Source: Haloferax massiliensis
Lineage (GTDB): Archaea > Halobacteriota > Halobacteria > Halobacteriales > Haloferacaceae
Assembly: GCF_001368915.1 (NCBI RefSeq)
Contig: NZ_CSTE01000001.1
Coordinates: 137,364 to 201,363, forward strand
Reading direction: 5' to 3'
Length of the DNA: 64,000 nt
Shown here one piece after another: positions 1 through 64,000 of this stretch. Under the pieces are notes generated by a model. That model was not told the origin of the DNA, made no database searches, and saw only the letters and a list, made by a program, of their open reading frames with translations. Numbering within the stretch: position 1 is the stretch's first letter; each line of letters begins with the position of its first letter. The translations under genes and the position numbers were made by a program.

Positions 1-41
1 TGCGAGTCGACCGCTTCCATAATTCGTGGGTGGGCAGTCAT
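1..41 (-). CDS. 5' end of an unidentified gene (runs off the window)
   Basis: An ATG at 39-41 on the minus strand opens a reading frame of 13 codons (MTAHPRIMEAVDS) that leaves the window. A TATA-like element (TTGTATAAACC read on the minus strand, about 59-69) lies some 25 bases upstream of the ATG, the spacing of a leaderless haloarchaeal transcript. Too little protein is present to name a family. Confidence 0.45.
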   Translation of the reverse strand, partial: MTAHPRIMEAVDS

Positions 42-281
42 GGGAGCGTCCGCGAGTGGTTTATACAATTTGCGCAATACTATAACTTCCACCGACCGCA
101 TCAATCGCTCGACGGACGAACGCCGGTTGAGGAGGTCACTAACTAGACAGTGCCCAACTATACGAACAGTATCAATTATTACGTATTCAATTGAACATGC
201 ATGTGTTTCCGAACATTCCGTTGGTGGGCGAGAGGGAGAGGCCCATGGCGAGTCGGCGGGATCGTGGGCCCGTCTCGACGC

Positions 282-674
282 TCACGAGAAGGTGATATCG
301 TCACCCTCGAAGTACACCTGGTGGGTGTCGGTGTCCTCAGCAGTTCCGTCGACATCGAGTTCTGTCGTGGCCGACGGTCCATCAGTCACGGCGACCGAGA
401 CGGCGTACGTTCCGTCGGTGTCGAACACGTTGTCGATCGACGCGTTCGGACGACCGTGACCCTCGACGACGGGCACGTCGAGACGCGTGGAGACCAGCGT
501 CTCGCCGGTGGCGTCGGTGACAGTCGTCTCGACAGTGATTGGGGCGTCGTTCTGATTAACGAGCACGAGGTCGGGCGCACCGGCGGGTGACGTGCCGAAG
601 CCGGCACATCCCGCGAGCCCGACAATCGCGGCGAGGCCGCAGTAGTGGAGGAGTGTTCGGCGGGGAACGGACAT
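282..674 (-). CDS. secreted lipoprotein, unknown function
   Basis: A 130-residue protein with a lipoprotein signal: arginine pair at residues 5-6, hydrophobic stretch, then lipobox LAGC with Cys at about 23. The mature part is a single small beta-rich domain, including a stretch reading LVLVNQNDAPITVETTV. Such proteins are exported, lipid-modified and kept on the outer face of the cytoplasmic membrane. A TATA-like AATTTTATCG at about 699-708 fits a leaderless start at 674. No family was recognised and the neighbours suggest no role. Confidence 0.75.
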   Translation of the reverse strand: MSVPRRTLLHYCGLAAIVGLAGCAGFGTSPAGAPDLVLVNQNDAPITVETTVTDATGETLVSTRLDVPVVEGHGRPNASIDNVFDTDGTYAVSVAVTDGPSATTELDVDGTAEDTDTHQVYFEGDDITFS

Positions 675-750
675 ACCAGTCGGTCGGTCGGCCGGGTCGA
701 TAAAATTCGTTGTGCCCGATATCCGCCGGTCAACGCGTGGTTCGCCGTCT

Positions 751-900
751 CTAGTGGAACGCTCTCCACAGCAGACCGAGGAGGATGAACGGCGCGAACG
801 GTATCATGAGCACTGCAATCAAAGCGACGATGAGCGTCCCCATGAGCCCCATCTGGGTGTTCGAGTAGTCGGTTCGAACGGGGTTGACTGCGCGGGCCAT
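751..900 (-). CDS. small single-pass membrane protein (49 aa)
   Basis: ATG at 898-900 and TAG at 751-753 on the minus strand give a 49-residue protein. After a short polar N-terminus (MARAVNPVRTDYSNTQMG) it is almost wholly hydrophobic (LMGTLIVALIAVLMIPFAPF and following) and ends WRAFH, so it should span the membrane once or as a hairpin. An AT-rich TATA-like element lies at about 940-953. Small proteins of this kind are common and often unannotated in haloarchaea; function unknown. Confidence 0.6.
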   Translation of the reverse strand: MARAVNPVRTDYSNTQMGLMGTLIVALIAVLMIPFAPFILLGLLWRAFH

Positions 901-1007
901 ACGTAGTCGTCGGTGTGCCTCATACATAAAGTGACTGAATAGTTAATATATAAATAGGCGAGCGAATCGAGGCGTTGGGACGGGTGAGAACAGCGCGGTT
1001 CGGAGGC

Positions 1008-2216
1008 TTACGCCCGAGTCGGCTCCGGCGCTCGAAGCGCCAAGAGCACGCCGATGACGGCGACGCCGCCCGCGGCGAGGAACGCCGGCGTGTACCCCGC
1101 GTAGTCGATGATAGCGCCGGCGGCGATGGGCGCGGCGAACGCGCCGAGGAGTCCGACGCTCGTCAGGAGCGAGACGGCCGTCGCCCGCACCGAGGGGGCG
1201 ACGAGTTCGGCGATGTACGAGAAGATGAGTCCCGTCACGAGCTGGATGGCGAAGCCGACGACGACGACCGCGCCGACGACCGCACCGAGCCGCGAGACGA
1301 ACGCGAACGCGACGACCGCCGGCGTTGCGACGGCGAACGACGAGACGATGACGCGGCGGCGGCGACCGCCGAACGCGCGGTCGGTCACCACGCCGCTTGT
1401 CGACCGCGCGACCGCCCCGATGGCGGGGAACAGCGCGGTCAGGAGGCCGCTCGCGGCCAGCGAAATCGAGAACTCGCTGGCGAGGAAGCTCGGCAGCCAC
1501 GTGTTGACGAACAGGTACAGCGAGTAGGCGAGAAAGCAGAGCGCGCAGACGGTCCAGACCGCCCGGCTTCCGAACAGTTCGCGGAGCGCCGCCCCGTCGG
1601 GGGACGGCGCGTCGACACCGGGGACGCGGCGGCGAGTCGCGGCCGCGAAGAACGCGACCCCGACGACCGCGACCCCGGCGTACAGCGGGAGAATCGCGGG
1701 CCACCCGGCGACGTTCGCGATGAGCGGGCTCCCGAACTGTCCGAGGGCGAAGCCGACCGGCGCGCTCGCGGTGAACACGCCGACCGCGGTCGCGCGCTGT
1801 CGCGGGGGGACGGCGCTGCCGACGACGTTCGCGCCCGCGTTCCAGAACGTGACGTACGCGAGGCCGCCGAGCACCCGCGAGACGAGGAGCCAGCCGTACG
1901 CGCCGGCGGTGGCCGCGTACCAGCCCCAGCCGCCGGCGACGACGAGCGCGACGGTCGCCAGTCCGACCACGCGGCGCACGGAGAATCGGTCGAGGACGAC
2001 GCCGATGGGGACGCTCGTGACGACCGCCGTCGCGTACATGATGCTCACGAGCCAGCCCGCCGCGCTCGAACTCAGTCCGAGCGAGTCCTGAATGGCCGGA
2101 AAGACGCTCGCCGGGGCGATTTCGTAGGCCGCGGCCGCCGTCGAAAGCAGGAAGAACCCGACGACTATCCCCAGCGTCTCGCGTCGCGTGCCCGTCGTGC
2201 CGCCATTCGTACTCAC
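1008..2216 (-). CDS. MFS transporter
   Basis: A 402-residue polytopic protein with about 12 membrane segments in two halves. The MFS loop 2-3 signature GVVLDRFSVRR is at residues 72-82, and the central loop (about 190-210) is charged. It should be a secondary carrier in the cytoplasmic membrane exporting or importing a small molecule; the substrate cannot be read from the sequence. The start is GTG at 2214-2216, supported by a TATA-like TTTCATACTC at about 2240-2250 (leaderless spacing). The gene stands alone. Confidence 0.85.
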   Translation of the reverse strand: MSTNGGTTGTRRETLGIVVGFFLLSTAAAAYEIAPASVFPAIQDSLGLSSSAAGWLVSIMYATAVVTSVPIGVVLDRFSVRRVVGLATVALVVAGGWGWYAATAGAYGWLLVSRVLGGLAYVTFWNAGANVVGSAVPPRQRATAVGVFTASAPVGFALGQFGSPLIANVAGWPAILPLYAGVAVVGVAFFAAATRRRVPGVDAPSPDGAALRELFGSRAVWTVCALCFLAYSLYLFVNTWLPSFLASEFSISLAASGLLTALFPAIGAVARSTSGVVTDRAFGGRRRRVIVSSFAVATPAVVAFAFVSRLGAVVGAVVVVGFAIQLVTGLIFSYIAELVAPSVRATAVSLLTSVGLLGAFAAPIAAGAIIDYAGYTPAFLAAGGVAVIGVLLALRAPEPTRA

Positions 2217-2299
2217 GGTTTCGCTAGCTGTTCGGCGAGGGAGTATGAAACCGCCTGATATCGGTCCGGTCCCGCGGTAGCCGCGGGCGCGTCACCGAC

Positions 2300-2858
2300 T
2301 CAGTCGTCGCCCCGAAGCGCCCGCTCGATGGGCGTCTCGCCGCCCGTGAGCGTCATCGTCTCGCCGACGGTCCGGTCGATGTCCAGACAGGCGACGACCG
2401 TCTGTGCGACGTCCGCCCGCGGAATCTCGGGCGCGTCGCCGCCGAGGCCGTCGACAGCCAGCGAGACGGAGCCGGTCCCGTCCGCGTCGGTGAGCGCCGT
2501 GGGGCGGAGAATCGTCGCGTCGAGCGACGACTGTTCGAGGTGGTCGTCGGCGCAGCGCTTGGCGACCAGATCAGGCGTCGACCACCCGCCGAGCGCCCCA
2601 GAGGTCGACCGTGAGCGTCTTGTCCGCGCCGGTCGACCCGCCGGAGCCGGCGGTGAAGACGACCGCGTCGGCCCCGGCGAGCGCCGCGTCGAAGTCGCCT
2701 TCGAGGTCGCCCAGTCGCGGCTCGCCGCCGCGGTCGCGGACCGCCTCGAACTGCGACTCGTCGCGGACGACGCCGATGGGGTCGTGGCCGGCGTCCGCGA
2801 GTCGCGGGAGAAGCTCGCGTCCGATACCGCCGTTCGCGCCGATGACTGCGACCTGCAT
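2300..2858 (-). pseudogene. broken NAD(P)-binding (NmrA/SDR-type) protein
   Basis: The N-terminal part starts at 2858 with MQVAVIGANGGIGRELL, a Rossmann GxxGxxG nucleotide-binding motif, and runs in frame to VVDA followed by TGA at 2571-2573. The C-terminal part (DLVAKRCADDHLEQSSLDA, then ILRPTALTD) continues immediately in another frame to the stop at 2300. Family members have roughly 25-30 residues between these parts, including the catalytic-strand region; here they are absent. An out-of-frame deletion of about 85 bases near 2570 explains both observations. An assembly error is the alternative. Confidence 0.75.
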
Positions 2859-3053
2859 GGTTCGGCGGTTCGTAACCGGTCCGACGCAATAGGGGCTTGG
2901 TTCGGCGAAGGTGTAGCGGTCGTTCGTCGAGGGTGGCGTGAGGGTGGGCCGCGCGACGGGAGCGCCGTCGACCGACGCCCGACGCCAGTCTGTCGAACCG
3001 GACGGTGCTGCTGGAACCGACACCGTCCTTGGTCCGCGGGTCCGTGTTCGGGT

Positions 3054-4067
3054 ATGCGCGATTCGAACCGCGAGTGGATTCTCGCCGAGCGACCCGAGGG
3101 AGAGCCGGACACGGACAGCTTCGAACTCCGCGAGGGGGAACGACCCGAACCGCGACACGGCGAACTCCTCGTGCGCGTGCGATACCTCTCCGTCGACCCG
3201 TACATGCGCGGCCGGATGCGAGACGCGGAGTCGTACGCCGAGCCGTGGAGCGTCGGCGAGCCGATGCAGGGGGCCGTCGTCGGCGAAGTCGTCGAAAGCG
3301 AGAGCGACGCCTACGACGCCGGCGACGTCGTGACCGGCAACGGGGCGTGGGCGGACTACAGCATCCTCGACGCCAGCGAGGTCGCGCCCGTCGACCCGTC
3401 CGTCGCTGACCTCCCCGCCTATCTGGGCGTGCTCGGAATGCCCGGCCGAACGGCGTACTTCGGCCTGCTCGACGTGGGCGACCCCTCGCCCGGCGAGACG
3501 GTCGTGGTGTCCGGGGCCGCCGGCGCGGTCGGCTCCGTCGTCGGCCAGATTGCGAAACTGAACGGCTGTCGCGTCGTCGGCTTCGCCGGCTCCGACGAGA
3601 AGGTGTCGTGGCTCACCGACGACCTCGGCTTCGACGCCGCAATCAACTACAAAGCGGTCGACGACTACCGGGCGGCCCTCGACGACGCCGCGCCCGACGG
3701 CGTCGACGTCTACTTCGACAACGTCGGCGGCCCCATCACCGACGCGGTGTTCACCAAGCTGAACCTCGACGCCCGCGTCGCGGTCTGCGGGCAGATCGCC
3801 CACTACAACGACGAGGGCGTGCCGACCGGCCCGCGGAAGCTCCCGCAGCTCATCGCGCCGCGCGCGAAGGTCCAAGGGCTTCTCATCGGCGACTACGCCA
3901 CCCGATTCGGACGGGCGAGCGAACGGCTCGGGGCGTGGGTCGCCTCGGGCGACCTCGAACACCGCGAGACCGTCGTCGACGGGTTGGAGAACGCGCCCGA
4001 CGCGTTCCTCGGCCTGTTCTCCGGCGACAACATCGGCAAGCAGGTCGTCGGCGTGTCCGAACCCTAG
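3054..4067 (+). CDS. NADP-dependent oxidoreductase, zinc-independent MDR family
   Basis: A 337-residue enzyme of the medium-chain dehydrogenase/reductase superfamily, in the leukotriene B4 dehydrogenase/CurA-like group that reduces alkenals or enones with NADPH. Visible marks are the N-terminal LSVDPYMRGRM typical of this group, the Rossmann fingerprint GAAGAVGSVVGQIAK in the middle, and DVYFDNVGG near residue 220. There is no structural zinc-ligand loop. The ATG at 3054 gives the expected family N-terminus (the open frame extends upstream without homology). Cytosolic; exact substrate unknown. Confidence 0.85.
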   Translation: MRDSNREWILAERPEGEPDTDSFELREGERPEPRHGELLVRVRYLSVDPYMRGRMRDAESYAEPWSVGEPMQGAVVGEVVESESDAYDAGDVVTGNGAWADYSILDASEVAPVDPSVADLPAYLGVLGMPGRTAYFGLLDVGDPSPGETVVVSGAAGAVGSVVGQIAKLNGCRVVGFAGSDEKVSWLTDDLGFDAAINYKAVDDYRAALDDAAPDGVDVYFDNVGGPITDAVFTKLNLDARVAVCGQIAHYNDEGVPTGPRKLPQLIAPRAKVQGLLIGDYATRFGRASERLGAWVASGDLEHRETVVDGLENAPDAFLGLFSGDNIGKQVVGVSEP

Positions 4068-4205
4068 CCCGGCTTCGACGCCGGGCGTCGTCGGGTCGAC
4101 ACCCTAAATCTGAGACTCGATACCGAACGCGCGCCGAGCGGCTGCACCGAGTCGGAATCGACACCAGCGCCGGTCACCACCGAGGAACCGAAGTGATTAT
4201 ATTAA

Positions 4206-4221
4206 TTTAGGCTAGCCTAAA
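4206..4221. promoter_or_regulatory. DtxR-type iron box, promoter of the first binding protein
   Basis: TTTAGGCTAGCCTAAA is a perfect 16-bp palindrome made of DtxR/IdeR-like half-sites. It lies between a TATA-like AT-rich element (about 4193-4204) and the ATG at 4227, where a bound repressor would block initiation. Haloarchaea possess DtxR-family iron regulators; binding here is inferred. Confidence 0.75.
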
Positions 4222-4226
4222 AACAC

Positions 4227-5438
4227 ATGCCAAGTGATGACGAGGGACGTGAGGGACCGACGCGACGAGACTACGTGAAATACGGTGGCGCAGTTCTCGG
4301 GGGCGGGTTACTGGCCGGTTGTTCGCAGCGCGATTCGGCCGCGACGCAGACAGAGACCGCACCGTCGACCGAGACCGCGACGGCGATAGAGACGACCACG
4401 CCGGAAGACGCGCCGTACACGGTGACGATGGCTCCCGCCGGCGACGTCGCGTTCGACGCCGTTCCGGAGACGTGGATGGCGTACTACAGCAACTACGGCG
4501 ACATGGGAATCGCTCTCGGCAAACTCGATTCGCTGCAGGCGCTCGTCTACCGCGACGGCTGGCCGCTGCAGTTCTACGACACGCTTCCCGGCGTCGACGT
4601 CTCGTTCGACGGCGTCCGTCAGCTCTCGTCGGGGACGTTCGACAAAGAGGCGTTCTACGAACTCGACGCCGACGTACACCTGCTCGACCCCCACTTCGTC
4701 GGTCTGAAACACGACGGCTTTTCGGCCACGGACTTCGACGAAATCGCGTCGAACGTCGGCCCGGTCGTCGGCAACTACATCCGACGGCACGGCGAGGACT
4801 GGCACGACTACGAGTACTACTCGCTGTACGAGGCGTTCGAGAAGGTCGCCGACGTATTCCAAGAGCGAGAGCGGTACGAGGGGCTACGGACGGTCCACGA
4901 CGCGCTCATCGCCGACCTCCAGGCGAGCCTACCCCCGGAGGGCGAACGCCCCGAAATCGGCCTCATCTCGTCGTTCTCCGACTTCTCGGAGGGGTCGCTC
5001 GACGCGTACCCCATCGGCGCTGGAAACGGGAAAAAGCAGTACCAAGACCTCGGCATCGTCGACGGGTTCGGTCCCCACATCGACGGGAGTTACGCGAGTT
5101 GGGACTACGAGCAGTTGCTCGAAGCCGACCCGGACATCCTGGTCTTCCCGTACGGCTTCGCCAGTCTCTCGCACAGCGAGTTCGAGACGCGGATGGACCG
5201 GCTTCGCGACCACCCACTCGGCCAGCGGCTCACCGCGGTGCAAACCGACCGGCTCTACCGCGGCGGCACGTCGTATCAGGGGCCGATTATCAACCTCATC
5301 CAGACCGAAATCGTGGCCAAGCAGTTCTACCCCGAGCAGTTCGGCGCGTGGGACGGCATCGAGACGCTTCACGACGAGGACGCACAACTGTTCGACCACC
5401 AGCGCGTCGCCGACATCATCCGCGGAGCGGAGTCGTAG
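4227..5438 (+). CDS. siderophore/iron ABC transporter substrate-binding lipoprotein
   Basis: A 403-residue protein of the FhuD/BtuF-like (COG0614) binding-protein class. It has a twin-arginine signal (TRRDYVKYGG) followed by lipobox LAGC with Cys at 32, then a Thr/Glu-rich linker typical of haloarchaeal lipoproteins, then the binding domain. It should capture an Fe(III)-siderophore or related chelate outside the membrane. No permease or ATPase gene is adjacent, so partners must be elsewhere. It is tandem with a paralogue (5523-6737; shared EYYxLxExFExVA and QFGAWxxxE regions). The iron box at 4206-4221 predicts derepression under iron limitation. Confidence 0.85.
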   Translation: MPSDDEGREGPTRRDYVKYGGAVLGGGLLAGCSQRDSAATQTETAPSTETATAIETTTPEDAPYTVTMAPAGDVAFDAVPETWMAYYSNYGDMGIALGKLDSLQALVYRDGWPLQFYDTLPGVDVSFDGVRQLSSGTFDKEAFYELDADVHLLDPHFVGLKHDGFSATDFDEIASNVGPVVGNYIRRHGEDWHDYEYYSLYEAFEKVADVFQERERYEGLRTVHDALIADLQASLPPEGERPEIGLISSFSDFSEGSLDAYPIGAGNGKKQYQDLGIVDGFGPHIDGSYASWDYEQLLEADPDILVFPYGFASLSHSEFETRMDRLRDHPLGQRLTAVQTDRLYRGGTSYQGPIINLIQTEIVAKQFYPEQFGAWDGIETLHDEDAQLFDHQRVADIIRGAES

Positions 5439-5466
5439 GCCGACTGTTCAGATCGTGCTAATCGTT

Positions 5467-5482
5467 TTTAGTCTCACCTAAA
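5467..5482. promoter_or_regulatory. degenerate iron box upstream of TATA
   Basis: TTTAGTCTCACCTAAA is an imperfect copy of the 4206-4221 palindrome. Its right half, read on the minus strand, is TTTAGGTG, identical to the left half of the box at 5503. It lies upstream of the likely TATA (CTATATC, about 5494-5500). Confidence 0.55.
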
Positions 5483-5502
5483 TTTCGAAGCAGCTATATC
5501 GT

Positions 5503-5518
5503 TTTAGGTGGGCCTGAT
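5503..5518. promoter_or_regulatory. degenerate iron box between TATA and start
   Basis: TTTAGGTGGGCCTGAT lies five bases before the ATG at 5523 and downstream of the TATA, so two sites flank the core promoter. This matches the arrangement upstream of the gene starting at 39897. Confidence 0.55.
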
Positions 5519-5522
5519 TCAC

Positions 5523-6737
5523 ATGAGGAACGACGAGAACACGGGGGCGACGCGGAGAGACTACCTGAGGTACGGCGGAGCGCTTCTGGGCGGCGGGGTG
5601 CTCGCGGGCTGTGCCGGCCAGTCGGGCGATGCGGCTTCGACGGCGACCGCGACCGAGACGGAAACCACCGAGGCTGCCACGGAGACGCCCGAGTCGAGCT
5701 ACGCGGCCGAGTTGTCGCCGGTCGGGACGGTCACGCTGGACGAGCCGCCGACGAACGTGTTCACTCATTTCCCGTGGTTCCCGGACATGGCGAGCGCGCT
5801 CGGACGGGGCGACACCGTCAACAACCTCTGGTGGGACGGCACCGTCGCGGGGCTGGAGTACTTCACTGCCGGCTTCGACGGCTTCGAAATTGAGTGGGCG
5901 GACGCGGCGGGCGAGTACGGCTTCACGAAAGAGCGGCTGTACGAACTCGACAGCGACCTCCATCTCGTCGACCCCGCGTGGGTGACCGCGCAGGACAACT
6001 GGAACCGAGCCGACGTCGACGAAGTCGCGGACAACATCGGCCCGTGGTTCGGCAACTACTACAGTAACTTCAACGCCGCGCCCCCGGAGGAGTGGGCCGA
6101 CGGCTACGAGTACTACGACCTCTGGGAGCTGTTCGAGCGCGTCGCGTCGCTGTACGGCGAGCGCGAGCGCTACGAGGCGCTCCAGTCCGTCCACGACGAC
6201 CTGCTCGGCACCGTCGAAGACGGCCTTCCGACCGAGTCCGAGCGGCCCACCGCCGCGTACCTCTCCGTCTCGACGGACCTGTCGAGCATCTATCTGCTCC
6301 GCCTGAACGCGCCCGGCTACTGGAACTCCCACACCCGGCCGCTCGGCGCGGTCGACGCCTTCGGCGGCGCGGAGTTCACGGGGCCGTTCCAAGAGGTCGA
6401 CATGGAGGCGCTGTTAGAGGCCGACCCCGACGTGATTCTCGCGTTATGGACCGTCACGGAGACGTTCGACTTCGACGGGCTGAAGCGGAATCTCCGAGAC
6501 GACCCCGTCGGCCGCGAACTGGCGGCCGTCCAGAACGACCGCGTCTACCCGCAGGGGACGCGGTGGCAGGGGCCGCTGATGAACCTGTTCCAGTTGGAGA
6601 TGACGGCCAAACAGCTGTATCCCGACCAGTTCGGCGCGTGGCCGACCTACGAGGACGGCGACGACTACCCGGAGTTCGGAGACGACGAGCAGTTGTTCGA
6701 CCACGGACGGGTCGAAGGGATTGTCACAGACGGCTAA
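5523..6737 (+). CDS. second siderophore/iron ABC substrate-binding lipoprotein
   Basis: A 404-residue paralogue of the preceding gene: Tat motif TRRDYLRYGG, lipobox LAGC, Thr/Glu-rich linker, then a COG0614-type domain with the conserved YEYYDLWELFERVA and DQFGAW stretches. The ATG at 5523 is preferred over an in-frame GTG at 5508 because it aligns with the paralogue, shares the CACATG start context, and leaves the iron box at 5503 outside the message. The two paralogues differ strongly in the ligand-facing middle, so they may bind different chelates. No transport partner is adjacent. Confidence 0.85.
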   Translation: MRNDENTGATRRDYLRYGGALLGGGVLAGCAGQSGDAASTATATETETTEAATETPESSYAAELSPVGTVTLDEPPTNVFTHFPWFPDMASALGRGDTVNNLWWDGTVAGLEYFTAGFDGFEIEWADAAGEYGFTKERLYELDSDLHLVDPAWVTAQDNWNRADVDEVADNIGPWFGNYYSNFNAAPPEEWADGYEYYDLWELFERVASLYGERERYEALQSVHDDLLGTVEDGLPTESERPTAAYLSVSTDLSSIYLLRLNAPGYWNSHTRPLGAVDAFGGAEFTGPFQEVDMEALLEADPDVILALWTVTETFDFDGLKRNLRDDPVGRELAAVQNDRVYPQGTRWQGPLMNLFQLEMTAKQLYPDQFGAWPTYEDGDDYPEFGDDEQLFDHGRVEGIVTDG

Positions 6738-7054
6738 CCCGTCACAGCCTGTCGCGTCAGCAGTCCTCCACGAATATTGTTTGAAATATACTATTCTAAT
6801 CGCCATGAGGAAGGTTGGAATCGGACGAAATTACAGAGTAGTCAGATGCGTCTCAGATTCGAGTAGAACCGATATCAGTACATTATACACGTACAAAACC
6901 CACATGAAACATATTTCCGATATTTTTTGACCTATTTACCTTCTGAAGTGCATATAACCATGTAGTTATCAATATTAATTTGGATACTACGAGTGTTCGT
7001 GTCGAAATTGTCGAATTTGATTGTTTTTATAATTGTGGTGATTCAACCACTCTA
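6738..7054. other. AT-rich intergenic stretch without a recognisable gene
   Basis: The stretch is much more AT-rich than the flanking genes. Short open frames have no recognisable features or convincing starts. It looks like decayed sequence next to the transporter remnant at 7100-7345. Confidence 0.5.
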
Positions 7055-7099
7055 CTATTGTCTGTTTTTCACAATATTTATCATCTGTCGACGAGCGTG

Positions 7100-7345
7100 G
7101 TTCGCAAACCGGAAACACGACGAGGTCGTTCCCATCGCCCCGGTGACGTTCGCCCCCTGGAGGGTCGCACCCGCGAGGCCGAGGAGCCCGACGATGAAGC
7201 CCGCGCGCATCACCGAAATCGCGTTGGCCCCGACCGCGGGCGCAAACGGCGTCGACCCCGATGACCCGGCTCCGATCGCCCACGCCACGAACAGACTTGC
7301 GACTACGGCTATGACGACTGTTGCGAGCCCGCCGAACGCGACCAT
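7100..7345 (-). pseudogene. N-terminal remnant of a PiT-family inorganic phosphate permease
   Basis: From an ATG at 7345 the minus strand encodes about 70 residues with two hydrophobic segments. It includes FVAWAIGAGSSGSTPFAPAV and GLLGLAGATLQGANVT, which match the first repeat of PiT (PitA-like) phosphate permeases in position and pattern. The family is normally 350-400 residues or longer. Here similarity stops near 7130 and the frame continues as unrelated Arg/Cys-rich sequence to 7055. It is a truncated, non-functional copy in an AT-rich decayed region. Confidence 0.6.
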
Positions 7346-8187
7346 GTACCAGCCGGGTCTGCCGGCCCGTATTGAACGTACTGTTCGTCGGCGACCTGAA
7401 TCGGACGCTGACAATTGCGTAATACTGGTATTACTGAATTACCATGGTCGTTCAATACATATCTGTGCTGTCGAACTAAACGCGGGCACGGACCGAACGC
7501 CGCGTGGGCGCGAGATTGGGTTACAAATTTATGCGTGTAATTTCTGGTCGCGTACACGCTCATCGCGTCGCGCCTCGCGGGGACGCGTCGACTCCCATCA
7601 CATATCGCGTACCACAACGGGCGAAAATCATGGACGGATCACCCACATCTATAATCGCAATAAAGTTACTGTTACCCGAATTAGTAATTCGATCGACTAT
7701 TACTCGCCAATGAATTCGGTTATATTCGAATACATTGTTGTTATTTTAATCTTGTAGCTGGGTATTACTGAATTAACAGGGCTAAAATAGCATTCTTTCT
7801 GTAATCTGGACGTCTACGCGGTCGTGTCGCTAATATACAGTTCACATATTTAGAATGTAGGGTAGACCGTAGTTATCCGAAGGAAAGTATAAAATATACA
7901 ATATGCTCTGCGCCACGGCCGATGCGTCTCGAACGCGACTGTGGCTTTCGGTGCCCCCGCCCGTCGTCGGATTAGCATGCGGTGTTCTGTCATACCAACA
8001 GGAATAATATCGCAGTGCGTCCTTGTCTGACTGCGGAACTCCAGCGGGGCCGCCGAATCGAACCGATACGGCGTGAGAGTGTCGTACCGGAGCGTAGCCT
8101 GTGTGACGCAGGTTGTGTCTGGCGACCGTACGCACGGTACGCGACTCTCTTCTGCTGTCAGTTCCGACGCGCCGGTCGGAGACATCG
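7346..8187. other. degenerate AT-rich region with a 15-bp direct repeat
   Basis: No supportable gene is present. GGTATTACTGAATTA occurs at 7427-7441 and again at 7761-7775, 334 bp apart, in otherwise unremarkable sequence. Open frames in the stretch lack family features and plausible starts. Confidence 0.4.
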
Positions 8188-9897
8188 TCATCCGCGACCG
8201 TCGTCAGTCGCGGGCGAGTCTCCGCCGTCAGCGGCCGAATCCGCTCGGTTCAGTCGAATTCGGACTTGCGTGCCGGACTCGGACGCCCGGACACTAAGCG
8301 TCCCGTTCGAACGGGAGACGATCCAGTACACTAACCACAGGCCGATTCCGGAGCCGTGCTCCAGATCCGTTTCTTCTCCGGCCTCTAACACGGCGAATTC
8401 GGACGGTGGTAAACCCGGACCGTTATCCTCGACGATGATCGTCGCCGCTGTCGGAGAGAGGTCCGTCGTGACGCGCACGGTGATCGGGTCGTCGCCGGCG
8501 TGGTGAGAGACGGCGTTCTCGATCAACTCAGCGAGTGCGAGATCGAACCGAGGATGCGCGTCAACGACGACGTCATCGACGTCAAACGAGACGTGCGTCA
8601 GCCACTCGGCCGAGACGCTTTGTTCGACCTTGGATAGATACTCGTCGAGCGGGCGTTGATCCGTCTCGGTATACGACAACACCGTTTCGATCTTCCTCGC
8701 TTTCGCCGCCTGTTCGACGACTTTCATGGCGCGCGTATGGATGCGATCTGCCGACTGAGCGGTCTCACCACTCGTCGAGTCTCGAATGATGGCCGCGAAC
8801 CCCGCAATCACGTTGAGGTCGTTTCGAATGTTATGTCGGAAGATACGCGAAAGGACCTGCTTGAGGAGGTCTAATTCCTCTTCGCGCTCCTTGAGGGCCG
8901 TGATGTCGCTCAACACGACGATTTTCCCGGTCACTCCCCGACCGTAGATGATCTCCGATGTCTCAATCGAGAACGTCCGCGTTCCACCGGATATCTCTAA
9001 TTTGACGACGCCGGAGCCTTGCGCGTCCGCAGACACCGTGGAGCCACAGATGAACTCCTCGATTTTGGTTCCGATGAGACTCTGTTCTGACAGTCGGACC
9101 CCGGCTTGATTCGCATCGACGATGTAGCCGGCGGCGTTGACCACGAAGATGGGGTCGGTGATCTCTTCGAACGTCTGCTCGCGAGCGACGGGTACGAATT
9201 TCAGTAACCCGTGTTCCCGAATCGAATACGCAAAGAAGAGTCCGGAACACGAGTACAAGACGGACGTAGGGTCGAAATAGATTGGGACGAGCCCCGCGAC
9301 CTTAACGAGCGTTGAGCCGACGAGCATCGAGAACACGACCAAGAGATAGACTGTCTGTCGACGCTGCGTGCCGTTCGTCCGAAGCAACTCTCCGACGAAC
9401 ATGCCCGCGGCCAGAAACACGAGAAGGTAACCGTATATCTTCGTCACGAGAACCTTCAGGGGGCCGTCGAAAATTGGAAAGTGTAAGATTCCGTCCGCGG
9501 TCACGTAGTACGCACTCGTGAACACCAGTTCGTACGGATTGAACCAAGAGAGGATAAATAAGAGTACAATCGGAGTGAACAACGCATAAACGGCGGTTCT
9601 GGAGGCCGTTTGTTTGAAAACGAACTCGTAGGCGAGTAAGAAAAGCGTCACTGCGGCGGTCGGAATCATCACCCAGAAGAAATTCGCAACCGCGAGCGTG
9701 AGCTGCGGGTCCGGAATGAGGGTAAACGTTGCGAACAGTAACGACCACAGACCCCCGGTTGCCATCGAAAGGATAAACCAGATGACACCCGGTTTGTCAC
9801 GTTCCTGCCAGAGAAGCTGACAGTTCACGACCGATGGGACCACCCCAAGGTACATCAGAGAGATAGAAATCTCGGGAGTGAGCCATCGGTCAAGCAC
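8188..9897 (-). CDS. 7TM-PAS membrane sensor histidine kinase
   Basis: A 569-residue signal-transduction kinase. Residues 1-230 hold about seven membrane segments (haloarchaeal N-terminal 7TM sensor type), 240-340 form a PAS domain (EITDPIFVVNAAGYIVDANQ), and the H-box is IFRHNIRNDLNVIAGFA with His at about 355. The ATPase domain shows the N box ENAVSHH (about 461), G1 EDNGPGLP and G2 GSGIGLWLV. It should autophosphorylate His and pass phosphate to a response regulator, none of which is adjacent. The start is GTG at 9895-9897. Signal unknown. Confidence 0.88.
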   Translation of the reverse strand: MLDRWLTPEISISLMYLGVVPSVVNCQLLWQERDKPGVIWFILSMATGGLWSLLFATFTLIPDPQLTLAVANFFWVMIPTAAVTLFLLAYEFVFKQTASRTAVYALFTPIVLLFILSWFNPYELVFTSAYYVTADGILHFPIFDGPLKVLVTKIYGYLLVFLAAGMFVGELLRTNGTQRRQTVYLLVVFSMLVGSTLVKVAGLVPIYFDPTSVLYSCSGLFFAYSIREHGLLKFVPVAREQTFEEITDPIFVVNAAGYIVDANQAGVRLSEQSLIGTKIEEFICGSTVSADAQGSGVVKLEISGGTRTFSIETSEIIYGRGVTGKIVVLSDITALKEREEELDLLKQVLSRIFRHNIRNDLNVIAGFAAIIRDSTSGETAQSADRIHTRAMKVVEQAAKARKIETVLSYTETDQRPLDEYLSKVEQSVSAEWLTHVSFDVDDVVVDAHPRFDLALAELIENAVSHHAGDDPITVRVTTDLSPTAATIIVEDNGPGLPPSEFAVLEAGEETDLEHGSGIGLWLVYWIVSRSNGTLSVRASESGTQVRIRLNRADSAADGGDSPATDDGRG

Positions 9898-10249
9898 GTA
9901 TTCTATACCAGTATTATCGATCTAATTATTCTTTTGGGGCATCTGTAATATAATGCACAATTCCGCATGGAAGGCGTAGTCTAGTTCCGTCAGTACGAAA
10001 AGCGGGAAGAGAGGCGGATGGGTTCGCGAAAACGCTCGCAGAGTTGGCCTCGGTGCGGGCACCGGTTCGGTTCGAATCGCAGTTCAGACGGTGGTTCGAA
10101 TGCGGCGAACGCGGCAGTCGGGCGGCGGCGATGACACCGCTACCGCTCGGGACCGTTCGGAGGGGAAACGACCGCACGGCCGAGCACACGACTTCAGTCG
10201 TGGCGGTGACCAAACAAGTATAGTACGAGCGGCGAGATAGTCCTGAGAG
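9898..10249. other. intergenic; one IS605/TnpB-type terminal hairpin
   Basis: No gene is supported. CACGACTTCAGTCGTG at 10187-10202 is a 6-bp-stem hairpin with a TTCA loop, of the type found at ends of haloarchaeal IS200/IS605-type elements. A TATA-like AAGTATAGTA lies at 10216-10225, about 25 bases before the ATG at 10250. Confidence 0.4.
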
Positions 10250-10328
10250 ATGAACAGTACGGACTGGTTTCAATGGCTCGGACCACAGGTCTGCCGCAAC
10301 GGTGGCTCTCGGGGGGGAACGCGCTGAG

Positions 10329-11129
10329 ATGAGAGTGGCAGACGCTCGATTCCTGTTTTTTCAATTGAACATCTGGTTGTGTCTGCTATCGGCCGCGATG
10401 GTTGCGATCTCGGGAGTCGCGATGGGAGTCGACCCCCGCTCGATCGGAGGCGGGCTCCTGCTCGCACCGCTCCTGTTTTATTTCATATACGTCGAAGACC
10501 GACGAGGGGGGACGGCCGAAGACGAGATAAACCAACCGCACCGGACGAGACTCGTGCGACGGTACCAGACGGAGCTACTCGCGACGGAACTGCTCGCGCT
10601 ACTCGGCTACGAGCTAGTGGTCTGTCTGCTGGTGTTTCAGACGGCGACCGCGAACGTCAGCGATTTACTATTTGCTCAGGTTCCCCTCGTCGTGCTCGGA
10701 AGCTACGGCTGGCTGAAGCGCTATCCGACTCTCGATTCCATCGGCGTCGGGTTCACTTGGGCGTTCGTCGCCGTCTTTTCGGTCGTCGCAGCGACACACC
10801 AGCAGTATTCACTCGAAGGGGTGGCGGTCTTCTTCGGGTGGTTTCTGATCACCGCCGCCGGGGTCGAGTCCCGCAATATCCAAGATATCACCGGCGATAC
10901 ACGCGCCAACAAAACCACGCTCGCGGGGTACTTGGGGCCCCGAACGGCGTCGCTGTTAGTCCGACTCCTCAAGGCGGGCGGCGTGGTCGTGTTCTGGGTC
11001 GTTTCCGGGACGTTCGTCGCCGGGCTCGTTCTCTGTTACTTGCTCGCGCTCTCGGTGTTCCGCCGTCTCACGCGACTACACAGACGGAACGCGTCGTCCG
11101 AGACGGGGCAGCACTCCACCCACGGGTGA
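10329..11129 (+). CDS. UbiA-family prenyltransferase-like membrane protein, possibly frameshifted at its 5' end
   Basis: A 266-residue polytopic protein with about eight hydrophobic helices and degenerate versions of the two Asp-rich UbiA motifs: EDRRGGTAEDE in the first half and NIQDITGDTRANKTTLA in the second. UbiA enzymes transfer isoprenoid chains to lipid or quinone acceptors in the membrane. The promoter and a leaderless ATG sit at 10250 in another frame, and that frame stops at 10325-10327 just past a run of seven G (10311-10317). With six G the two frames would fuse into one continuous protein starting at 10250. Either there is a short leader ORF, or this is a phase-variable or mis-sequenced homopolymer. 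Confidence 0.7.
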   Translation: MRVADARFLFFQLNIWLCLLSAAMVAISGVAMGVDPRSIGGGLLLAPLLFYFIYVEDRRGGTAEDEINQPHRTRLVRRYQTELLATELLALLGYELVVCLLVFQTATANVSDLLFAQVPLVVLGSYGWLKRYPTLDSIGVGFTWAFVAVFSVVAATHQQYSLEGVAVFFGWFLITAAGVESRNIQDITGDTRANKTTLAGYLGPRTASLLVRLLKAGGVVVFWVVSGTFVAGLVLCYLLALSVFRRLTRLHRRNASSETGQHSTHG

Positions 11130-11159
11130 GGCCGCGGGCGGCGACTCGCGGCAGGCGGG

Positions 11160-12302
11160 TCAGCCTCGCAACGCGTCGACCGGCCGGTCGTTCGCCGCTT
11201 TCCACGCGGGGTAGACCCCGCTGAGGATGCTCGCGACGACGGCGAAGCCGAACCCGTACACCAGATACTGGGCACCGCTCCACTGCAACGCCCCAAGCGG
11301 GTTTCCTGTAATCATCTGGAAGATGGCGAGCCCCGCCGCGAGCGAGAGTGCCACGCCGATAAGGCCTCCGAGCGCGCCCATCAGGGCGGCCTCCGTCAGA
11401 ATCATCCGAAGCACTTCGGAACGCCGAATCCCGACCGCACGGAGGACGCCGATTTCGCCGCGGCGTTCGACAGTGCTCATCAACATCACGTTGAGGATGG
11501 CGACGCTCGCGACGACGAGCGAGATGCCGCCGATTGCCAGCAAGGCGAGCGAAAGCGTCTCCAAGAACCCGCCGACTTGGCCTGCGTTGCCGAACGTGTT
11601 GATGCTGAGTTCCTCTTCGTCTTCGGTGTTGAAGTACTGGTCTAACTCCCCGCCGATCTCGGTCGCGGTCGAGCTATCCGCGGCGACAATCGTCACGACG
11701 TCGTAGTGGTTCTGCTCGGAGAGCGCGGACTCGGGCAACACGAGTTCGCCGCCGCCGAAGCCGAACGCGTTTTCTTCCTCGATTAAGCCCTGCACGCGGT
11801 ACAGTTGGCCGTCGTATTCGACGGGGTCACCCTCCTCAATCCCGAGGGTGGTCGCGGTGCTGTTGCTGAGCAGTGCGCCGCTCAACAGCCGGGAGGGCGC
11901 TTCGCCCGAGGTGAGGTTGTACAGCGCGGCCGCGTTCGTCACCCCGGTGACGCTCACCCGCACCTCCCGTCCATTTCGCGACGAGACCGACGTCGAGTTC
12001 GTCTTCTGGGGGACCACCTCCGCGTCGGTCACCAGATTCCGCATCGTATCGACCTGGTCGTCGGTCACCCCGTCCGTGTCGCTGTCCTGACCGGACGTTA
12101 TCGACACCTCGTTACCGATGCTCCCGAGTTGCGACGTCGCTTGTTGCTGAATCGCGGCTGTCGCCATCCCGAGCGAGCAGATGGAGACCACGCCGATGAT
12201 GATGCCGAGGGCGGCCAACACCGTCCGCAGTTTGTTCCGGCCGAGGTTTCGCCACGCCATCTGGACGCTGGGGAAGCGCCAGAGGAGGTCGACGACGCTC
12301 AT
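11160..12302 (-). CDS. MacB/FtsX-type ABC transporter permease
   Basis: A 380-residue permease with MacB topology: one N-terminal helix ([19 protein letters not shown]), a large extracellular domain (about residues 55-245), then three C-terminal helices forming the FtsX core with the conserved [18 protein letters not shown]. Its ATG overlaps the ATPase stop (ATGA at 12299-12302), so it is translated in the same operon. MacB-type systems couple ATP hydrolysis in the cytosol to mechanical work on envelope or secreted substrates. The CARDB protein encoded first in the operon is the obvious extracellular partner. Confidence 0.87.
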
Positions 12303-12976
12303 CTCTCGACGACCTCTTTGACCACGCCATCGACGAGCCGAACGGAGCTGTCGGTGTACTCCAGCATCTGTTCGTCGTGCGTGACCGCGACAATCGCGAC
12401 GTTTTCGTCCTCTTTTAAGCGAGTCAGCTCGCTCAGAATCGTCTCTCCGGTGTCTTGGTCGAGGTTCCCCGTCGGCTCGTCGGCGAGGAGGATGTCCGGC
12501 TCGTTGATCAGCGCCCGCGCGATGGCGACGCGCTGTCGCTGTCCCCCCGACAGCTGGTCGGGTCTGTGGTCGAGTCGGTCACCGAGACCCACCCGCTGAA
12601 GGAGGTCTTGGGCGCGGTCGTGCCGGTCGACAGAGGTGTCCCACATCGACGGAAGCTCGACGTTTTCGGTCGCGGTCAGCATCGGCAACAGATGGAAGTC
12701 CTGAAACACGAACCCGATTCCGGACCGCCGCTCTTCGGTCAGTTCGTCCTCGGAGAAGTCGGTCACGTTGCGACCGTCGAGATGGACCGTCCCCTCTGTC
12801 GGGGTGTCGAGCAGTCCGATCATGTTCAGCATGGTACTTTTCCCGGACCCCGACGGGCCGATGATCGTCACCATCTCACCGCGTTCGGCGTGAAAGTCGA
12901 CGTGGTCGAGCGCGGCGATGACCTCCTCGCCGTTCTGGTAGCGTTTCACGACGTCAGTGAGTTCAATGACACTCAT
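12299..12976 (-). CDS. MacB/LolD-type ABC transporter ATP-binding protein
   Basis: A 225-residue ATPase with Walker [10 protein letters not shown], signature [15 protein letters not shown], Walker [15 protein letters not shown] (the TGNLD signature of the MacB/LolD/FtsE group) and the switch histidine in AVTHDEQ. The ATG at 12976 ([13 protein letters not shown]) is chosen over an upstream in-frame ATG because it gives the family N-terminus and follows the CARDB stop with minimal overlap. It energises the permease encoded downstream. Confidence 0.9.
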
Positions 12977-12977
12977 G

Positions 12978-14168
12978 CTAGTGCTGGCGCCAGCGATAGA
13001 TGCCAACCCCGCCGACCACGACGATCACCAGAACGCCCCCGATGATGGGCAGCGGAAGCTGGGACCCACCTGACGACGACTCGTTCGAACCCGGGCCCTG
13101 ATCGGACTGGGGACCGCCGGCGACAGGCGCGGTGCCGCTCGCATCGAGTGGCACCTGCTGTGTCGTCGTCACGCGGTCGCCGTCGACGATGTAGGACACC
13201 TCGATGGGGACGGAGGTCGGCTCGCCGCTGAGCTGTGCGGTCACGTCGAACGTGGCGAACTCGCTGGCCTCCACGCGCCCGACGAAATAGCCGCCGGACG
13301 GCGAGCCGTGGGACACGTTTGCCGTCTCCTTGACGGTCAGTAAGACCGAGCTCGCGTCCGTGTTCCCGACGTTCGCGGCGTCGCCCTGTATCGTGACGGT
13401 TCCGGCGCTTCGCGTCGTCTCGATGCTCGTCAGTTGAATCTCGCCGGGAACCGACTCGTCGTCTATCTCCTCCGACAGCGAGCTCGTGTACGTCTCTCCG
13501 TCAACGACGTACGTCGCGGTGAACTGCACGACTTGGTCGCTCAGGTCTGCGGTGTCAAACACGACAGAGCGGTTCACGTCCGGGCCGAGGTCCGCGGTGT
13601 ATTTCCGGGCGACCTCGGAGTCGTTCACCGACGCGACGATTTCGACTTCCGAGAGGTCCGTGTTCCCGTAATTTGTCAGCTCCACTTCGATGGTATCGTT
13701 CGTCTGGTCACCCACCGAGAGACCGGCCCGAACGTCTCGCCTGTCGACGTTCACGATGACCGGGTACTCCACGTTAACGACGTTCCCGTTTTCCTGGCGG
13801 CCGGAGACGTGGACTCTGAGCTGTTTTTCCCCGGCGCTCGCGAACGTGGTGGACAGCGGCACGTCGACTGACCCACCCGGACCGAGCGTTCCGAGATTGT
13901 TCGCTTCGGCGACGATGACGCCTCCCGACCGGAGGGTGACCTCTCTGAGGTCCACGCCGCCGGAACTACTCTCGAAGTTCGAAACGGTCGCTCTGACCGT
14001 GACCGACTCACCGACGTATGGATCATCCGGCTCGACCGTCGTCGAGTTAACCACGATTTGACCCGACTGTGCGCTCACCGCCGAAATCCCTCCGACGAGT
14101 ACGCTCGTGACGGCCAACAGCGTGACCGTCGCCGCGATAGCGGGCCGAACACCGCGTCCGCCGGTCAT
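12978..14168 (-). CDS. secreted CARDB-like protein of the MacB operon
   Basis: With the start at 14168, a 396-residue exported protein: signal helix (AIAATVTLLAVTSVLVGGIS), three Ig-like CARDB/COG1361 repeats (about 40-340), a Gly/Ser-rich linker and a C-terminal membrane anchor (LPIIGGVLVIVVVGGVGIYR) with positive tail. It is first gene of an operon with a MacB-type ABC pair. It is paralogous to the protein at 38689-39897 (shared FATAGDKRLTVHV-like core). The frame is open to 14348, but a small ORF in another frame from ATG 14302 ends by overlapping the 14168 ATG (ATGA), favouring this start. Confidence 0.8.
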   Translation of the reverse strand: MTGGRGVRPAIAATVTLLAVTSVLVGGISAVSAQSGQIVVNSTTVEPDDPYVGESVTVRATVSNFESSSGGVDLREVTLRSGGVIVAEANNLGTLGPGGSVDVPLSTTFASAGEKQLRVHVSGRQENGNVVNVEYPVIVNVDRRDVRAGLSVGDQTNDTIEVELTNYGNTDLSEVEIVASVNDSEVARKYTADLGPDVNRSVVFDTADLSDQVVQFTATYVVDGETYTSSLSEEIDDESVPGEIQLTSIETTRSAGTVTIQGDAANVGNTDASSVLLTVKETANVSHGSPSGGYFVGRVEASEFATFDVTAQLSGEPTSVPIEVSYIVDGDRVTTTQQVPLDASGTAPVAGGPQSDQGPGSNESSSGGSQLPLPIIGGVLVIVVVGGVGIYRWRQH

Positions 14169-14476
14169 ACGCTCGACCCGGTCGCCGCGCTCGTTTGGCG
14201 ACCGCTGTCGGTTCGTTCTCGGAGCCGAACCGACCGCGTCACCGGTGTCTGTCTCTTGGAGGGCCGATCGATCAGTGGGACCATCTGGTTGCGTCGCTCC
14301 ATTTCTACAGAACAAATCAGTGAGCCAAGAATAAATGAGTCTTTTCACTACTTAGACCCAAATCCTCCAGACATGCCGCCGCAGTCGACGGTTCTGACAC
14401 CCGTGCGTCGGTCTCAACACGCCGTCGACGCCTAGGCGAAAAGACAGAACACCGAACGGTCGTCCCCGACGAGATG

Positions 14477-17400
14477 TCAGGTCCGAGTCGCGACGAGATA
14501 CGCGGTGGCGGTGAGTCCGGCCCAGAGTATCCCGGCGACGCCGGCGACGAGCATGAGCCGGTTCGACCCGACGACGCCGGCGACGAGCCAGACCAGAATC
14601 CCGAGCCCGGCGAGTAGCTGGACGAACAACCCGCGCATCGGAACGGGCTGGCTTCGAACCGTCCGAACCATTCCATACCCGCCGAAGAAAAGCGCGGCCA
14701 AGAAACAGCCACCGCCGAGGATGCCCCACCCGGAGAGCAGTCCGGTCCCAGAGGTCGCCCCCGGCTCACGCTCGGGCAGGGCCGCGGCGGTCTCGGTGGA
14801 ACTCGCCGACTCCGAGGCGGCCGCGGGTCCCGGGCGAATCCACGCCGTCGCGAATTCGTTGCTGTCGATTCCGAGGCCGTCTTCGACGGAGAGTATGACC
14901 GTAAGCGTCTCGTTCGGCATGCGGACGCCGAGTCCGGCGCGCTCCCGTGTCGTGTGGCTCGTCCCGTTAACGACGAAATGGTACTCCGAGACCGAACCGG
15001 TCTCCACGGTGCTTTCGCCCCCCGAGAGTTGGATTCGACTCCCCGGGGACGCCGTCGACGGCGCACTGAGCCGCGGGGTCGGCCGTCGGTAACGCTGACC
15101 GATCGGGGCGTCCGCGACCGGGATGAAGTCGACCCAGCCGTTGGTTATCGTGATTTCGTCGCCGTCGCCTTCCGGGAGGATAGAAGAGTGATACGGCCCG
15201 CTCGCGGCCCCCCAGTAGTTCGACTCCGCGTTGACGGTCCGTATCGAATCGGTGACGATACGCGCCGTCGCGTTCGCCGTGATGAGCCGGGAGATGTTAA
15301 TCTCCATCCCGGTGTCGTGGCCGTAGACGTCGTTGTTAGCGATTCGGTAGCTGTCGGCGTCCGCCCCGCCGTACGAGAGCTCGACGCCTGTCGGCAGCGT
15401 GTCGTCGACGCGGCGGATATCGACCGCACCCTCGGCCGTCGACCGGGTGTGACTCACGCCGTCGGTGCGAAGGACGGCGACCGTGTCGTCCCAGAGCGTT
15501 GCGATTTCGATCTGTTGTCGCAGTTGCGGGTTCGCAACGAGTTCCGCGAACGGAGCGTCGACGTCGCTCTGGTCGAGAATCGCACCGCGGGACCCCTCGG
15601 CGATGTAGATCCCGGTACCGGGGTCGACACCGGCAACCGGCGGCGGCCGGACGTTCGCATTCGTGTTGAACACGATGTCGTTGTTCCGAACCGTCGCGTT
15701 CAGCGTGCCGCGAGCCACGAGTCCGTAGCCGTTCGCGGCGATGACGTTGTCAGACACGTTGAGTTGCCCGCTGTGGGTGAGCGGACTGGAGACGAGGAGC
15801 CCGGCACCACCGTTGTTGGCGAGGCGGTTCCCCGCGACGGTGACCCGGTGGACAAGGAGGTCCGAGCGGACCGTCAGTGCGTGGCCGCGGTTGTCGGCAA
15901 TCGTGTTGTTGGTCGCGACGAAATCGCGGGCCAATGCGCGCACGGACAGGTCGAGGCCGTCGCCGCCGTTCTCGGCGATTCGATTCCGTGACAGCGTGAC
16001 GTTTCGAACCACGTGGCTGTTGATCGCGACCCCGTCCTCGCTGTTGTTGAGAACTCGGTTCCCTGTCACCCGACCGTTCCTGATAGCCCAATTGGAGAGC
16101 GCGACCCCGTGTTGGCCGTTTTCGCTGATCACGTTGTCCGTGAGCCACAGTTCGCCCTCGCTCGTTTCGGACTGGATTTCGAGCCCGTTGCGGTCGTTGT
16201 CGACCAACTCGTTCCCGCGGAGCGTCACTCGCGTGACTCCACGGTCTCGCCGTTCCGACTGCCGAACGCGAATCCCCGTCGTCGACCGCGAAATCCGGTT
16301 GTCGGTCGCGACCAGCGTCGTCTGTGCCCGCGTCTCGACGTGGATGCCCGCGTCGCCCGCGTGCATGCTGTTACCACGGAAACTGCCTTCGCTCTGGGCG
16401 GCCCGTATCGCCACACCGTCTCCCCGCACGTCGGCGAACCGACTGTCGCTGACCCGGATGCCGGTGACGATATCCGCGTCGGCGAACAGCCCCGCGCCGT
16501 CGATCGCATCGAACTCGGAGTCGTGGACGGTGATCCCGCGGACGCGCGTGAGGTCGGTCGGCGGCGCGTACGCGAACGGCGTCGTCTCCGCTCCGACGAC
16601 GTACATCGCGTGGACCCCGTCCGATAGCTGCGGGACTCGGCGGTCGAGCAGACTGACCCCGACCGGGTACACCCCCCGCGTCCGCGGGTTCACGACCCCG
16701 TCGAACTCGACGACGAGTCGATCTCGACTCGAAATATACTCCGATTTCGAGAGCGAAATTTCCACGTGACGCCCGCTGACCGACACGTCCGAGACGGCGT
16801 CGTCGAACGACTGGTCGATCTCCCCATCGCTGTCGGTGTCGAGGCCAATGCGACCGAGCGACTCGGACCCGACGTTTCTCACCGACCGTGCGCTCGGGTA
16901 CCGCAGCCGAATCGTCTCCATCGAGACGCCGACGCCGGGGGCGAGTCTGAGCGTGTGCCGTGCGGTCCGGTTCCGGCGTCGGTCCGTCGAGTCGAGTTCG
17001 ATTTCCTCGACGGCCCCGATCGACGGGCTTGCGCGGATGGCGTGGCCGCCGATCTCGGAGAACGTCGACCGCGTTATCGTCACCGGGGGCGTCGTCGTGC
17101 CGTTAGCGGAGATTCCAGCCTCGGCGAAGTTTTGCAGCCGCGAATCGGTGACGGTGACTGACCCCTCGCCGCTCGTGGTCGTAACCCCGCTTCGACCGCC
17201 TCGTAACGTCGTATTGCGTAAGGAGAGCGTCGATGACTCCGAGCCGTTGTATCGAATCGTCTCCCACCTTACGTCCCCGGAACTCGCACTCTGCGTGATC
17301 AGGACCGGCCGCGTTTCGGTGCCGACCGCGTGCAACGACCCCCGGACCGTCAGCGAGACTCCCTCTGCGAGTTGGACCTCCGTTCCGGGCCGGATGGTGA

Positions 17401-17605
17401 GCGTCGCGCCGGGTTCGACAGCGACGTCCCGAATGAGTCGATAGGGGCCGCCGTCTTCGGTCCACGTCGCGTCCGACTGGATTGGTGACTCGACGAACGT
17501 GACCCCGGACGGTGCCGCCACGGCCGATCCGCTCAACATGGGTGTGAAAAGCGCACAGACGACGACGAGCGCCACGGCCCACGGGGTCAGTTTGTTAGTC
17601 ACCAC
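14477..17605 (-). CDS. large secreted parallel beta-helix (NosD-like) membrane-anchored protein
   Basis: A 1042-residue surface protein. After a signal peptide (about 1-31) come right-handed beta-helix repeats (about 60-200 and 350-660, with recurrent ITxSxFxxIxGxGI and NxIxxNGxxG patterns). Between the two repeat blocks lies a domain with IGLDTDSDGEID (253-264) and NPRTRGV (306-312). A PKD/Ig-like domain follows (about 850-940), then four predicted C-terminal helices. The domain with DTDSDGEID recurs in the protein at 28101-29747. Such helices usually bind or process polysaccharide, which would fit a glycosylated S-layer surface, but no catalytic residues can be asserted. Confidence 0.75.
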   Translation of the reverse strand: MVTNKLTPWAVALVVVCALFTPMLSGSAVAAPSGVTFVESPIQSDATWTEDGGPYRLIRDVAVEPGATLTIRPGTEVQLAEGVSLTVRGSLHAVGTETRPVLITQSASSGDVRWETIRYNGSESSTLSLRNTTLRGGRSGVTTTSGEGSVTVTDSRLQNFAEAGISANGTTTPPVTITRSTFSEIGGHAIRASPSIGAVEEIELDSTDRRRNRTARHTLRLAPGVGVSMETIRLRYPSARSVRNVGSESLGRIGLDTDSDGEIDQSFDDAVSDVSVSGRHVEISLSKSEYISSRDRLVVEFDGVVNPRTRGVYPVGVSLLDRRVPQLSDGVHAMYVVGAETTPFAYAPPTDLTRVRGITVHDSEFDAIDGAGLFADADIVTGIRVSDSRFADVRGDGVAIRAAQSEGSFRGNSMHAGDAGIHVETRAQTTLVATDNRISRSTTGIRVRQSERRDRGVTRVTLRGNELVDNDRNGLEIQSETSEGELWLTDNVISENGQHGVALSNWAIRNGRVTGNRVLNNSEDGVAINSHVVRNVTLSRNRIAENGGDGLDLSVRALARDFVATNNTIADNRGHALTVRSDLLVHRVTVAGNRLANNGGAGLLVSSPLTHSGQLNVSDNVIAANGYGLVARGTLNATVRNNDIVFNTNANVRPPPVAGVDPGTGIYIAEGSRGAILDQSDVDAPFAELVANPQLRQQIEIATLWDDTVAVLRTDGVSHTRSTAEGAVDIRRVDDTLPTGVELSYGGADADSYRIANNDVYGHDTGMEINISRLITANATARIVTDSIRTVNAESNYWGAASGPYHSSILPEGDGDEITITNGWVDFIPVADAPIGQRYRRPTPRLSAPSTASPGSRIQLSGGESTVETGSVSEYHFVVNGTSHTTRERAGLGVRMPNETLTVILSVEDGLGIDSNEFATAWIRPGPAAASESASSTETAAALPEREPGATSGTGLLSGWGILGGGCFLAALFFGGYGMVRTVRSQPVPMRGLFVQLLAGLGILVWLVAGVVGSNRLMLVAGVAGILWAGLTATAYLVATRT

Positions 17606-17867
17606 GTTTGTCTTACACTCAGATAGGTCAGGATACGGATTTAGCTTTCGCCTTCGCTGAGTTACACGTCGTCGGCCCGAGGCCGATGCCGATACTGCGC
17701 CTATTAGTGTCTAGCTATATACAAAATCGATCTTATAGAACGACCGTTCGATAGAGTTTTACGCCTCAACGAATCACCTCTCAGGTGTGAAATCGAACGT
17801 CGGAAACAGCGAAGACTCGGTTACTCGACTGACGAGTGGGCAGTTAGAAAATTAACATATTACCACG

Positions 17868-19493
17868 ATGGTACGGAACAAATCAGCGATACTCCTTTGT
17901 GTGCTAGTAGTAACGTCAATCGCGGCGGTCCCGGTGTCGGCCGAGAGTTCGGTGTACGGCAATCCGGAACTCTCGCTAAGCGTGTCGGACAACACCTACA
18001 GGTCGAGCGAGTCCGCCACGCTGTCGATCGTCGCGAGTAACAACGGACGGCTCGAACAGGGCGGACCGGCGCAGTACGAACAGGAGGTCCAGACTGCGCA
18101 GAGCGTCCAGATGAAGGTTCTCGAAGAGCAGATCGACGCGCCGATCGACGTGAAAACGGGGACCGTGACGGCGGGCGCAATCCCGGACTCGGGAACCGGC
18201 CGCTTCGATTTCAACATCGAGATCGGTGCCGCCGAGCCGGGAACTTACGAGATTCCCGTCGAGGTACAGTACAAGTACGTCCGGATGGTCACGTACGGCA
18301 ACGTCGATGGCCCGGAATACGTGTGGCGGACGGTCACGAAAGAGAAGTCGGTGACGGTCGAAGTCGAAGACCGTCCGCAGTTCGAGGTCGTGAACGACGA
18401 CAACAACGCGGTGTTCGCCGGGGACACCGGCCAGCTTTCGTTCACGCTCGAAAACACGGGGACGCGAACCGCCACGTCGTCGTCGGTCCAGCTCACGACG
18501 CAGTCGCCGACGATCTTCTTCGGAACGACGCAGAACCCGCAGTCGTCGACGAGCCTGTACGTTCCGTCGCTCCAACCGGGTGAGCGGGCGAACCTCTCCG
18601 TCCAAGTCGGTGCGGCGGGAGAAACCCAAGCCGGGTCGTACCCCGTCAACCTCGCCGTGTCGTACGAGAACCAAAACGGAGTCACCGAGACCTCGGATAC
18701 GCTGACGACCGGAGTCACGGTCAACCCCGAGCGAACGTTCGAGATCAGAGACATCGAGACGAAACGCTTCAGAGTCGACGAGGGAGAGGCGAAGATCAAC
18801 GCGCAGGTCGTGAACACGGGCAGCGGCTCCGTGAGCAACGTCGCCGTCCGTATCGGTGACACAGCCGTTGTGACGCCGACGAACGGCGAGTCCGCAATCG
18901 GTGACCTCGGACCGGGCGAGTCCCAGCCGGTCTCCTTTACCGTCTCGATTCCGGCGAGCGCCGAGCCGGGGACGAACACGTTCCCGTTCATCGTCGAATA
19001 CGAGAACCAAGACGGCGACGTGAGAACGACGTCGTCGCCGATTCGCAAGTCGATCTCGATCGGGGCGGAACAGGACCCGTTCACGGTCGTGAACGTCAGT
19101 ACGGCCGTCTCGCCGGGGACGACCGAGACGGTGGACGTCGAGGTGCAGTACAACGGTGAAGAGCCGATCTCGGCGGCGAACGCCAAGCTCTTCGTGAGCG
19201 ATCCGATTTCGACGTCCGACGACGGTGCGTATCTCGGCGAGATGCAGCCGGGAGAAACCAAGACGGCGACGTTCACCGTCAGCGCCGGCTCGGAAGCGAT
19301 CGTCAAAGCCTACGACGCCTCGGTCGAGGTCCGGTACGACGAGGCCGACGGCGACACGAAATACACTGACGGCCTGCCGGTCGGCATTGCCCTGTCCCCG
19401 TCGAGCGGTGGACTCCCGATCCCGATGTCGGTAATCGGTGTTCTCGCACTCCTCGGGATCGGAGCGATAGCCGTCGTCTACCGCCGTCGATGA
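17868..19493 (+). CDS. CARDB/COG1361-type surface protein paired with RND exporter (copy 1)
   Basis: A 541-residue protein: signal peptide (about 1-24), four or five Ig-like CARDB repeats, including an LENTGTRTATSSSVQL-type repeat, and a C-terminal anchor (IPMSVIGVLALLGIGAIAVV) ending YRRR. It lies 28 bases upstream of an RND/MMPL exporter. The whole pair has a paralogous pair at 30061-34218: both proteins begin with YGxPxxxxxxS after the signal, share GGPxxYEQ/SGPERYES, and have EIPVEVQYKY/RIPIEVSYTY. COG1361 proteins with COG1033 exporters are a recurrent archaeal pairing. Role probably in envelope transport; substrate unknown. Confidence 0.82.
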   Translation: MVRNKSAILLCVLVVTSIAAVPVSAESSVYGNPELSLSVSDNTYRSSESATLSIVASNNGRLEQGGPAQYEQEVQTAQSVQMKVLEEQIDAPIDVKTGTVTAGAIPDSGTGRFDFNIEIGAAEPGTYEIPVEVQYKYVRMVTYGNVDGPEYVWRTVTKEKSVTVEVEDRPQFEVVNDDNNAVFAGDTGQLSFTLENTGTRTATSSSVQLTTQSPTIFFGTTQNPQSSTSLYVPSLQPGERANLSVQVGAAGETQAGSYPVNLAVSYENQNGVTETSDTLTTGVTVNPERTFEIRDIETKRFRVDEGEAKINAQVVNTGSGSVSNVAVRIGDTAVVTPTNGESAIGDLGPGESQPVSFTVSIPASAEPGTNTFPFIVEYENQDGDVRTTSSPIRKSISIGAEQDPFTVVNVSTAVSPGTTETVDVEVQYNGEEPISAANAKLFVSDPISTSDDGAYLGEMQPGETKTATFTVSAGSEAIVKAYDASVEVRYDEADGDTKYTDGLPVGIALSPSSGGLPIPMSVIGVLALLGIGAIAVVYRRR

Positions 19494-19521
19494 CGGATCA
19501 TGGACGGGACAAGGAGTAACC

Positions 19522-21774
19522 ATGGATAAGCTACGCGAGGTATTCAGCACGGTCGGAAGACAGGTCCAACAGCGACCAGTCGCAGTGCTGCTCCTCGCAG
19601 TCCTGCTGATCTTCGGAGCGTTCGGCGGTGCTGCGCAGATCACGAGCGTTACTGGCGACGCTGCATTCGTTGCGGACAACCCAACGTTCGACGCGTTTAC
19701 GGAATCGTTTGACCGAGGCAGCATTGCCGTTCTCGTACGTGGGGATATTTCGGAACCGCAGACACTCCACGCGATCGACCGCGTCGACCGGCAGATGTCG
19801 ACGAAGGCGAACGTCCAGACCGTAACGAGTCCGGCAGACCAGGTCCGTCAAGAGTACGGCCGAATCCCCGATTCGGAGGCGAAAATTCGGAGCGTTATCG
19901 GATCACCGGACTACACGGTCGTCCAGATCGTCTTCGATACGGGGCTCTCTCAACAGGACGAACGCCCCATCTACACGCAGGCCGTAGAAGCGACTGACTG
20001 GGCGGAGTTCCCCGCCGGGACGACGGTAACCGTCACTGGCAGTGCCGCGTTCTCTGCACAGCTTTCGACGCTCATCCAGCAGAGTACACAGCAGTTACTC
20101 GGCCTCGCGATCGGGCTCATGGTCGTGGCGCTGTTCTTCTTGTTCCGCGGCGTCCGCCTCCGTCTCCTCCCGATTGTCGCCGTCTTCGTCGGCGTCATCT
20201 ACACGTTCGGAGCGATCGGATACGCTGGAGTCCCCAACTCGACAATGACCAGCGCGGTCTTCCCCATCTTGATCGGGCTGGGCATCGACTACTCCGTGCA
20301 GTTCCACGAGCGGTACGAGGAAGAACTCGAAAACCATCCGCCGCGCGAAGCGCTTCCGCAAGCGCTTGGCGGGATCGGCCCACCGGTCTTCGTCGCTATG
20401 CTCGCCGCCGCCCTAGGGTTCGGAGCGACGTGGGTGTCGACGTCGTCGCCGTCGATTATCTGGTTCGCCCAGACCTCGATCTTCGGCGTGCTTCTCACCT
20501 TCGTCGCGGGGATTCTCGTTCTCCTCCCGCTTCTCACCCTCTGGGTTCGCCGGCGGGACGACTCGACGGGCGAAACGCCGACCGAAGACGACGCTCCGAC
20601 GACGGCCGAAACGACGCAGTCCCAAGGCGACTCAGATCGCGTCGGCCTCGTTGGAGAACTGCTCGGCCGTTCGGCGCGGACGCTCGCGAGTCATCCAGTG
20701 CTCGTCCTCAGCATCGCGCTGCTGATCGCTCTCGTGGGCTTTCAGGCCGGCGGGTCACTCGACACGCTCGCGGATACGGAAGGGTTCATCCCGCAGGACC
20801 TCCCCGCGTACACCGACCTCCAACAGTTCCGCTCTGTCGCCGGGGGCGGTTCGAGCACGAGTTACGACGTGCTCGTGACCGGTACGAATCTCAAACACCC
20901 GACAACATTGCAGTGGATGCTTGACTTCGAGCACATCGCAACACAGGCCCCGCTGGTACAAGGCGTCGATTCGCCAGCGACGCTGATTAAACAGCACAAC
21001 GGGGGCCAAATCCCCCAAACCGAGAGTGGCGTCAAGCGCGTGCTCGAAACCATCCCCGAGAGACAGAAACTCCAGTATTACAACGATGGGCGTGCGCACA
21101 TCATGGTCTACTCCGCACGGGATATGACCACCCAGCAGGCCCTCTCGTTCCTTGAGAACACGCGCGAGTCGATCGCGTACAGTAGTCCGCCGCCCGGAGT
21201 GACGGCGGACATCACGGGAACCGCCGCGATTGCGACGCCCTCCATCGTGGAGCAGATCAACTCACGAAACGTGACGACCGGACTGGGAGTCCTGTTCGTG
21301 TTCGTCCTGCTCCTCCTGTACTATCGCAATCTGGTGAAGGCTGTTGCGCCGCTCATCCCGATGGTGTTCGTCATCGGCTGGCAGAACATCTACATGTATC
21401 TGCTGAACATCCCGGTTTCGCCACTCGGTGCGAGTCTCGGGGCGATGACTGTCGGGATCGGTGCGGAGTACACCATCATCGTGATGGACCGATACTACCA
21501 AGAGAAGCAGCAGGCGGGCGTCAGTCGACTCGATGCCGTTCAGACCGCAGCCACTCGGGTCGGAAAGGCGATCAGCGTGTCGGGAATGACGACTGTGTTC
21601 GGCTTTTCGGCGCTGGTGTTGTCGCCGTTCCCGATTCTCAGCGGGTTCGGCTTCCTGACCGTCGGCGTCGTGTTCCTGACCCTCATCGCGTCGCTGGCGA
21701 CACTCCCCCCGACGCTCGTCCTCTTGGACTCGATCTCCGAGCGCGTGACCGCCATCCGCTCGTCGCGAGTGTGA
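19522..21774 (+). CDS. RND-superfamily (MMPL-type) exporter, copy 1
   Basis: A 750-residue protein with the two-fold RND plan: helix 1 near residues 20-40, an extracellular domain, five helices (about 190-350), a linker, then a second copy (helix near 390-410, loop, five helices 580-740). Each core carries the family motif: GLGIDYSVQFHERYEEE in the first half and VGIGAEYTIIVMDRYYQE in the second, with membrane Asp/Glu suited to proton coupling. Archaeal members of COG1033 are predicted to export lipids or other envelope material. It follows its CARDB partner directly. Confidence 0.87.
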   Translation: MDKLREVFSTVGRQVQQRPVAVLLLAVLLIFGAFGGAAQITSVTGDAAFVADNPTFDAFTESFDRGSIAVLVRGDISEPQTLHAIDRVDRQMSTKANVQTVTSPADQVRQEYGRIPDSEAKIRSVIGSPDYTVVQIVFDTGLSQQDERPIYTQAVEATDWAEFPAGTTVTVTGSAAFSAQLSTLIQQSTQQLLGLAIGLMVVALFFLFRGVRLRLLPIVAVFVGVIYTFGAIGYAGVPNSTMTSAVFPILIGLGIDYSVQFHERYEEELENHPPREALPQALGGIGPPVFVAMLAAALGFGATWVSTSSPSIIWFAQTSIFGVLLTFVAGILVLLPLLTLWVRRRDDSTGETPTEDDAPTTAETTQSQGDSDRVGLVGELLGRSARTLASHPVLVLSIALLIALVGFQAGGSLDTLADTEGFIPQDLPAYTDLQQFRSVAGGGSSTSYDVLVTGTNLKHPTTLQWMLDFEHIATQAPLVQGVDSPATLIKQHNGGQIPQTESGVKRVLETIPERQKLQYYNDGRAHIMVYSARDMTTQQALSFLENTRESIAYSSPPPGVTADITGTAAIATPSIVEQINSRNVTTGLGVLFVFVLLLLYYRNLVKAVAPLIPMVFVIGWQNIYMYLLNIPVSPLGASLGAMTVGIGAEYTIIVMDRYYQEKQQAGVSRLDAVQTAATRVGKAISVSGMTTVFGFSALVLSPFPILSGFGFLTVGVVFLTLIASLATLPPTLVLLDSISERVTAIRSSRV

Positions 21775-21797
21775 CGCTCCCCCGCGTTTCTTACCAT

Positions 21798-21820
21798 CCC
21801 CCGCGCTAACGCGCGAGGGG
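21798..21820. terminator. GC-rich hairpin downstream of the RND gene
   Basis: CCCCGCGC and GCGCGAGGGG form an inverted repeat around TAAC just after the RND stop at 21774. It sits between convergent genes and may end transcription, but no strong T-run follows. Confidence 0.35.
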
Positions 21821-21911
21821 TTCGCCGTTGAGGTCGGTGACCGACGCCCGGAGGCAACGAACGGGGTGAGAAACGCCAACCCTCACGGAGCATCGGCGAT
21901 ACCCTCTCGGG

Positions 21912-23489
21912 TCACGTTCCGAGGGACTCGCCTCGCGTAACTGTCGAAATCAGGTTTCTAACCGCCTCGACGAGCGTGTCGATGAGTCCGTCAGACGAGG
22001 GCTCCGAGGGGACGCTGGGTAACGGCGTGTTCGTGCGCACCGAGCCGGCTGGAGTCGGCGTCGACGCGTTCGGTTCGTCGGCCGTCGCGTTCGGTGGTGC
22101 GACCTGAACCGTCTCGATATGCTCTCTCCCGGTCGAATCGGTCACACGGACCCGAACACGCGCCGGGTACCCGTCCAGTTGGAGCGTTTCGTTGATAGTA
22201 ACGTCGCTGGCCACGCCCCCACCGTAAATCTGCGCTAAATCGACGGTGTCGCCGGCCGGTCCGACCGTCTCGGCGTACACGCTGGTAACGCGGCCATCGT
22301 ACACGCGACCCTCGACGTGGACCCGGCCGTCGCTGACCCGAATCGCGTCCGGCTGGAGTTCGATGGCCGGTTGCACGAGCTGCGTGACGTTCACCGCGAG
22401 TTCTCGTTTCGTCGCGTTGCCGGTGGCGTCGTCCGCAACGATGGTGATGTTCCGACGGTCTCCCGTGATCGGTATCGTCCTCGTGAACGTGTGTTCGATT
22501 GGCCGTGCACCGATTGGCTTCGGTTGGACCTCGTAGTTCAACCCCGAGCCGTCCGCCGAGCCGCGACGAACACCGATCGAGCGGATGCCGACCGCGTCCG
22601 TCACCCGAATGGTCAACCGAACCGCCGAGCGTGTTTTGACGAGGCTCTGGTTGAGTATCTCAATCGACGGCGGCGTCTCGTCTTTGACGTAGATGTTGAC
22701 ATTGTACTGACGACGGTGGCCGCGCGAATCGAGCACCGTAATCTTGAGACTGTTTTGGCCAGCGCCCACGCTGTCGTCGAACGGCCCTAGCCGAAGCGGT
22801 TTCGAAATCGACGTGTTCGGATCGTCGATCACGACCCGCTTTCGGAAGCCCCAGGGAGTATCGATACCCTGGCCGTGATACCGCAGTTCGATCGACACCT
22901 GCTCGACGTCCGAGTGGTCGTAGAGCGTCCCGTCGAGGCTGATTCGAGACCGATTGATCGTATAGTTGTTCTCGGGGGTTTCGTAGATACTGGTGTTGCC
23001 CGTCCGGAACGGCGACGTGAACACCAACGCCGGGGCGATCGAATCCTCGATTATCGTTGCCCTGTGGGTCGTGGTTCTCCCGCCCTCCTTTACGAGAACC
23101 TCCAGATCGTGCTCGCCAGCGTTCACATCGAGCGTTGACGTTTCCTGGACCGCGGTGCTGTTCGGCGTATATATCCGTCGGCTGTCTCCATCCACGCGGA
23201 CGACGAGCAGTTCGATTGCCGCTGAACTGTTTGCTCGAACCGTGAGTTCGGGGTTGTCGCCGGTCGTAACCGTGTCCCCGTCGGCCACAGTCCGGTTTTC
23301 GATAACCAGCGTCAGACTCGGCTCTGAACGGTCGGTCGAATTGTTCCGTTCGACCTGCTGGTGTGTGTCCGAAACATCGATAGCCACGTCTCCAGTTGTC
23401 GTCGATGGCTCCGCCGCGGCGGTTACTCCTGCAGTAAAAGAGAGTATCAGTAGAACTGCGGCCGCCCAACCCACGTGCTTGGAGTCCAT
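21912..23489 (-). CDS. secreted multi-domain Ig-like protein
   Basis: With the start at 23489 (MDSKHVGW), a 525-residue exported protein. A signal peptide (about 1-25) precedes an N-terminal Ig-like domain and several Big/cadherin-like beta repeats carrying ITVLDSRGHRRQYNV, RLTIRVTDAVGIRSIGV and ITIVADDATGNATKREL. These are typical of surface proteins with a V.D..GN motif. The C-terminus is Thr/Pro/Ser-rich and ends in an amphipathic helix (LIDTLVEAVRNLISTV) rather than a clear membrane anchor, so it may be released or held through the S-layer. Function unknown. Confidence 0.72.
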   Translation of the reverse strand: MDSKHVGWAAAVLLILSFTAGVTAAAEPSTTTGDVAIDVSDTHQQVERNNSTDRSEPSLTLVIENRTVADGDTVTTGDNPELTVRANSSAAIELLVVRVDGDSRRIYTPNSTAVQETSTLDVNAGEHDLEVLVKEGGRTTTHRATIIEDSIAPALVFTSPFRTGNTSIYETPENNYTINRSRISLDGTLYDHSDVEQVSIELRYHGQGIDTPWGFRKRVVIDDPNTSISKPLRLGPFDDSVGAGQNSLKITVLDSRGHRRQYNVNIYVKDETPPSIEILNQSLVKTRSAVRLTIRVTDAVGIRSIGVRRGSADGSGLNYEVQPKPIGARPIEHTFTRTIPITGDRRNITIVADDATGNATKRELAVNVTQLVQPAIELQPDAIRVSDGRVHVEGRVYDGRVTSVYAETVGPAGDTVDLAQIYGGGVASDVTINETLQLDGYPARVRVRVTDSTGREHIETVQVAPPNATADEPNASTPTPAGSVRTNTPLPSVPSEPSSDGLIDTLVEAVRNLISTVTRGESLGT

Positions 23490-23998
23490 GTTCGAATACA
23501 CTAGCCAGTGGGCGTTTCGAAGATAAATCTACAGACCCAACTATCATCGTTGAAATTCGGAGCAGGACTAACGGAGACGGACCCGAAGATACGGAGCGAT
23601 ACGGTCCCGAAATCGGGAGCCGCCGACCCAAGATGAAGTGGTGCTGGCCTGTCGTTGCGAGTAAGCAAATCGGTGTAGATTACTCGCGTTACAGCCATCA
23701 AACAACTGGCCGCGAACACGACTAGTTGGGTCGATCCGGTGACTGCCCATACAGAGGCTGGCTTGACGCCAACCTTTCTTATCCTCAAATCCATCGATAC
23801 TAATCTATTTCGGTCTCAAGTCGCCTCTCGGGCAGTCCTCTCTGTCGAGGGAGGATTGAACGTCCCGAGATGACGTACGACTAGGTCCGTCTGGCCAAGC
23901 ACCTTCCGCATCCATGTGGGAGCCCCACGCAACGAAAGAGCGGAATCAAGGGAGACAAATACCCAAACCGCTACCACTCTCCGAGAGGTAGTTCACCC
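23490..23998. other. intergenic region between divergent genes
   Basis: No gene is supported. The stretch carries a hairpin around 23840-23870 (CCTCTC and GAGGGAGG arms) and must contain both divergent promoters. A TATA-like AAATACCC lies about 30 bases before the TrmB-like start at 23999. Confidence 0.4.
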
Positions 23999-24754
23999 AT
24001 GAACAACAGCGAAGCGATCGACGCGCTCATCGAGCTCGGTCTGTCTACGTATGAGGCGCGGGTGTTTACCGCACTGATCGAACTCGGTGAGGGAACGGCC
24101 CGCGAGGTTGCGAAGACGTCGGACGTCCCCCGTTCGCAGGTGTATACGACGGCAAAAGAACTGCAGTCGCGAGGGTTCATTAGCGTCCAACAGGCGAATC
24201 CACAGGTATTCCAACCGATATCGCTGTCCGAGGTCGAGTCGCAACTCAGTCGCGAATTCGCATCCAAGCGTGACACGGCGTTCGACCGGCTCAAGACGCT
24301 CGAACGGCAGACCGCACCGGCGGCCGAACAGAACGAAGACGTGTGGACGATCACGGGCACGCCGGCGATCATCGGCCGGGCCAGCCAACTCATCGACGAA
24401 GCCGAAACGCGAGTGATCTACGGTGCCGAGAGCCTCGGTCATCCGGATGCCGAACTCCTGAGTACAGTCCGCTCGTGCTGTTCGCGCGACGTCTCGGTAC
24501 ACCTGCTTCAGGATAGCGACCAAGAGATTTCGGACCAGTGGCGAGAGATCGACTGCGTGTCCGCCGTGTCGATCCCACCGCAACAGTCCAAAGGCGACCA
24601 CGCAGTGCGGCTGTTACTCGTCGATTCGGATAGCTTCCTCCTGAGTGTCCGCAGTAACCGATCGGCACCCGAGATCGCGATTTGGAGCGCAAACACGACG
24701 TTCGCCGAGGCGTTCTCACAGCTCCTCACGAGCAGTCTCCCCGTTCCCGAGTGA
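23999..24754 (+). CDS. TrmB-like transcriptional regulator
   Basis: A 251-residue protein. Residues 1-70 are a winged helix of the TrmB/MarR type (LGLSTYEARVFTALIELGEG, then VPRSQVYTTAKELQSRGFI), and a coiled-coil-like stretch follows. The C-terminal domain has the phospholipase-D-like fold seen in this family (VIYGAESLGHP and similar). Haloarchaeal TrmB relatives control sugar, redox or membrane genes as repressors or activators. Position between the surface-protein genes and csg suggests local control, which is inference. Confidence 0.8.
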   Translation: MNNSEAIDALIELGLSTYEARVFTALIELGEGTAREVAKTSDVPRSQVYTTAKELQSRGFISVQQANPQVFQPISLSEVESQLSREFASKRDTAFDRLKTLERQTAPAAEQNEDVWTITGTPAIIGRASQLIDEAETRVIYGAESLGHPDAELLSTVRSCCSRDVSVHLLQDSDQEISDQWREIDCVSAVSIPPQQSKGDHAVRLLLVDSDSFLLSVRSNRSAPEIAIWSANTTFAEAFSQLLTSSLPVPE

Positions 24755-24932
24755 ACAGCTCTCTGTCTTCCGGGCTCGCTTAGGGTGACGCCGCCCGCTG
24801 TTCGAGAATGTGCCAGAGCTCTCCGAGTCCTGACTCCGTTCCAGAAGTACGTGAGGACGACCCAGTCGTCGGTCTCCACCGTAGTCTCGGTGGCGACGCT
24901 CGTCTGTCAGAAGTGTCTCTTCGGGTTGGTCG

Positions 24933-24963
24933 GGTAAAATAAAAAGACCGGAACGAATCCGGT
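24933..24963 (-). terminator. terminator of the S-layer gene
   Basis: On the minus strand, just past the csg stop, ACCGGA and TCCGGT arms (24947-24952 and 24958-24963) form a 6-bp hairpin with a 5-nt loop, followed by a T-rich run (TTTTTATTT) at 24937-24945. This is a strong terminator for one of the most highly expressed haloarchaeal genes. Confidence 0.7.
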
Positions 24964-25021
24964 TGGTTACTCGTCTGCTGTCGTCACGTCCTCGTCGGAG
25001 TGACGAGGCGGGACGGCGGCG

Positions 25022-27493
25022 TTAGTTCTCGCGGCGGAGTGCGAGAAGGGCCGCGCCGACGAGTGCGACGAGAGCGACTGCGATACCGAAGCCGGGCGTG
25101 TTGGAGGACGTGGTGGACGTCTCCTCAGTCGGCTCCTCGGTGGTCTCAGTCGGCTCCGAGGTCGTCGTCGTTTCCGTGGGTTCGTCCGTGGTCGTCGACG
25201 TTTCCGTTTCGCCCGAGGACGTCGTCGTGGTGTCCTCACGCTCGGAGACGATTTCGACGTTCACGGTGTCCGTGTTGTCGCCGTCGTCGGCTTCCACGGT
25301 GAACGTACCCGTCTCGAAGTCGGTGGTGTCAATTTCGACCATCCACTGGCCGTCGTTGTTCCACTCGTCAGTGTCTTCGAGTGCGACGGACGTGCCGTCT
25401 TCACTCGTCACTTCGATGCTGATGGTGTTGTCGTCCGGCTTGAGGTTCGTCGAGCCAGCGATGACCATCGTTTCACCGGTTGCGACCGGGTTGATGCCAG
25501 ACGCTTCAGCGGCGTCGGGGTAGATCGAGTCGATGGACGTCGAGGACTCGGCCAGACGGAACGTCTCGGTGACGATCAGGTCGTCGCTCGCCGTCTCGTC
25601 AACCGTTTCGGAGGCGATGAGCTCGTTGACCTGCTCACCGTTGTTGTTGTTGCTGTCGAGCTGGTCGAGGTAGCCCGTCAGGTCGTCGAGGTTCGCGCCG
25701 TTGCTCGGGCCGGACGGCAGCGAGCCGTCACCGACAGCGCCGTCGCGACCGACCGAGAGGATGTGGGCGGTGACCTGGCCCTGCGTGAGGCCGACGGTGA
25801 TGTCGTCCTCTTCGAAGGTACCGTCGCTGTCAACGCTCACGGACTGGTATTCGACGTTACCGCGCTCGTCGACGAAGATGACGAGGACGGAGTCGGCACC
25901 GCTGGCGGTACCGTTAACGTCAGTCGTTCCGGAGTCGACAGGAGCGACCTGGCCGTTGATCGTGGTGAACTGACCGGTCAGACCCTGGTCGACCACACGG
26001 ATCGAGTTACTGCTGCTCACGCCGCTGGTGAAGTCAGACGTCGTAAGCGCGTCGTCGACGGAACCGTCGTCGTCAGTGTCAGCGTCGGACGCGTCGATGA
26101 CGCCGATGCGGTAGGTACCCGTCAGCGACAGGATGCTGCTACCGTCGCCGGGGAGGTTCGAGATCGCAACGTCTTCCTCTTCGAACGTGTCGTCAGAGTC
26201 GACGTTAATTTCGTTGTCGCCGCCGATTTCGAGGAGCTGCCAGTCGCCATCGTCGCGGACGTAGATTGCGACGCTGTCGGAGCTGGTAGCCGTACCGTTA
26301 ATGTCGACTTCCGAGCCAACGACGTACTGACCGGTCGGGCTCGAAAGCGATGCACCGCCTTCCTCGACGGTGAGCGTGATGTCGTTCGTCGGGTCTTCGT
26401 CGACTGCTTCGGTCGCGTTCACACCGACGTCGTAGACTTCGACGTCGATGTCGCTGTCGTCGAGATACTGCGTTTCGATGCCGCCAACGGCGCTCGCGCC
26501 GTCGATTTCGACGATAGCGTACGCGATGTCCGCGTCACTGACGTCCATGGTCGTGGCCGCGGAGGAGTTGTTCACAGCCGTGCTGTTCGCGATGCCGACC
26601 TCCGAGGTGTCGCCGATGTTACGGAAGACCGCCTTGGCCTGTTGCGTCGTGACGTCGTTCTGGAGGTCGTTGATGTCGATTGCAACGACGTGCTCGTTGC
26701 CGTCGATGCCGTTCGTGACCGTGTACTGAACGTCAGTACCCTGCGTCACGGACTCGCTGTCGAGTTCGATGCCGACCTCGTCCTGCGACGAGATCGTCAG
26801 CGTCAGCGTCTCGGACGCCGAGCCGAAGTCGAGGTCCTCAGCGCCTTCGATGGTGATCGTGTACTCGCCAGCGTCCTGACCGGACATGTCGAGCTGGGCA
26901 CCGTTCTGCGTGCCAGTCGTACCGTCGTCGACGAGACCGTCGGAGCTGGTCAGAACCTCGTTGGTGATGTCAGTTCCGCTCGGGTCTTCAACGGTGACCT
27001 CGACCTTCTCGGCCGATTCGTAGTTGTAGTCAGCGTTGACGTAGAGCTCATCAGCGTCGCCCGAGCTGATGGAGGAGCCGGTAACGTCGCCACCGGACGC
27101 CGTCACGATTTCGCTGTCCGTGATACGGGGCGTCAGGAGGGTGACGTTGGCAGATCCGCTAGACGATCCGTCAGCGGAGTACGTACCAAGCGGCTGGTCA
27201 TCCGAGCTCTGCGGGATTGGCGAGGAAAGGTCCAGCGTAACGCCTTCCGCGTTACCTGCCGTACCCGTCAGAAGCGGATTCGAAGCGCCGAGTCCTGCGT
27301 CGGTGTTAATCTCCTCACCGAGGAAGACGCGGTCTCCGGATGCAATTGTCTTGTTGAACGCTTCGTTATCTGCGTCGAGATCTCCACGCTCCGCGGCGGC
27401 ACTTCCGGTCAGCGCGATGGTCCCCGCAAAGACGGAGGTTACCATTAGCGCTGCGAGAAGTATCGCACGCGTTTGGTTTTTGAGCTTTGTCAT
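25022..27493 (-). CDS. csg: S-layer glycoprotein
   Basis: An 823-residue protein recognised as the Haloferax S-layer glycoprotein (H. volcanii protein about 827 residues). The signal peptide begins [20 protein letters not shown] and is cleaved after SAAA. The mature start is [15 protein letters not shown], which carries an early N-glycosylation sequon as in H. volcanii, and [20 protein letters not shown] follows. Many acidic Ig-like domains lead to a Thr-rich O-glycosylated stretch (about 745-795) and a PGF-CTERM ([20 protein letters not shown], then RREN), the archaeosortase A target that is replaced by lipid. It forms the sole cell wall lattice. The ATG at 27493 is chosen over the longer frame. 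Confidence 0.97.
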
Positions 27494-27578
27494 AGTGTAC
27501 TTGTAGCGCCAGTATTTTCCACGCACATCGCTATGACGCGGATCCCTACTAGCGGGGGATGGGCAGGGGTACGGTAGA

Positions 27579-27591
27579 ACCATATAAGCGG
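27579..27591 (-). promoter_or_regulatory. TATA box of csg
   Basis: GCTTATATGG read on the minus strand at about 27580-27589 lies roughly 90 bases upstream of the csg ATG. Initiation about 25 bases downstream would leave a leader of some 60-65 nt, unlike the leaderless promoters common elsewhere in the window. Confidence 0.55.
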
Positions 27592-28100
27592 CCTTGGTAA
27601 ATGCTTTCTGTTTCTGTTGCTTGATTGGTCACTATTCCCGTTGCCGTCTCGGACTTGGCGTCGGGTCATCCGCGCGCACGTAACGTCATAGTGATAGTGG
27701 AGACGGTCGGACCGCTCTGGCCGACCCTCGGGGACGGACGCGCGAGAAAACGGCCTCCAGCAGGCCACTCCCCGACCAAACCCCCAGCAACGACGCTGAC
27801 TAGCACGGTCGCGATGACGGCAGTCCCATCCTCAGAAGTAGACGAAACGCGGCGAGGAATCACGACCGCCGGGACGAGTCGCTCGGAGCACGGCTCTCAG
27901 TCGGGGCCGAACCGCATCTCAGGCGGGCAGTTCGAGGGTAGCAACTGTGGGAACTCAGCGGATCGTGACCACGGCGCTTCGGAAAACAGCCGTCTGAGAT
28001 TGCCAACTGTTCCGTCGGGTACACGTCCAGACGGGTTGGGCGGGAGTCACCGCGCCCCCACGTCGGGGACGGCGGTTACGCCGCCTGCGAGACTACGTCG
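27592..28100. other. long region upstream of the csg promoter
   Basis: About 500 bases without a supportable gene separate the csg promoter from the end of the upstream gene. Open frames here are Arg/Pro/Thr-rich and featureless. It may hold regulatory sequence for csg; no repeat or operator stands out. Confidence 0.4.
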
Positions 28101-29747
28101 TCAGGTTGAGCGTCCGCGGACGAGCCACGACTTCAGTTGTGAGTCGGCGGCAGTACCACGCGGATGAGCGTCATCGCGAGTGGTCACGTTCGGCTCGATT
28201 TCGATCTTTTGCGGCCCCGCGACGACCGTGTCGTTGTAGCTGATCGAGACGTTCGCGGCCCCAGCCTTCGCCGGCGTGAAGTTACAGGAGACGACGCCGT
28301 TCTGCCCGACGGTCGTCAGACAGCGGGAGAAGTAGGTGGTGCCCTCCTGTGACATCGTGAGGTCGATGTCCATCTTGGTCTGTGGGGCGAGGTTGGTCCG
28401 TGCCGAGACGTTAAGCTTCGTGCCGGACATGGTCGCCGTGAGGTTGTCCACCGACGGTTCGGCGACCGTGAACGCCTCGGTCAGTACGACCCGCTCCCCG
28501 TCGGCGTGGATTTCGCTGTCGATTACGACGGTCACGTTGTACGTCCCGGTTTCCAAGCGCGTGGAGTCAGCGACGACGTTGAGCGTGTCAGTCTCCGCGT
28601 CGTATGCGACGTCGAACACAGTCTGCGGGGAGACGAAGTCCATCTCGGAACTCTCGACGCGGAGGTCGACGCCGGGACCCACGTTACCGAGGGCATTCGA
28701 CGCGTATTCGAGACGACTGTGGGCGGTCTCCTCTCCGAACGACACCGAAACATCGCTCACACCCTCCGTACGGGGGTTGACGACGTGGTATTCGAACAGC
28801 AGCGTCTCGTTGTCCGCGACCGAGACAGGCTCGTCGAATGCGACTGTCAGCCCGCCACTAGACGTGACCTGATACCGATTGACGGCGGTTCTGAGCGACC
28901 GGTCGATCTCGCCGTCGGCATCCGTATCAATCCCGATGTGTTCGATCAACTGCGAGCTGTGCAGGGACGGAGACAGCCCCTCGCGATAGTTGATCCGGAG
29001 CGTTTGACTCGTGCGGACGTCCGTCTCTGGGGACCACTGTACGACGTGTGTCGTGCGCGCGCCCGTGGACGCGTTCCGCGCGAACACCGGCTGCGTGCCG
29101 GGTGCAGGCCGCTGAACGGCGCTTTCGAGCCCGCTCACGTGGTACTGCACGACTGCGTCGTCACCGACCGCGACGACGGGAGCGGACCCACTCCCGCGCG
29201 ATCGGTCAGCACAGTCGACGTTACCGGGCTGCTGGGTGGCTGGTACCGAACACGCCGCGCTCCCTCGGACCGATGGGGGCTCAATCCAGAGACGGTCCGC
29301 AATCCGGGTCTGGCCGGCGGAGGCGATTACGTTGTACCGGCCGGTCGGAAGTGCTTCAGGGGCGGCCGCGTTCGGGCGCGTGAGGACAGAGACAGTGTCG
29401 TTTGCGTCCGCCGTCCGGAACGCGGCGTCGGGGGCGTTCGCGTTCGACGTGTCGAACACCACGGTGACAACGCCGTCGCCGGAGCCGTCGGTCGCTAAGA
29501 CGGTCGCCGAGAAGTCGCCTTCCGCAGACGAGATTTGGAGTCTAGCCTCGTCGGTGTTGTTGAGGACCAGCGTGCGTTTTACGAAGTCGCCTTGCTGTTC
29601 GACCCGCTGGGCGTCCGCGAACCGCACCGATTCGTCTGTGGGGTCCAACGCGTGCACAGCGATTGCGCCGCTAGGAACCGCCGTCAGCCCGAGAATCAAC
29701 AAGAAGATAACAGATAATGTTCGTATCGAGCGGGTCCGTGGACTCAT
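28101..29747 (-). CDS. secreted surface protein sharing a domain with the beta-helix protein
   Basis: A 548-residue protein with a signal peptide (about 1-30) and several beta-sandwich domains. Residues about 235-345 form a domain with IGIDTDADGEID (271-282) and NPRTEGV (324-330), also present in the 1042-aa protein at 14477-17605. Four Cys occur (about 166, 179 and two near the C-terminus). There is no C-terminal anchor: the protein ends abruptly after a short basic tail (LKSWLVRGRST). The DNA of that tail contains an IS605-type hairpin (28126-28141), so the C-terminus may have been truncated. It lies immediately upstream of csg on the same strand. Confidence 0.72.
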   Translation of the reverse strand: MSPRTRSIRTLSVIFLLILGLTAVPSGAIAVHALDPTDESVRFADAQRVEQQGDFVKRTLVLNNTDEARLQISSAEGDFSATVLATDGSGDGVVTVVFDTSNANAPDAAFRTADANDTVSVLTRPNAAAPEALPTGRYNVIASAGQTRIADRLWIEPPSVRGSAACSVPATQQPGNVDCADRSRGSGSAPVVAVGDDAVVQYHVSGLESAVQRPAPGTQPVFARNASTGARTTHVVQWSPETDVRTSQTLRINYREGLSPSLHSSQLIEHIGIDTDADGEIDRSLRTAVNRYQVTSSGGLTVAFDEPVSVADNETLLFEYHVVNPRTEGVSDVSVSFGEETAHSRLEYASNALGNVGPGVDLRVESSEMDFVSPQTVFDVAYDAETDTLNVVADSTRLETGTYNVTVVIDSEIHADGERVVLTEAFTVAEPSVDNLTATMSGTKLNVSARTNLAPQTKMDIDLTMSQEGTTYFSRCLTTVGQNGVVSCNFTPAKAGAANVSISYNDTVVAGPQKIEIEPNVTTRDDAHPRGTAADSQLKSWLVRGRST

Positions 29748-30060
29748 ACCCCTGACTATCTGGTCCGGCAGTAAGTACTTTCTGTCACAGTCACCATCCT
29801 CAAACGCCTGTAGGTAGCTTTCACGTCAGTTGAGAGTCCAGTTTTGGGTTGCGTGCTGTCACCGGCCGTCACTGCCCTCGATAACCGTCCGTTTGACGTG
29901 GTTTCGCCCGTCAAATGGCGGGTTTTCTGTTGACTCACCGACCAGTGTCCACAAAAGATATTAGTTGTGTGTCGCTACTGTTAGTAGAGATGTATACACA
30001 GGTGTTGTCCCGAGAGCCTTGCCGAATCAGCGCCCTCCTCCTCACGTCTGAAACGCACTG
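29748..30060. other. divergent intergenic region with a coupled short ORF
   Basis: It holds divergent promoters. On the plus strand an ATG at 29990, about 25 bases after a TATA-like ATATTAGT, opens a 23-codon frame whose TGA (30059-30061) overlaps the ATG of the following gene. This may be a translated leader. Confidence 0.4.
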
Positions 30061-31695
30061 ATGTACAGAGACACGCTTCGTTCTACGCTACTTGCCCTCT
30101 GTCTCGTCTTCGTGCTGACTACCTCGTTGGTCACCCCGGTCGTCGCCCAGACCGCCAGTTCGGGGCAGGTGTACGGGTCGCCCGACATCGACGTGTTCAC
30201 CTCGACGAGCGAGTTCGAGCCCGGGACGCAGTCGCAGCTCCGGCTCACACTCCGAAACAACGGTCAGATCGATCAATCGGGCCCCGAGCGATACGAAAGC
30301 CGCGTGACGACCGCCCGCGGCGTCACTGTCGAAGCACAGTCCGGGGACGCGCCCATCGAGATTAACACCGGCACTATCGGGGCCGGAAATGTCGCGACGG
30401 GGACTGTCGACCTTTCGCCAATCGATATCACGGTGTCCGAGAATGCAACCCCCGGAACGTATCGGATTCCGATCGAGGTGTCGTACACGTACACGCGACT
30501 CGTCGATTACGACCCGTCCGGCGCCGAGTACACGGATAACACGCGAACGAGGACCCACTACGTGACGGTCCGCGTCCGCGACCAGCCGCGGTTCGAAGTC
30601 GTCGAGACGTCGTCGACTGCGCAGGTCGGGAACACTGGCGACCTCTCCGTGACGATCGAAAACACCGGCACCCGCGCTGCGAGCGAAGCGAGCGTCACGG
30701 CGACCTCGCGGAGCGACGAACTCGTGTTCGGAACGGGTTCGGAGAGTTCGACCGCCCAAGTCGGCCGCTGGGCCGTCGGCGAGCGTCGGACGGTCAACTA
30801 CACCGTCTCGCTCGCGGAAGACGCCACGGTGCGCGGCTACACGGTCAATCTCGACGTCGACTACACCGACACCGACGGCATCGCTCGAACGTCGCGAACG
30901 CTGAACATCGGCGTCACCCCCGCCGAAGAACAGAGCTTCGCCCTCGAAAACGTCTCTACGAACCTCCGCGTCGGCGCGGACGGAACGGTCTCGGGGACGG
31001 TCGTCAACAACGGGCCGAAACGCGTCGACGACCCGGTGCTCCGGTTCGGTTCGAGCAATCCGAACATCAACGTCGAGACGTCCGAGTACGCGCTGCCGGA
31101 CCTCGAACCGGGCGACAGTGCCGCGTTCGAATACGAGGTCGGCGTTAGCGACGCCGCGAGCGCGAACGTCCAACAGCTCAACCTCTCGGTGGAGTACCGC
31201 AACAGCCGCGGGAACATTCGAGTCAGCGACGGGCTCACGACCAACGCAGAGATCGCTCCGCATCAGGACCGCTTTATCGTCGAGGTGGTCAACAACACGA
31301 TCGAAGCCGGAAGTGACAGAGCAGTCCGCGTGCGGGTCACCAACAACGGCGACGAGCCACTCACGAACATCGAAGCCCAGGCGTTCGTCCGAGACCCGCT
31401 CAGTAGCGACAACGACGAGGGGATAATCAGCGAGCTCCAGCCGGGCGAATCCGAGGAGTTCACGATTGCGCTGAGCGCCGGGGCCGACGCGCTGCCGAAG
31501 CGCTATCCGGTCTCCTTCGACTTCCAGTACGAGATGCCGGACGGAGACACGGAAGTGTCCCAAACGTACACCACGCCGATCGAAGTGACCGAGTCGCAGG
31601 GCGGCGGCCTCCCGATTGGGCTGATCGTCGGTGCGGTCGTCGTGATCGGCGTGCTCGGCGTGTTCGGCTGGCGGCGCTTCAACACGGACGAGTAA
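30061..31695 (+). CDS. CARDB/COG1361-type surface protein paired with RND exporter (copy 2)
   Basis: A 544-residue paralogue of the protein at 17868-19493 with the same layout: signal peptide (about 1-30), CARDB-like Ig repeats (for example TIENTGTRAASEASVTAT) and a C-terminal anchor (IGLIVGAVVVIGVLGVFGW) with a charged tail. It ends three bases before the RND gene it is paired with. The first residues after the signal (YGSPDIDVFTS) and the block RIPIEVSYTYTRLVDY match copy 1. It probably acts outside the membrane with the exporter. Confidence 0.82.
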   Translation: MYRDTLRSTLLALCLVFVLTTSLVTPVVAQTASSGQVYGSPDIDVFTSTSEFEPGTQSQLRLTLRNNGQIDQSGPERYESRVTTARGVTVEAQSGDAPIEINTGTIGAGNVATGTVDLSPIDITVSENATPGTYRIPIEVSYTYTRLVDYDPSGAEYTDNTRTRTHYVTVRVRDQPRFEVVETSSTAQVGNTGDLSVTIENTGTRAASEASVTATSRSDELVFGTGSESSTAQVGRWAVGERRTVNYTVSLAEDATVRGYTVNLDVDYTDTDGIARTSRTLNIGVTPAEEQSFALENVSTNLRVGADGTVSGTVVNNGPKRVDDPVLRFGSSNPNINVETSEYALPDLEPGDSAAFEYEVGVSDAASANVQQLNLSVEYRNSRGNIRVSDGLTTNAEIAPHQDRFIVEVVNNTIEAGSDRAVRVRVTNNGDEPLTNIEAQAFVRDPLSSDNDEGIISELQPGESEEFTIALSAGADALPKRYPVSFDFQYEMPDGDTEVSQTYTTPIEVTESQGGGLPIGLIVGAVVVIGVLGVFGWRRFNTDE

Positions 31696-31698
31696 CTA

Positions 31699-34218
31699 AT
31701 GGACTTCCAGATCGATTACCAGCACTACATCGACGTTGTCGACGGTTGGATAGTCGACCAACCGAAGACAGTGCTCCTCGCGTTCTTACTGCTTTCGGCG
31801 GGGTTTTCCGCCGGGCTTGGACAGTCTGGAACCTCGTCTGGAACCAGTCAGTTTACTGAAGACGTCGCCGCGTATCAGGCGTTCGAGGAGGTCAACGACA
31901 ACTTCGAGCGGGTGGCGTTCGAAGAAGACACCGGCACGACACAGCTCATTCAATCGGGGACGAACGTCCTGTCGAAGCCCGAGCTACTCCGGATGCTCAG
32001 GGCCCAACAGCGGTTGCAAGCCAATCCCGAGCTATCGGTCGTACAGACGACGAGCGTCGCCCGCGCCGTCGCCAGAACGATAGACCCGTCGGCCACGACG
32101 CTCGCCGAGGAGATCGACGCCGTCGAGCAGGCGACGCCGACGGAAATCGACCGCGCAGTCCAAGTCGCCGTCGAACAGAACCCCGCGATTCGGTCGAGTC
32201 TGAGCGAGGACTTCAACGCGCGTTCCGCGTCTGCGTCCGCGACCATCGGTATTGTCACCCACTCGCTCACCGCGGAGGTGTCCGACTCGGCGGGGACGGG
32301 CGGCGAGAGCCCGCTTACGGATATCCAGCGACACGCCGAGTTCATCGTCGGCTCCGTCGGCGGGGATATCCGGGTCTTCGGTAGCGGAATCCTCTCCGAG
32401 GAGTTCTCCTCGGTCATCGGCGACTCCCTCGCGCTCGTCGTGCCCGCGGCGGTCGTCCTGATTCTGTTCTTCTTGGTGTTCGCCTACCGCGACCCGATCG
32501 ACCTCCTCATCGGGGTCGTCTCCCTCGCGATGGCCGTCCTCTGGACGTTCGGCTTCATGGGCTTGGCGGGAATCGCGTTCTCGCAGATGCTGATCGCGGT
32601 GCCGCCGCTCCTCCTCGCGGTCGGTATCGACTTCGGCATCCACGCGATCAATCGGTATCGCGAAGAGCGGACCGAGGGCTTCGGAATCCAGGAGTCGATG
32701 CGAACGGCGACTGACCAACTCCTCGTCGCGTTCACCATCGTCACGGGGACGACCGTGATCGGCTTCGCGGCCAACGCATCGAGCGACCTCGGGCCGATTC
32801 GGGACTTCGGTATCGTCGCGGCCGTCGGAATCGTGTTCACCTTCCTGATCTTCGGCATCTTCCTGCCGGCGGCCAAGGTGTACATGGACCGCCTCCGAGA
32901 GCGGGTCGGGTTCCCCGAGTTCGGGTCCGAGCCGCTCGGGGCAGAGGACTCGTTCCTCGGGAAAATCCTCCCCGTCGGGATTCACATCGCCCGCATCGCC
33001 CCAAAGGCGTTCCTCGTCGCGTTGCTCGTGAGTACCGCGTGGATGGGGTACTACGGTTCGGGCGTCGATAGTCGCTTCACGCAGGATTCGTTCCTCCCGC
33101 CGGAGGACAACCCGGAGTACCTCGAACTGTTCCCCCAACAGCTGCAACCGCGTGACTACACGGTGACGGAGACCACGAACTTCCTCGAAGACAACTTCCA
33201 GACCGGTGAGGAAGACGTCACGACGGTTTATGTGGAGGGCTCGCTCACGGACGGTGGTACCTTAGAGTCCATGTGGCGGGCCGGGAACAGCCCCCCCGAC
33301 AGCTTCGTCGTCGACGACGGCCACGCGCGGGAGACGAGCATCATCACCGTCATCCAGAGCTACGCGGAGCGGGACCCCGAGTTCGCGGCGCTCGTCGCCC
33401 GGAACGACCGCGACGCGAACGGGATTCCCGACGACAACCTCAAACAGATCTACGACGCGCTCCTCGCGTCGCCCGCGCGCGGACAGGCGCTCAACTACAT
33501 CACCGACGATTACACCTCCGCACGCGTCGAGTACGCGGTCGAATCCGACGCCAGCCAAGCCGACGTGACCGAAGACACGCGCGCGGTCGCCGACCGCTAC
33601 CGCACGGAAGCGACCGCGACCGGCAACGTCGTGATTCTGAAGGCCGTCTCGGACGTCATCGCGCAGTCGGCGTTCATCAGCCTCGTGCTCGCGCTCGGCG
33701 GCTCCGCGGTCTTCCTCATCATCATCTACGCCCTGCTGGAAGGCCAGCCCTCGCTCGGGATTGTGAATCTGGTCCCGATCATGGTGACCGTCGCCGGGAT
33801 CGCCGCGACGATGCGGTATCTCGATATCCCGTTCAACGTGATGACCGGAACGATCCTGTCGATCGGGATCGGCCTCGGTATCGACTACTCGGCGCACCTC
33901 GTCCACCGGTTCGCCGAGGAGTACGACGAGGGCACGGACGTCTTCGTCGCGCTGACCGATTCGGTGCGCGGGACCGGTGGCGCGCTCACCGGCAGCATGC
34001 TGACGACGGTGACCGGAATCGGCGTGCTCGTCATCGCGATCACGCCGATTCTCGGCCAGTTCGGGCTCCTGACCGGGGTCTCGATTCTGTACTCGTACGT
34101 GGCCTCGCTTGTCGTCTTACCGCCGGCGCTCGTCGTCTGGGCGCGCCTCGTCCACGGCGAAAACGCAGAGACGACCGAGCCGGCGGGCGGCCCGGACGGC
34201 GCGGGCGGTGCGGTGTGA
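31699..34218 (+). CDS. RND-superfamily (MMPL-type) exporter, copy 2
   Basis: An 839-residue RND protein with two six-helix halves separated by large extracellular loops. Family motifs are AVGIDFGIHAINRYREE in the first half and IGIGLGIDYSAHLVHRFAEE in the second, both with the Asp expected to carry protons. It is about 90 residues longer than copy 1, mostly in the extracellular loops. The start follows the CARDB stop after three bases, so the two should be co-translated. Predicted to export envelope material by proton motive force; substrate unknown. Confidence 0.87.
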   Translation: MDFQIDYQHYIDVVDGWIVDQPKTVLLAFLLLSAGFSAGLGQSGTSSGTSQFTEDVAAYQAFEEVNDNFERVAFEEDTGTTQLIQSGTNVLSKPELLRMLRAQQRLQANPELSVVQTTSVARAVARTIDPSATTLAEEIDAVEQATPTEIDRAVQVAVEQNPAIRSSLSEDFNARSASASATIGIVTHSLTAEVSDSAGTGGESPLTDIQRHAEFIVGSVGGDIRVFGSGILSEEFSSVIGDSLALVVPAAVVLILFFLVFAYRDPIDLLIGVVSLAMAVLWTFGFMGLAGIAFSQMLIAVPPLLLAVGIDFGIHAINRYREERTEGFGIQESMRTATDQLLVAFTIVTGTTVIGFAANASSDLGPIRDFGIVAAVGIVFTFLIFGIFLPAAKVYMDRLRERVGFPEFGSEPLGAEDSFLGKILPVGIHIARIAPKAFLVALLVSTAWMGYYGSGVDSRFTQDSFLPPEDNPEYLELFPQQLQPRDYTVTETTNFLEDNFQTGEEDVTTVYVEGSLTDGGTLESMWRAGNSPPDSFVVDDGHARETSIITVIQSYAERDPEFAALVARNDRDANGIPDDNLKQIYDALLASPARGQALNYITDDYTSARVEYAVESDASQADVTEDTRAVADRYRTEATATGNVVILKAVSDVIAQSAFISLVLALGGSAVFLIIIYALLEGQPSLGIVNLVPIMVTVAGIAATMRYLDIPFNVMTGTILSIGIGLGIDYSAHLVHRFAEEYDEGTDVFVALTDSVRGTGGALTGSMLTTVTGIGVLVIAITPILGQFGLLTGVSILYSYVASLVVLPPALVVWARLVHGENAETTEPAGGPDGAGGAV

Positions 34219-34393
34219 CCCCGACGACGTTCACGCGCTGAAAGCCGTCGGCGGCGTCGCCGTATCGAGACGGAACGGACGCCACACGCGGCCGGCAGAC
34301 CGCCGGCACGCCGGGGCCTCGAAACGAGGCGTCGGGCACAACCGCGGGAGACCGGGATTTTTTTCGCCTGGTGAGTAACAGACCAGACTATCT

Positions 34394-35500
34394 ATGAACG
34401 TGTTCTGCTTCGGAGCAGGGAAGGCTGGGGGGAGAGTCGTCGAACAACTGCTGCAGTACGAGCGCCAGCTGAAGGCGGATTTCATCGTCGGCGCGGCGGC
34501 GTGTGACACGACCGCCGCGGACCTCGACGCCTTAGAGCTGGTCCCCGAAGACGCGCGCGTGCTGTTCGGCACGGCCGAAACCAACGGGGAAGGCTTCGAG
34601 GGTGACGCCGCCGGTGGTACCGAAGCCGCCAAGAAGGAACACCGGCAGCTCCTCGAACCGACCGACGATGCACCGATCGCAGCGAGCGACGCCTTCGTCG
34701 TCTGCGCCGGTCTCGGCGGCGGGACGGGTGGCCCAACTGCCGCGGTCATCGCCGAGCGGCTCTCCGAGATGTACGACCAGCCGGTCTACGGTGTCGGCGT
34801 CTTCTCGACGTCGACGACTGACCCACAGCGCGCTTCGAACACGCTGCGGTCGCTCCGCCGACTCGTATCGACCACGGACCACGTCTTCGGGTTCGACACC
34901 GCCTCGCGAGTCAAAGAAGAGCCGGTGTCCGACGAGACGTACGACACGCTCAACGCGGAACTCGCGCGCCGCCTCGGCACGCTGTTCGCAGCGGGCGAGG
35001 TTACGACCGCCGACGACGTCGGCGAAAGCGTCGTCGATGCCTCCGAGATCATGAACACGCTCCGCGGCGGTGGGCTGGCGACGCTCGGTTATTCCGAACG
35101 CCCGCTCCCGCCGCGCGATACGAGCGTTCGCGGGCGTCTCAAGCGTCTCATCGGCGACGACACCGAATCCGTCGACCAGATTGACTCGCTGAACCGGATC
35201 ACGACACAGACCCGAGAGGCCGTCCGCGGACAGTTGACGCTCCCCTGCGATATCGGGACGGCATCGAGAGGCCTGCTCGTGATTACCGGGCGGCCGGCGT
35301 GGCTCAATCGCGATGCGATCAGCCAGAACCAGGGCTGGCTCGAAGACCAGACCGGGAGTTTGGAGGTTCGAAACGGCGACGATCCGCGGCCGGATGCGGA
35401 CGCGCTCAGCGTGTTGGTCGTCCTCGGCGGGGTCGCCCCGCCCGAGCGGCTGACTGCGCTCCAAGCCGTCGCGGACGGTGACGACACGAACGACGACTGA
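34394..35500 (+). CDS. divergent tubulin/FtsZ-superfamily (CetZ-like) GTPase
   Basis: A 368-residue protein with the tubulin-superfamily phosphate-binding loop GLGGGTGG (about residues 110-117) and N-terminal [17 protein letters not shown], which aligns with the first strand and glycine loop of FtsZ/CetZ. The T7-like catalytic region reads [19 protein letters not shown]. CetZ proteins control cell shape and motility in Haloferax. This copy lacks the usual acidic C-terminal tail motif of FtsZ and has unusual residues in the T3 loop region. It follows the RND operon after 175 bases. Confidence 0.75.
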
Positions 35501-35546
35501 GGTCGCTCGCCGTCGTTCGGCAGGCGAGTGCATCGGGAACGCCGAG

Positions 35547-35576
35547 GAGACGAGACGAGACGAGACGAGACGAGAC
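35547..35576. repeat. pentanucleotide tandem repeat (GAGAC)6
   Basis: Six perfect head-to-tail copies of GAGAC lie about 50 bases after the CetZ-like stop and 125 bases before the TetR start. Short perfect microsatellites of this length are unusual in haloarchaeal DNA and may vary in copy number. Confidence 0.85.
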
Positions 35577-35700
35577 ATCGCGGGGCGATACAACCGACGG
35601 GTACGCGGTCGACGCGTCTGTCGATCCCGGCCAAAGACACCGTTAAGTACGGTTCGACACTATCTACGCTAGACCCCTCGCGCGGACGACTCCAGAATTC

Positions 35701-36321
35701 ATGACCTACTTCTCGGATTCAGCAGACACAGATCGCCATCAGACACAACAGGCCATCCTCGAAGCGACGCACCAGGTCTTACTTGAGTCCGGTTACAACG
35801 GGATTTCCATCTCACGAATCGCCGACCGAGTCGGCATTAGCAAATCGGTCATCTACCATTACTACGACAACAAGGAGTCGTTACTGGCGGAACTCTTAGA
35901 CGCCGTGCATCGACGGTTCCTCGCGAAGATATTCGAACAGGAGGACACGACGCCCCGCGAAGAGCTCGAACGGTTTCTGACGCTGTTCGTCGCAGCGCCG
36001 TCGCTGAGTTGCCAGCCGGAGACCGAACTGACACAGCTCGCGAAGGCGTTCGTCGAACTGCGAACGCAGTCGATTTCGAACCCGGATTATCGCTCGATTT
36101 TCACCGAGTCGGAAAACAGGGTCAAACGACGGCTCACAGAGACCATCGAAGCGGGAATCGAACAGGGGGAGTTCAAGCCGGTGGACCCAGAGCGAACGAG
36201 CGAACACATCATCACGTTCGTCGCTGGGATCCTGTTTCGGCAAGCGACGACCGACTCGGTCGACAGCGAGGCTCTGTACGACGAGGTCCAACAGTTCCTC
36301 GCCGACCGAATCTACGTCTGA
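35701..36321 (+). CDS. TetR/AcrR-family transcriptional regulator
   Basis: A 206-residue repressor. Residues about 14-62 form the TetR helix-turn-helix (ILEATHQVLLESGYNGISIS, then RIADRVGISKSVIYHYYDNK). The rest is the helical ligand-binding and dimer domain, with a TetR_C-type segment. TetR proteins usually respond to hydrophobic small molecules and often control exporters. The nearest exporter gene is the RND copy at 31699-34218, but the CetZ-like gene lies between, so the target is uncertain. Confidence 0.87.
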   Translation: MTYFSDSADTDRHQTQQAILEATHQVLLESGYNGISISRIADRVGISKSVIYHYYDNKESLLAELLDAVHRRFLAKIFEQEDTTPREELERFLTLFVAAPSLSCQPETELTQLAKAFVELRTQSISNPDYRSIFTESENRVKRRLTETIEAGIEQGEFKPVDPERTSEHIITFVAGILFRQATTDSVDSEALYDEVQQFLADRIYV

Positions 36322-36364
36322 CGAGCGTCTCAGCGTGATGGCGAACCTGGGTAGCGGGATATGA

Positions 36365-36380
36365 GGCTCTGTTGAAGTCC
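36365..36380. mobile_element. solitary insertion-sequence end
   Basis: GGCTCTGTTGAAGTCC matches the terminal inverted repeat of the nearby MITE (GGCTCTGTTGAAA) with differences after base 12. No partner end or transposase is visible, so it is a remnant. Confidence 0.45.
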
Positions 36381-36756
36381 TCAGCTACTGATAGTTTTCC
36401 GAGGCCGCGCTGAATACAGCGCGCAAGTCGGTCATCATAGCCAGCATCTTCGCACCAAGTGTAGGAGGTTTCAGTTCCTCGATTCGCGTATCCAAGATAG
36501 AATATATCTTGCCCAAACCACAGCACCGACGCCTGCCACTAAGATAGCAATTCCAAGGAGAGCCAGCTTAACGGAGGTATTCGGTAGCACATTCTCACTA
36601 CTTCAGTTTTGATTGTAGGTTTGTTGGTAGAATCGAGTTTGTAGACTCATACCTCAAAATTTTCTCGGAATGGATGTAGATGCCGTGCTGCATACACCCT
36701 CTGTCTCGGTCACGAGGATTCTAACAGATGAACGACTAGTGACGTTGGAGAATGCG
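36381..36756. other. AT-rich intergenic stretch
   Basis: No supportable gene. It lies between the solitary IS end and the MITE and is likely scar sequence from earlier insertions. Confidence 0.4.
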
Positions 36757-36764
36757 ACGATTTC

Positions 36765-36889
36765 GGCTCTGTTGAAACCCTCTTGCCGTCTTGCGATTTG
36801 TTGAGAGACTAGTTTTCACTGTGATCCACGGAAACTAGCCAGAAGGAGCACTCTCTCCAATGTCAACACTGAAGGATTTCAACAGAGCC
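36765..36889. mobile_element. 125-bp MITE, copy 1
   Basis: Terminal inverted repeats GGCTCTGTTGAAA and TTTCAACAGAGCC bound 125 bases without a coding region. The element is flanked by a perfect 8-bp target duplication, ACGATTTC (36757-36764 and 36890-36897). The ends and 8-bp duplication resemble IS6-family elements, so it was probably mobilised by such a transposase acting in trans. A second copy lies at 54469-54593. Confidence 0.9.
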
Positions 36890-36968
36890 ACGATTTCTAC
36901 TACTCGAATAGCTCTGGCTACTCGTTTTTCATAGCCCGACACGACATGATAATGACCTCGGCGACGAA

Positions 36969-37283
36969 TTACCCCCAGTCGTGGTTTTCGATGCCCTCGT
37001 AGTGTTTGAGCCGACTGGCGATCTCCCAGGCTTCCCAGCCACACTCGTAGTAGAGGACATCGGCGAGGTTCTCGAAGTTACTCTTGTTGAGTTCGATGCC
37101 GCGTTTCCCACGATACGTGATGTAGCGCTCACTCCGGAGGTCGGTGTAGACCTCTCGTGCAGTCGGATAGTCGCCATCGATTGCCGAGAGATTGAGGAGC
37201 GCTTCCTCCGTGATCGGTGTGCCCCACTTGTGTTTCGCTATCATCGTCGCCAAGAGGGCACATTTCACCGACGGCTTCTCCAT
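36969..37283 (-). CDS. hypothetical small protein, possible winged helix
   Basis: A 104-residue acidic/basic mixed protein starting MEKPSVKCALLATMIAKHKW. The pattern ITEEALLNLSAI...TAREVYTDLRSERYITYRG resembles a winged helix (recognition helix then beta wing). No family name can be given. It is divergent from the winged-helix gene at 37377, and a near-palindrome (37318-37333) lies between them, so the two may share control. Confidence 0.6.
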   Translation of the reverse strand: MEKPSVKCALLATMIAKHKWGTPITEEALLNLSAIDGDYPTAREVYTDLRSERYITYRGKRGIELNKSNFENLADVLYYECGWEAWEIASRLKHYEGIENHDWG

Positions 37284-37317
37284 ACCCGATGCGTGAACTC
37301 ACTTCTACATAAAGACT

Positions 37318-37333
37318 GTTAATGGCCGTTAAC
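37318..37333. promoter_or_regulatory. possible operator between divergent small genes
   Basis: GTTAATGGCCGTTAAC is a near-perfect inverted repeat in the 93-bp gap between divergent genes, just upstream of the TATA-like CTTATACA (37347-37354) for the plus-strand gene. Confidence 0.45.
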
Positions 37334-37376
37334 ACTAGTGGAAACACTTATACACACGACCGGCCTGAACTCTTGT

Positions 37377-37718
37377 ATGAGCATAGAGCACGTGGACGGC
37401 GACCGCGCCCAAAAAAAGGAACTCCGAAAGGAGCATCCGAGTGGATGGCTCTACTTGACGCAGCACGACGCTATCCCGATCCTGGTAGACGCGTTGCTCG
37501 ACCTGCCGCCGAACCGCGAATTCAACAAAACCGAATTCGCGGAGCACGCTGGCGTCACGCGCCAGACCGTCGGTAACTACACGGACCTCCTGCTCGAAGT
37601 CGAACTCATCAAGGAGGTCGCGAACACGTCTCCCCGCCGGTATCGGGTTGCCGACAGTAGCGTCGTCCGGGAACTTTACGAGTTGAACAGCGCTCTCAAC
37701 AACGTCGGCAACGAGTAG
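37377..37718 (+). CDS. winged-helix DNA-binding protein
   Basis: A 113-residue protein with a helix-turn-helix (NKTEFAEHAGVTRQTVGNYT) and a following wing (LIKEVANTSPRRYRV). It resembles many small haloarchaeal winged-helix regulators. The ATG at 37377 fits a TATA at about 37347-37354 (leaderless). It probably binds the palindrome at 37318-37333; targets otherwise unknown. Confidence 0.7.
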   Translation: MSIEHVDGDRAQKKELRKEHPSGWLYLTQHDAIPILVDALLDLPPNREFNKTEFAEHAGVTRQTVGNYTDLLLEVELIKEVANTSPRRYRVADSSVVRELYELNSALNNVGNE

Positions 37719-37896
37719 GTCGCCCCAGAGGTGGGTGCTTGATAAATCCCCGTCTATCCTCTAATATTCGTTCCGAACGGTGACAGATACACCCTCTAAG
37801 TCTTGCACGACTTTTCTGACAGCGTTCGGGGAGGTCTCTGTGGCCGTGTTGAGCTCAAAGCACGAGTCGGTCAGAGATTTCGTCCAGCAAAGAGCC

Positions 37897-38181
37897 TCAA
37901 TCGTCGTCGGCAGTGTACGCTCCACCACGACGCTTGATTCGAGCGACAACCATCCGCTGTTCGGATTGACGGAAGGTCACGGCTAAGCGGAACTCACCGA
38001 TGCGTACCTTCTTGTGCAGACTGTTCTGGAGTGGTTCACCATAGTCCGGTGGATCTCGCCACGGCGAGTCGACAATCTCGTCAAGCTTGTTCAGTATCCG
38101 CTCTTGCTCAGATGGAGAAAGAGATGAAAGGTCGTCCTGTGCTGTCGATGTGAGTTCCCATGTCCAGTCGCCCTCACTCAT
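37897..38181 (-). CDS. RelE/ParE-family toxin
   Basis: A 94-residue protein with the RelE/ParE pattern: N-terminal helices with LSPSEQERILNKLDEIVDSP, then the beta core KVRIGEFRLAVTFRQSEQRM ending IKRRGGAY. RelE toxins cut ribosome-bound mRNA or otherwise stop growth until the antitoxin neutralises them. The start at 38181 (MSEGDWTW) gives an 8-base overlap with the upstream antitoxin gene. Confidence 0.8.
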   Translation of the reverse strand: MSEGDWTWELTSTAQDDLSSLSPSEQERILNKLDEIVDSPWRDPPDYGEPLQNSLHKKVRIGEFRLAVTFRQSEQRMVVARIKRRGGAYTADDD

Positions 38182-38458
38182 CACTGTCCGTTCCGAACTG
38201 CTCGCGGGCTTCGTCGGCATTCATCGTCCGTCCTGCACGGATGTCCTCCTCTGCCTGGAGGAGAGCAATGAGTTCATCGCGGTCGAACGTCGGGAATTCG
38301 ATCGCGTCTCGGAGGGTGTAACGGATGAATTCGCTTCGGCTGTTGAACCCACGTCCCTGCCATGTGCTGTCTATTTCATCGAGAAACGACTGCGTGACTT
38401 TGAAATTCACCGTGACAATCTCGTCATCACCATTTGAACCCGTGGTTGCTTCAGACAT
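38174..38458 (-). CDS. ribbon-helix-helix antitoxin
   Basis: A 94-residue protein whose N-terminal half is a ribbon-helix-helix DNA-binding fold (IVTVNFKVTQSFLDEIDSTW, then FNSRSEFIRYTLRDAIE). The acidic C-terminal half should wrap the toxin encoded downstream. Antitoxin-first order with overlap is typical of type II modules, which autoregulate through the RHH domain. The ATG at 38458 lies about 25 bases from a TATA-like TTTAGTAAG (38478-38486). Confidence 0.8.
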   Translation of the reverse strand: MSEATTGSNGDDEIVTVNFKVTQSFLDEIDSTWQGRGFNSRSEFIRYTLRDAIEFPTFDRDELIALLQAEEDIRAGRTMNADEAREQFGTDSDE

Positions 38459-38688
38459 ACGCAAGTATTACGTTCGTCTTACTAAATCAATTTCGGCGGG
38501 TGCTGTCTGCTGCATACACTCTCTGTACGCAGCACGCTCTTTCTGAACAAGTCGAGACGACAGGGGAATGCGTGCATCGCCACGCGTCAGATACGGAGGA
38601 GACGATGCGGGCAGACCTGGCTGGGTGAGAGCCGTCTACGTCGAAGCGGCGATACGGCGGGGAGCAGCGGACGGGAGACGGCGGGCGT

Positions 38689-39897
38689 TTAGTCGTCTCT
38701 GACCCACCGGCGGCCGGTGAACAACAGCGCAGTCACCACGAGACCACCGAAGAAGCCACTGAGCAGGAACGTCGATGAGTTCGAGGGGTCCGTACTACCG
38801 AGGTTCACGGTGAGTGCGTTCGCGCCCGAGGCGGTTGTCGACGAATCGAACTGGACCGACTGCGTCGCCCGGCCGGTCGTCTCGCCGACGTCGTACGTCG
38901 CGGAGACCGTTGCGGTGTCCGACGGGCGCTCGTTGACCTCGACGACGACCGTCTCCGAGGTCGCGGCGGCGACCGACCGAAGCGAGGTCGTCGGCAGTGC
39001 CGACCGGTTCGACGCACCCGAAATCACGACGTTGTCGATGGGTGCGTTCCCGTGGTTGGTGACTCGATACCGAACGGCGACCGAGTCGTTTTCCTCGAAG
39101 GCGGTCGCGTAGACCGACACGTCGTCCCGGAGCGGCTCGACCTGCATGGTGTCGAACGCGTCGACGGTTTCGCCGTCGTTGTAACGGAGCGTCGCCTTGA
39201 GCGCGGTTTCGCCCGCCTCCGACGGTTCGACCGTGAACTCGTAGGTCGTCGAGTTCTCCGCGGCGAGGACCGGCGTGAGCGCGGTCTGAGCCTGCATCCC
39301 GCCGGTAACCGAGTCGAGTCGGAGCGACAGGTCCGTCAGCGCCTCGTCGTCGCCGTTCGACACCGTGACCGCCACGGTGGTCTCAGTCTCGGCGACCGCT
39401 TGGCGGGTCTCGATTTGGACCCGCGGCGGAACTGTCGTCGACGTGCTCGGTTCCGAGACCGTGACGAACACCGGATGCTTGAGGTGGACGATTTCCGACG
39501 TCGCGCCATCGGAGTCGTAATACCGACCGCGGACGTGAACCGTCAGTCGCTTATCACCGGCGGTGGCGAAGCGCGCACTAATCGGCACTTCGGCGGTATC
39601 GCCGGCACCGAGAACGCCGATCTGGTTCGCCTCGCTGTGTTTCGTTCCAGAACGGTCCTCCACCGTCACCTCCGTGATTTCGAAACTGCCGCTTCCCGAA
39701 CTGGAATGACTAATTGTCGGAGTTATTATAATACGGTCGCCGGTTTCCGGTTCGTCGTCGGACACGCTCACCCCGGTTACTGCGGTATGTGCGGGCGACG
39801 CCGCCGCACCCCCCACTGCACTTCCAACCGTGAGTAAACAAACAACCGTTACTAATCCAACTAATACACCGTTCTTCGGGTCGAATTTCGATGTCAT
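38689..39897 (-). CDS. iron-box-controlled secreted CARDB-like protein
   Basis: A 402-residue exported protein: signal helix (about 10-33), two or three Ig-like CARDB repeats (about 40-360) and a C-terminal anchor (FLLSGFFGGLVVTALLFTG) with a basic tail. It is a paralogue of the MacB-operon protein at 12978-14168 (common FATAGDKRLTVHV/FASAGEKQLRVHV and PVFVTV/PVIVNV). Two DtxR-type boxes flank its TATA. No transporter gene adjoins it. Iron control suggests a role in iron acquisition or in envelope change under iron limitation; this is inference. Confidence 0.78.
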   Translation of the reverse strand: MTSKFDPKNGVLVGLVTVVCLLTVGSAVGGAAASPAHTAVTGVSVSDDEPETGDRIIITPTISHSSSGSGSFEITEVTVEDRSGTKHSEANQIGVLGAGDTAEVPISARFATAGDKRLTVHVRGRYYDSDGATSEIVHLKHPVFVTVSEPSTSTTVPPRVQIETRQAVAETETTVAVTVSNGDDEALTDLSLRLDSVTGGMQAQTALTPVLAAENSTTYEFTVEPSEAGETALKATLRYNDGETVDAFDTMQVEPLRDDVSVYATAFEENDSVAVRYRVTNHGNAPIDNVVISGASNRSALPTTSLRSVAAATSETVVVEVNERPSDTATVSATYDVGETTGRATQSVQFDSSTTASGANALTVNLGSTDPSNSSTFLLSGFFGGLVVTALLFTGRRWVRDD

Positions 39898-39903
39898 GCG
39901 AAT

Positions 39904-39919
39904 TTTAGGCTCGCCTAAA
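39904..39919. promoter_or_regulatory. iron box proximal to the start at 39897
   Basis: TTTAGGCTCGCCTAAA differs from the perfect palindrome at 4206-4221 by a single base. It sits between a TATA-like TTTTTATCT (about 39922-39931, minus strand) and the ATG, where it would occlude initiation. Confidence 0.75.
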
Positions 39920-39938
39920 TAGATAAAAATGCGTCGAT

Positions 39939-39954
39939 TTTAGGCCGGCCTAAT
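39939..39954. promoter_or_regulatory. iron box distal to the start at 39897
   Basis: TTTAGGCCGGCCTAAT contains a 14-bp perfect palindrome and lies just upstream of the TATA. With the proximal site it repeats the two-box layout at 5467-5518. Confidence 0.7.
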
Positions 39955-40056
39955 ACGGTGGACAGGGGGAGTCAGCGAGCAGGAACAGGAGTTAATAGTC
40001 ATCTGACACAATGGGACTGTCCCGCCATCAGCGACGAATTGTGCTAGAAAGATAGC

Positions 40057-40341
40057 TCAAGGAAAGAGTCGACCAGTTTGCCACTCCCAGACCAGTTCCG
40101 ACCCCAACCAGACGACCAGCCAGACCGTTGCGAGGACGAAGACGAGGGCGGTAATCGACAACAGGTGGAGCGGCCGCGTGACCGCGAGCAAGAGCGGATA
40201 AAACAGAAACAGTACCGCCGCCACCGCGCCGAGGCCGATCAGACTACAGACGTACCGCTCAGTCGCGTCAATCTGTGCGGGCTGGACCACTTGCTGTGTC
40301 GGTTGGTCATCGTCAGGCACGCCCCCATGTTGGTTGTACAT
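40057..40341 (-). CDS. small two-helix membrane protein
   Basis: A 94-residue protein with a polar Gln-rich N-terminus and two predicted membrane helices (VCSLIGLGAVAAVLFLFYPL and LLSITALVFVLATVWLVVWL). No family is recognised. A TATA-like TTTATAATAA at about 40374-40383 implies a short leader. Neighbours give no clue to function. Confidence 0.55.
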   Translation of the reverse strand: MYNQHGGVPDDDQPTQQVVQPAQIDATERYVCSLIGLGAVAAVLFLFYPLLLAVTRPLHLLSITALVFVLATVWLVVWLGSELVWEWQTGRLFP

Positions 40342-40462
40342 CTGTTATCCCCCTACATGGATACTACATCAACAATTATTATAAATTTAGCGTCGTGGCG
40401 ACACGACAGTCGACGAACAGTTGTCTGACGGAATCTTGATTAGAACTGTCCGAGTGGACTGC

Positions 40463-40963
40463 ATGATGCCACTGTCAAATTCGCCGGACGAACCGGCGGC
40501 CGATCGGGCACAGTCTGGCTCTCGCGACGGGGTCACACGTCGACGAGTGCTGCAAGCGTCGGCCGGAACGGGGGCGCTCTTGCTCGCGACGGGGACGGCG
40601 GCCGCGAACGGCAAAGGCGGCCAAGCGATCGTCAAGGAAGACGAGTACTACCCGGACGAGTCGTTCGTCATCCTCGAAGTTGAGTCGTGCGACAACCAGA
40701 CGCCTGACGGTTCCTGTCGCGACGATTCGCTTCCGTTCCGGTGTGAGGGTCAAGGCGGACGGTTCCCCCCGGGCAAAGGCGGCGCGCTTCCGTTCCCGTG
40801 GTGGAACTTCAAATACGAGAGCGGCCCGCTCGAAGGGGAACTGCTTCGGATCTATACGCGGGACAACAGCATCGACACGGACAGCACCTACCGCTGGACC
40901 CGAAAGGAAAAAGACTGCCCCGAGACGCCCGACTACTACCAAGTCGGGTTCGCTCGCGACTAG
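40463..40963 (+). CDS. Tat-exported cysteine-containing protein
   Basis: From ATG 40463, a 166-residue protein with a Tat signal (TRRRVLQASAGTGALLLATG) and cleavage near TAAANG. The mature part has four Cys (in VESCDNQTPDGSC, FRCEG and KDCPE), compatible with two disulfides or metal binding, and aromatic-rich PFPWWNFKY. The twin-arginine route exports it folded. No lipobox and no anchor, so it is probably released. Family not recognised. Confidence 0.65.
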   Translation: MMPLSNSPDEPAADRAQSGSRDGVTRRRVLQASAGTGALLLATGTAAANGKGGQAIVKEDEYYPDESFVILEVESCDNQTPDGSCRDDSLPFRCEGQGGRFPPGKGGALPFPWWNFKYESGPLEGELLRIYTRDNSIDTDSTYRWTRKEKDCPETPDYYQVGFARD

Positions 40964-41159
40964 TACCACGGACCGTTTCATTCGGACACCTTGGACCGAG
41001 TCTCATTTCGACTGCCTCAAGCCGACTGGATGTCAGATCTTCGCGTTTTCGTGTAGAAGAAATATCAGCGCCTCGGTTCGAATCAGAGCGCACCGAGAAG
41101 ACACCACATAAGAGGTAGACGGTCTAGAAACACTTTTTAGATTAGATTAGCTATTAGAC

Positions 41160-41254
41160 ATGATGGTTGGGTTGTACGATATCATACGTCGCGGTACTCG
41201 GAACGTACCCGGACGGGGAACGACCGATGAGTGGGGACGCCACAGCGATGAGTG
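41160..41254 (+). CDS. possible leaderless 31-aa ORF
   Basis: An ATG at 41160 lies about 24 bases after a TATA-like TTTTAGATTAG (41135-41145). The frame encodes 31 residues starting MMVGLYDIIRRGTRN and ends at TGA 41252-41254, overlapping the ATG of the next small ORF (41248) in an ATGAGTGA arrangement. It may be a real small protein or a translated leader. Confidence 0.35.
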
Positions 41255-41406
41255 AGCAGTCAACGTTCGTCGAACAGACCAAGGTCCACCTGCACAAGGC
41301 GCTCGAAACCGAGGACCCCGACGAGAAGAACTTCCACCTCCGGAATGCGCTCCAACTCTGTGCGTGGGACGAGGTGACCGAACGAGCGGAATCGGACGAC
41401 GACTGA
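41248..41406 (+). CDS. small haloarchaeal protein of unknown function
   Basis: A 52-residue acidic protein starting MSEQSTFVEQTKVHLHKALE, predicted largely helical, with a Cys/Trp pair (LCAWDEV) near the end. In-frame ATG 41227 is an alternative start seven codons upstream. Overlap with the preceding 31-aa ORF favours the start at 41248. No function can be assigned. Confidence 0.5.
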   Translation: MSEQSTFVEQTKVHLHKALETEDPDEKNFHLRNALQLCAWDEVTERAESDDD

Positions 41407-41442
41407 CATCTTTCTCACCGCAGCCACATTAAGTCTGTATAC

Positions 41443-41459
41443 CAAGGGACTCCCTTGGA
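41443..41459. terminator. inverted repeat after the small gene
   Basis: CCAAGGG and CCCTTGG pair around ACT, a 7-bp perfect stem about 40 bases after the stop at 41406. A T-run (TTTTTT) follows about 20 bases later. It may be a terminator. Confidence 0.45.
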
Positions 41460-42121
41460 CACGGGTCGGTGACCTTACCGTTTTTTCGTCTCCGGTGTGG
41501 AAATAGTCGCGTTGGTAGTTCGAACAATAGTGTCAAGAATATAATATAATTCAGATATATATTGTTTCCATACATGAATTACAGTAATCTGAGTCGGTGG
41601 TTTTTGTTCTGAGACCGTATGTTGGTCGAGTTATTATGCTTCATAGATTACTTGTTCCAGTTTTTCATATGATTTCGGGATATGAGCTTCCAATATAATG
41701 TGACGATATAGACAGCCCCAATTTTACTAGCTGAACAGAATATATCTGAATCTGATTATTTGCGTCCGCGTGGGTGCGCTCACAGCAGCCGGAGCGGCGT
41801 CACGGAGGGCCACGGGACAGCCGACCCCGTCACGAACGCCACGGCAGTCCGCGCGCGTCGTTCAGCAACTACTCACTTGAGGCGAGCCAGTTCGGTGGCG
41901 AATCGCGATTTTGGCTCCGGCTCCGTGATAGCCACAGACCACTGAGAGAGACTGTCTGCCTGCTGTGACAGTCGCTCAATCTGTCTTTAATAGCACTCCC
42001 ACCGAATGAATGGGTAAGCCCCACAGGCAGATCGCACACAGTCGACAGGCGTCGCACCCGATTTCGCGGCTCGACCGCCATCGCCCGCCGATCACCCCCT
42101 GTCCGGGCACAGGACATTCAA
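41460..42121. other. AT-rich then GC-rich intergenic region
   Basis: Between 41500 and 41760 the DNA is strongly AT-rich without a supportable gene. From 41760 to 42121 it is GC-rich but encodes nothing recognisable. The pilin promoter must lie near the end of it. Confidence 0.4.
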
Positions 42122-42595
42122 ATGCAACTCACAACCCTCTTCAAAGACGAATCCGCTGTCTCACCGGTCATCGGCGTGATTCTGATGGTCGCGATTACCG
42201 TCATCCTCGCGGCCGTCATCGGCACGTTCGTTCTCGGCCTCGGCGACCAAGTCGGTGACACGTCCCCACAGGCGAGTTTCAGCTTCGACTTTGACAACGA
42301 CGTATCCGACACCGACACCGACGCCCAGCTCGTCATCACGCACGAATCCGGGACCAGCATCTCGGCGGACCGCCTCACCGTGTCCGTCGACGGAACCGGC
42401 GTCGCCGCCGACACGACCGATGATTACCTGTTCAGCGATGATTTCCCGACGACCGTCGGAGCCGGTAGCTCCGCGACGGTCGTGAAGAACGCAACTGGGG
42501 ACGCCGTCTGGGAAGGCGAGTCCATCCGCGTCGTCTGGACCTCCGAATCCGGGTCGAACTCCGCCACCCTGCACTCCCAGACCGCACCGCAGTAA
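42122..42595 (+). CDS. pilA2: type IV pilin (archaeal PilA family)
   Basis: A 157-residue pilin with a class III signal: charged [12 protein letters not shown] followed by the invariant Haloferax hydrophobic domain [20 protein letters not shown], ending FVLGLG. PibD prepilin peptidase should cut after the Ala before VSPVIG; the H-domain then forms the pilus core, and the acidic Ig-like C-terminus faces outward. These pili mediate surface adhesion. Position beside an agl6-like gene matches, from memory, H. volcanii pilA2 next to agl6, so the symbol is by synteny and is tentative. Confidence 0.88.
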
Positions 42596-42909
42596 CCACG
42601 CCGTCACCCTTTCTTCGTCGAAGCGATTACGCCCGTTAGAACCTGAGACAGTTCACAGCGTTGTTCTAACACCGATATGGTCGTTATATCTCTTCGAATG
42701 GCGTCCGTCCTCCCGTGAAGTACGACCACACAAGTAGCCCATCAGAACACTCTAGAGAGCCTGTAATTCCTAACACACCCTCAGACAGGGAGAGGCCAAA
42801 TTCTTTATAGGTGTGCTTTCGTCTATCTGATAGTACGCGTCAACTCGGAGTGTGTACGCTTGCCGTCTCTCGCAGGCACACCCAATAGTGACACGGAGGA
42901 ATCCAGTAA
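42596..42909. other. leader region of the glycosyltransferase gene
   Basis: It holds a TATA-like TTCTTTATAGG at about 42800-42811 and a GGAGG ribosome binding site at 42895-42899, 11 bases before the ATG at 42910. The transcript would have a leader of about 75 nt, unusual beside the leaderless genes downstream. Confidence 0.5.
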
Positions 42910-44151
42910 ATGAGTACGAGATCCCAACCAGAATCCCCCGTAGACGCTCCACAGGAGGGAGCGACGAACGGGCAGTCTGCCTCGGACATCCGCCTGAGCG
43001 GTGACGAGCTACTCCTGTCCGCGGACAGTGATATCGCCCCCACCCTCTCGGTCGTGATGCCCACCCTCAACGAAGAAGGGGGCATCGCCCAGTGTATCGA
43101 GTGGGTCAAAGCCGCCCTCGAAGACATGCAGATTTACGGCGAGGTCGTCGTCGCCGATAGCTCGACCGACCGCACGCCCGAGATTGCGGCAGAGAATGGG
43201 GCGATCGTCGTCGAGCCCGACGGCAAGGGCTACGGCTACGCGTATTTGTACGCGTTCGAGCGCGTCCGCGGCGACTACATCGCCATGGGCGACGCCGACT
43301 GTACCTACGACTTCGAGGAGCTTCCCAAGCTGTTGAATATGGTTCGGTCGGGTGATGCGGATATGGCCATGGGCTCGCGTCTGGAGGGTGAGATTTTGCC
43401 CGGCTCGATGCCGCCGCTACACGAACACGTCGGGAATCCATTGTTGACGAAGTTCTTGAACGTGTTTTACGGCGCTGGCGTGAGTGACGCGCATAGTGGA
43501 ATGCGTGTGTTTACTCGGGACGCCTGGGAGACGATGGACTGCTCGTCGACGGGCATGGAGTTCGCCAGCGAGATGATCATGGAAGCCGGCGCGAAGGACT
43601 TGGAGATAGAAGAGAAACCGATTACCTACCATCCCCGAGAGGGCGAGGCGAACTTAGAGAGTTTCCCCGATGGCTGGCGACACGTTCGGTTCATGCTCGT
43701 GAACGCGCCGGGGTACCTGTTTTCGGCTCCCGGGTTCGGGCTGTCCGTGATTGGTGTGGCGGCGTTGCTGTTGGCGTGGACTGGGCTGGAGGTCGGGGGC
43801 GCGCAGTTCGGGATTCACACCGGGATTGGCGGTGGGTTACTGACGCTCGCTGGCTTCCAGTTGATGCTGTTCGGCGCGTTCTCGACGGCGTCTTCGGACC
43901 CGGTCCGTGGTGCGTCGGATCCGTTTACGACCTGGTTCACAGAGCGACTGTCGCTTGAGCGAGGGGCGACGATTGGCTCACTCGTGTTGCTCGGTGGGCT
44001 AGCGTACGGTGGGTTCCTCGCGTTTACGTGGGTCACGAGTGGCTTTAGTGCGCTTCCGATTGCGGTTGCCGACGTCGTGGCGACCGTGGCCGTCGTGCTT
44101 GGCCTGCAGATGGTGTTTGGGTCGTTCCTGTTGGGCTCTCTTGGGGAATAA
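42910..44151 (+). CDS. agl6: membrane-anchored family 2 glycosyltransferase, Agl6-like
   Basis: A 413-residue protein: GT2 catalytic domain (about 45-265) with SVVMPTLNEEGGIAQCIEWV, VVADSSTDRTPEIA and the metal-binding GDADCTYDFEELPKLL, then three or four C-terminal helices. Dolichol-phosphate mannose synthase-like enzymes of this type charge dolichol phosphate with the first sugar of an N-glycan. In H. volcanii agl6 is the GT of the low-salt N-glycosylation set next to pilA2. The name rests on this context and on domain layout. Confidence 0.8.
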   Translation: MSTRSQPESPVDAPQEGATNGQSASDIRLSGDELLLSADSDIAPTLSVVMPTLNEEGGIAQCIEWVKAALEDMQIYGEVVVADSSTDRTPEIAAENGAIVVEPDGKGYGYAYLYAFERVRGDYIAMGDADCTYDFEELPKLLNMVRSGDADMAMGSRLEGEILPGSMPPLHEHVGNPLLTKFLNVFYGAGVSDAHSGMRVFTRDAWETMDCSSTGMEFASEMIMEAGAKDLEIEEKPITYHPREGEANLESFPDGWRHVRFMLVNAPGYLFSAPGFGLSVIGVAALLLAWTGLEVGGAQFGIHTGIGGGLLTLAGFQLMLFGAFSTASSDPVRGASDPFTTWFTERLSLERGATIGSLVLLGGLAYGGFLAFTWVTSGFSALPIAVADVVATVAVVLGLQMVFGSFLLGSLGE

Positions 44152-44217
44152 CTCACCTCCGACTCTTGGTTCTCTCACGCTATCGGCTCTGAGCTGACAA
44201 AGAATTGTTTTTCAACC

Positions 44218-44688
44218 TCAGTCGAGCGCGTCTAGATACCGCTCGACGTAGGGGTGGAGACCTTCGTACGGCGGTTCGAAGACCTTCAGTTGGCTGTGCT
44301 GAGTGTCCATTTCGAGGTTGTCGTCGTCAAGCGTCACCTCAAACGCGGTCGCAAGATAATGCTTTGAGTCGATGCCCTCGACGTCCGACGTGTCGTAGAA
44401 GTGTTCGAACGTACCGAGTCGTGACTCGATCGTCACGTCCACGCCTAGCTCTTCGTCGGCGACCCGGTGGAGGGCATCCGTCAGCGTCTCGTTTTTGAAT
44501 ACGGTCCCACCGGGGACGAACCACTCACCGCGTGCGGGTTCGTTCTCACGGAGCCCGAGGAGGACACCGCCCTCGTGGCGAATCACGAGGTCGACGGAAA
44601 CGATCGGAACGTTTGCGACGATTGCCTCCCACTCGTCATCGGGAATCCTCGTGGTTGACTCGTCCGCCTGGTTGCGCTGGTCAGCCAT
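44218..44688 (-). CDS. Nudix hydrolase, GDP-mannose hydrolase-like
   Basis: A 156-residue Nudix protein. The box reads GGTVFKNETLTDALHRVADEELGV, in which the usual RE pair is RV, the variation seen in GDP-mannose mannosyl hydrolases (Gmm). The preceding VDLVIRHEGGVLLGLRENEPARGEWFVPGG is also Gmm-like. It may clear or process nucleotide sugars for the adjacent glycan pathway. Its ATG directly follows the stop of the dehydratase gene (TAG then ATG), so the two are one operon. Confidence 0.8.
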   Translation of the reverse strand: MADQRNQADESTTRIPDDEWEAIVANVPIVSVDLVIRHEGGVLLGLRENEPARGEWFVPGGTVFKNETLTDALHRVADEELGVDVTIESRLGTFEHFYDTSDVEGIDSKHYLATAFEVTLDDDNLEMDTQHSQLKVFEPPYEGLHPYVERYLDALD

Positions 44689-45621
44689 CTATTCTTCGTC
44701 ACCGAGGTAGTAATCGACACACGCGTCGAGGCCGTCTTCGAAGCTCCACTCGGGCTCCCAGCCGAGTGCTTTCGTCTTCGTCGCGTCGATGGCGTAGCGC
44801 TGGTCGTGGCCCGCGCGGTCTTCGACGAATTCGATTTGGTCTTCTGAGCCGCCAACTGCCTCAAGAATCTTCTCCGTCGTTTCGAGGTTCGACAGTTCGA
44901 CGCCGCTGCCGATGTTGTACACCTCGCCGATATCGCCCTCTCGGAGGACCACATCGAGCGCTGCACAGTTGTCTTCGACGTAAATCCACTCGCGGACGTT
45001 CGAGCCGTCGCCGTAGACCGGGAGCGTCTCGCCGTTCGCGGCGCGCTGGATGAACTTCGGAATGAGTTTCTCCGGGTGCTGCCGCGGGCCGAAGTTGTTG
45101 CAGGTTCGCGTGATGAGCGTCGGCAGGTCGTGGGTTTCCCGGTAGCTCTGGACGAGCAGGTCCGCACCGGCTTTCGTCGCCGAGTAGGGATTTCGCGGCG
45201 CGAGTGGGTCGTCTTCCGTGAACTTCCCGTCGTGAATCTCGCCGTACACCTCGTCGGTCGAAATCTGGAGGAACCGGTCGATGTCCGCATCGAGGGCGGC
45301 GTCGAGGAGCGTCTGCGTCCCCTGAACGTTCGTCGAGACGAACGGCTCGGCCCCACCGATGGAGCGGTCGACGTGCGACTCCGCAGCAAAGTTCACGATG
45401 ACATCGGCATCGGCCACGAGGTCGTCAACGAGCTCGCGGTCTCGGATGTCACCCTCGACGAGCCGATGGTTCGGGTGGCCGAGATAGCCGGCGAGGTTGT
45501 CACGTGATCCGGCGTACGTGAGTGCGTCGAGCGTGACGACTGAATCGTCGCCGGTATCGAGCAGATACCGCACGAAGTTCGAACCGATGAATCCGGCACC
45601 ACCAGTAACGAGTACGTCCAT
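44689..45621 (-). CDS. agl12: dTDP-glucose 4,6-dehydratase
   Basis: A 310-residue extended SDR enzyme of the RmlB type: NAD-binding MDVLVTGGAGFIGSNFVRYL, STDEVYGEIHDGKFTEDDPL and the catalytic YSATKAGADLL (Tyr-x-x-x-Lys), followed by TRTCNNFGPRQHPEKLIPKF. It converts dTDP-glucose to dTDP-4-keto-6-deoxyglucose, the second step of dTDP-rhamnose synthesis. H. volcanii Agl12 has this activity. The ATG at 45621 is set by the Rossmann strand and by a TATA about 25 bases upstream (leaderless). Confidence 0.92.
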   Translation of the reverse strand: MDVLVTGGAGFIGSNFVRYLLDTGDDSVVTLDALTYAGSRDNLAGYLGHPNHRLVEGDIRDRELVDDLVADADVIVNFAAESHVDRSIGGAEPFVSTNVQGTQTLLDAALDADIDRFLQISTDEVYGEIHDGKFTEDDPLAPRNPYSATKAGADLLVQSYRETHDLPTLITRTCNNFGPRQHPEKLIPKFIQRAANGETLPVYGDGSNVREWIYVEDNCAALDVVLREGDIGEVYNIGSGVELSNLETTEKILEAVGGSEDQIEFVEDRAGHDQRYAIDATKTKALGWEPEWSFEDGLDACVDYYLGDEE

Positions 45622-45640
45622 ATGCCCCCAACAGAGGCAG

Positions 45641-45656
45641 CATATATTTACATTTT
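45641..45656. promoter_or_regulatory. shared divergent TATA region of dehydratase and reductase genes
   Basis: A single AT-rich element (CATATATTTACATTTT) lies 20-28 bases from the dehydratase ATG (45621, minus) and 19-28 bases from the reductase ATG (45675, plus). Both leaderless genes appear to use it in opposite directions. Confidence 0.55.
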
Positions 45657-45674
45657 CATCAACACAACGAGTAC

Positions 45675-46577
45675 ATGTACGCATTCGTCATCGGCGCTAA
45701 CGGCTTGCTTGGGAGTGTCGTGGTCCAGACGCTCCGCGAGCAGGGTCACGAGGTTGTCGGCGGCTATCACTCCAAGGAGCCCGCCTTCGACTGCCCGCTG
45801 CATCAAGTCAATATCACAGATACTGAGCGGGTTGTTGCCCTCCTTGATGAGTACGAAGTTGATGTCGTCATCAACTGTGCTGCCTACACTGACGTGGATG
45901 GCTGTGAATCGAATCCCGAGTTGGCCATGGCCGTGAACGGAACCGCACCGGGTGACCTCGCGGCCGTGTGTGATGACCGCGAGATTTCGTTCGTTCACTA
46001 TTCGACGGATTACGTCTTCGACGGTGAGACAGACGGGTTTTACGAAGAAGGTGACGATCCAGCACCGATTCAGGAGTACGGCCGCTCGAAGCTCGCCGGC
46101 GAGCATGCTGTTCGTGACGTGAACCCCGATGGGCTCATTCTCCGCTTGTCGTTCGTCTATGGCGCACGCGGTGACACGGGCGACCTCGTCGGCTTTCCTC
46201 AGTGGGTCGCCTCGACGCTCGCTGCAGGCGAGACAGTCCCACTGTTCACCGACCAGACGATGACGCCCAGTCGGGCTGGCAACGTCGCCACGACGACGCT
46301 GGAACTGCTCGATTCAGGGTCGACAGGAACGTTTCATGTTGCGAGTCAGTCGGCCGTCACGCCCTACGAGTTCGGCGAGGCGATTTGTGGTGTGATTGAC
46401 GGCGATGCGACACTCATCGAGTCGTCGGTCATGGCTGACCTCGACCGCTCGGCTGCGAGGCCGCGGCGCTCGTGTCTCGACGTGTCGAACGTAGAAGGCG
46501 AACTCGGTCGCTCCCAACCGACGTTGGAAACCGACCTCACGGCACTCGAAGCCGCGTTCAGCGATTACAGTTCGTAG
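45675..46577 (+). CDS. agl14: dTDP-4-dehydrorhamnose reductase
   Basis: A 300-residue RmlD-type SDR: MYAFVIGANGLLGSVVVQTL dinucleotide loop, NCAAYTDVDGCESNPELAMAVNG, FVHYSTDYVFDG and catalytic YGRSKLAGEHAV. It reduces dTDP-4-keto-L-rhamnose to dTDP-L-rhamnose, the last step of the pathway, and H. volcanii Agl14 carries this role. It is divergent from the dehydratase gene; its 3' end overlaps the zinc-ribbon gene tail to tail by 13 bases. Confidence 0.9.
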   Translation: MYAFVIGANGLLGSVVVQTLREQGHEVVGGYHSKEPAFDCPLHQVNITDTERVVALLDEYEVDVVINCAAYTDVDGCESNPELAMAVNGTAPGDLAAVCDDREISFVHYSTDYVFDGETDGFYEEGDDPAPIQEYGRSKLAGEHAVRDVNPDGLILRLSFVYGARGDTGDLVGFPQWVASTLAAGETVPLFTDQTMTPSRAGNVATTTLELLDSGSTGTFHVASQSAVTPYEFGEAICGVIDGDATLIESSVMADLDRSAARPRRSCLDVSNVEGELGRSQPTLETDLTALEAAFSDYSS

Positions 46578-46744
46578 CTGGCTTTGTTGTCGAGGAAGTG
46601 CTCCTGGTCGGCCTGGTCGAGATCCGTGAAGCGGAGGACGTTCTCACAGCCCAGTCCGGGGCACTTCATCACGCGGTTCGATTCAAGTTCGTTCGCGGAG
46701 ACGACGGTTCCGCACTGCGTGCAGGCGTGGGTGATGATGTGCAT
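46565..46744 (-). CDS. small zinc-ribbon protein (59 aa)
   Basis: From ATG 46742-46744 to TAA 46565-46567 the minus strand encodes 59 residues starting MHIITHACTQCGTVVSANEL. Two Cys pairs (CTQC and CPGLGC) form a four-Cys zinc ribbon, followed by an acidic helix. The ATG starts two bases after the thymidylyltransferase stop, so it is the second gene of that operon. Function unknown; possibly an accessory or regulatory factor of the glycan genes. Confidence 0.7.
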   Translation of the reverse strand: MHIITHACTQCGTVVSANELESNRVMKCPGLGCENVLRFTDLDQADQEHFLDNKASYEL

Positions 46745-46746
46745 GA

Positions 46747-47820
46747 TTAGAGTTTCAGTTGGGAGTTCTCACCGACGACGAGGCGACGGCCCTCCGGGAG
46801 GAAGTCGTCCGCGCTCCCGATGTTCGCGCCCTTGCCGAGGAGGCTGTCGACGATGCGCCCGGAGGTGTTGATGCTCGATTCTCCGATGACGACCGAGTTC
46901 TCGATATGGACACCTTCGAGCGTCGAGTTCGGGCCGACGGACGTGTACGGACCAACATAGGTATCCGACTTGATGACTGCGCCATCAGCGATGGAGACCG
47001 GACCACGGACGACTGCGCCATCTTCGATGGTCGCTGACTCCGCGAGTTCGATGCGGCCATCGACCGTCGCATCGTCGCTGATGGTTCCCTGTTTCCGGAG
47101 CGATTTGTCCTCAAGGACGAGTTGGTTCGCTTCGAGGATGTCTTCTGGCTTGCCGGTGTCTTTCCACCACCCCTCGACGACGTGCGAGTCGATGGCGTAG
47201 CCGTCTTCGAGGAGCGACTGAATCGCGTCCGTGATTTCGAGTTCGCCACGCCACGAGGGTTCTAACTTCTCGATGGCGTCGAAGACCGCGGGCGAGAAGA
47301 CGTACATCCCGATGAGTGCGAGATTCGTCGGCGGCTCGTCCGGCTTCTCGATCAGCTGGGTGACGTTGCCCTGGTCGTCGACGTCCGCAATCCCGAACTG
47401 CTGTGGGTTCTCGACTTCTTGGAGCGCGATTCCCGCACCGAAATCACCCGACTCGAAGCTCTCGACGAGGTCGACGACGCCCTCTTTGAGGATGTTGTCG
47501 CCGAGGTACATCACGAAGTCGTCGTCACCGACGAAGTCTTTCGCACACCCTGCCGCGTGGGCGAGGCCGAGGGGATTGCCTTGGACGATGTAGGTGATTT
47601 CGACGCCGTAGTCAGAGCCATCGCCGAGGAGGTCTTGGATTTCCTCGCGACCTTTGTGGCCGAGAATGACGCCGATTTCGGTGATCCCCGCTTCTTTGAG
47701 GTCTTCGACCGCATATTCGAGGACGGGTTTATTCGCGACCGGGACGAGCTGCTTCGGCCCAGTGTGGGTAATGGGCCGGAGACGGGAGCCCGTGCCTCCT
47801 GAGAGAAGTACGCCTTTCAT
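46747..47820 (-). CDS. agl11: glucose-1-phosphate thymidylyltransferase
   Basis: A 357-residue nucleotidyltransferase: MKGVLLSGGTGSRLRPIT (the GGxGxRLxPxT nucleotide loop), EKPDEPPTNLALIGMYVFSP and a C-terminal left-handed beta helix (hexapeptide repeats about 240-350). It makes dTDP-glucose from glucose-1-phosphate and dTTP, the entry step to dTDP-rhamnose; H. volcanii Agl11 has this role. The long C-terminal beta helix is usual in archaeal members. The ATG at 47820 is chosen over an upstream in-frame ATG at 47853. Confidence 0.92.
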   Translation of the reverse strand: MKGVLLSGGTGSRLRPITHTGPKQLVPVANKPVLEYAVEDLKEAGITEIGVILGHKGREEIQDLLGDGSDYGVEITYIVQGNPLGLAHAAGCAKDFVGDDDFVMYLGDNILKEGVVDLVESFESGDFGAGIALQEVENPQQFGIADVDDQGNVTQLIEKPDEPPTNLALIGMYVFSPAVFDAIEKLEPSWRGELEITDAIQSLLEDGYAIDSHVVEGWWKDTGKPEDILEANQLVLEDKSLRKQGTISDDATVDGRIELAESATIEDGAVVRGPVSIADGAVIKSDTYVGPYTSVGPNSTLEGVHIENSVVIGESSINTSGRIVDSLLGKGANIGSADDFLPEGRRLVVGENSQLKL

Positions 47821-47933
47821 GAGTGTGTCTGTGATGTTATCATACTGACTCAAGTATGGTTCGCTTGCTCGAACTAGTTAGTGAAATTAGCTGTAGCAAA
47901 ATCTTATAAATCTTCCCCAGAAACGAGATTTCA

Positions 47934-49262
47934 ATGATTAAGGAGATTGGGAAGACAGGTCTGGAAAAAGTTCGACAGTTTCGGAGTCGAATGGCGTACG
48001 AACTGCGGGGTGGTGGAAGTTCTTCGATGGTCAATGTAGACGCCGAAAAGAACATCCTCGTCATCACTATTGATTGTCTTCGAGATGATCGGCTTTCGGT
48101 ATCTGGGTATCATCGTGAAACGACTCCCTTTCTCGATTCACTAAGCTCATACACACCAGCAATTGCTGCGGCACCGTGGACATTCAGTTCTGTACCATCT
48201 ATCCTTACAGGACTCCACCCACACAACCATGGCGCGGCATACCCAGATGACTCCGCCAGAAACCAGGATCTGAGTAATCCCCCGAATGGAATTCAAGACG
48301 GTGTCCCCACGCTTGCAGAGTTGCTTGATTCGGTAGGATACGAGACTCGATTTATCACCGCGGTTGGTACCGCAGCAATCCCCATGGAGGGCCGGTTTAA
48401 ATCTGTAAAACGACGCCATGATGCAGATGCTGAAGATGTTCTCTCAGAGATTCAGCGATGGTGGAATACCACATCTGGCCCGAAGTTCGGTTATGCACAA
48501 TTGGGAGATCTCCATGAGCCCTTACACGACCCCCCAACCGAGTATTTCGATGAGATACCAGACGTTGACGGGATTGACCGCTGGCGATTCACTTCCGGAG
48601 ATATTCAGAACGATGAGTTCGAACGATACCGTTCAGCAAGAAGGCTGCTGTACGATACGCTTCTTCGTTACGTCGATGAAGAGATTGAGCGCGTTCTCGG
48701 TGGCTTGGCTGAGCTTGATGATACAATCGTCGTCGTAACTAGTGACCACGGAGAGGAGTTTTGGGAGTACAAGTCGTTCGAAGAAGAGCATTTCGAGGAC
48801 TCCCGAGGTGTTAGCGGTGTTGGCCACGGTCATGCGCTTGTCCCTCCAGTTCTCGAAGTTCCGATTATAACCAACCTTGAATCGATTTTTGGGTCTACGA
48901 CACGTCGGAGTTCAACAGATATCGTCCCGACAATTCTCTCGGAGATGGATGCCACGGTGAATGTTGAGTTTGACGGAGAACCGTTGCAAGAACCTTCAAC
49001 TGGAGAGACTGCGTTACTCTCCCAAGAGGTTGCCTACGGTCCGAACCAAATTAGCGTTACTGAGGGCGGTAACCATCTCATCTACGTCCCAACAACAGAT
49101 AGCTCGGTCCTCATTAACTTTGAAACTGGTGAGCAAATTGATGACCCAGAGATTAAATCACGTCTCATGGGACATGTTCCACGTGAACGTGCCACTGGCT
49201 CATCTGTTGAACTATCTGACGACGTCCAAAAGCAGTTGTCCGACCTTGGATACGCTGAGTAG
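47934..49262 (+). CDS. alkaline-phosphatase-superfamily enzyme (sulfatase fold, Thr nucleophile)
   Basis: A 442-residue protein of the sulfatase/phosphoglycerol-transferase fold: ILVITIDCLRDDRLSVSGYH (first metal Asp), WTFSSVPSILTGLHPHNHG (nucleophile region) and VVVTSDHGEEFWE (metal Asp-His). In sulfatases the nucleophile position is Cys or Ser of C/S-x-P-x-R; here the aligned residue is Thr, as in phosphotransferases. It probably adds or removes a phosphoryl-linked group on the glycan. No signal peptide is evident, so it should act in the cytosol. It ends DLGYAE, a tail shared with the other three enzymes in the island. Confidence 0.78.
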   Translation: MIKEIGKTGLEKVRQFRSRMAYELRGGGSSSMVNVDAEKNILVITIDCLRDDRLSVSGYHRETTPFLDSLSSYTPAIAAAPWTFSSVPSILTGLHPHNHGAAYPDDSARNQDLSNPPNGIQDGVPTLAELLDSVGYETRFITAVGTAAIPMEGRFKSVKRRHDADAEDVLSEIQRWWNTTSGPKFGYAQLGDLHEPLHDPPTEYFDEIPDVDGIDRWRFTSGDIQNDEFERYRSARRLLYDTLLRYVDEEIERVLGGLAELDDTIVVVTSDHGEEFWEYKSFEEEHFEDSRGVSGVGHGHALVPPVLEVPIITNLESIFGSTTRRSSTDIVPTILSEMDATVNVEFDGEPLQEPSTGETALLSQEVAYGPNQISVTEGGNHLIYVPTTDSSVLINFETGEQIDDPEIKSRLMGHVPRERATGSSVELSDDVQKQLSDLGYAE

Positions 49263-49264
49263 CG

Positions 49265-49735
49265 TCAGCCGTGAATTTCAGCGTTCCAGTCGTACGGAAT
49301 CCGGTCGTCGTCGTACGGAATTCGCTCTTCGTCGGGGTCTTCGTAGTCATAGAGGTTCGTCGGGTAGTTGATGAGCAGCGACGGCTCGTCGCCGATAGCC
49401 TTGAATCCGTGCCAGCAGTCACCGGGGATGCGGATGACCTGTTGGTTGTGCTCGCCGATGACGAACGTGTCAAGTTCTCCCTGGGTAGGCGAGTCTTCGC
49501 GGTCGTCGTAGATGCCTACCGTGATGCGGCCCTTCGGACAGACGAAGTGGTCGATCTGGCCTTCGAGATGGCGATGCCAAGCCCTGACGACGCCGGGGTA
49601 CGTCATCGAGTAGTAGGACATCTCCGGGTCGATTTCGTATACGTCCCAGTCGCTGCGGAAGACTTCGACCAAGTGGCCCCGCTGGTCGGCGTTGACTTGG
49701 AGGTCGCGGACTTCGACGTCGTGAATGTTGGGCAT
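49265..49735 (-). CDS. agl13: dTDP-4-dehydrorhamnose 3,5-epimerase
   Basis: A 156-residue cupin of the RmlC type: VRDLQVNADQRGHLVEVFRS, YYSMTYPGVVRAWHRHLEGQ (catalytic His in AWHRH) and CWHGFKAIGDEPSLLINYPT. It epimerises C3 and C5 of dTDP-4-keto-6-deoxyglucose, completing the rhamnose set with the dehydratase, reductase and thymidylyltransferase in the window. H. volcanii Agl13 has this role. Convergent with the sulfatase-fold gene, two bases apart. Confidence 0.9.
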   Translation of the reverse strand: MPNIHDVEVRDLQVNADQRGHLVEVFRSDWDVYEIDPEMSYYSMTYPGVVRAWHRHLEGQIDHFVCPKGRITVGIYDDREDSPTQGELDTFVIGEHNQQVIRIPGDCWHGFKAIGDEPSLLINYPTNLYDYEDPDEERIPYDDDRIPYDWNAEIHG

Positions 49736-49838
49736 CTACTGTTAATTAGCTTGGTAGTCTATCTTAGTAGTAGCGGTCGTTAGTTGGGATAAAACGGACC
49801 ACGGACTATTTTATGAAGAGAGACAACCACACAACATA

Positions 49839-51356
49839 ATGGAAAGTGAATCCGAAGGGATTGCAGACATTATCCTGAGTAGTGGTTTATTTGCTTCAAG
49901 TGGGATGATATCTCGGTTCTTTGGCTTTTTAGGACACATAGCCATAGTACAGTCACTACCTCCAGATGTATTCGGGAACATAACCATCTCACAAGCAGTT
50001 GTCACAACAATCATCCCAATTGCTGTATTTGGGCTCGGAGATGGAATACCACGATTACTCGCAGGGTCAGATTCAGAAGCGTATGATAAAAAAATAATCT
50101 CCAGCGGACTTATCTCTGCTTCCGGAATTGGACTCACAGCAAGTATCGTGGTGTTCTTGGGAGCTCCAATAATTGCAGACGGTTTTAATAATCCATCAAT
50201 CACACCGTATCTATCTATACTTAGTATCCAGATATTCTTTGGAGTCGTTTGGGGGGCTCTACGAGGAACACTCCGTGGCTATCGACTTTCAAAAGCTCTT
50301 GCAATCTCTAAAGACATCGCACCAAAAGGAACGGCGTTAATTGTTTTAGGGCTATGCGTCTGGATCTTAGGTCCAGAGACAGGTGCTCTATCGTACTATC
50401 TTTCACTACCAATTATTTCAGCAGTTGTCGCTGCGGCGGCTATTTATTACTTAGTTGAATACAAACCCTCTCGACCATCTGCATCCCATACCAAGGAGCT
50501 ATTCTCTTTTTCCATACCCCTAGCTCTAAGCTCAACATTTGTTATATTAATGCTGAATGCAGACATGCTATTTTTAGGGTACCTTTCTAGTTCGACATCA
50601 GTAGGCTACTATCGGTCTGTTCGACCATTCTCACAATTAATTCTTATCGGATTAATGTCATCGGTCACGATTTACATGCCGTTAGTTACCGAATTCTTTG
50701 AGAGTGGTAGAAAAGATTCTGTCAGCCGAATATATACAGTCACTACAAAGTGGCTCGCAATTCTAACTTTTCCATTAGTTGGTGTTTTTGTCTTGTTTTC
50801 CCCAGAGGTTGTCGTTGGATTCCTTAGTGAAGAATACAAACCAGCAGCTATCGTACTCTCGATACTATCTATCGGGATGTACGGCCGAGTCTTTGTGGGT
50901 CCAAATGGAGCAACTACGCAAGCGATTGGCCGTCCTAAAATTGAATTTTACGCCGGAATACTCGGGGTTATAGTCAACATCTGCTTCAATATTGTTTTGA
51001 TTCCTTCATTTGGGATCGCTGGAGCAGCAATTGCGACCTCAATGGGGTTTACTGCATATAACATTCTTGAGTTGACGATCATCTATCGAGAAATCGGCGC
51101 GCACCCATTTTCGATGAATATGGTCAAGCCACTTATCCCTAGTACTATCCTTGGCTTTATCCTGTATTCTATACTCCCAGATGGCCTCTCTCTCCCAGCA
51201 TTAATTGGCGTCGGAATATTCTGGACACTTTGCCAGGTTCTCTTTGTGGTTGCCACCGATAGTTTTGATAAGATGGATCGGGATATCCTTCTTGAGATGG
51301 ATTCTGAATTGACAACCAAACTTATTTCCTACATTGACCGGGTTGAAAGATCATGA
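49839..51356 (+). CDS. agl15: polysaccharide flippase (Wzx/Agl15-like)
   Basis: A 505-residue protein with about 14 membrane helices of the MATE/MOP polysaccharide-exporter type, including GMISRFFGFLGHIAIVQSLP and ALSSTFVILMLNADMLFLGY. In H. volcanii Agl15 turns the lipid-linked glycan across the membrane before transfer to the S-layer protein. The gene is AT-rich compared with the rhamnose genes just upstream and overlaps the next gene by four bases (ATGA), so this part of the island may be a later arrival. Confidence 0.82.
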   Translation: MESESEGIADIILSSGLFASSGMISRFFGFLGHIAIVQSLPPDVFGNITISQAVVTTIIPIAVFGLGDGIPRLLAGSDSEAYDKKIISSGLISASGIGLTASIVVFLGAPIIADGFNNPSITPYLSILSIQIFFGVVWGALRGTLRGYRLSKALAISKDIAPKGTALIVLGLCVWILGPETGALSYYLSLPIISAVVAAAAIYYLVEYKPSRPSASHTKELFSFSIPLALSSTFVILMLNADMLFLGYLSSSTSVGYYRSVRPFSQLILIGLMSSVTIYMPLVTEFFESGRKDSVSRIYTVTTKWLAILTFPLVGVFVLFSPEVVVGFLSEEYKPAAIVLSILSIGMYGRVFVGPNGATTQAIGRPKIEFYAGILGVIVNICFNIVLIPSFGIAGAAIATSMGFTAYNILELTIIYREIGAHPFSMNMVKPLIPSTILGFILYSILPDGLSLPALIGVGIFWTLCQVLFVVATDSFDKMDRDILLEMDSELTTKLISYIDRVERS

Positions 51357-52696
51357 CGAGCGATGTCTTTCTACTGGTATTTGATACTCTTCGTCGCGAT
51401 TACATTGAACCATACTCTAAGAATGTATCGACGCCAGGGTTCTCCAAACTATTCGCAGATAGTATTGTTCTCGAAAAAGCCTATTCGACAGGATCGTGGA
51501 CGGTTCCAGCACATGGATCCCTATTCACCGGGAAGTATCCTTCAGAGCATGGTGCAACAGGGCTAACAAAAAAATTGCCAAGGGAACCAAAGACAATAGC
51601 AGAAGTCACATCAGACAATGGTTACGAGCCGGTTGCGATCTCAACAAATCCATGGGTAAGTCCTGACTTTGGATTCTATCGTGGGTTTGGTAGTCAGAGT
51701 GAGTTCATTTATCCAGAGCTACCTTTTGCCGACGTTGGCTCCCCATGGGACGCAGTTAATGAGAACGATGATCTTCTGCGGAGTTTCTCAAAAGTTCTCC
51801 GGTGGAGTACAGAAAAAAACACGACAAAGAGACTAATAAAAGCGATGTACGCATATCTCTTTTTTGATCAAAAAGTTCCAAGTGCAAATGAAGTCACAGA
51901 TCAATTGACGTCTTCACTTGACTCAGTCTCGGATTCGATGCCTGTATTTGGATTTGTGAATTATATGGATGCACATGAACCATATTTTGACGATGAAAGA
52001 GACTCACAGATCAAGTGGAACCTACATTCAGTAGGCAGCTCACCCGAGATTGGGCAGAACACAATACGAGACGGGTACAAATCTTCAGTGGAGTCTCTTG
52101 ATAATGGAGTTAGTTATCTCGTTGAACAATTGCGTGATCAAGACAGATATGATGATGCTTTAATTATTGGTGTCGCAGACCACGGTCAGAGTCTTGGAGA
52201 ACATGATTACTGGGGCCATGGAACCTATCTGTATGATGAGCTACTACATGTCCCAGCGTTTGTTAAACCACCTGGAGGGAGTCAATCCGATGAATGGATC
52301 AACCAACCATTTTCGATTCGGAGAGTATTTGATCTGGTTTCACAGGCAACTGATGGTGAAATCGATGATTTGAGGCTTTGGCTTCAAAATGCTACTGAAA
52401 GAGTTGTTGCAGCAGAATCTACTGGACCACACATGGATATCGAACACACATTAGACGCGGTTTCAGAGGCAGGATATTGGAAATTCTATGGCGGATCATG
52501 GAAGGCTTCAAAATATTTAGACGATGGTGAACTAACTATTCACCAAAATCAAGAGGATATACCAAAAGAAGAGATATATGAAGATGTGAATAAATATGTG
52601 GATGATAATGATATATCAACCACGAAGATGAGCGATAACAATAGCGGCTTAAGTTCGGATATCGAAAAAAGGTTAGAACATTTAGGGTATAAATGA
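51353..52696 (+). CDS. alkaline-phosphatase-superfamily enzyme, Thr nucleophile (second)
   Basis: A 447-residue relative of the enzyme at 47934-49262: DVFLLVFDTLRRDYIEPYSK, STGSWTVPAHGSLFTGKYPS (Thr aligned with the sulfatase Cys) and GVADHGQSLGEHDYWGHG (metal ligands). It overlaps the flippase stop (ATGA) and is translated with it. It ends RLEHLGYK. No signal peptide, so presumably it works on cytosolic or inner-leaflet glycan intermediates. AT-rich codon use like its neighbours. Confidence 0.78.
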   Translation: MTSDVFLLVFDTLRRDYIEPYSKNVSTPGFSKLFADSIVLEKAYSTGSWTVPAHGSLFTGKYPSEHGATGLTKKLPREPKTIAEVTSDNGYEPVAISTNPWVSPDFGFYRGFGSQSEFIYPELPFADVGSPWDAVNENDDLLRSFSKVLRWSTEKNTTKRLIKAMYAYLFFDQKVPSANEVTDQLTSSLDSVSDSMPVFGFVNYMDAHEPYFDDERDSQIKWNLHSVGSSPEIGQNTIRDGYKSSVESLDNGVSYLVEQLRDQDRYDDALIIGVADHGQSLGEHDYWGHGTYLYDELLHVPAFVKPPGGSQSDEWINQPFSIRRVFDLVSQATDGEIDDLRLWLQNATERVVAAESTGPHMDIEHTLDAVSEAGYWKFYGGSWKASKYLDDGELTIHQNQEDIPKEEIYEDVNKYVDDNDISTTKMSDNNSGLSSDIEKRLEHLGYK

Positions 52697-52743
52697 GACA
52701 ATGATACAAGTCAGGATGAGCGATTATTGGTTGAGTATTATCC

Positions 52744-54414
52744 ATGACTAATCTGAGTATGAATAAAATCAAAAAATTACAAATCACTGTTGCATGTCTC
52801 TCGATTACTACTGTCATTTTAAGTATTCGCCAGAGTTCTCTGGGATTCATAATTCTTGGTGTTGCCGTACTTTTATTCACTACTATCAGAGGGTCTCAAG
52901 TCGGTATTGCAGGTTTAGCTATTTCAACAATCTTACTATTTCCGGGAGCTCAAGCGGGTTGGCTCTATCGTCGAGGGAGTCACAACGCAGCATATGTTGC
53001 AATGCAGATCCAAGAGAATGGTTGGCCGTTAACAATTGATGTTGTGCGTCGGGCTTTCCCAGCAACTCCGCTTCTCCATATGTTGACTATTGTACTTAGC
53101 AAAGTGACAAACTTGTCAATCATGCCAGGCCCGACTGGCCAAACCCTGATTACATATCTGCTATCTATAATACTCCCTGCAATGGCAGTGATCATGGTCG
53201 CGGCCATTGCTCACCGATATAGCAAAGCTCCAATTTCATTAGCCCTTCTACCAGTCTTAGCTTGGATCCCAGGATTCATCGACAAAACGGCATTCAATCG
53301 ACAATCGTTTGGTTTTGTGATATTTCTAATAGTTGCGCTAATTTGTGTGCGGCAGGTCTCTGGATCAAAGGGTTGGCGTTGGAAGATTCTATTAATACTC
53401 TCAATTGTAACACTCGTTGGTGGACATCACTTCTCGGCGATAATGGGACTACTCATCATCGCGATCGCAGGAATGACTTCTGTTACTGCAAAATGCCTAG
53501 AGACTGGAAAGTTTAAACTAACGTCGGGTTATCAGTTCGGTGTTGTATTCTTGCTTGGCGTATCAGTATTTGCGACGTGGTTTATTATTCAAGGACTAGG
53601 GGCTGGACTAATCGTCAGCCTATTAGTTGTTGACCCGTTTACAAGTCCAAATGTTCCGGAGTGGATAATTGAGCAATCAGTCACCCCCTCACAGATTTCT
53701 ATGATTTTATCAGGGCCGGCACTTTGGTTGTTTCAAGTAGTACTCGCAATTGGGTGCATGAGTTTATTGTATATCGCCATTTCGGATGACAAACAGTTTC
53801 GACCAGTTCTTTTTGTTACCTTCGTTGGTGCAACTATTGCGGTTTTAGGTGTCTTATCACGCTTCATCACGGTCAATACGCTTGCACGAATATTCACGTT
53901 CTTTGTATTTGTTGGTGGCTGGGCTGCTATAGACGGATATCAACAGATACAAACAGAACATCGCTGGCTCAAGCGACTACCTACTATCGCAGTCACAATA
54001 CTTCTTGTTATTGGAATAATGTCAGTTCCCATATATTATGTTTCGGATGTTCAACCAACGTATGAGAACAGGGAGACAGACCAACAATATCCCTCACACC
54101 TATATGCAACTGGTGACTTTCTATCGGACTATCCTACAGAGAAGTCGCTACTTATTGGTGATGATAATGTTGAACACGTTGTTGGAACACAAGCCTCAAT
54201 GCCAACAGAGCAACGTGGCGAAACAATTAGCCAAGGCAGAATCCCAGAGGAAGGAGTGTTAGTCCTTCGAGACTATAATAATGAACTATATTTTGGCTCA
54301 ACTGTTGAATTCAATTACTTTGCAATCAAGATTGGTGACAAATACGAAACCCTGAATAGGAGAAATACGATGATTTATGACAATGGTAATGAATCAATAC
54401 TCCTGAACAAGTGA
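52744..54414 (+). CDS. polytopic membrane protein, possible GT-C-type glycosyltransferase or polymerase
   Basis: A 556-residue protein with about 11-13 membrane helices through residue about 435 and a soluble C-terminal tail of roughly 120 residues. Near the start an inter-helix loop holds WLYRRGSHNAAYVAMQIQEN, compatible with a GT-C-like external loop, but no signature can be asserted. Gene context (flippase, glycosyltransferases) argues for a role in glycan assembly. A second in-frame ATG at 52759 is an alternative start. Confidence 0.55.
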   Translation: MTNLSMNKIKKLQITVACLSITTVILSIRQSSLGFIILGVAVLLFTTIRGSQVGIAGLAISTILLFPGAQAGWLYRRGSHNAAYVAMQIQENGWPLTIDVVRRAFPATPLLHMLTIVLSKVTNLSIMPGPTGQTLITYLLSIILPAMAVIMVAAIAHRYSKAPISLALLPVLAWIPGFIDKTAFNRQSFGFVIFLIVALICVRQVSGSKGWRWKILLILSIVTLVGGHHFSAIMGLLIIAIAGMTSVTAKCLETGKFKLTSGYQFGVVFLLGVSVFATWFIIQGLGAGLIVSLLVVDPFTSPNVPEWIIEQSVTPSQISMILSGPALWLFQVVLAIGCMSLLYIAISDDKQFRPVLFVTFVGATIAVLGVLSRFITVNTLARIFTFFVFVGGWAAIDGYQQIQTEHRWLKRLPTIAVTILLVIGIMSVPIYYVSDVQPTYENRETDQQYPSHLYATGDFLSDYPTEKSLLIGDDNVEHVVGTQASMPTEQRGETISQGRIPEEGVLVLRDYNNELYFGSTVEFNYFAIKIGDKYETLNRRNTMIYDNGNESILLNK

Positions 54415-54468
54415 GATTTGCTAAACCTGTTGAATTTCGGAACAACGATCCGCAAAATATGAATTAAT

Positions 54469-54593
54469 GGCTCTGTTGAAACCCTCTTTCCGTCTTGCGA
54501 TTTGTTGAGAGACTAGTTTTCACTGTGACCCACGGAAACTAGCCAGAAAGAGCGCTCTCTCCAATATCAACGCTGAAGGATTTCAACAGAGCC
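54469..54593. mobile_element. 125-bp MITE, copy 2
   Basis: Same length and terminal repeats as the element at 36765-36889 and differing at only a few internal positions. Its own 8-bp target duplication GAATTAAT lies at 54461-54468 and 54594-54601. It sits in the gap between the membrane-protein gene and a glycosyltransferase. Confidence 0.9.
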
Positions 54594-54601
54594 GAATTAA
54601 T

Positions 54602-54821
54602 GACTTTAGAACCACGTTTCATTCCTTTCGTAAAAGCGTTCAGAACCTTTTTTCTGTGGGTACTCAGCATTAAAACCAAACATAGAACTCCAAAACCGAC
54701 GTTATCTAGTGTTTGAATAGCTAATTTCTATCGATCATTGTGATCTGGTTTAGAATCGTAGATCGAGCGCTGTGACAAGTATAATTACCAATGAACGTAT
54801 CATATCTGGCAAGATCTATCG
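54602..54821. other. AT-rich gap downstream of the MITE
   Basis: No gene is supported. It must contain the promoter of the glycosyltransferase starting at 54822. Confidence 0.4.
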
Positions 54822-55796
54822 ATGACAGAGTACGATACGTCAATCGTTATCCCGACTTACAATGATGAAGCTACTCTTGCTGCTTGCTTGGAGTCTCTAG
54901 AGTCAATGAATTACCCAGGGTCATTCAATACTATTATTGTTGATGGTCACTCGAAAGATGATACAATCAGTATTGCAGAAAAGTACGACTGTGACGTAAT
55001 ATTTGAAGATAAAGGGACAATCAGCTATGCACGCGAACTGGGGGTGGAAAAATCAGATAGTGAATTTGTTGCATTCACCGACGCTGACTGTGTTGTCCCC
55101 GAAAATTGGCTCTCAACACTAATTAATCACTTTGACGACAATGGTAAAGTGGCTGCTGTTGGTGGGCCAAACATCACTCCAGAAGATGATTCTACTTTTG
55201 CGAAGTCAGTTGGTGATGTCCTTTCCTTGTTGAGTGGTGCTGGTGCAAGATATGGATTTGAAGGTAAAGAGACACGCGAGATCTATCATAACCCAACATG
55301 CAATGTTGTCTATCGTCGCGAGGTGATTGAAGAAGTTGGTGGGTTCAATCACGATCTTATCACCGTTGACGACGAAGAGATGGACTACAGAATTCGAGAA
55401 CAGGACTACAAAATACTCTACACCCCAGAAGCCGAAGTTCTTCACTATCGACGACCGAGTTGGAAGTCGTTTACGAAGATGGGGTATCGGTATGGACTTG
55501 GCCGGGCACAAGCGACAAAGTTACATCCAGAGATGGGCGAGTGGTTCCATTTTGCTCCATCATCGATAATTCTTCTTCTAGCTCTCTTTCTTGGAAATGC
55601 TGTTAGATCACGCTCTTGGGTTAAGAGATTCGCTGGAACACTATCCCTCGGGGTTATGGGGATAGTCAGTATGAGTGTATTCCTCTCAGCGAAACGTAAC
55701 CGATGGACTCAACTCCCGGTTTACGTAATACTAATCTCGATCTGGTTCTGGTCTTGGGGGGTTGGGTTTATCAAGGGTCTCTGCCAGAATACGTGA
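54822..55796 (+). CDS. family 2 glycosyltransferase
   Basis: A 324-residue GT2 with catalytic GT-A domain (about 1-240) containing SIVIPTYNDEATLAACLESL, VDGHSKDDT and the DxD-like FTDADCVV, then two or three C-terminal helices. It should add a sugar to a lipid-linked glycan on the inner face of the membrane. The C-terminal basic patch (ARELGVEK and RNRW) and AT-rich composition match the other island genes. Convergent with the next gene, 10 bases apart. Confidence 0.82.
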   Translation: MTEYDTSIVIPTYNDEATLAACLESLESMNYPGSFNTIIVDGHSKDDTISIAEKYDCDVIFEDKGTISYARELGVEKSDSEFVAFTDADCVVPENWLSTLINHFDDNGKVAAVGGPNITPEDDSTFAKSVGDVLSLLSGAGARYGFEGKETREIYHNPTCNVVYRREVIEEVGGFNHDLITVDDEEMDYRIREQDYKILYTPEAEVLHYRRPSWKSFTKMGYRYGLGRAQATKLHPEMGEWFHFAPSSIILLLALFLGNAVRSRSWVKRFAGTLSLGVMGIVSMSVFLSAKRNRWTQLPVYVILISIWFWSWGVGFIKGLCQNT

Positions 55797-55806
55797 AAAT
55801 TTGTTC

Positions 55807-56970
55807 TTAGACGAGTCTCCCTATGAGTCTATCATATTCTTCAAAAAGATTACCCCAGTCATATTGTTTTCCTAGCTCTTGTGCATTTGACCCTAAATCA
55901 TCCCGAAGTGATTTAGAAGTAGTGAGCTGCTCAATTGCTTCAATGATTCCCGCAGTTGAGTCTCTAACGAGCGCTGTCTCCCCATCTTCAACACTAAGAC
56001 CTTGAATACCAACAGAAGTAGTCACAATGGGAAGACCTGCTGCCATGTAATCTAACATCTTCAATTTCGTTCCAGAACCCATAGAGAGAGGGCAAAGGGC
56101 GATGTCAGCATACCCGAGACACGCACCAAGATCATCAACAAACCCAGGAGTCAACACATTGGGCTGATCCGTCGATGGGGGATTTCGACCGATCAACAGG
56201 AATTGCATCTCTGGATACGTTGGTGCAATTTCGTTAATTATTATCTGTGCAGCATCTTTGTTTGGGTCGTAGTCATACGCCCCAACGAAAACGCAAGATT
56301 GCTTCGAGGTGTCCAGACCACCAATGCTTGGATGTTGAGTAGATGACTTCTCTGTCCCAATTTTTGAGTAGTCAGTTCCATTCGGGATAACAGAGTATGT
56401 CGTTGAAGACAGATCAAACGACTCGCAATCAGATTCAGACATAAAAACGACAGCATCTGCATTGTCAATCATCCGTTGTTCGAATTCTTGATGACGGTCG
56501 ACAATCGAATCTCGAACTAATTTGGGGATACTCCTTCCATCTAAGAACTGCTCGACGACTCGAAATTCGGCATTATGTTTGTTGATTAGAAACGGAGCAT
56601 CAGATCTGCGCGCAATCGTAAGGGCAGCAGGCGATAGCTGTGGACACTCACTAACTACTAAATCTGGCTCAAGTCCTTTTGAGTTAATTGCATCAAGACA
56701 TCTTTCCAAGAATATCTCGTTCAATATATCTATTCTAGCCGCCATTAGAAGTGTCCAGAAATAAATTCGGCTCACTTTCGAATTGAGCCATGGGGTAGCT
56801 ATGTCGAGTGTTTCAACTGTCTCTTCCGGCGGCGTATCACCATCCCAAGGTGCTGCTACCCACGAAGTACCGAGTTCAGCGAATTTTTTTCCGCATTCCC
56901 AAACTCGCCGATCTGCCCCACTTCCGGGAGGATACGGTGGCTTCCTGTGTAATTGAAGAATATCTACCAT
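55807..56970 (-). CDS. family 4 (GT-B) glycosyltransferase
   Basis: A 387-residue GT-B enzyme. The N-terminal Rossmann half starts MVDILQLHRKPPYPPGSGAD, and the C-terminal half carries GRNPPSTDQPNVLTPGFVDD and the donor-binding SMGSGTKLKMLDYMAAGLPI, then TTSVGIQGLSVEDGETALV. It transfers a nucleotide-activated sugar. The start at 56970 lies two bases after the stop of the upstream sulfatase-fold gene (56972), so both are in one operon. Confidence 0.82.
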   Translation of the reverse strand: MVDILQLHRKPPYPPGSGADRRVWECGKKFAELGTSWVAAPWDGDTPPEETVETLDIATPWLNSKVSRIYFWTLLMAARIDILNEIFLERCLDAINSKGLEPDLVVSECPQLSPAALTIARRSDAPFLINKHNAEFRVVEQFLDGRSIPKLVRDSIVDRHQEFEQRMIDNADAVVFMSESDCESFDLSSTTYSVIPNGTDYSKIGTEKSSTQHPSIGGLDTSKQSCVFVGAYDYDPNKDAAQIIINEIAPTYPEMQFLLIGRNPPSTDQPNVLTPGFVDDLGACLGYADIALCPLSMGSGTKLKMLDYMAAGLPIVTTSVGIQGLSVEDGETALVRDSTAGIIEAIEQLTTSKSLRDDLGSNAQELGKQYDWGNLFEEYDRLIGRLV

Positions 56971-56971
56971 T

Positions 56972-58306
56972 CTATAAATATCCCAAATCTTCAAGCCGGC
57001 CTTCAACGTCCTCGCCTAAGTCATCATCAATTAATTCGGAGTCAACATCTAATTCAGATAGCCGTTTCTCAGCTATCGATTGAACCAGCTCTCCACCGGC
57101 ATCTGTAGGTGTTTCCGTGATTTGATCGCTAGTGATCTCAAATAATCTTTTTTCACCACGGATTTGATCAAGTTCGAACAACCACTTATCGGACCGAACA
57201 CCGATGACTGCGTCTCCTTCGACTTGATGTTCTGCAATGATATACTCCCTATTTTCTTGGCTAGGTATGATTCCTTCATATGCCTCAGGAGCATCAACCT
57301 CGACAGAGTCGAAGATAATGCCGGGAATATCCATCAGACTAATCAGATCAGTTGTAGTCTCACGCAATTTAGCAGGACCATTTGCAACAAGGAGTGGAAC
57401 CTGTAGTAGTTCGTCATACATCCGCTCTGGTTTTCCATAGAGGTCATGATCACCAAACAACTCGCCATGATCTGAAGTGTAAATAATAAGAGTATCTTCA
57501 AGTTGCCCCATCTGTTTCAGTTTATCAAGTATACGTTTGATCTGCTCATCCGTGTACTTGATAGCAGCACGATACAGTCGTTCTAGAGCATCCAACTCTT
57601 CAGTACCAAGTGAGTCCGGGGAACGAATTAATGCAGAGTACCACTCTGAAACTTCTTCCTGTGTGACATTTTTGACCCCAAACTCTGTGCGGTATTTCTC
57701 TGGAGGATAGCATGGATGGTGAACATCCATATAATGAGCCCAAGCGAAGAAGTCTGATTCAACATCATCAATCCAAGTAATACAATCGTCCGTTATTACT
57801 TCTGCACTAACGTATGGACGTGGTTTTCCACGGAATAGCTGGTAAATGTCCTTAATTCGCTTGGTAAAGTTGACTTTATCGTCAATCTTTCGAAGTTTTG
57901 GGTGGTTTACCTCGATTCCGCGTGGAAATATCTTTGTTGCAATGCCCATAAGCGGATTCTGATAATCTTCAAATGTGTCAAATCCGTCATCATAATTGAA
58001 GTGGTGGGAAAGGAACGGATTTGATTGAAAACCGGCAGTATGGAATCCATTTTTCTGCATTTCAGTCGCCAGCCGTGGACGATCTTCATTAAGCGGTCCA
58101 AGCCCACCGCAAGATAGTGGTAACGTCCCAGTTAGAATACCAGGGAATGAGACTGCTGTGGCAGGTCCCGTCGCAAACGCAGACTCGAAGGAAATTCCTT
58201 GTTGAGCCAACTCCGCCGCAGCAGGTGTATTTGTCCAGTCATTATCTAGCGGGAGATAATCTTCCCTGAGCGAGTCCACTGTGATTAGCAGGACGTTCTT
58301 GCTCAT
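56972..58306 (-). CDS. alkaline-phosphatase-superfamily enzyme, Thr nucleophile (third)
   Basis: A 444-residue enzyme with NVLLITVDSLREDYLPLDND, GPATAVSFPGILTGTLPLSC (Thr in the nucleophile position), a mid-domain with HYMDVHHPCYPPEKY, and IIYTSDHGELFGDHDLYGKP (metal Asp-His). It ends RLEDLGYL, the tail common to the four enzymes here. Lacking a signal peptide, it should act in the cytosol. First gene before the GT4 at 55807-56970. Confidence 0.78.
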   Translation of the reverse strand: MSKNVLLITVDSLREDYLPLDNDWTNTPAAAELAQQGISFESAFATGPATAVSFPGILTGTLPLSCGGLGPLNEDRPRLATEMQKNGFHTAGFQSNPFLSHHFNYDDGFDTFEDYQNPLMGIATKIFPRGIEVNHPKLRKIDDKVNFTKRIKDIYQLFRGKPRPYVSAEVITDDCITWIDDVESDFFAWAHYMDVHHPCYPPEKYRTEFGVKNVTQEEVSEWYSALIRSPDSLGTEELDALERLYRAAIKYTDEQIKRILDKLKQMGQLEDTLIIYTSDHGELFGDHDLYGKPERMYDELLQVPLLVANGPAKLRETTTDLISLMDIPGIIFDSVEVDAPEAYEGIIPSQENREYIIAEHQVEGDAVIGVRSDKWLFELDQIRGEKRLFEITSDQITETPTDAGGELVQSIAEKRLSELDVDSELIDDDLGEDVEGRLEDLGYL

Positions 58307-58356
58307 GTGTAAGTTAGATGTTGTTAGCTATTTATAGAATCTTTCCATTATATGGG

Positions 58357-59538
58357 TTATACCCAATCCAGTATTGTTTGGCGAAGTTCCGCTGAAATCT
58401 GTGACCAGTCATATTTGTTTTTAACAATTTCTTGAGCAGATTCGCCAATCGACTTCTTGAGTTCATCATCTTGATGCAATCGCTGGATTGATGACTGAAA
58501 CTCTGACAACTCTGAGATAATGATCTCTTCACCATCACTCACGTCAAGTCCACGAACACCAAATGGTGTTGAGATCACTGGAAGTTCCCAATTAAAATAA
58601 TCGAATAGCTTCACATTCGTTCCTCCGCCAGATTTCATCGGATGAACGGCAAAATCAGCAGCTTGAAAGTACGGCTCGATCTCTTTAACGAAACCGACTT
58701 GTTCAACATTGTGGGTTTCTTTGTCGACTTCTTCACAGGCAGTCCCAACTGCGAGAAATTGGATGCTTTCATCATTAACCTCAGCTGCAATATCATGAAG
58801 AAACTTGAGTGCCTCAATGTTTGGGGTGTGCTTACTTCCTACGAAGAGAACAAGAGATGTATCTTCTCCAATGTCATGCTGGTTTCGGATAGACTGGCGG
58901 TTAGTTGCACTGTCCGTCGGTGAATTATTGGCATATGTTCCGTTTGGAGCAATGAGAATCTCCGCCTCGCTGAACTCTCGGCTATAAATGTCTTTATCTC
59001 GTTCTGATGTACAAACGACTAGGTCAGCGTGGTCAACAGCCTTACGTTCGGATTTCTTGACCCACCTATAAAACAATTGGTGTAATGGTGAACCAGACGA
59101 AAGAGCAGAGAATCGCTCTGGTTCGTAGTTGTGGCTGGAGTAGACCAATAGGCCATCATCTAAAATAGAATCAACTGCAGAAACTTGCCAAGGTCCTTCA
59201 ACAAACACAATATCAGCATCATCAACGAGTTGATGTAAGGTCTTAGTTGGTGTAAGTTCAAGTGCTGGTCCAAGAAGGACATATGGAAAGTCGAAGAGAA
59301 CTGGAAGACTAGCTAGGTCATGGAGAGGGTGATTAACTCTAAGTTCTCGATACGAACCCTCAATTTCAATTGAGGATAGAAACTTGCCTGAGAAGTAGTT
59401 ACGTGGGTCTCCGCCCTGACAGTAACGTGTGACGTCATCTTTGGAAGAGACGAACGCTGTCATTAGACCATGTTTTCTATGATCTCCACCAGTATTTGGT
59501 GGGTGGACACGGTTTGGAACAACTTGAAGAATATTCAT
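58357..59538 (-). CDS. family 4 (GT-B) glycosyltransferase
   Basis: A 393-residue GT-B protein starting MNILQVVPNRVHPPNTGGDH. The donor-binding region in the C-terminal half includes MKSGGGTNVKLFDYFNWELP and TPFGVRGLDVSDGEEIIISE, similar to the GT4 at 55807-56970, so the two are probably paralogues acting on successive sugars. It is downstream of, and two bases from, the sulfatase-fold gene at 59540-60460. Confidence 0.82.
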   Translation of the reverse strand: MNILQVVPNRVHPPNTGGDHRKHGLMTAFVSSKDDVTRYCQGGDPRNYFSGKFLSSIEIEGSYRELRVNHPLHDLASLPVLFDFPYVLLGPALELTPTKTLHQLVDDADIVFVEGPWQVSAVDSILDDGLLVYSSHNYEPERFSALSSGSPLHQLFYRWVKKSERKAVDHADLVVCTSERDKDIYSREFSEAEILIAPNGTYANNSPTDSATNRQSIRNQHDIGEDTSLVLFVGSKHTPNIEALKFLHDIAAEVNDESIQFLAVGTACEEVDKETHNVEQVGFVKEIEPYFQAADFAVHPMKSGGGTNVKLFDYFNWELPVISTPFGVRGLDVSDGEEIIISELSEFQSSIQRLHQDDELKKSIGESAQEIVKNKYDWSQISAELRQTILDWV

Positions 59539-59539
59539 C

Positions 59540-60460
59540 TTAAGATAAGTACCCTAATTGCTTCAGGTGTTCTTCAACGGTTTCGTTATCTACCTCATCG
59601 TCACTATGTTTCGTTGAACCTGTAGTGATATCCTTACGTGGTCCATTTTGGTATTCTAACCAAGGAACTTTTGTCAACTCTTCAGTGTAGATTCCTTGTG
59701 GATGCCCCCACTCACGAATAGGGATTGGAGATGAGCGTTCATCAAGCATGTTTCCATGATCTGAGGTCACAACCGTTTTACCAGAGAGTTGAGTCAGGAG
59801 CTTCTCAACATGCGGTAGAGCAATACGAAGATTACTGCGATAGGCTTCCCTTATTTCCTCTTCACTAACGTCAATCTGACCTCTCATCAAACGCATCCAA
59901 AAACCAGGTGTGTCTGGGTCAAATGCGTCATCAATCTCAATGTCTGAATCAATAAACGGATAGTGCGGTTGTATGAAGTGGATTATCAAACGTTTATTTG
60001 GATACTGTTTCGATGCTTGAAGGCCACAGTGAACCATACTTTCCGGAAGAACAGTATGATTTTGTTCGTCCCAGAATTCGTCTTCCGACCAAACATTTTC
60101 TACATCATAGAACGAGGTATTGAGTGATCCAGAATTATGGTAAAACTGGCCATTTCCAGTTACGTATACCGTGTCTAACATAGATCGATCCGCAAGATTC
60201 CCATGAAGAAATTCAACAGTCATTGAGCCAAGAGACTCAACTTCGGATAATTGGCCGGGTAAATTGGACTCCCTCTCAAAAGTGTCGTATCGGCAACCAT
60301 CGAGAATAATCAGATTGTCCCAGTCTTGGTCCATGAAATTCAGTCCGCGATGATTAAACTCGGTCTCACGTAACTTCGTATGATAGAGCCGATTAATCGC
60401 TCTCGCAAATAGCTCTGGGTTAGCAAGGGCAATACCAATCTTCTTTGACATTCCACTCAT
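59540..60460 (-). CDS. alkaline-phosphatase-superfamily protein, truncated-type (fourth)
   Basis: A 306-residue protein, 130-140 residues shorter than the other three: LIILDGCRYDTFERES in place of the first metal Asp block, LGSMTVEFLHGN in the nucleophile region, and TVVTSDHGNMLDER with the metal Asp-His. It ends HLKQLGYLS. Overlap with the GT2 stop (60460) by one base places it in the same operon. The shorter form may lack a cap domain. Confidence 0.7.
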   Translation of the reverse strand: MSGMSKKIGIALANPELFARAINRLYHTKLRETEFNHRGLNFMDQDWDNLIILDGCRYDTFERESNLPGQLSEVESLGSMTVEFLHGNLADRSMLDTVYVTGNGQFYHNSGSLNTSFYDVENVWSEDEFWDEQNHTVLPESMVHCGLQASKQYPNKRLIIHFIQPHYPFIDSDIEIDDAFDPDTPGFWMRLMRGQIDVSEEEIREAYRSNLRIALPHVEKLLTQLSGKTVVTSDHGNMLDERSSPIPIREWGHPQGIYTEELTKVPWLEYQNGPRKDITTGSTKHSDDEVDNETVEEHLKQLGYLS

Positions 60461-61356
60461 TACGGGTATCGTCCTCGGCCTTGTTTATTCAATATACCGT
60501 CTACAGTACCTTGAGTGAGTCCAATTAGACCATCAATGTTCTGAGATTTCATCACCATCAAAAATTGTACGAATACCCAATTCAGGTATTGCCACACAAA
60601 AAGGAAGATAGACATCTCGTGGTTATATTTGTAGTACAGTAACCAACGATTCCGTGCAGTATAATAGGTCAAGGTTCTATTTAGGTCCCCTCCACTACTA
60701 TTGCTACTTTTGTGATATACCCTACAATTAAGAATGGTCAGCATCCTGAATTTCTCAGATATATCGTATGCAAATGCAACATCTTCACGATATATGAAGT
60801 AACGCTCAGGCAATAATCCGTATTCATCAAATACGTCCGTAGAGATGAGAGTACTACACAGCGGGAGGTATTCGTTTTCAACAAACTGTTCTGGTTTTTC
60901 TGAGATACATTTATGATGCGTAGAGTGACCAGATCCCCGATCCAGTTCACCTTTAGTGAACCATTCCGTTTCCTTGTCCGGGTACTCAAAGACTTGAGGA
61001 GTTATACAACCTACAGATTCCATTTCGAAGTATGGCAGTAGTTTCTCCAAAATTGAGAAATCTTCGATCACGACATCGTTATTCAGAATCCATGTGAAAT
61101 CTGCCCCATGGTCTACAGCCCAAGAGATGCCCGCATTCATTCCTCCAGAGAATCCACGATTACGATCTAACTCAACAAATACAACCTCAGGAAATGTGTT
61201 CTGTAGTCTCAAAAGGGAATCATCAGTAGATCCATTGTCTACAATGACAATATCATGATTTTTATAGGATATTTTCTGCAGAGAGTCTACACAGTCTCGT
61301 GTGTCTTCAAAGTTATTCCAATTCAGCACGACCGAGACGACGTGAGAACTACTCAT
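60460..61356 (-). CDS. family 2 glycosyltransferase (rhamnosyltransferase-like)
   Basis: A 298-residue GT2 with SVVLNWNNFEDTRDCVDSLQ, VDNGSTDDSLLRLQ, NRGFSGGMNAGISWAVDHGA and WILNNDVVIED (DxD-like). The RNRGFSGGMN block is usual in rhamnosyltransferase-type GT2 enzymes, which fits the dTDP-rhamnose genes nearby. The C-terminus has one or two hydrophobic segments. It begins the minus-strand operon of three genes. Confidence 0.82.
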   Translation of the reverse strand: MSSSHVVSVVLNWNNFEDTRDCVDSLQKISYKNHDIVIVDNGSTDDSLLRLQNTFPEVVFVELDRNRGFSGGMNAGISWAVDHGADFTWILNNDVVIEDFSILEKLLPYFEMESVGCITPQVFEYPDKETEWFTKGELDRGSGHSTHHKCISEKPEQFVENEYLPLCSTLISTDVFDEYGLLPERYFIYREDVAFAYDISEKFRMLTILNCRVYHKSSNSSGGDLNRTLTYYTARNRWLLYYKYNHEMSIFLFVWQYLNWVFVQFLMVMKSQNIDGLIGLTQGTVDGILNKQGRGRYP

Positions 61357-61513
61357 TGGTTAGGTGAAATTAATTCTAATTGGACCCGGCTAATCATGAA
61401 CTGGCGATACATTCTTCGTGAGAACTGATTCATTGGTCGACATATAAAATGGGTAGGTTGATCACAATTTGTTCTTCTCCAATATTGGTTGGACATAGTT
61501 AAATCTCACACTA

Positions 61514-61753
61514 CTACCTTTCCCGCGGATCTTCCACCAACTCATATAACCCACCTCGGTTCAACTGCATAATCCATCCGGCATTCGTCAGATTCCGCAG
61601 CGCGTACTCGACTTGACCCTTGTCCAAATCAGAGTGCTCCCGAAGGTACAACGGATTGACTCGACCCCACGGTGCATCAGAACTCCGCCCTTGCTTGAAC
61701 AGCTCAAGGACAACTTCCTCCCGTTCGTTCGGTTCGTAGCGTTCGTTAACCAT
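61514..61753 (-). CDS. winged-helix regulator next to the RAMP operon
   Basis: A 79-residue winged-helix protein (EREEVVLELFKQGRSSDAPW, then PLYLREHSDLDKGQVEYALR with LTNAGWIMQLNRGGLYELVE as wing). It resembles the small MarR/PhiH1-repressor-like regulators of haloarchaea. The ATG at 61753 lies about 28-34 bases from a TATA embedded in a perfect palindrome (61778-61792), so it probably represses itself. It is divergent from the cas7-like operon and may control it. Confidence 0.7.
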   Translation of the reverse strand: MVNERYEPNEREEVVLELFKQGRSSDAPWGRVNPLYLREHSDLDKGQVEYALRNLTNAGWIMQLNRGGLYELVEDPRER

Positions 61754-61777
61754 GTATGACGCTGTGTTCTGAGTCCG

Positions 61778-61792
61778 TGAGTATAATACTCA
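61778..61792. promoter_or_regulatory. palindromic operator on the regulator promoter
   Basis: TGAGTATAATACTCA is a perfect 7+1+7 palindrome covering the TATA of the minus-strand regulator gene. A bound dimer would block its promoter. Confidence 0.65.
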
Positions 61793-61831
61793 GCAATCTA
61801 CCATGCAAGCGATCCAATTGTTTGCCAAGCA

Positions 61832-61846
61832 TTTTGCTAAGCAAAA
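61832..61846. promoter_or_regulatory. palindromic operator on the cas7-like promoter
   Basis: TTTTGCTAAGCAAAA is a perfect 7+1+7 palindrome, same architecture as the site at 61778-61792 but different sequence. It abuts a weak TATA-like AAGTACTAAG (61845-61854) on the plus strand. Confidence 0.6.
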
Positions 61847-61880
61847 GTACTAAGTAGCCACCGGACGTAGCATCTATCAA

Positions 61881-61951
61881 GAAGCACGGGTCGCCTCAAA
61901 GGAGAGGACGGTGCTGGAGACACCGCCCCGTGCTTCGCCCAAGACGAAGCA
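61881..61951 (+). ncRNA. predicted structured leader RNA with competing stems
   Basis: GAAGCACGGG (61881-61890) pairs perfectly with CCCGTGCTTC (61927-61936). Within it, CCTC and GAGG (61894-61897, 61904-61907) and CGGTG and CACCG (61909-61913, 61921-61925) form two hairpins, giving a three-way junction. TGCTTCG (61931-61937) can instead pair with CGAAGCA (61945-61951), which would break the closing stem and place the leader ATG (61951) at the base of a hairpin. The promoter TATA predicts transcription starting near 61878. Stems were read by eye; no folding program was run. Confidence 0.6.
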
Positions 61952-62022
61952 TGACACACTCACACGGAAGCTCGAAAGAATCTGTCGAACAGTTTGTGCC
62001 AACTCAATCGAGGCGGCTGTAA
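61951..62022 (+). CDS. possible 23-aa leader ORF coupled to cas7-like gene
   Basis: The ATG at 61951 opens 23 codons ending at TAA 62020-62022, which overlaps the cas7-like ATG by one base (TAATG). This stop-start overlap is typical of translational coupling. The ORF begins at the base of the alternative hairpin of the structured leader. The peptide is polar and resembles no family. Confidence 0.4.
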   Translation: MTHSHGSSKESVEQFVPTQSRRL

Positions 62023-62888
62023 TGTCCACTGATATCGACGTAGATCAGATCACGGACGTATTCGTCCGCATTCACGCTGATCTCCTCGTCGTTGGCGACT
62101 CGATAATCACCGATCGGCATCACGCTTCCAGCGGGAACTACGAGGACACTGACCCACAGAATCAGATCGGTGGCCTCATTCCAGCCTTCTCACTGTCGGG
62201 ATGGCTCCGGCATGGGATGGAAGCAGTCATCCAAGAGTACGGCGGCACCGCGTGCCACCCCGGGGAATCGAATGCGAACTTCCGCAAGGAAGCGATCTAC
62301 AACCGCGACCTCGAATCCGGGTATCACGAGAAGGGTTCATGCGTTGATGACCACGAACACGGCTGCGTTGTCTTCGACCTCTTTGGAGGATTCGGAAACA
62401 ACCCCGGGAAAGTGATGCGCCGTCCGATTCGATTCTCACCGGTTCGATCCGGCGTCGATTACACGCGTGGCCAGGCCGAGGGACACTATCGTCGCCTCAA
62501 TAGGAATATTGTCTCACGAAACAGAGACGACCACCGCGACCCGCTCCGGAACACCAAACTCGACGCAGTCGGCAATCTCGATGGTTGCTGGCATCTGTCG
62601 TTTCGTGAGACGAAGCCAGAGTTCCTCGGAATTCTGGCTGAGGCCGTCGCGTATCTCGACAATCACAATACTGAGTTCATGCACCAACTCGGTGGGATGC
62701 GAAACTTTGGTGGCGGCATCGTCGACACCGAACTTCTGAATCCGCTATACGAAGAACGAGAACTCCGTCGTGTGTTCAACCGGGCGCAAAAGCCCACCAA
62801 GGCGATGGGCGGGAAAGACGAGATGTGGGTGGCTGACTACCTCCCGTCGCTACAGTCTGCACTCGCCGAGCGGGTGGAATCGGCATGA
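62022..62888 (+). CDS. Cas7-like RAMP protein of a putative HRAMP system
   Basis: A 288-residue RAMP-fold protein with several Cas7 (Csm3/Csf2-like) marks: an N-terminal strand FVRIHADLLVVGDS, the LIPAFSLSGWLRHGMEAV loop-helix (about 53-70), FDLFGGFGNNPGKVMRRPIR (118-137) where Cas7 proteins have an LFG segment, and a C-terminal glycine-rich QLGGMRNFGGG (222-232). An insertion with Cys78, Cys107, His111, His113 and Cys115 may bind zinc. In HRAMP systems a diverged Cas7 should line an RNA guide. The ATG at 62022 is supported by TAATG coupling; the longer GTG frame at 61911 falls inside the RNA structure. Confidence 0.72.
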   Translation: MSTDIDVDQITDVFVRIHADLLVVGDSIITDRHHASSGNYEDTDPQNQIGGLIPAFSLSGWLRHGMEAVIQEYGGTACHPGESNANFRKEAIYNRDLESGYHEKGSCVDDHEHGCVVFDLFGGFGNNPGKVMRRPIRFSPVRSGVDYTRGQAEGHYRRLNRNIVSRNRDDHRDPLRNTKLDAVGNLDGCWHLSFRETKPEFLGILAEAVAYLDNHNTEFMHQLGGMRNFGGGIVDTELLNPLYEERELRRVFNRAQKPTKAMGGKDEMWVADYLPSLQSALAERVESA

Positions 62889-63625
62889 CCGATGTCCATC
62901 TCGCGGCACTTCGACACGACGCTCACAAGTTTACTGGCGAGAGTCACAGACACGCGTCAGCTACCTTCGATGGCGTTCGAGTTAACGAACCAGTCCCACA
63001 GGGTGCAGATGCTGATGCGGCAGCTCTCAGTCGACCAACGGGGGACCCGTCACTCACGACACCAACCCATACGTCGCTGTATCGGCTGTCAATTTGTACC
63101 GGTGAGACCCCGGTAGAACGGAAGCACATCCCTCGGTCGACGATTCGACAAGATGTGCATGACCTCCTAACTGAGGCCGACTCAGAGCGTGCCCATCAGC
63201 GATGGCTTGAAAGCGAGGTTGCGGCCCTGTTCAACGAGAGTTCGTTCTATCCGTATACGAGTCTGAAGTACCACACCCTGTTGACCGCTGCACTCGTGTA
63301 CAGCTACGAGATAGGATACTCATTCGAGGATCTCGCTCTCATCGTCGACGACCCGACGACAACCATCCCACATCGGACAATCTTCACGAGCGAGCGCTTC
63401 AATCTCAGGCTCGCGGCATCACCGAACAGTCGGCCATATGCACCGCTCGGTGACTCTCCACAGCGCTCATGGGCGACTATCTGGCAATCACTCAACGAGC
63501 ATCCCCTCGAAACGGCTACAAATCGCTGGCAGATGGTGCTCGATTCGAATCTGCGTCGCATCCGATCATGGTCGACGGCGCTGCAGTACATCGAGGACTT
63601 CGAAGCATGGGGTGCCCGCCCGTGA
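62885..63625 (+). CDS. uncharacterised protein of the putative HRAMP operon
   Basis: A 246-residue protein of no recognised family, encoded between the Cas7-like and Cas5-like genes with four-base overlaps at both ends (ATGA at 62885, GTGA at 63622). The N-terminal third is low-complexity and the rest mostly helical with aromatic-rich YSYEIGYSFEDLALIVDDPT and RSTALQYIEDFEAW-type segments. In the array-less HRAMP gene sets described for Haloarchaea an uncharacterised conserved protein accompanies Cas5 and Cas7, and this gene fits that position. Confidence 0.65.
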   Translation: MTDVHLAALRHDAHKFTGESHRHASATFDGVRVNEPVPQGADADAAALSRPTGDPSLTTPTHTSLYRLSICTGETPVERKHIPRSTIRQDVHDLLTEADSERAHQRWLESEVAALFNESSFYPYTSLKYHTLLTAALVYSYEIGYSFEDLALIVDDPTTTIPHRTIFTSERFNLRLAASPNSRPYAPLGDSPQRSWATIWQSLNEHPLETATNRWQMVLDSNLRRIRSWSTALQYIEDFEAWGARP

Positions 63626-64000
63626 CGTGGATTCAACAGGTGTGTTGGCGTCTCGAAATGGATTACCTCGGGCACCCCTACTACGTGACAGGGAACGCCA
63701 TCACCAACGCACTGGCCCAGTCACTTCCACGTGATATCCGGTGCAGTATCCACGCGAGTCACGGGATGTTCGCGCCAGGGCAGTTCGGCGTGTATCCTGA
63801 CGAACACTCGAAGCTCCGCGCCCATCCTTCGATGGGTGCAGCGCTCCCAGAGGTAGAGGCGTATGATGACCTCTTCCTTCACAGACACCCTGAACAACTG
63901 TGGTTGCTTGATTCACGGCCGCGAGACGCGATCAACGCGCACGACCTTCGCAGGCACTCTGGTCACCCGACGTTTGCGTACGAGATGCGTGTCGGCAGAG
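63622..64000 (+). CDS. Cas5/RAMP-like protein, 5' part (runs off the window)
   Basis: GTG at 63622, overlapping the previous stop, opens at least 126 residues before the window ends. The start WIQQVCWRLEMDYLGHPYYV followed by a helix (ITNALAQSLP) has the strand-loop-helix look of a RAMP fold. Position after the Cas7-like and unknown genes suggests the Cas5-like member of HRAMP. The catalytic nuclease expected in such clusters would lie beyond 64000. Assignment rests mainly on context. Confidence 0.5.
   Translation, partial: MTWIQQVCWRLEMDYLGHPYYVTGNAITNALAQSLPRDIRCSIHASHGMFAPGQFGVYPDEHSKLRAHPSMGAALPEVEAYDDLFLHRHPEQLWLLDSRPRDAINAHDLRRHSGHPTFAYEMRVGR

Follow-up and report, generated by a model that had tools for sequence, protein, structure and literature searches.

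Four proteins of the alkaline phosphatase superfamily (hereafter S1-S4), encoded in a glycosylation island of Haloferax massiliensis, are on balance best read as cytosolic glycan sulfotransferases that are built on a sulfatase fold and act via a Thr-sulfate. The computed basis for this reading is their fold, their active-site residue pattern, the lack of membrane segments, the gene setting and the kinship between S4 and a candidate for the Agl30 protein of Halobacterium salinarum. The genes lie in a 64,000-nucleotide stretch of contig NZ_CSTE01000001.1 (the window), and all four open reading frames are at the positions given in an earlier, sequence-only reading, which had proposed that their products attach phosphoryl-linked groups to the glycan.

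Sulfatase-fold proteins among glycan-assembly genes

With a cut-off of 25 bits, the Pfam Sulfatase domain (PF00884) is matched by S1 (1.3e-28, 100.6 bits), S2 (1.1e-27, 97.6 bits) and S3 (1.6e-45, 156.2 bits); S4 gives only 0.0069 and 16.2 bits, below the cut-off. The superfamily fold of S4 is confirmed by its AlphaFold model (pLDDT 90.2, pTM 0.90), by the VIA Z scores of that model (15.5 for its best structural neighbour EptA, 13.9 for the sulfatase BT1596 and no more than 14.3 for sulfatases overall) and by the hhalign match of the S4 family to the S1-S3 type (E 1.9e-22). The nearest structures to the S1 model (pLDDT 86.9) are sulfatases, with a best VIA Z of 34.7 for SpAS2, and phosphonate monoester hydrolases. 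By hhalign, the S1-S3 profile is likewise nearer to sulfatases (2.6e-51 over 400 columns) than to Ept/Opg proteins (4e-16 over 281 columns), with small reference sets on both sides. No hydropathy segment above 1.6 (Kyte-Doolittle) is found in S1-S4, consistent with the earlier statement that signal peptides are missing, whereas E. coli OpgB, EptA, EptB and EptC have 3, 5, 5 and 3 such segments, respectively.

S1-S4 are encoded among glycan-assembly genes (Table 1), as are Agl30 and Agl31. The stop codon of the flippase, which may have a Wzx/Agl15-like role, overlaps the start of S2 (ATGA), and that of the last GT2 gene in the table overlaps the start of S4 by one base (TAATG). The minus-strand order is GT2-S4-GT4-S3-GT4, in which sulfatase-fold genes alternate with glycosyltransferases. 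In Hfx. gibbonsii, a copy of S1 with 93% identity is flanked by RmlA and RmlC. The GT2 protein beside the island (42910..44151) is 88-94% identical in five of the Haloferax loci compared.

Table 1. Sulfatase-fold genes, putative nucleophile codons and neighbouring genes, with positions in the window
Feature	Position	Strand	Details
GT2 glycosyltransferase	42910..44151	+	PF00535 1.2e-24; conserved beside island in Haloferax
RmlB-like dehydratase	44689..45684	-	PF16363 2.9e-77
RmlD-like reductase	45675..46577	+	PF04321 4.8e-69
RmlA-like nucleotidyltransferase	46747..47853	-	PF00483 1.3e-60
S1, sulfatase-fold protein	47934..49262	+	442 aa; D47, T83, D271-H272, H298
S1 T83, putative nucleophile	48180..48182	+	codon ACA
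RmlC-like dTDP-sugar 3,5-epimerase	49265..49735	-	PF00908 1.9e-16
Polysaccharide flippase	49839..51356	+	PF01943 7.7e-22
S2, sulfatase-fold protein	51353..52696	+	447 aa; D11, T50, D276-H277, H289
S2 T50, putative nucleophile	51500..51502	+	codon ACG
GT2 glycosyltransferase	54822..55796	+	PF00535 5.9e-28
GT4-type glycosyltransferase after S3	55807..57006	-	PF13692 5.6e-18
S3, sulfatase-fold protein	56972..58306	-	444 aa; D11, T50, D279-H280, K292
S3 T50, putative nucleophile	58157..58159	-	codon ACA
GT4-type glycosyltransferase between S4 and S3	58357..59538	-	PF13692 7.3e-16
S4, short sulfatase-fold protein	59540..60460	-	306 aa; D54, T81, D234-H235, H253
S4 T81, putative nucleophile	60218..60220	-	codon ACT
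GT2 glycosyltransferase	60460..61356	-	PF00535 1e-16

Nucleophile and metal-site residues

Thr had been noticed at the sulfatase Cys/Ser position in three of the enzymes, and is in fact present there in all four. S2 T50 aligns with the Ser/Cys of 6pt6/6pt4 and S3 T50 with the Cys of 4upk (both HMMER alignments), and S4 T81 aligns with S1 T83 (hhalign). The absence of a CxPxR motif was also borne out: neither this motif nor its C/SxPxR form occurs at the nucleophile site of S1-S4. Homologue searching gave 149 matches, reduced to 126 non-redundant rows of at least 250 aa, three of which are gapped at the nucleophile column; six CSPTR rows that MAFFT had displaced by one column were re-labelled before counting. 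Among the remaining 123 homologues the column holds Thr in 89, Ser in 22 and Cys in 12, and since 111 of the 123 have Thr or Ser, the Thr of S1-S4 is not there by chance. The first metal ligand is Asp in 120 of 123, including S1-S4 and the candidates for both Agl30 and Agl31, and Glu in the other three, all of which fall in the clade of the candidate VNG1063H.

Thr and Ser are equally frequent in the S4 family (13 of 26 rows each) and have exchanged at least five times over these rows. Such exchange inside the S4/Agl30 family implies that the chemistry is not dictated by Thr on its own. D54, D234, H235 and H253 of S4 are invariant in all 24 rows of the S4-family alignment (A1, 24 of the 26 rows); a further alignment (A2) comprises 50 sequences. 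In a tree of the long type (97 sequences, 72 at 80% identity), Ser occurs only in the Agl31 clade (6/6) and on one long branch, such that the Ser/Thr split follows clades, and S1-S3 are not members of the Agl31 clade.

S1-S4 resemble the formylglycine sulfatases (sulfatase family S1) in fold, Asp ligand, DH motif and PHxP region, and S3 retains the sulfatase Lys (K292). However, those enzymes carry a Cys/Ser in C/SxPxR that is matured to formylglycine, and Thr is not known to undergo this maturation. “Sulfatase” is therefore probably the wrong functional name for S1-S4, as the sequence-only reading held, and an ordinary sulfatase role was rejected with the absence of Cys/Ser-x-Pro-x-Arg. The host does possess a formylglycine-generating enzyme (FGE) and true Cys sulfatases on a different contig, one of them (L001) encoded ~4 kb from the FGE gene. 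Phosphonate monoester hydrolases share the fold of S1 (VIA Z 31.8) and the Asp ligand; their formylglycine is made from Cys.

Relationship to Agl30, Agl31 and Agl7

Which group, then, might such proteins transfer? Agl30 and Agl31 (VNG1056C and VNG1057C) are alkaline phosphatase superfamily proteins of the H. salinarum aglB cluster, and the study describing them reports that N-glycan sulfation requires both, on separate sugars (PMC11980604). There, deletion of VNG1056C or VNG1057C lowers the di-sulfated glycan 250-fold and >50-fold, respectively, the double deletion lowers either sulfated peptide >300-fold, and each protein expressed in Hfx. volcanii gives a +80 form of its glycan; deletion of VNG1063H leaves sulfation unchanged (PMC11980604). 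The same study cites NMR and earlier work by others in support of sulfate in H. salinarum (PMC11980604). The sequence-only reading had counted loss of sulfated glycans on mutation against phosphoryl transfer; such loss is what these deletions show, in proteins other than S1-S4. Since Agl30 and Agl31 are needed for sulfation, addition of sulfate by S1-S4 is likelier than its removal or the addition of phosphate.

Candidates for Agl30, Agl31 and VNG1063H were picked in genome G018 by adjacency, length, hydrophobic N-terminus and the published BLAST figures; the gene order in NRC-1 (PMC4335974) differs from that in G018, and the comparisons made here concern these inferred, rather than named, sequences. 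The Agl30 and Agl31 candidates have an Asp ligand, a DH motif and no CxPxR, with a Ser nucleophile where S1-S4 have Thr. S4 belongs to the same family as the candidate Agl30 (30% identity over 297 aa, both in alignment A1). The N-terminus of that candidate includes a hydrophobic stretch, which is absent from S4. S1-S3, in turn, are placed outside the clade of the candidate Agl31. The paralogue with Glu plus Thr is presumably VNG1063H, the protein dispensable for sulfation. The Hfx. volcanii low-salt cluster contains rhamnose genes, a flippase and Agl7, which is reported to be needed for glycan sulfation (PMC3871713), and from this similar content S1 might be an Agl7 orthologue.

Alternative chemistries, mechanism and sulfate donor

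Transfer of phosphate, phosphoglycerol or a similar phosphoryl-linked group to the glycan, as by LtaS, OpgB and EptA, is an unlikely alternative. S1-S4 have the fold and Thr nucleophile of that group, the S4 model has EptA as its nearest neighbour and the phosphoglycerol transferase GacH among its Foldseek matches, both candidates for the proven sulfotransferases have Ser, and in the long type, where Ser and Thr divide by clade, the Thr-type candidate VNG1063H is the one without effect on sulfation. In alignment, E. coli OpgB, EptA, EptB and EptC all pair Thr with a Glu first ligand (4/4), whereas S1-S4 pair it with the Asp seen in the E. coli sulfatases YidJ and AslA (2/2). The claim that Thr marks phosphoryl transferases is thus weak, and given the Asp/Glu column and the Thr/Ser exchange, Thr was not accepted as proving phosphoryl chemistry. 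Known lipid-donor enzymes also have the membrane segments that S1-S4 lack, S1-S3 have the sulfatase affinities described above, and a single literature search on archaeal phosphoglycerol glycans yielded only a review on oral bacteria. Of the original proposal, transfer onto the glycan stands as the likelier role, but its phosphoryl part is weakened by the Asp ligand and the missing helices. It keeps some probability because S1-S3 do not belong to the Agl31 clade and because SO3 and HPO3 differ by 9.5 mDa, which published two-decimal m/z values cannot separate.

An intracellular hydrolase role for S1-S4, with sugar nucleotides or lipid-linked intermediates being trimmed by phosphatase, phosphodiesterase or promiscuous sulfatase activity, is improbable. 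Pfam Phosphodiest does match S1 (1.3e-6), S2 (9e-15) and S3 (4.3e-8), K292 of S3 fits such a role, and Asp plus Thr is also the pattern of the two-metal enzymes PafA and NPP; however, inspection of the motif region by eye revealed no DxxxH second metal site of the NPP type, the alternation with glycosyltransferases suits transferases better, and the published relatives are needed to add a group and not to remove one. That any of S1-S4 has decayed or serves as a non-catalytic scaffold is very improbable: S4 is short and below the Pfam cut-off, but metal and nucleophile residues are present in 4/4, and those of the S4 metal site do not vary across the 24 rows of A1.

As glycan sulfotransferases, S1-S4 would sulfate as Agl30 and Agl31 do, with a covalent step and presumably in the cytosol. 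The Thr, together with Asp and Asp-His, would form a metal site and there accept a sulfuryl group from an activated donor; the group would then be handed to a hydroxyl on a sugar carried by dolichol phosphate, ahead of glycan export by the flippase. Sulfatases release sulfate through a hemiacetal; this route would be closed to an enzyme without formylglycine, whose covalent ester could therefore await the sugar acceptor.

The donor may be unusual. Searches of eight haloarchaeal genomes gave no credible match to an ATP sulfurylase, an APS kinase or a classical sulfotransferase; the PAPS-dependent domain Sulfotransfer_3 (PF13469) is found in 0/8, the window's genome included, and no PAPS-binding sulfotransferase domain is among the Pfam matches of S1-S4. 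An APS kinase match in the window's genome was rejected as FtsY-like (SRP54 GTPase, PF00448 7.4e-68); matches in the other seven genomes score similarly, the FtsY-like identity having been checked in the window's genome. CysD matches in the eight genomes are all below the cut-off, those in the window's genome being two PAPS_reduct proteins. A tandem pair of PAPS_reduct-family genes lies at L173:6909-7886 and 8009-8962. Because the examined genomes appear to lack these known enzymes, the donor may be something other than PAPS from the known pathway, and we tentatively propose, as a possibility short of probable, that a sulfatase-superfamily branch with Ser/Thr sulfates haloarchaeal surface glycans by ping-pong sulfuryl transfer from such a donor.

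Proteins named as sulfatases in public annotation may, in this setting, catalyse the opposite reaction. Should the two residue choices, Thr/Ser or Cys and Asp or Glu, jointly tell apart the hydrolases, sulfuryl transferases and phosphoryl transferases of a single fold, the charge modification of archaeal glycans could become readable from genomes, and the route of sulfate activation behind the sulfated glycans of haloarchaea would become a testable question.

Threonine at the sulfatase cysteine position

The window derives from a Haloferax. Its four sulfatase-fold genes (S1–S4) share the glycosylation island with rmlABCD-type genes, one flippase and five glycosyltransferases. S1–S3 have clear PF00884 matches. 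S4 falls under the PF00884 cut-off, and a confident structural model (pLDDT 90.2) together with profile comparison indicates that it is a member of the sulfatase fold. A sequence-only reading had placed threonine at the position of the sulfatase cysteine in three of them and concluded that these proteins are not sulfatases; Thr is found there in all four, which confirms the first point and supports the second. Among 123 homologues with a residue in this column the nucleophile is Thr in 89, Ser in 22 and Cys in 12, the last count taking in six rows re-labelled by hand. A missing maturation system does not account for the island's Thr residues, since the host genome encodes FGE and two Cys sulfatase types, all on a different contig from the island. 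At least one gene of the S1–S4 kind was present in 31 of 80 named loci found via a neighbouring glycosyltransferase, and these 51 genes encode Thr in 38 cases, Ser in four and Cys in none (nine unscored).

RmlA and RmlC genes flank S1, and a copy with 93% identity occupies the same position in Hfx. gibbonsii (L055). The S2 start lies in the flippase stop codon region, the S4 start overlaps a GT2 stop codon by one base, and the minus-strand order is GT2-S4-GT4-S3-GT4. By its location, the product of 52744–54414, which has no match in Pfam, NCBIfam or PADLOC, could be a polymerase or ligase. In other Haloferax islands (L056, L059), superfamily members judged by eye to be of nucleotide-pyrophosphatase type adjoin sulfatase-fold genes.

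Features of the window and of compared loci (L-numbers; plain coordinates are window positions)
Feature	Position	Strand	Remark
S-layer glycoprotein gene	about 25022-27583		86% identity to Hfx. volcanii counterpart (approximate query)
S1	47934-49262	+	
S2	51353-52696	+	
Membrane-like protein, 556 residues	52744-54414	+	in island
S3	56972-58306	-	
S4	59540-60460	-	
Csm3-like ORF	61911-62888	+	weak PADLOC match (2.4e-4) to type III CRISPR effector; just beyond island
ORF without match	62885-63625	+	overlaps end of Csm3-like ORF
Glu + Thr proteins	L069:4658-6070; L068:5501-6913; L051:1125-2552		OpgB/EptA pattern
ISH8 element	L051:1-605		start of contig
Three sulfatase-fold genes	L051:1125-8525		H. 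salinarum
Nucleotide-pyrophosphatase-type proteins	L056:1512-3080, 3171-4793, 7598-9151; L059:15367-16965		
Tandem PAPS_reduct-family (PF01507) proteins	L173:6909-7886 and 8009-8962		window's own genome (G000), contig C2

Relatives involved in sulfation in Halobacterium salinarum

The aglB cluster of H. salinarum is reported to encode three alkaline-phosphatase-superfamily proteins (PMC11980604). Deletion of VNG1056C or VNG1057C, named Agl30 and Agl31, strongly reduced N-glycan sulfation, and expression of either in Hfx. volcanii gave a +80 form of that organism's own glycan; no comparable change in sulfation was reported for VNG1063H, whose top BLAST match belongs to the lipoteichoic acid synthase family (PMC11980604). 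The main text of this report never mentions threonine, serine, nucleophil-, active site, formylglycine or PAPS, and no further Agl30/Agl31 literature was among the matches listed.

The H. salinarum genome compared here (G018) encodes bacteriorhodopsin (100% identity across 260 aligned residues), and one stretch is identical to H. salinarum plasmids at 18,001 of 18,001 bases. It has a single place, L051, with three sulfatase-fold superfamily genes. The first product (326 aa) has a hydrophobic stretch at residues 23–41, and a transmembrane segment at 21–39 is reported for VNG1056C (PMC11980604); its neighbour has 459 aa, and the third protein (475 aa) combines a Glu metal ligand in first place with a Thr nucleophile. 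These are probably Agl30, Agl31 and VNG1063H, respectively. Under this assignment, both sulfotransferases would combine Asp with Ser, and the ineffective paralogue Glu with Thr. Two observations limit confidence in this assignment: gene order near the trio is unlike the NRC-1 order described in PMC4335974, and another relative of the 326 aa protein lies solitary on a different contig. The contig of the trio starts in an ISH8 element, and the H. salinarum island may be rearranged between strains.

Sulfuryl or phosphoryl transfer

The sequence-only reading had made S1–S4 transferases of phosphoryl-linked groups. Aligned with E. coli yardsticks (OpgB, EptA, EptB, EptC, YidJ and AslA), they share Thr with OpgB and EptA/B/C, but have Asp as first metal ligand where those four have Glu; in YidJ and AslA, Asp is paired with Cys or Ser. 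Three to five strongly hydrophobic segments are present in each of OpgB and EptA/B/C, the phosphodiester transferases of the set, and none in S1–S4. The S1–S3-type profile matches a sulfatase set (n=5) at 2.6e-51 over 400 columns and an Ept/Opg set (n=4) at 4e-16 over 281, both sets being small, and the structures closest to the S1 model, with Z from 34.7 to 30, are those of sulfatases and of phosphonate monoester hydrolases, YejM-type domains also reaching about 31. S4 speaks against a sulfuryl reading: its model is closest to EptA (Z 15.5; sulfatases at most 14.3), and its profile does not separate the sulfatase and Ept/Opg groups (7.5e-6 and 8.1e-7). Overall, metal ligand, topology and the role of relatives in sulfation do not support phosphoryl transfer by S1–S4, which is the less probable reading. 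Across the 123 haloarchaeal rows the first ligand is Asp in 120 and Glu in three, the VNG1063H candidate among them, all within, or near-copies of, one clade; the Glu + Thr proteins of L069, L068 and L051 are stronger candidates for phosphoryl transfer in haloarchaeal islands than S1–S4.

Glycan sulfotransfer, the preferred reading, is not equally firm for the four proteins. The S4/Agl30 family tree (26 rows) contains at least five Thr/Ser changes; the clade of S4 has Thr and its closest outsiders Ser. In the tree of long-type, S1–S3-like proteins (72 rows), Ser is limited to the Agl31 clade (6/6) and one long branch, the remaining rows, S1–S3 included, having Thr except for Cys sulfatases. 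No published assay of a Thr-type member was seen. For these reasons the predicted sulfotransferase role is firmest for S4 and weaker for S1–S3.

Mechanism and sulfate donor

Enzymes of this superfamily transfer a phosphoryl or sulfuryl group via an ester formed covalently with their nucleophile. To release sulfate, sulfatases require formylglycine, and in their Cys-to-Ser mutants the sulfate ester can be trapped. Where the metal site has Asp and the nucleophile is Thr or Ser, the ester would be retained until attack by a sugar hydroxyl. S1–S4 lack membrane segments, which together with their gene setting suggests that they act intracellularly on lipid-linked glycan; PMC4335974 reports that sulfation in H. 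salinarum takes place at the dolichol-phosphate stage.

Eight haloarchaeal genomes were searched for a donor pathway, including H. salinarum, for which a sulfated glycan is documented (PMC11980604). ATP sulfurylase (PF01747), CysD above the TIGR02039 cut-off and Sulfotransfer_3 (PF13469), the one sulfotransferase family covered, were found in none, and CysD-like matches below cut-off in all eight. All eight also gave a match of ~24 bits to APS kinase (PF01583) over about 50 of 152 positions, with a second weak match in one; the match checked, in the window's genome, is FtsY-like. The tandem PAPS_reduct proteins of L173 are a possible lead to sulfate activation in haloarchaea. On the preferred reading, S1–S4 would be Thr-form additions to a kind of protein described in 2025.
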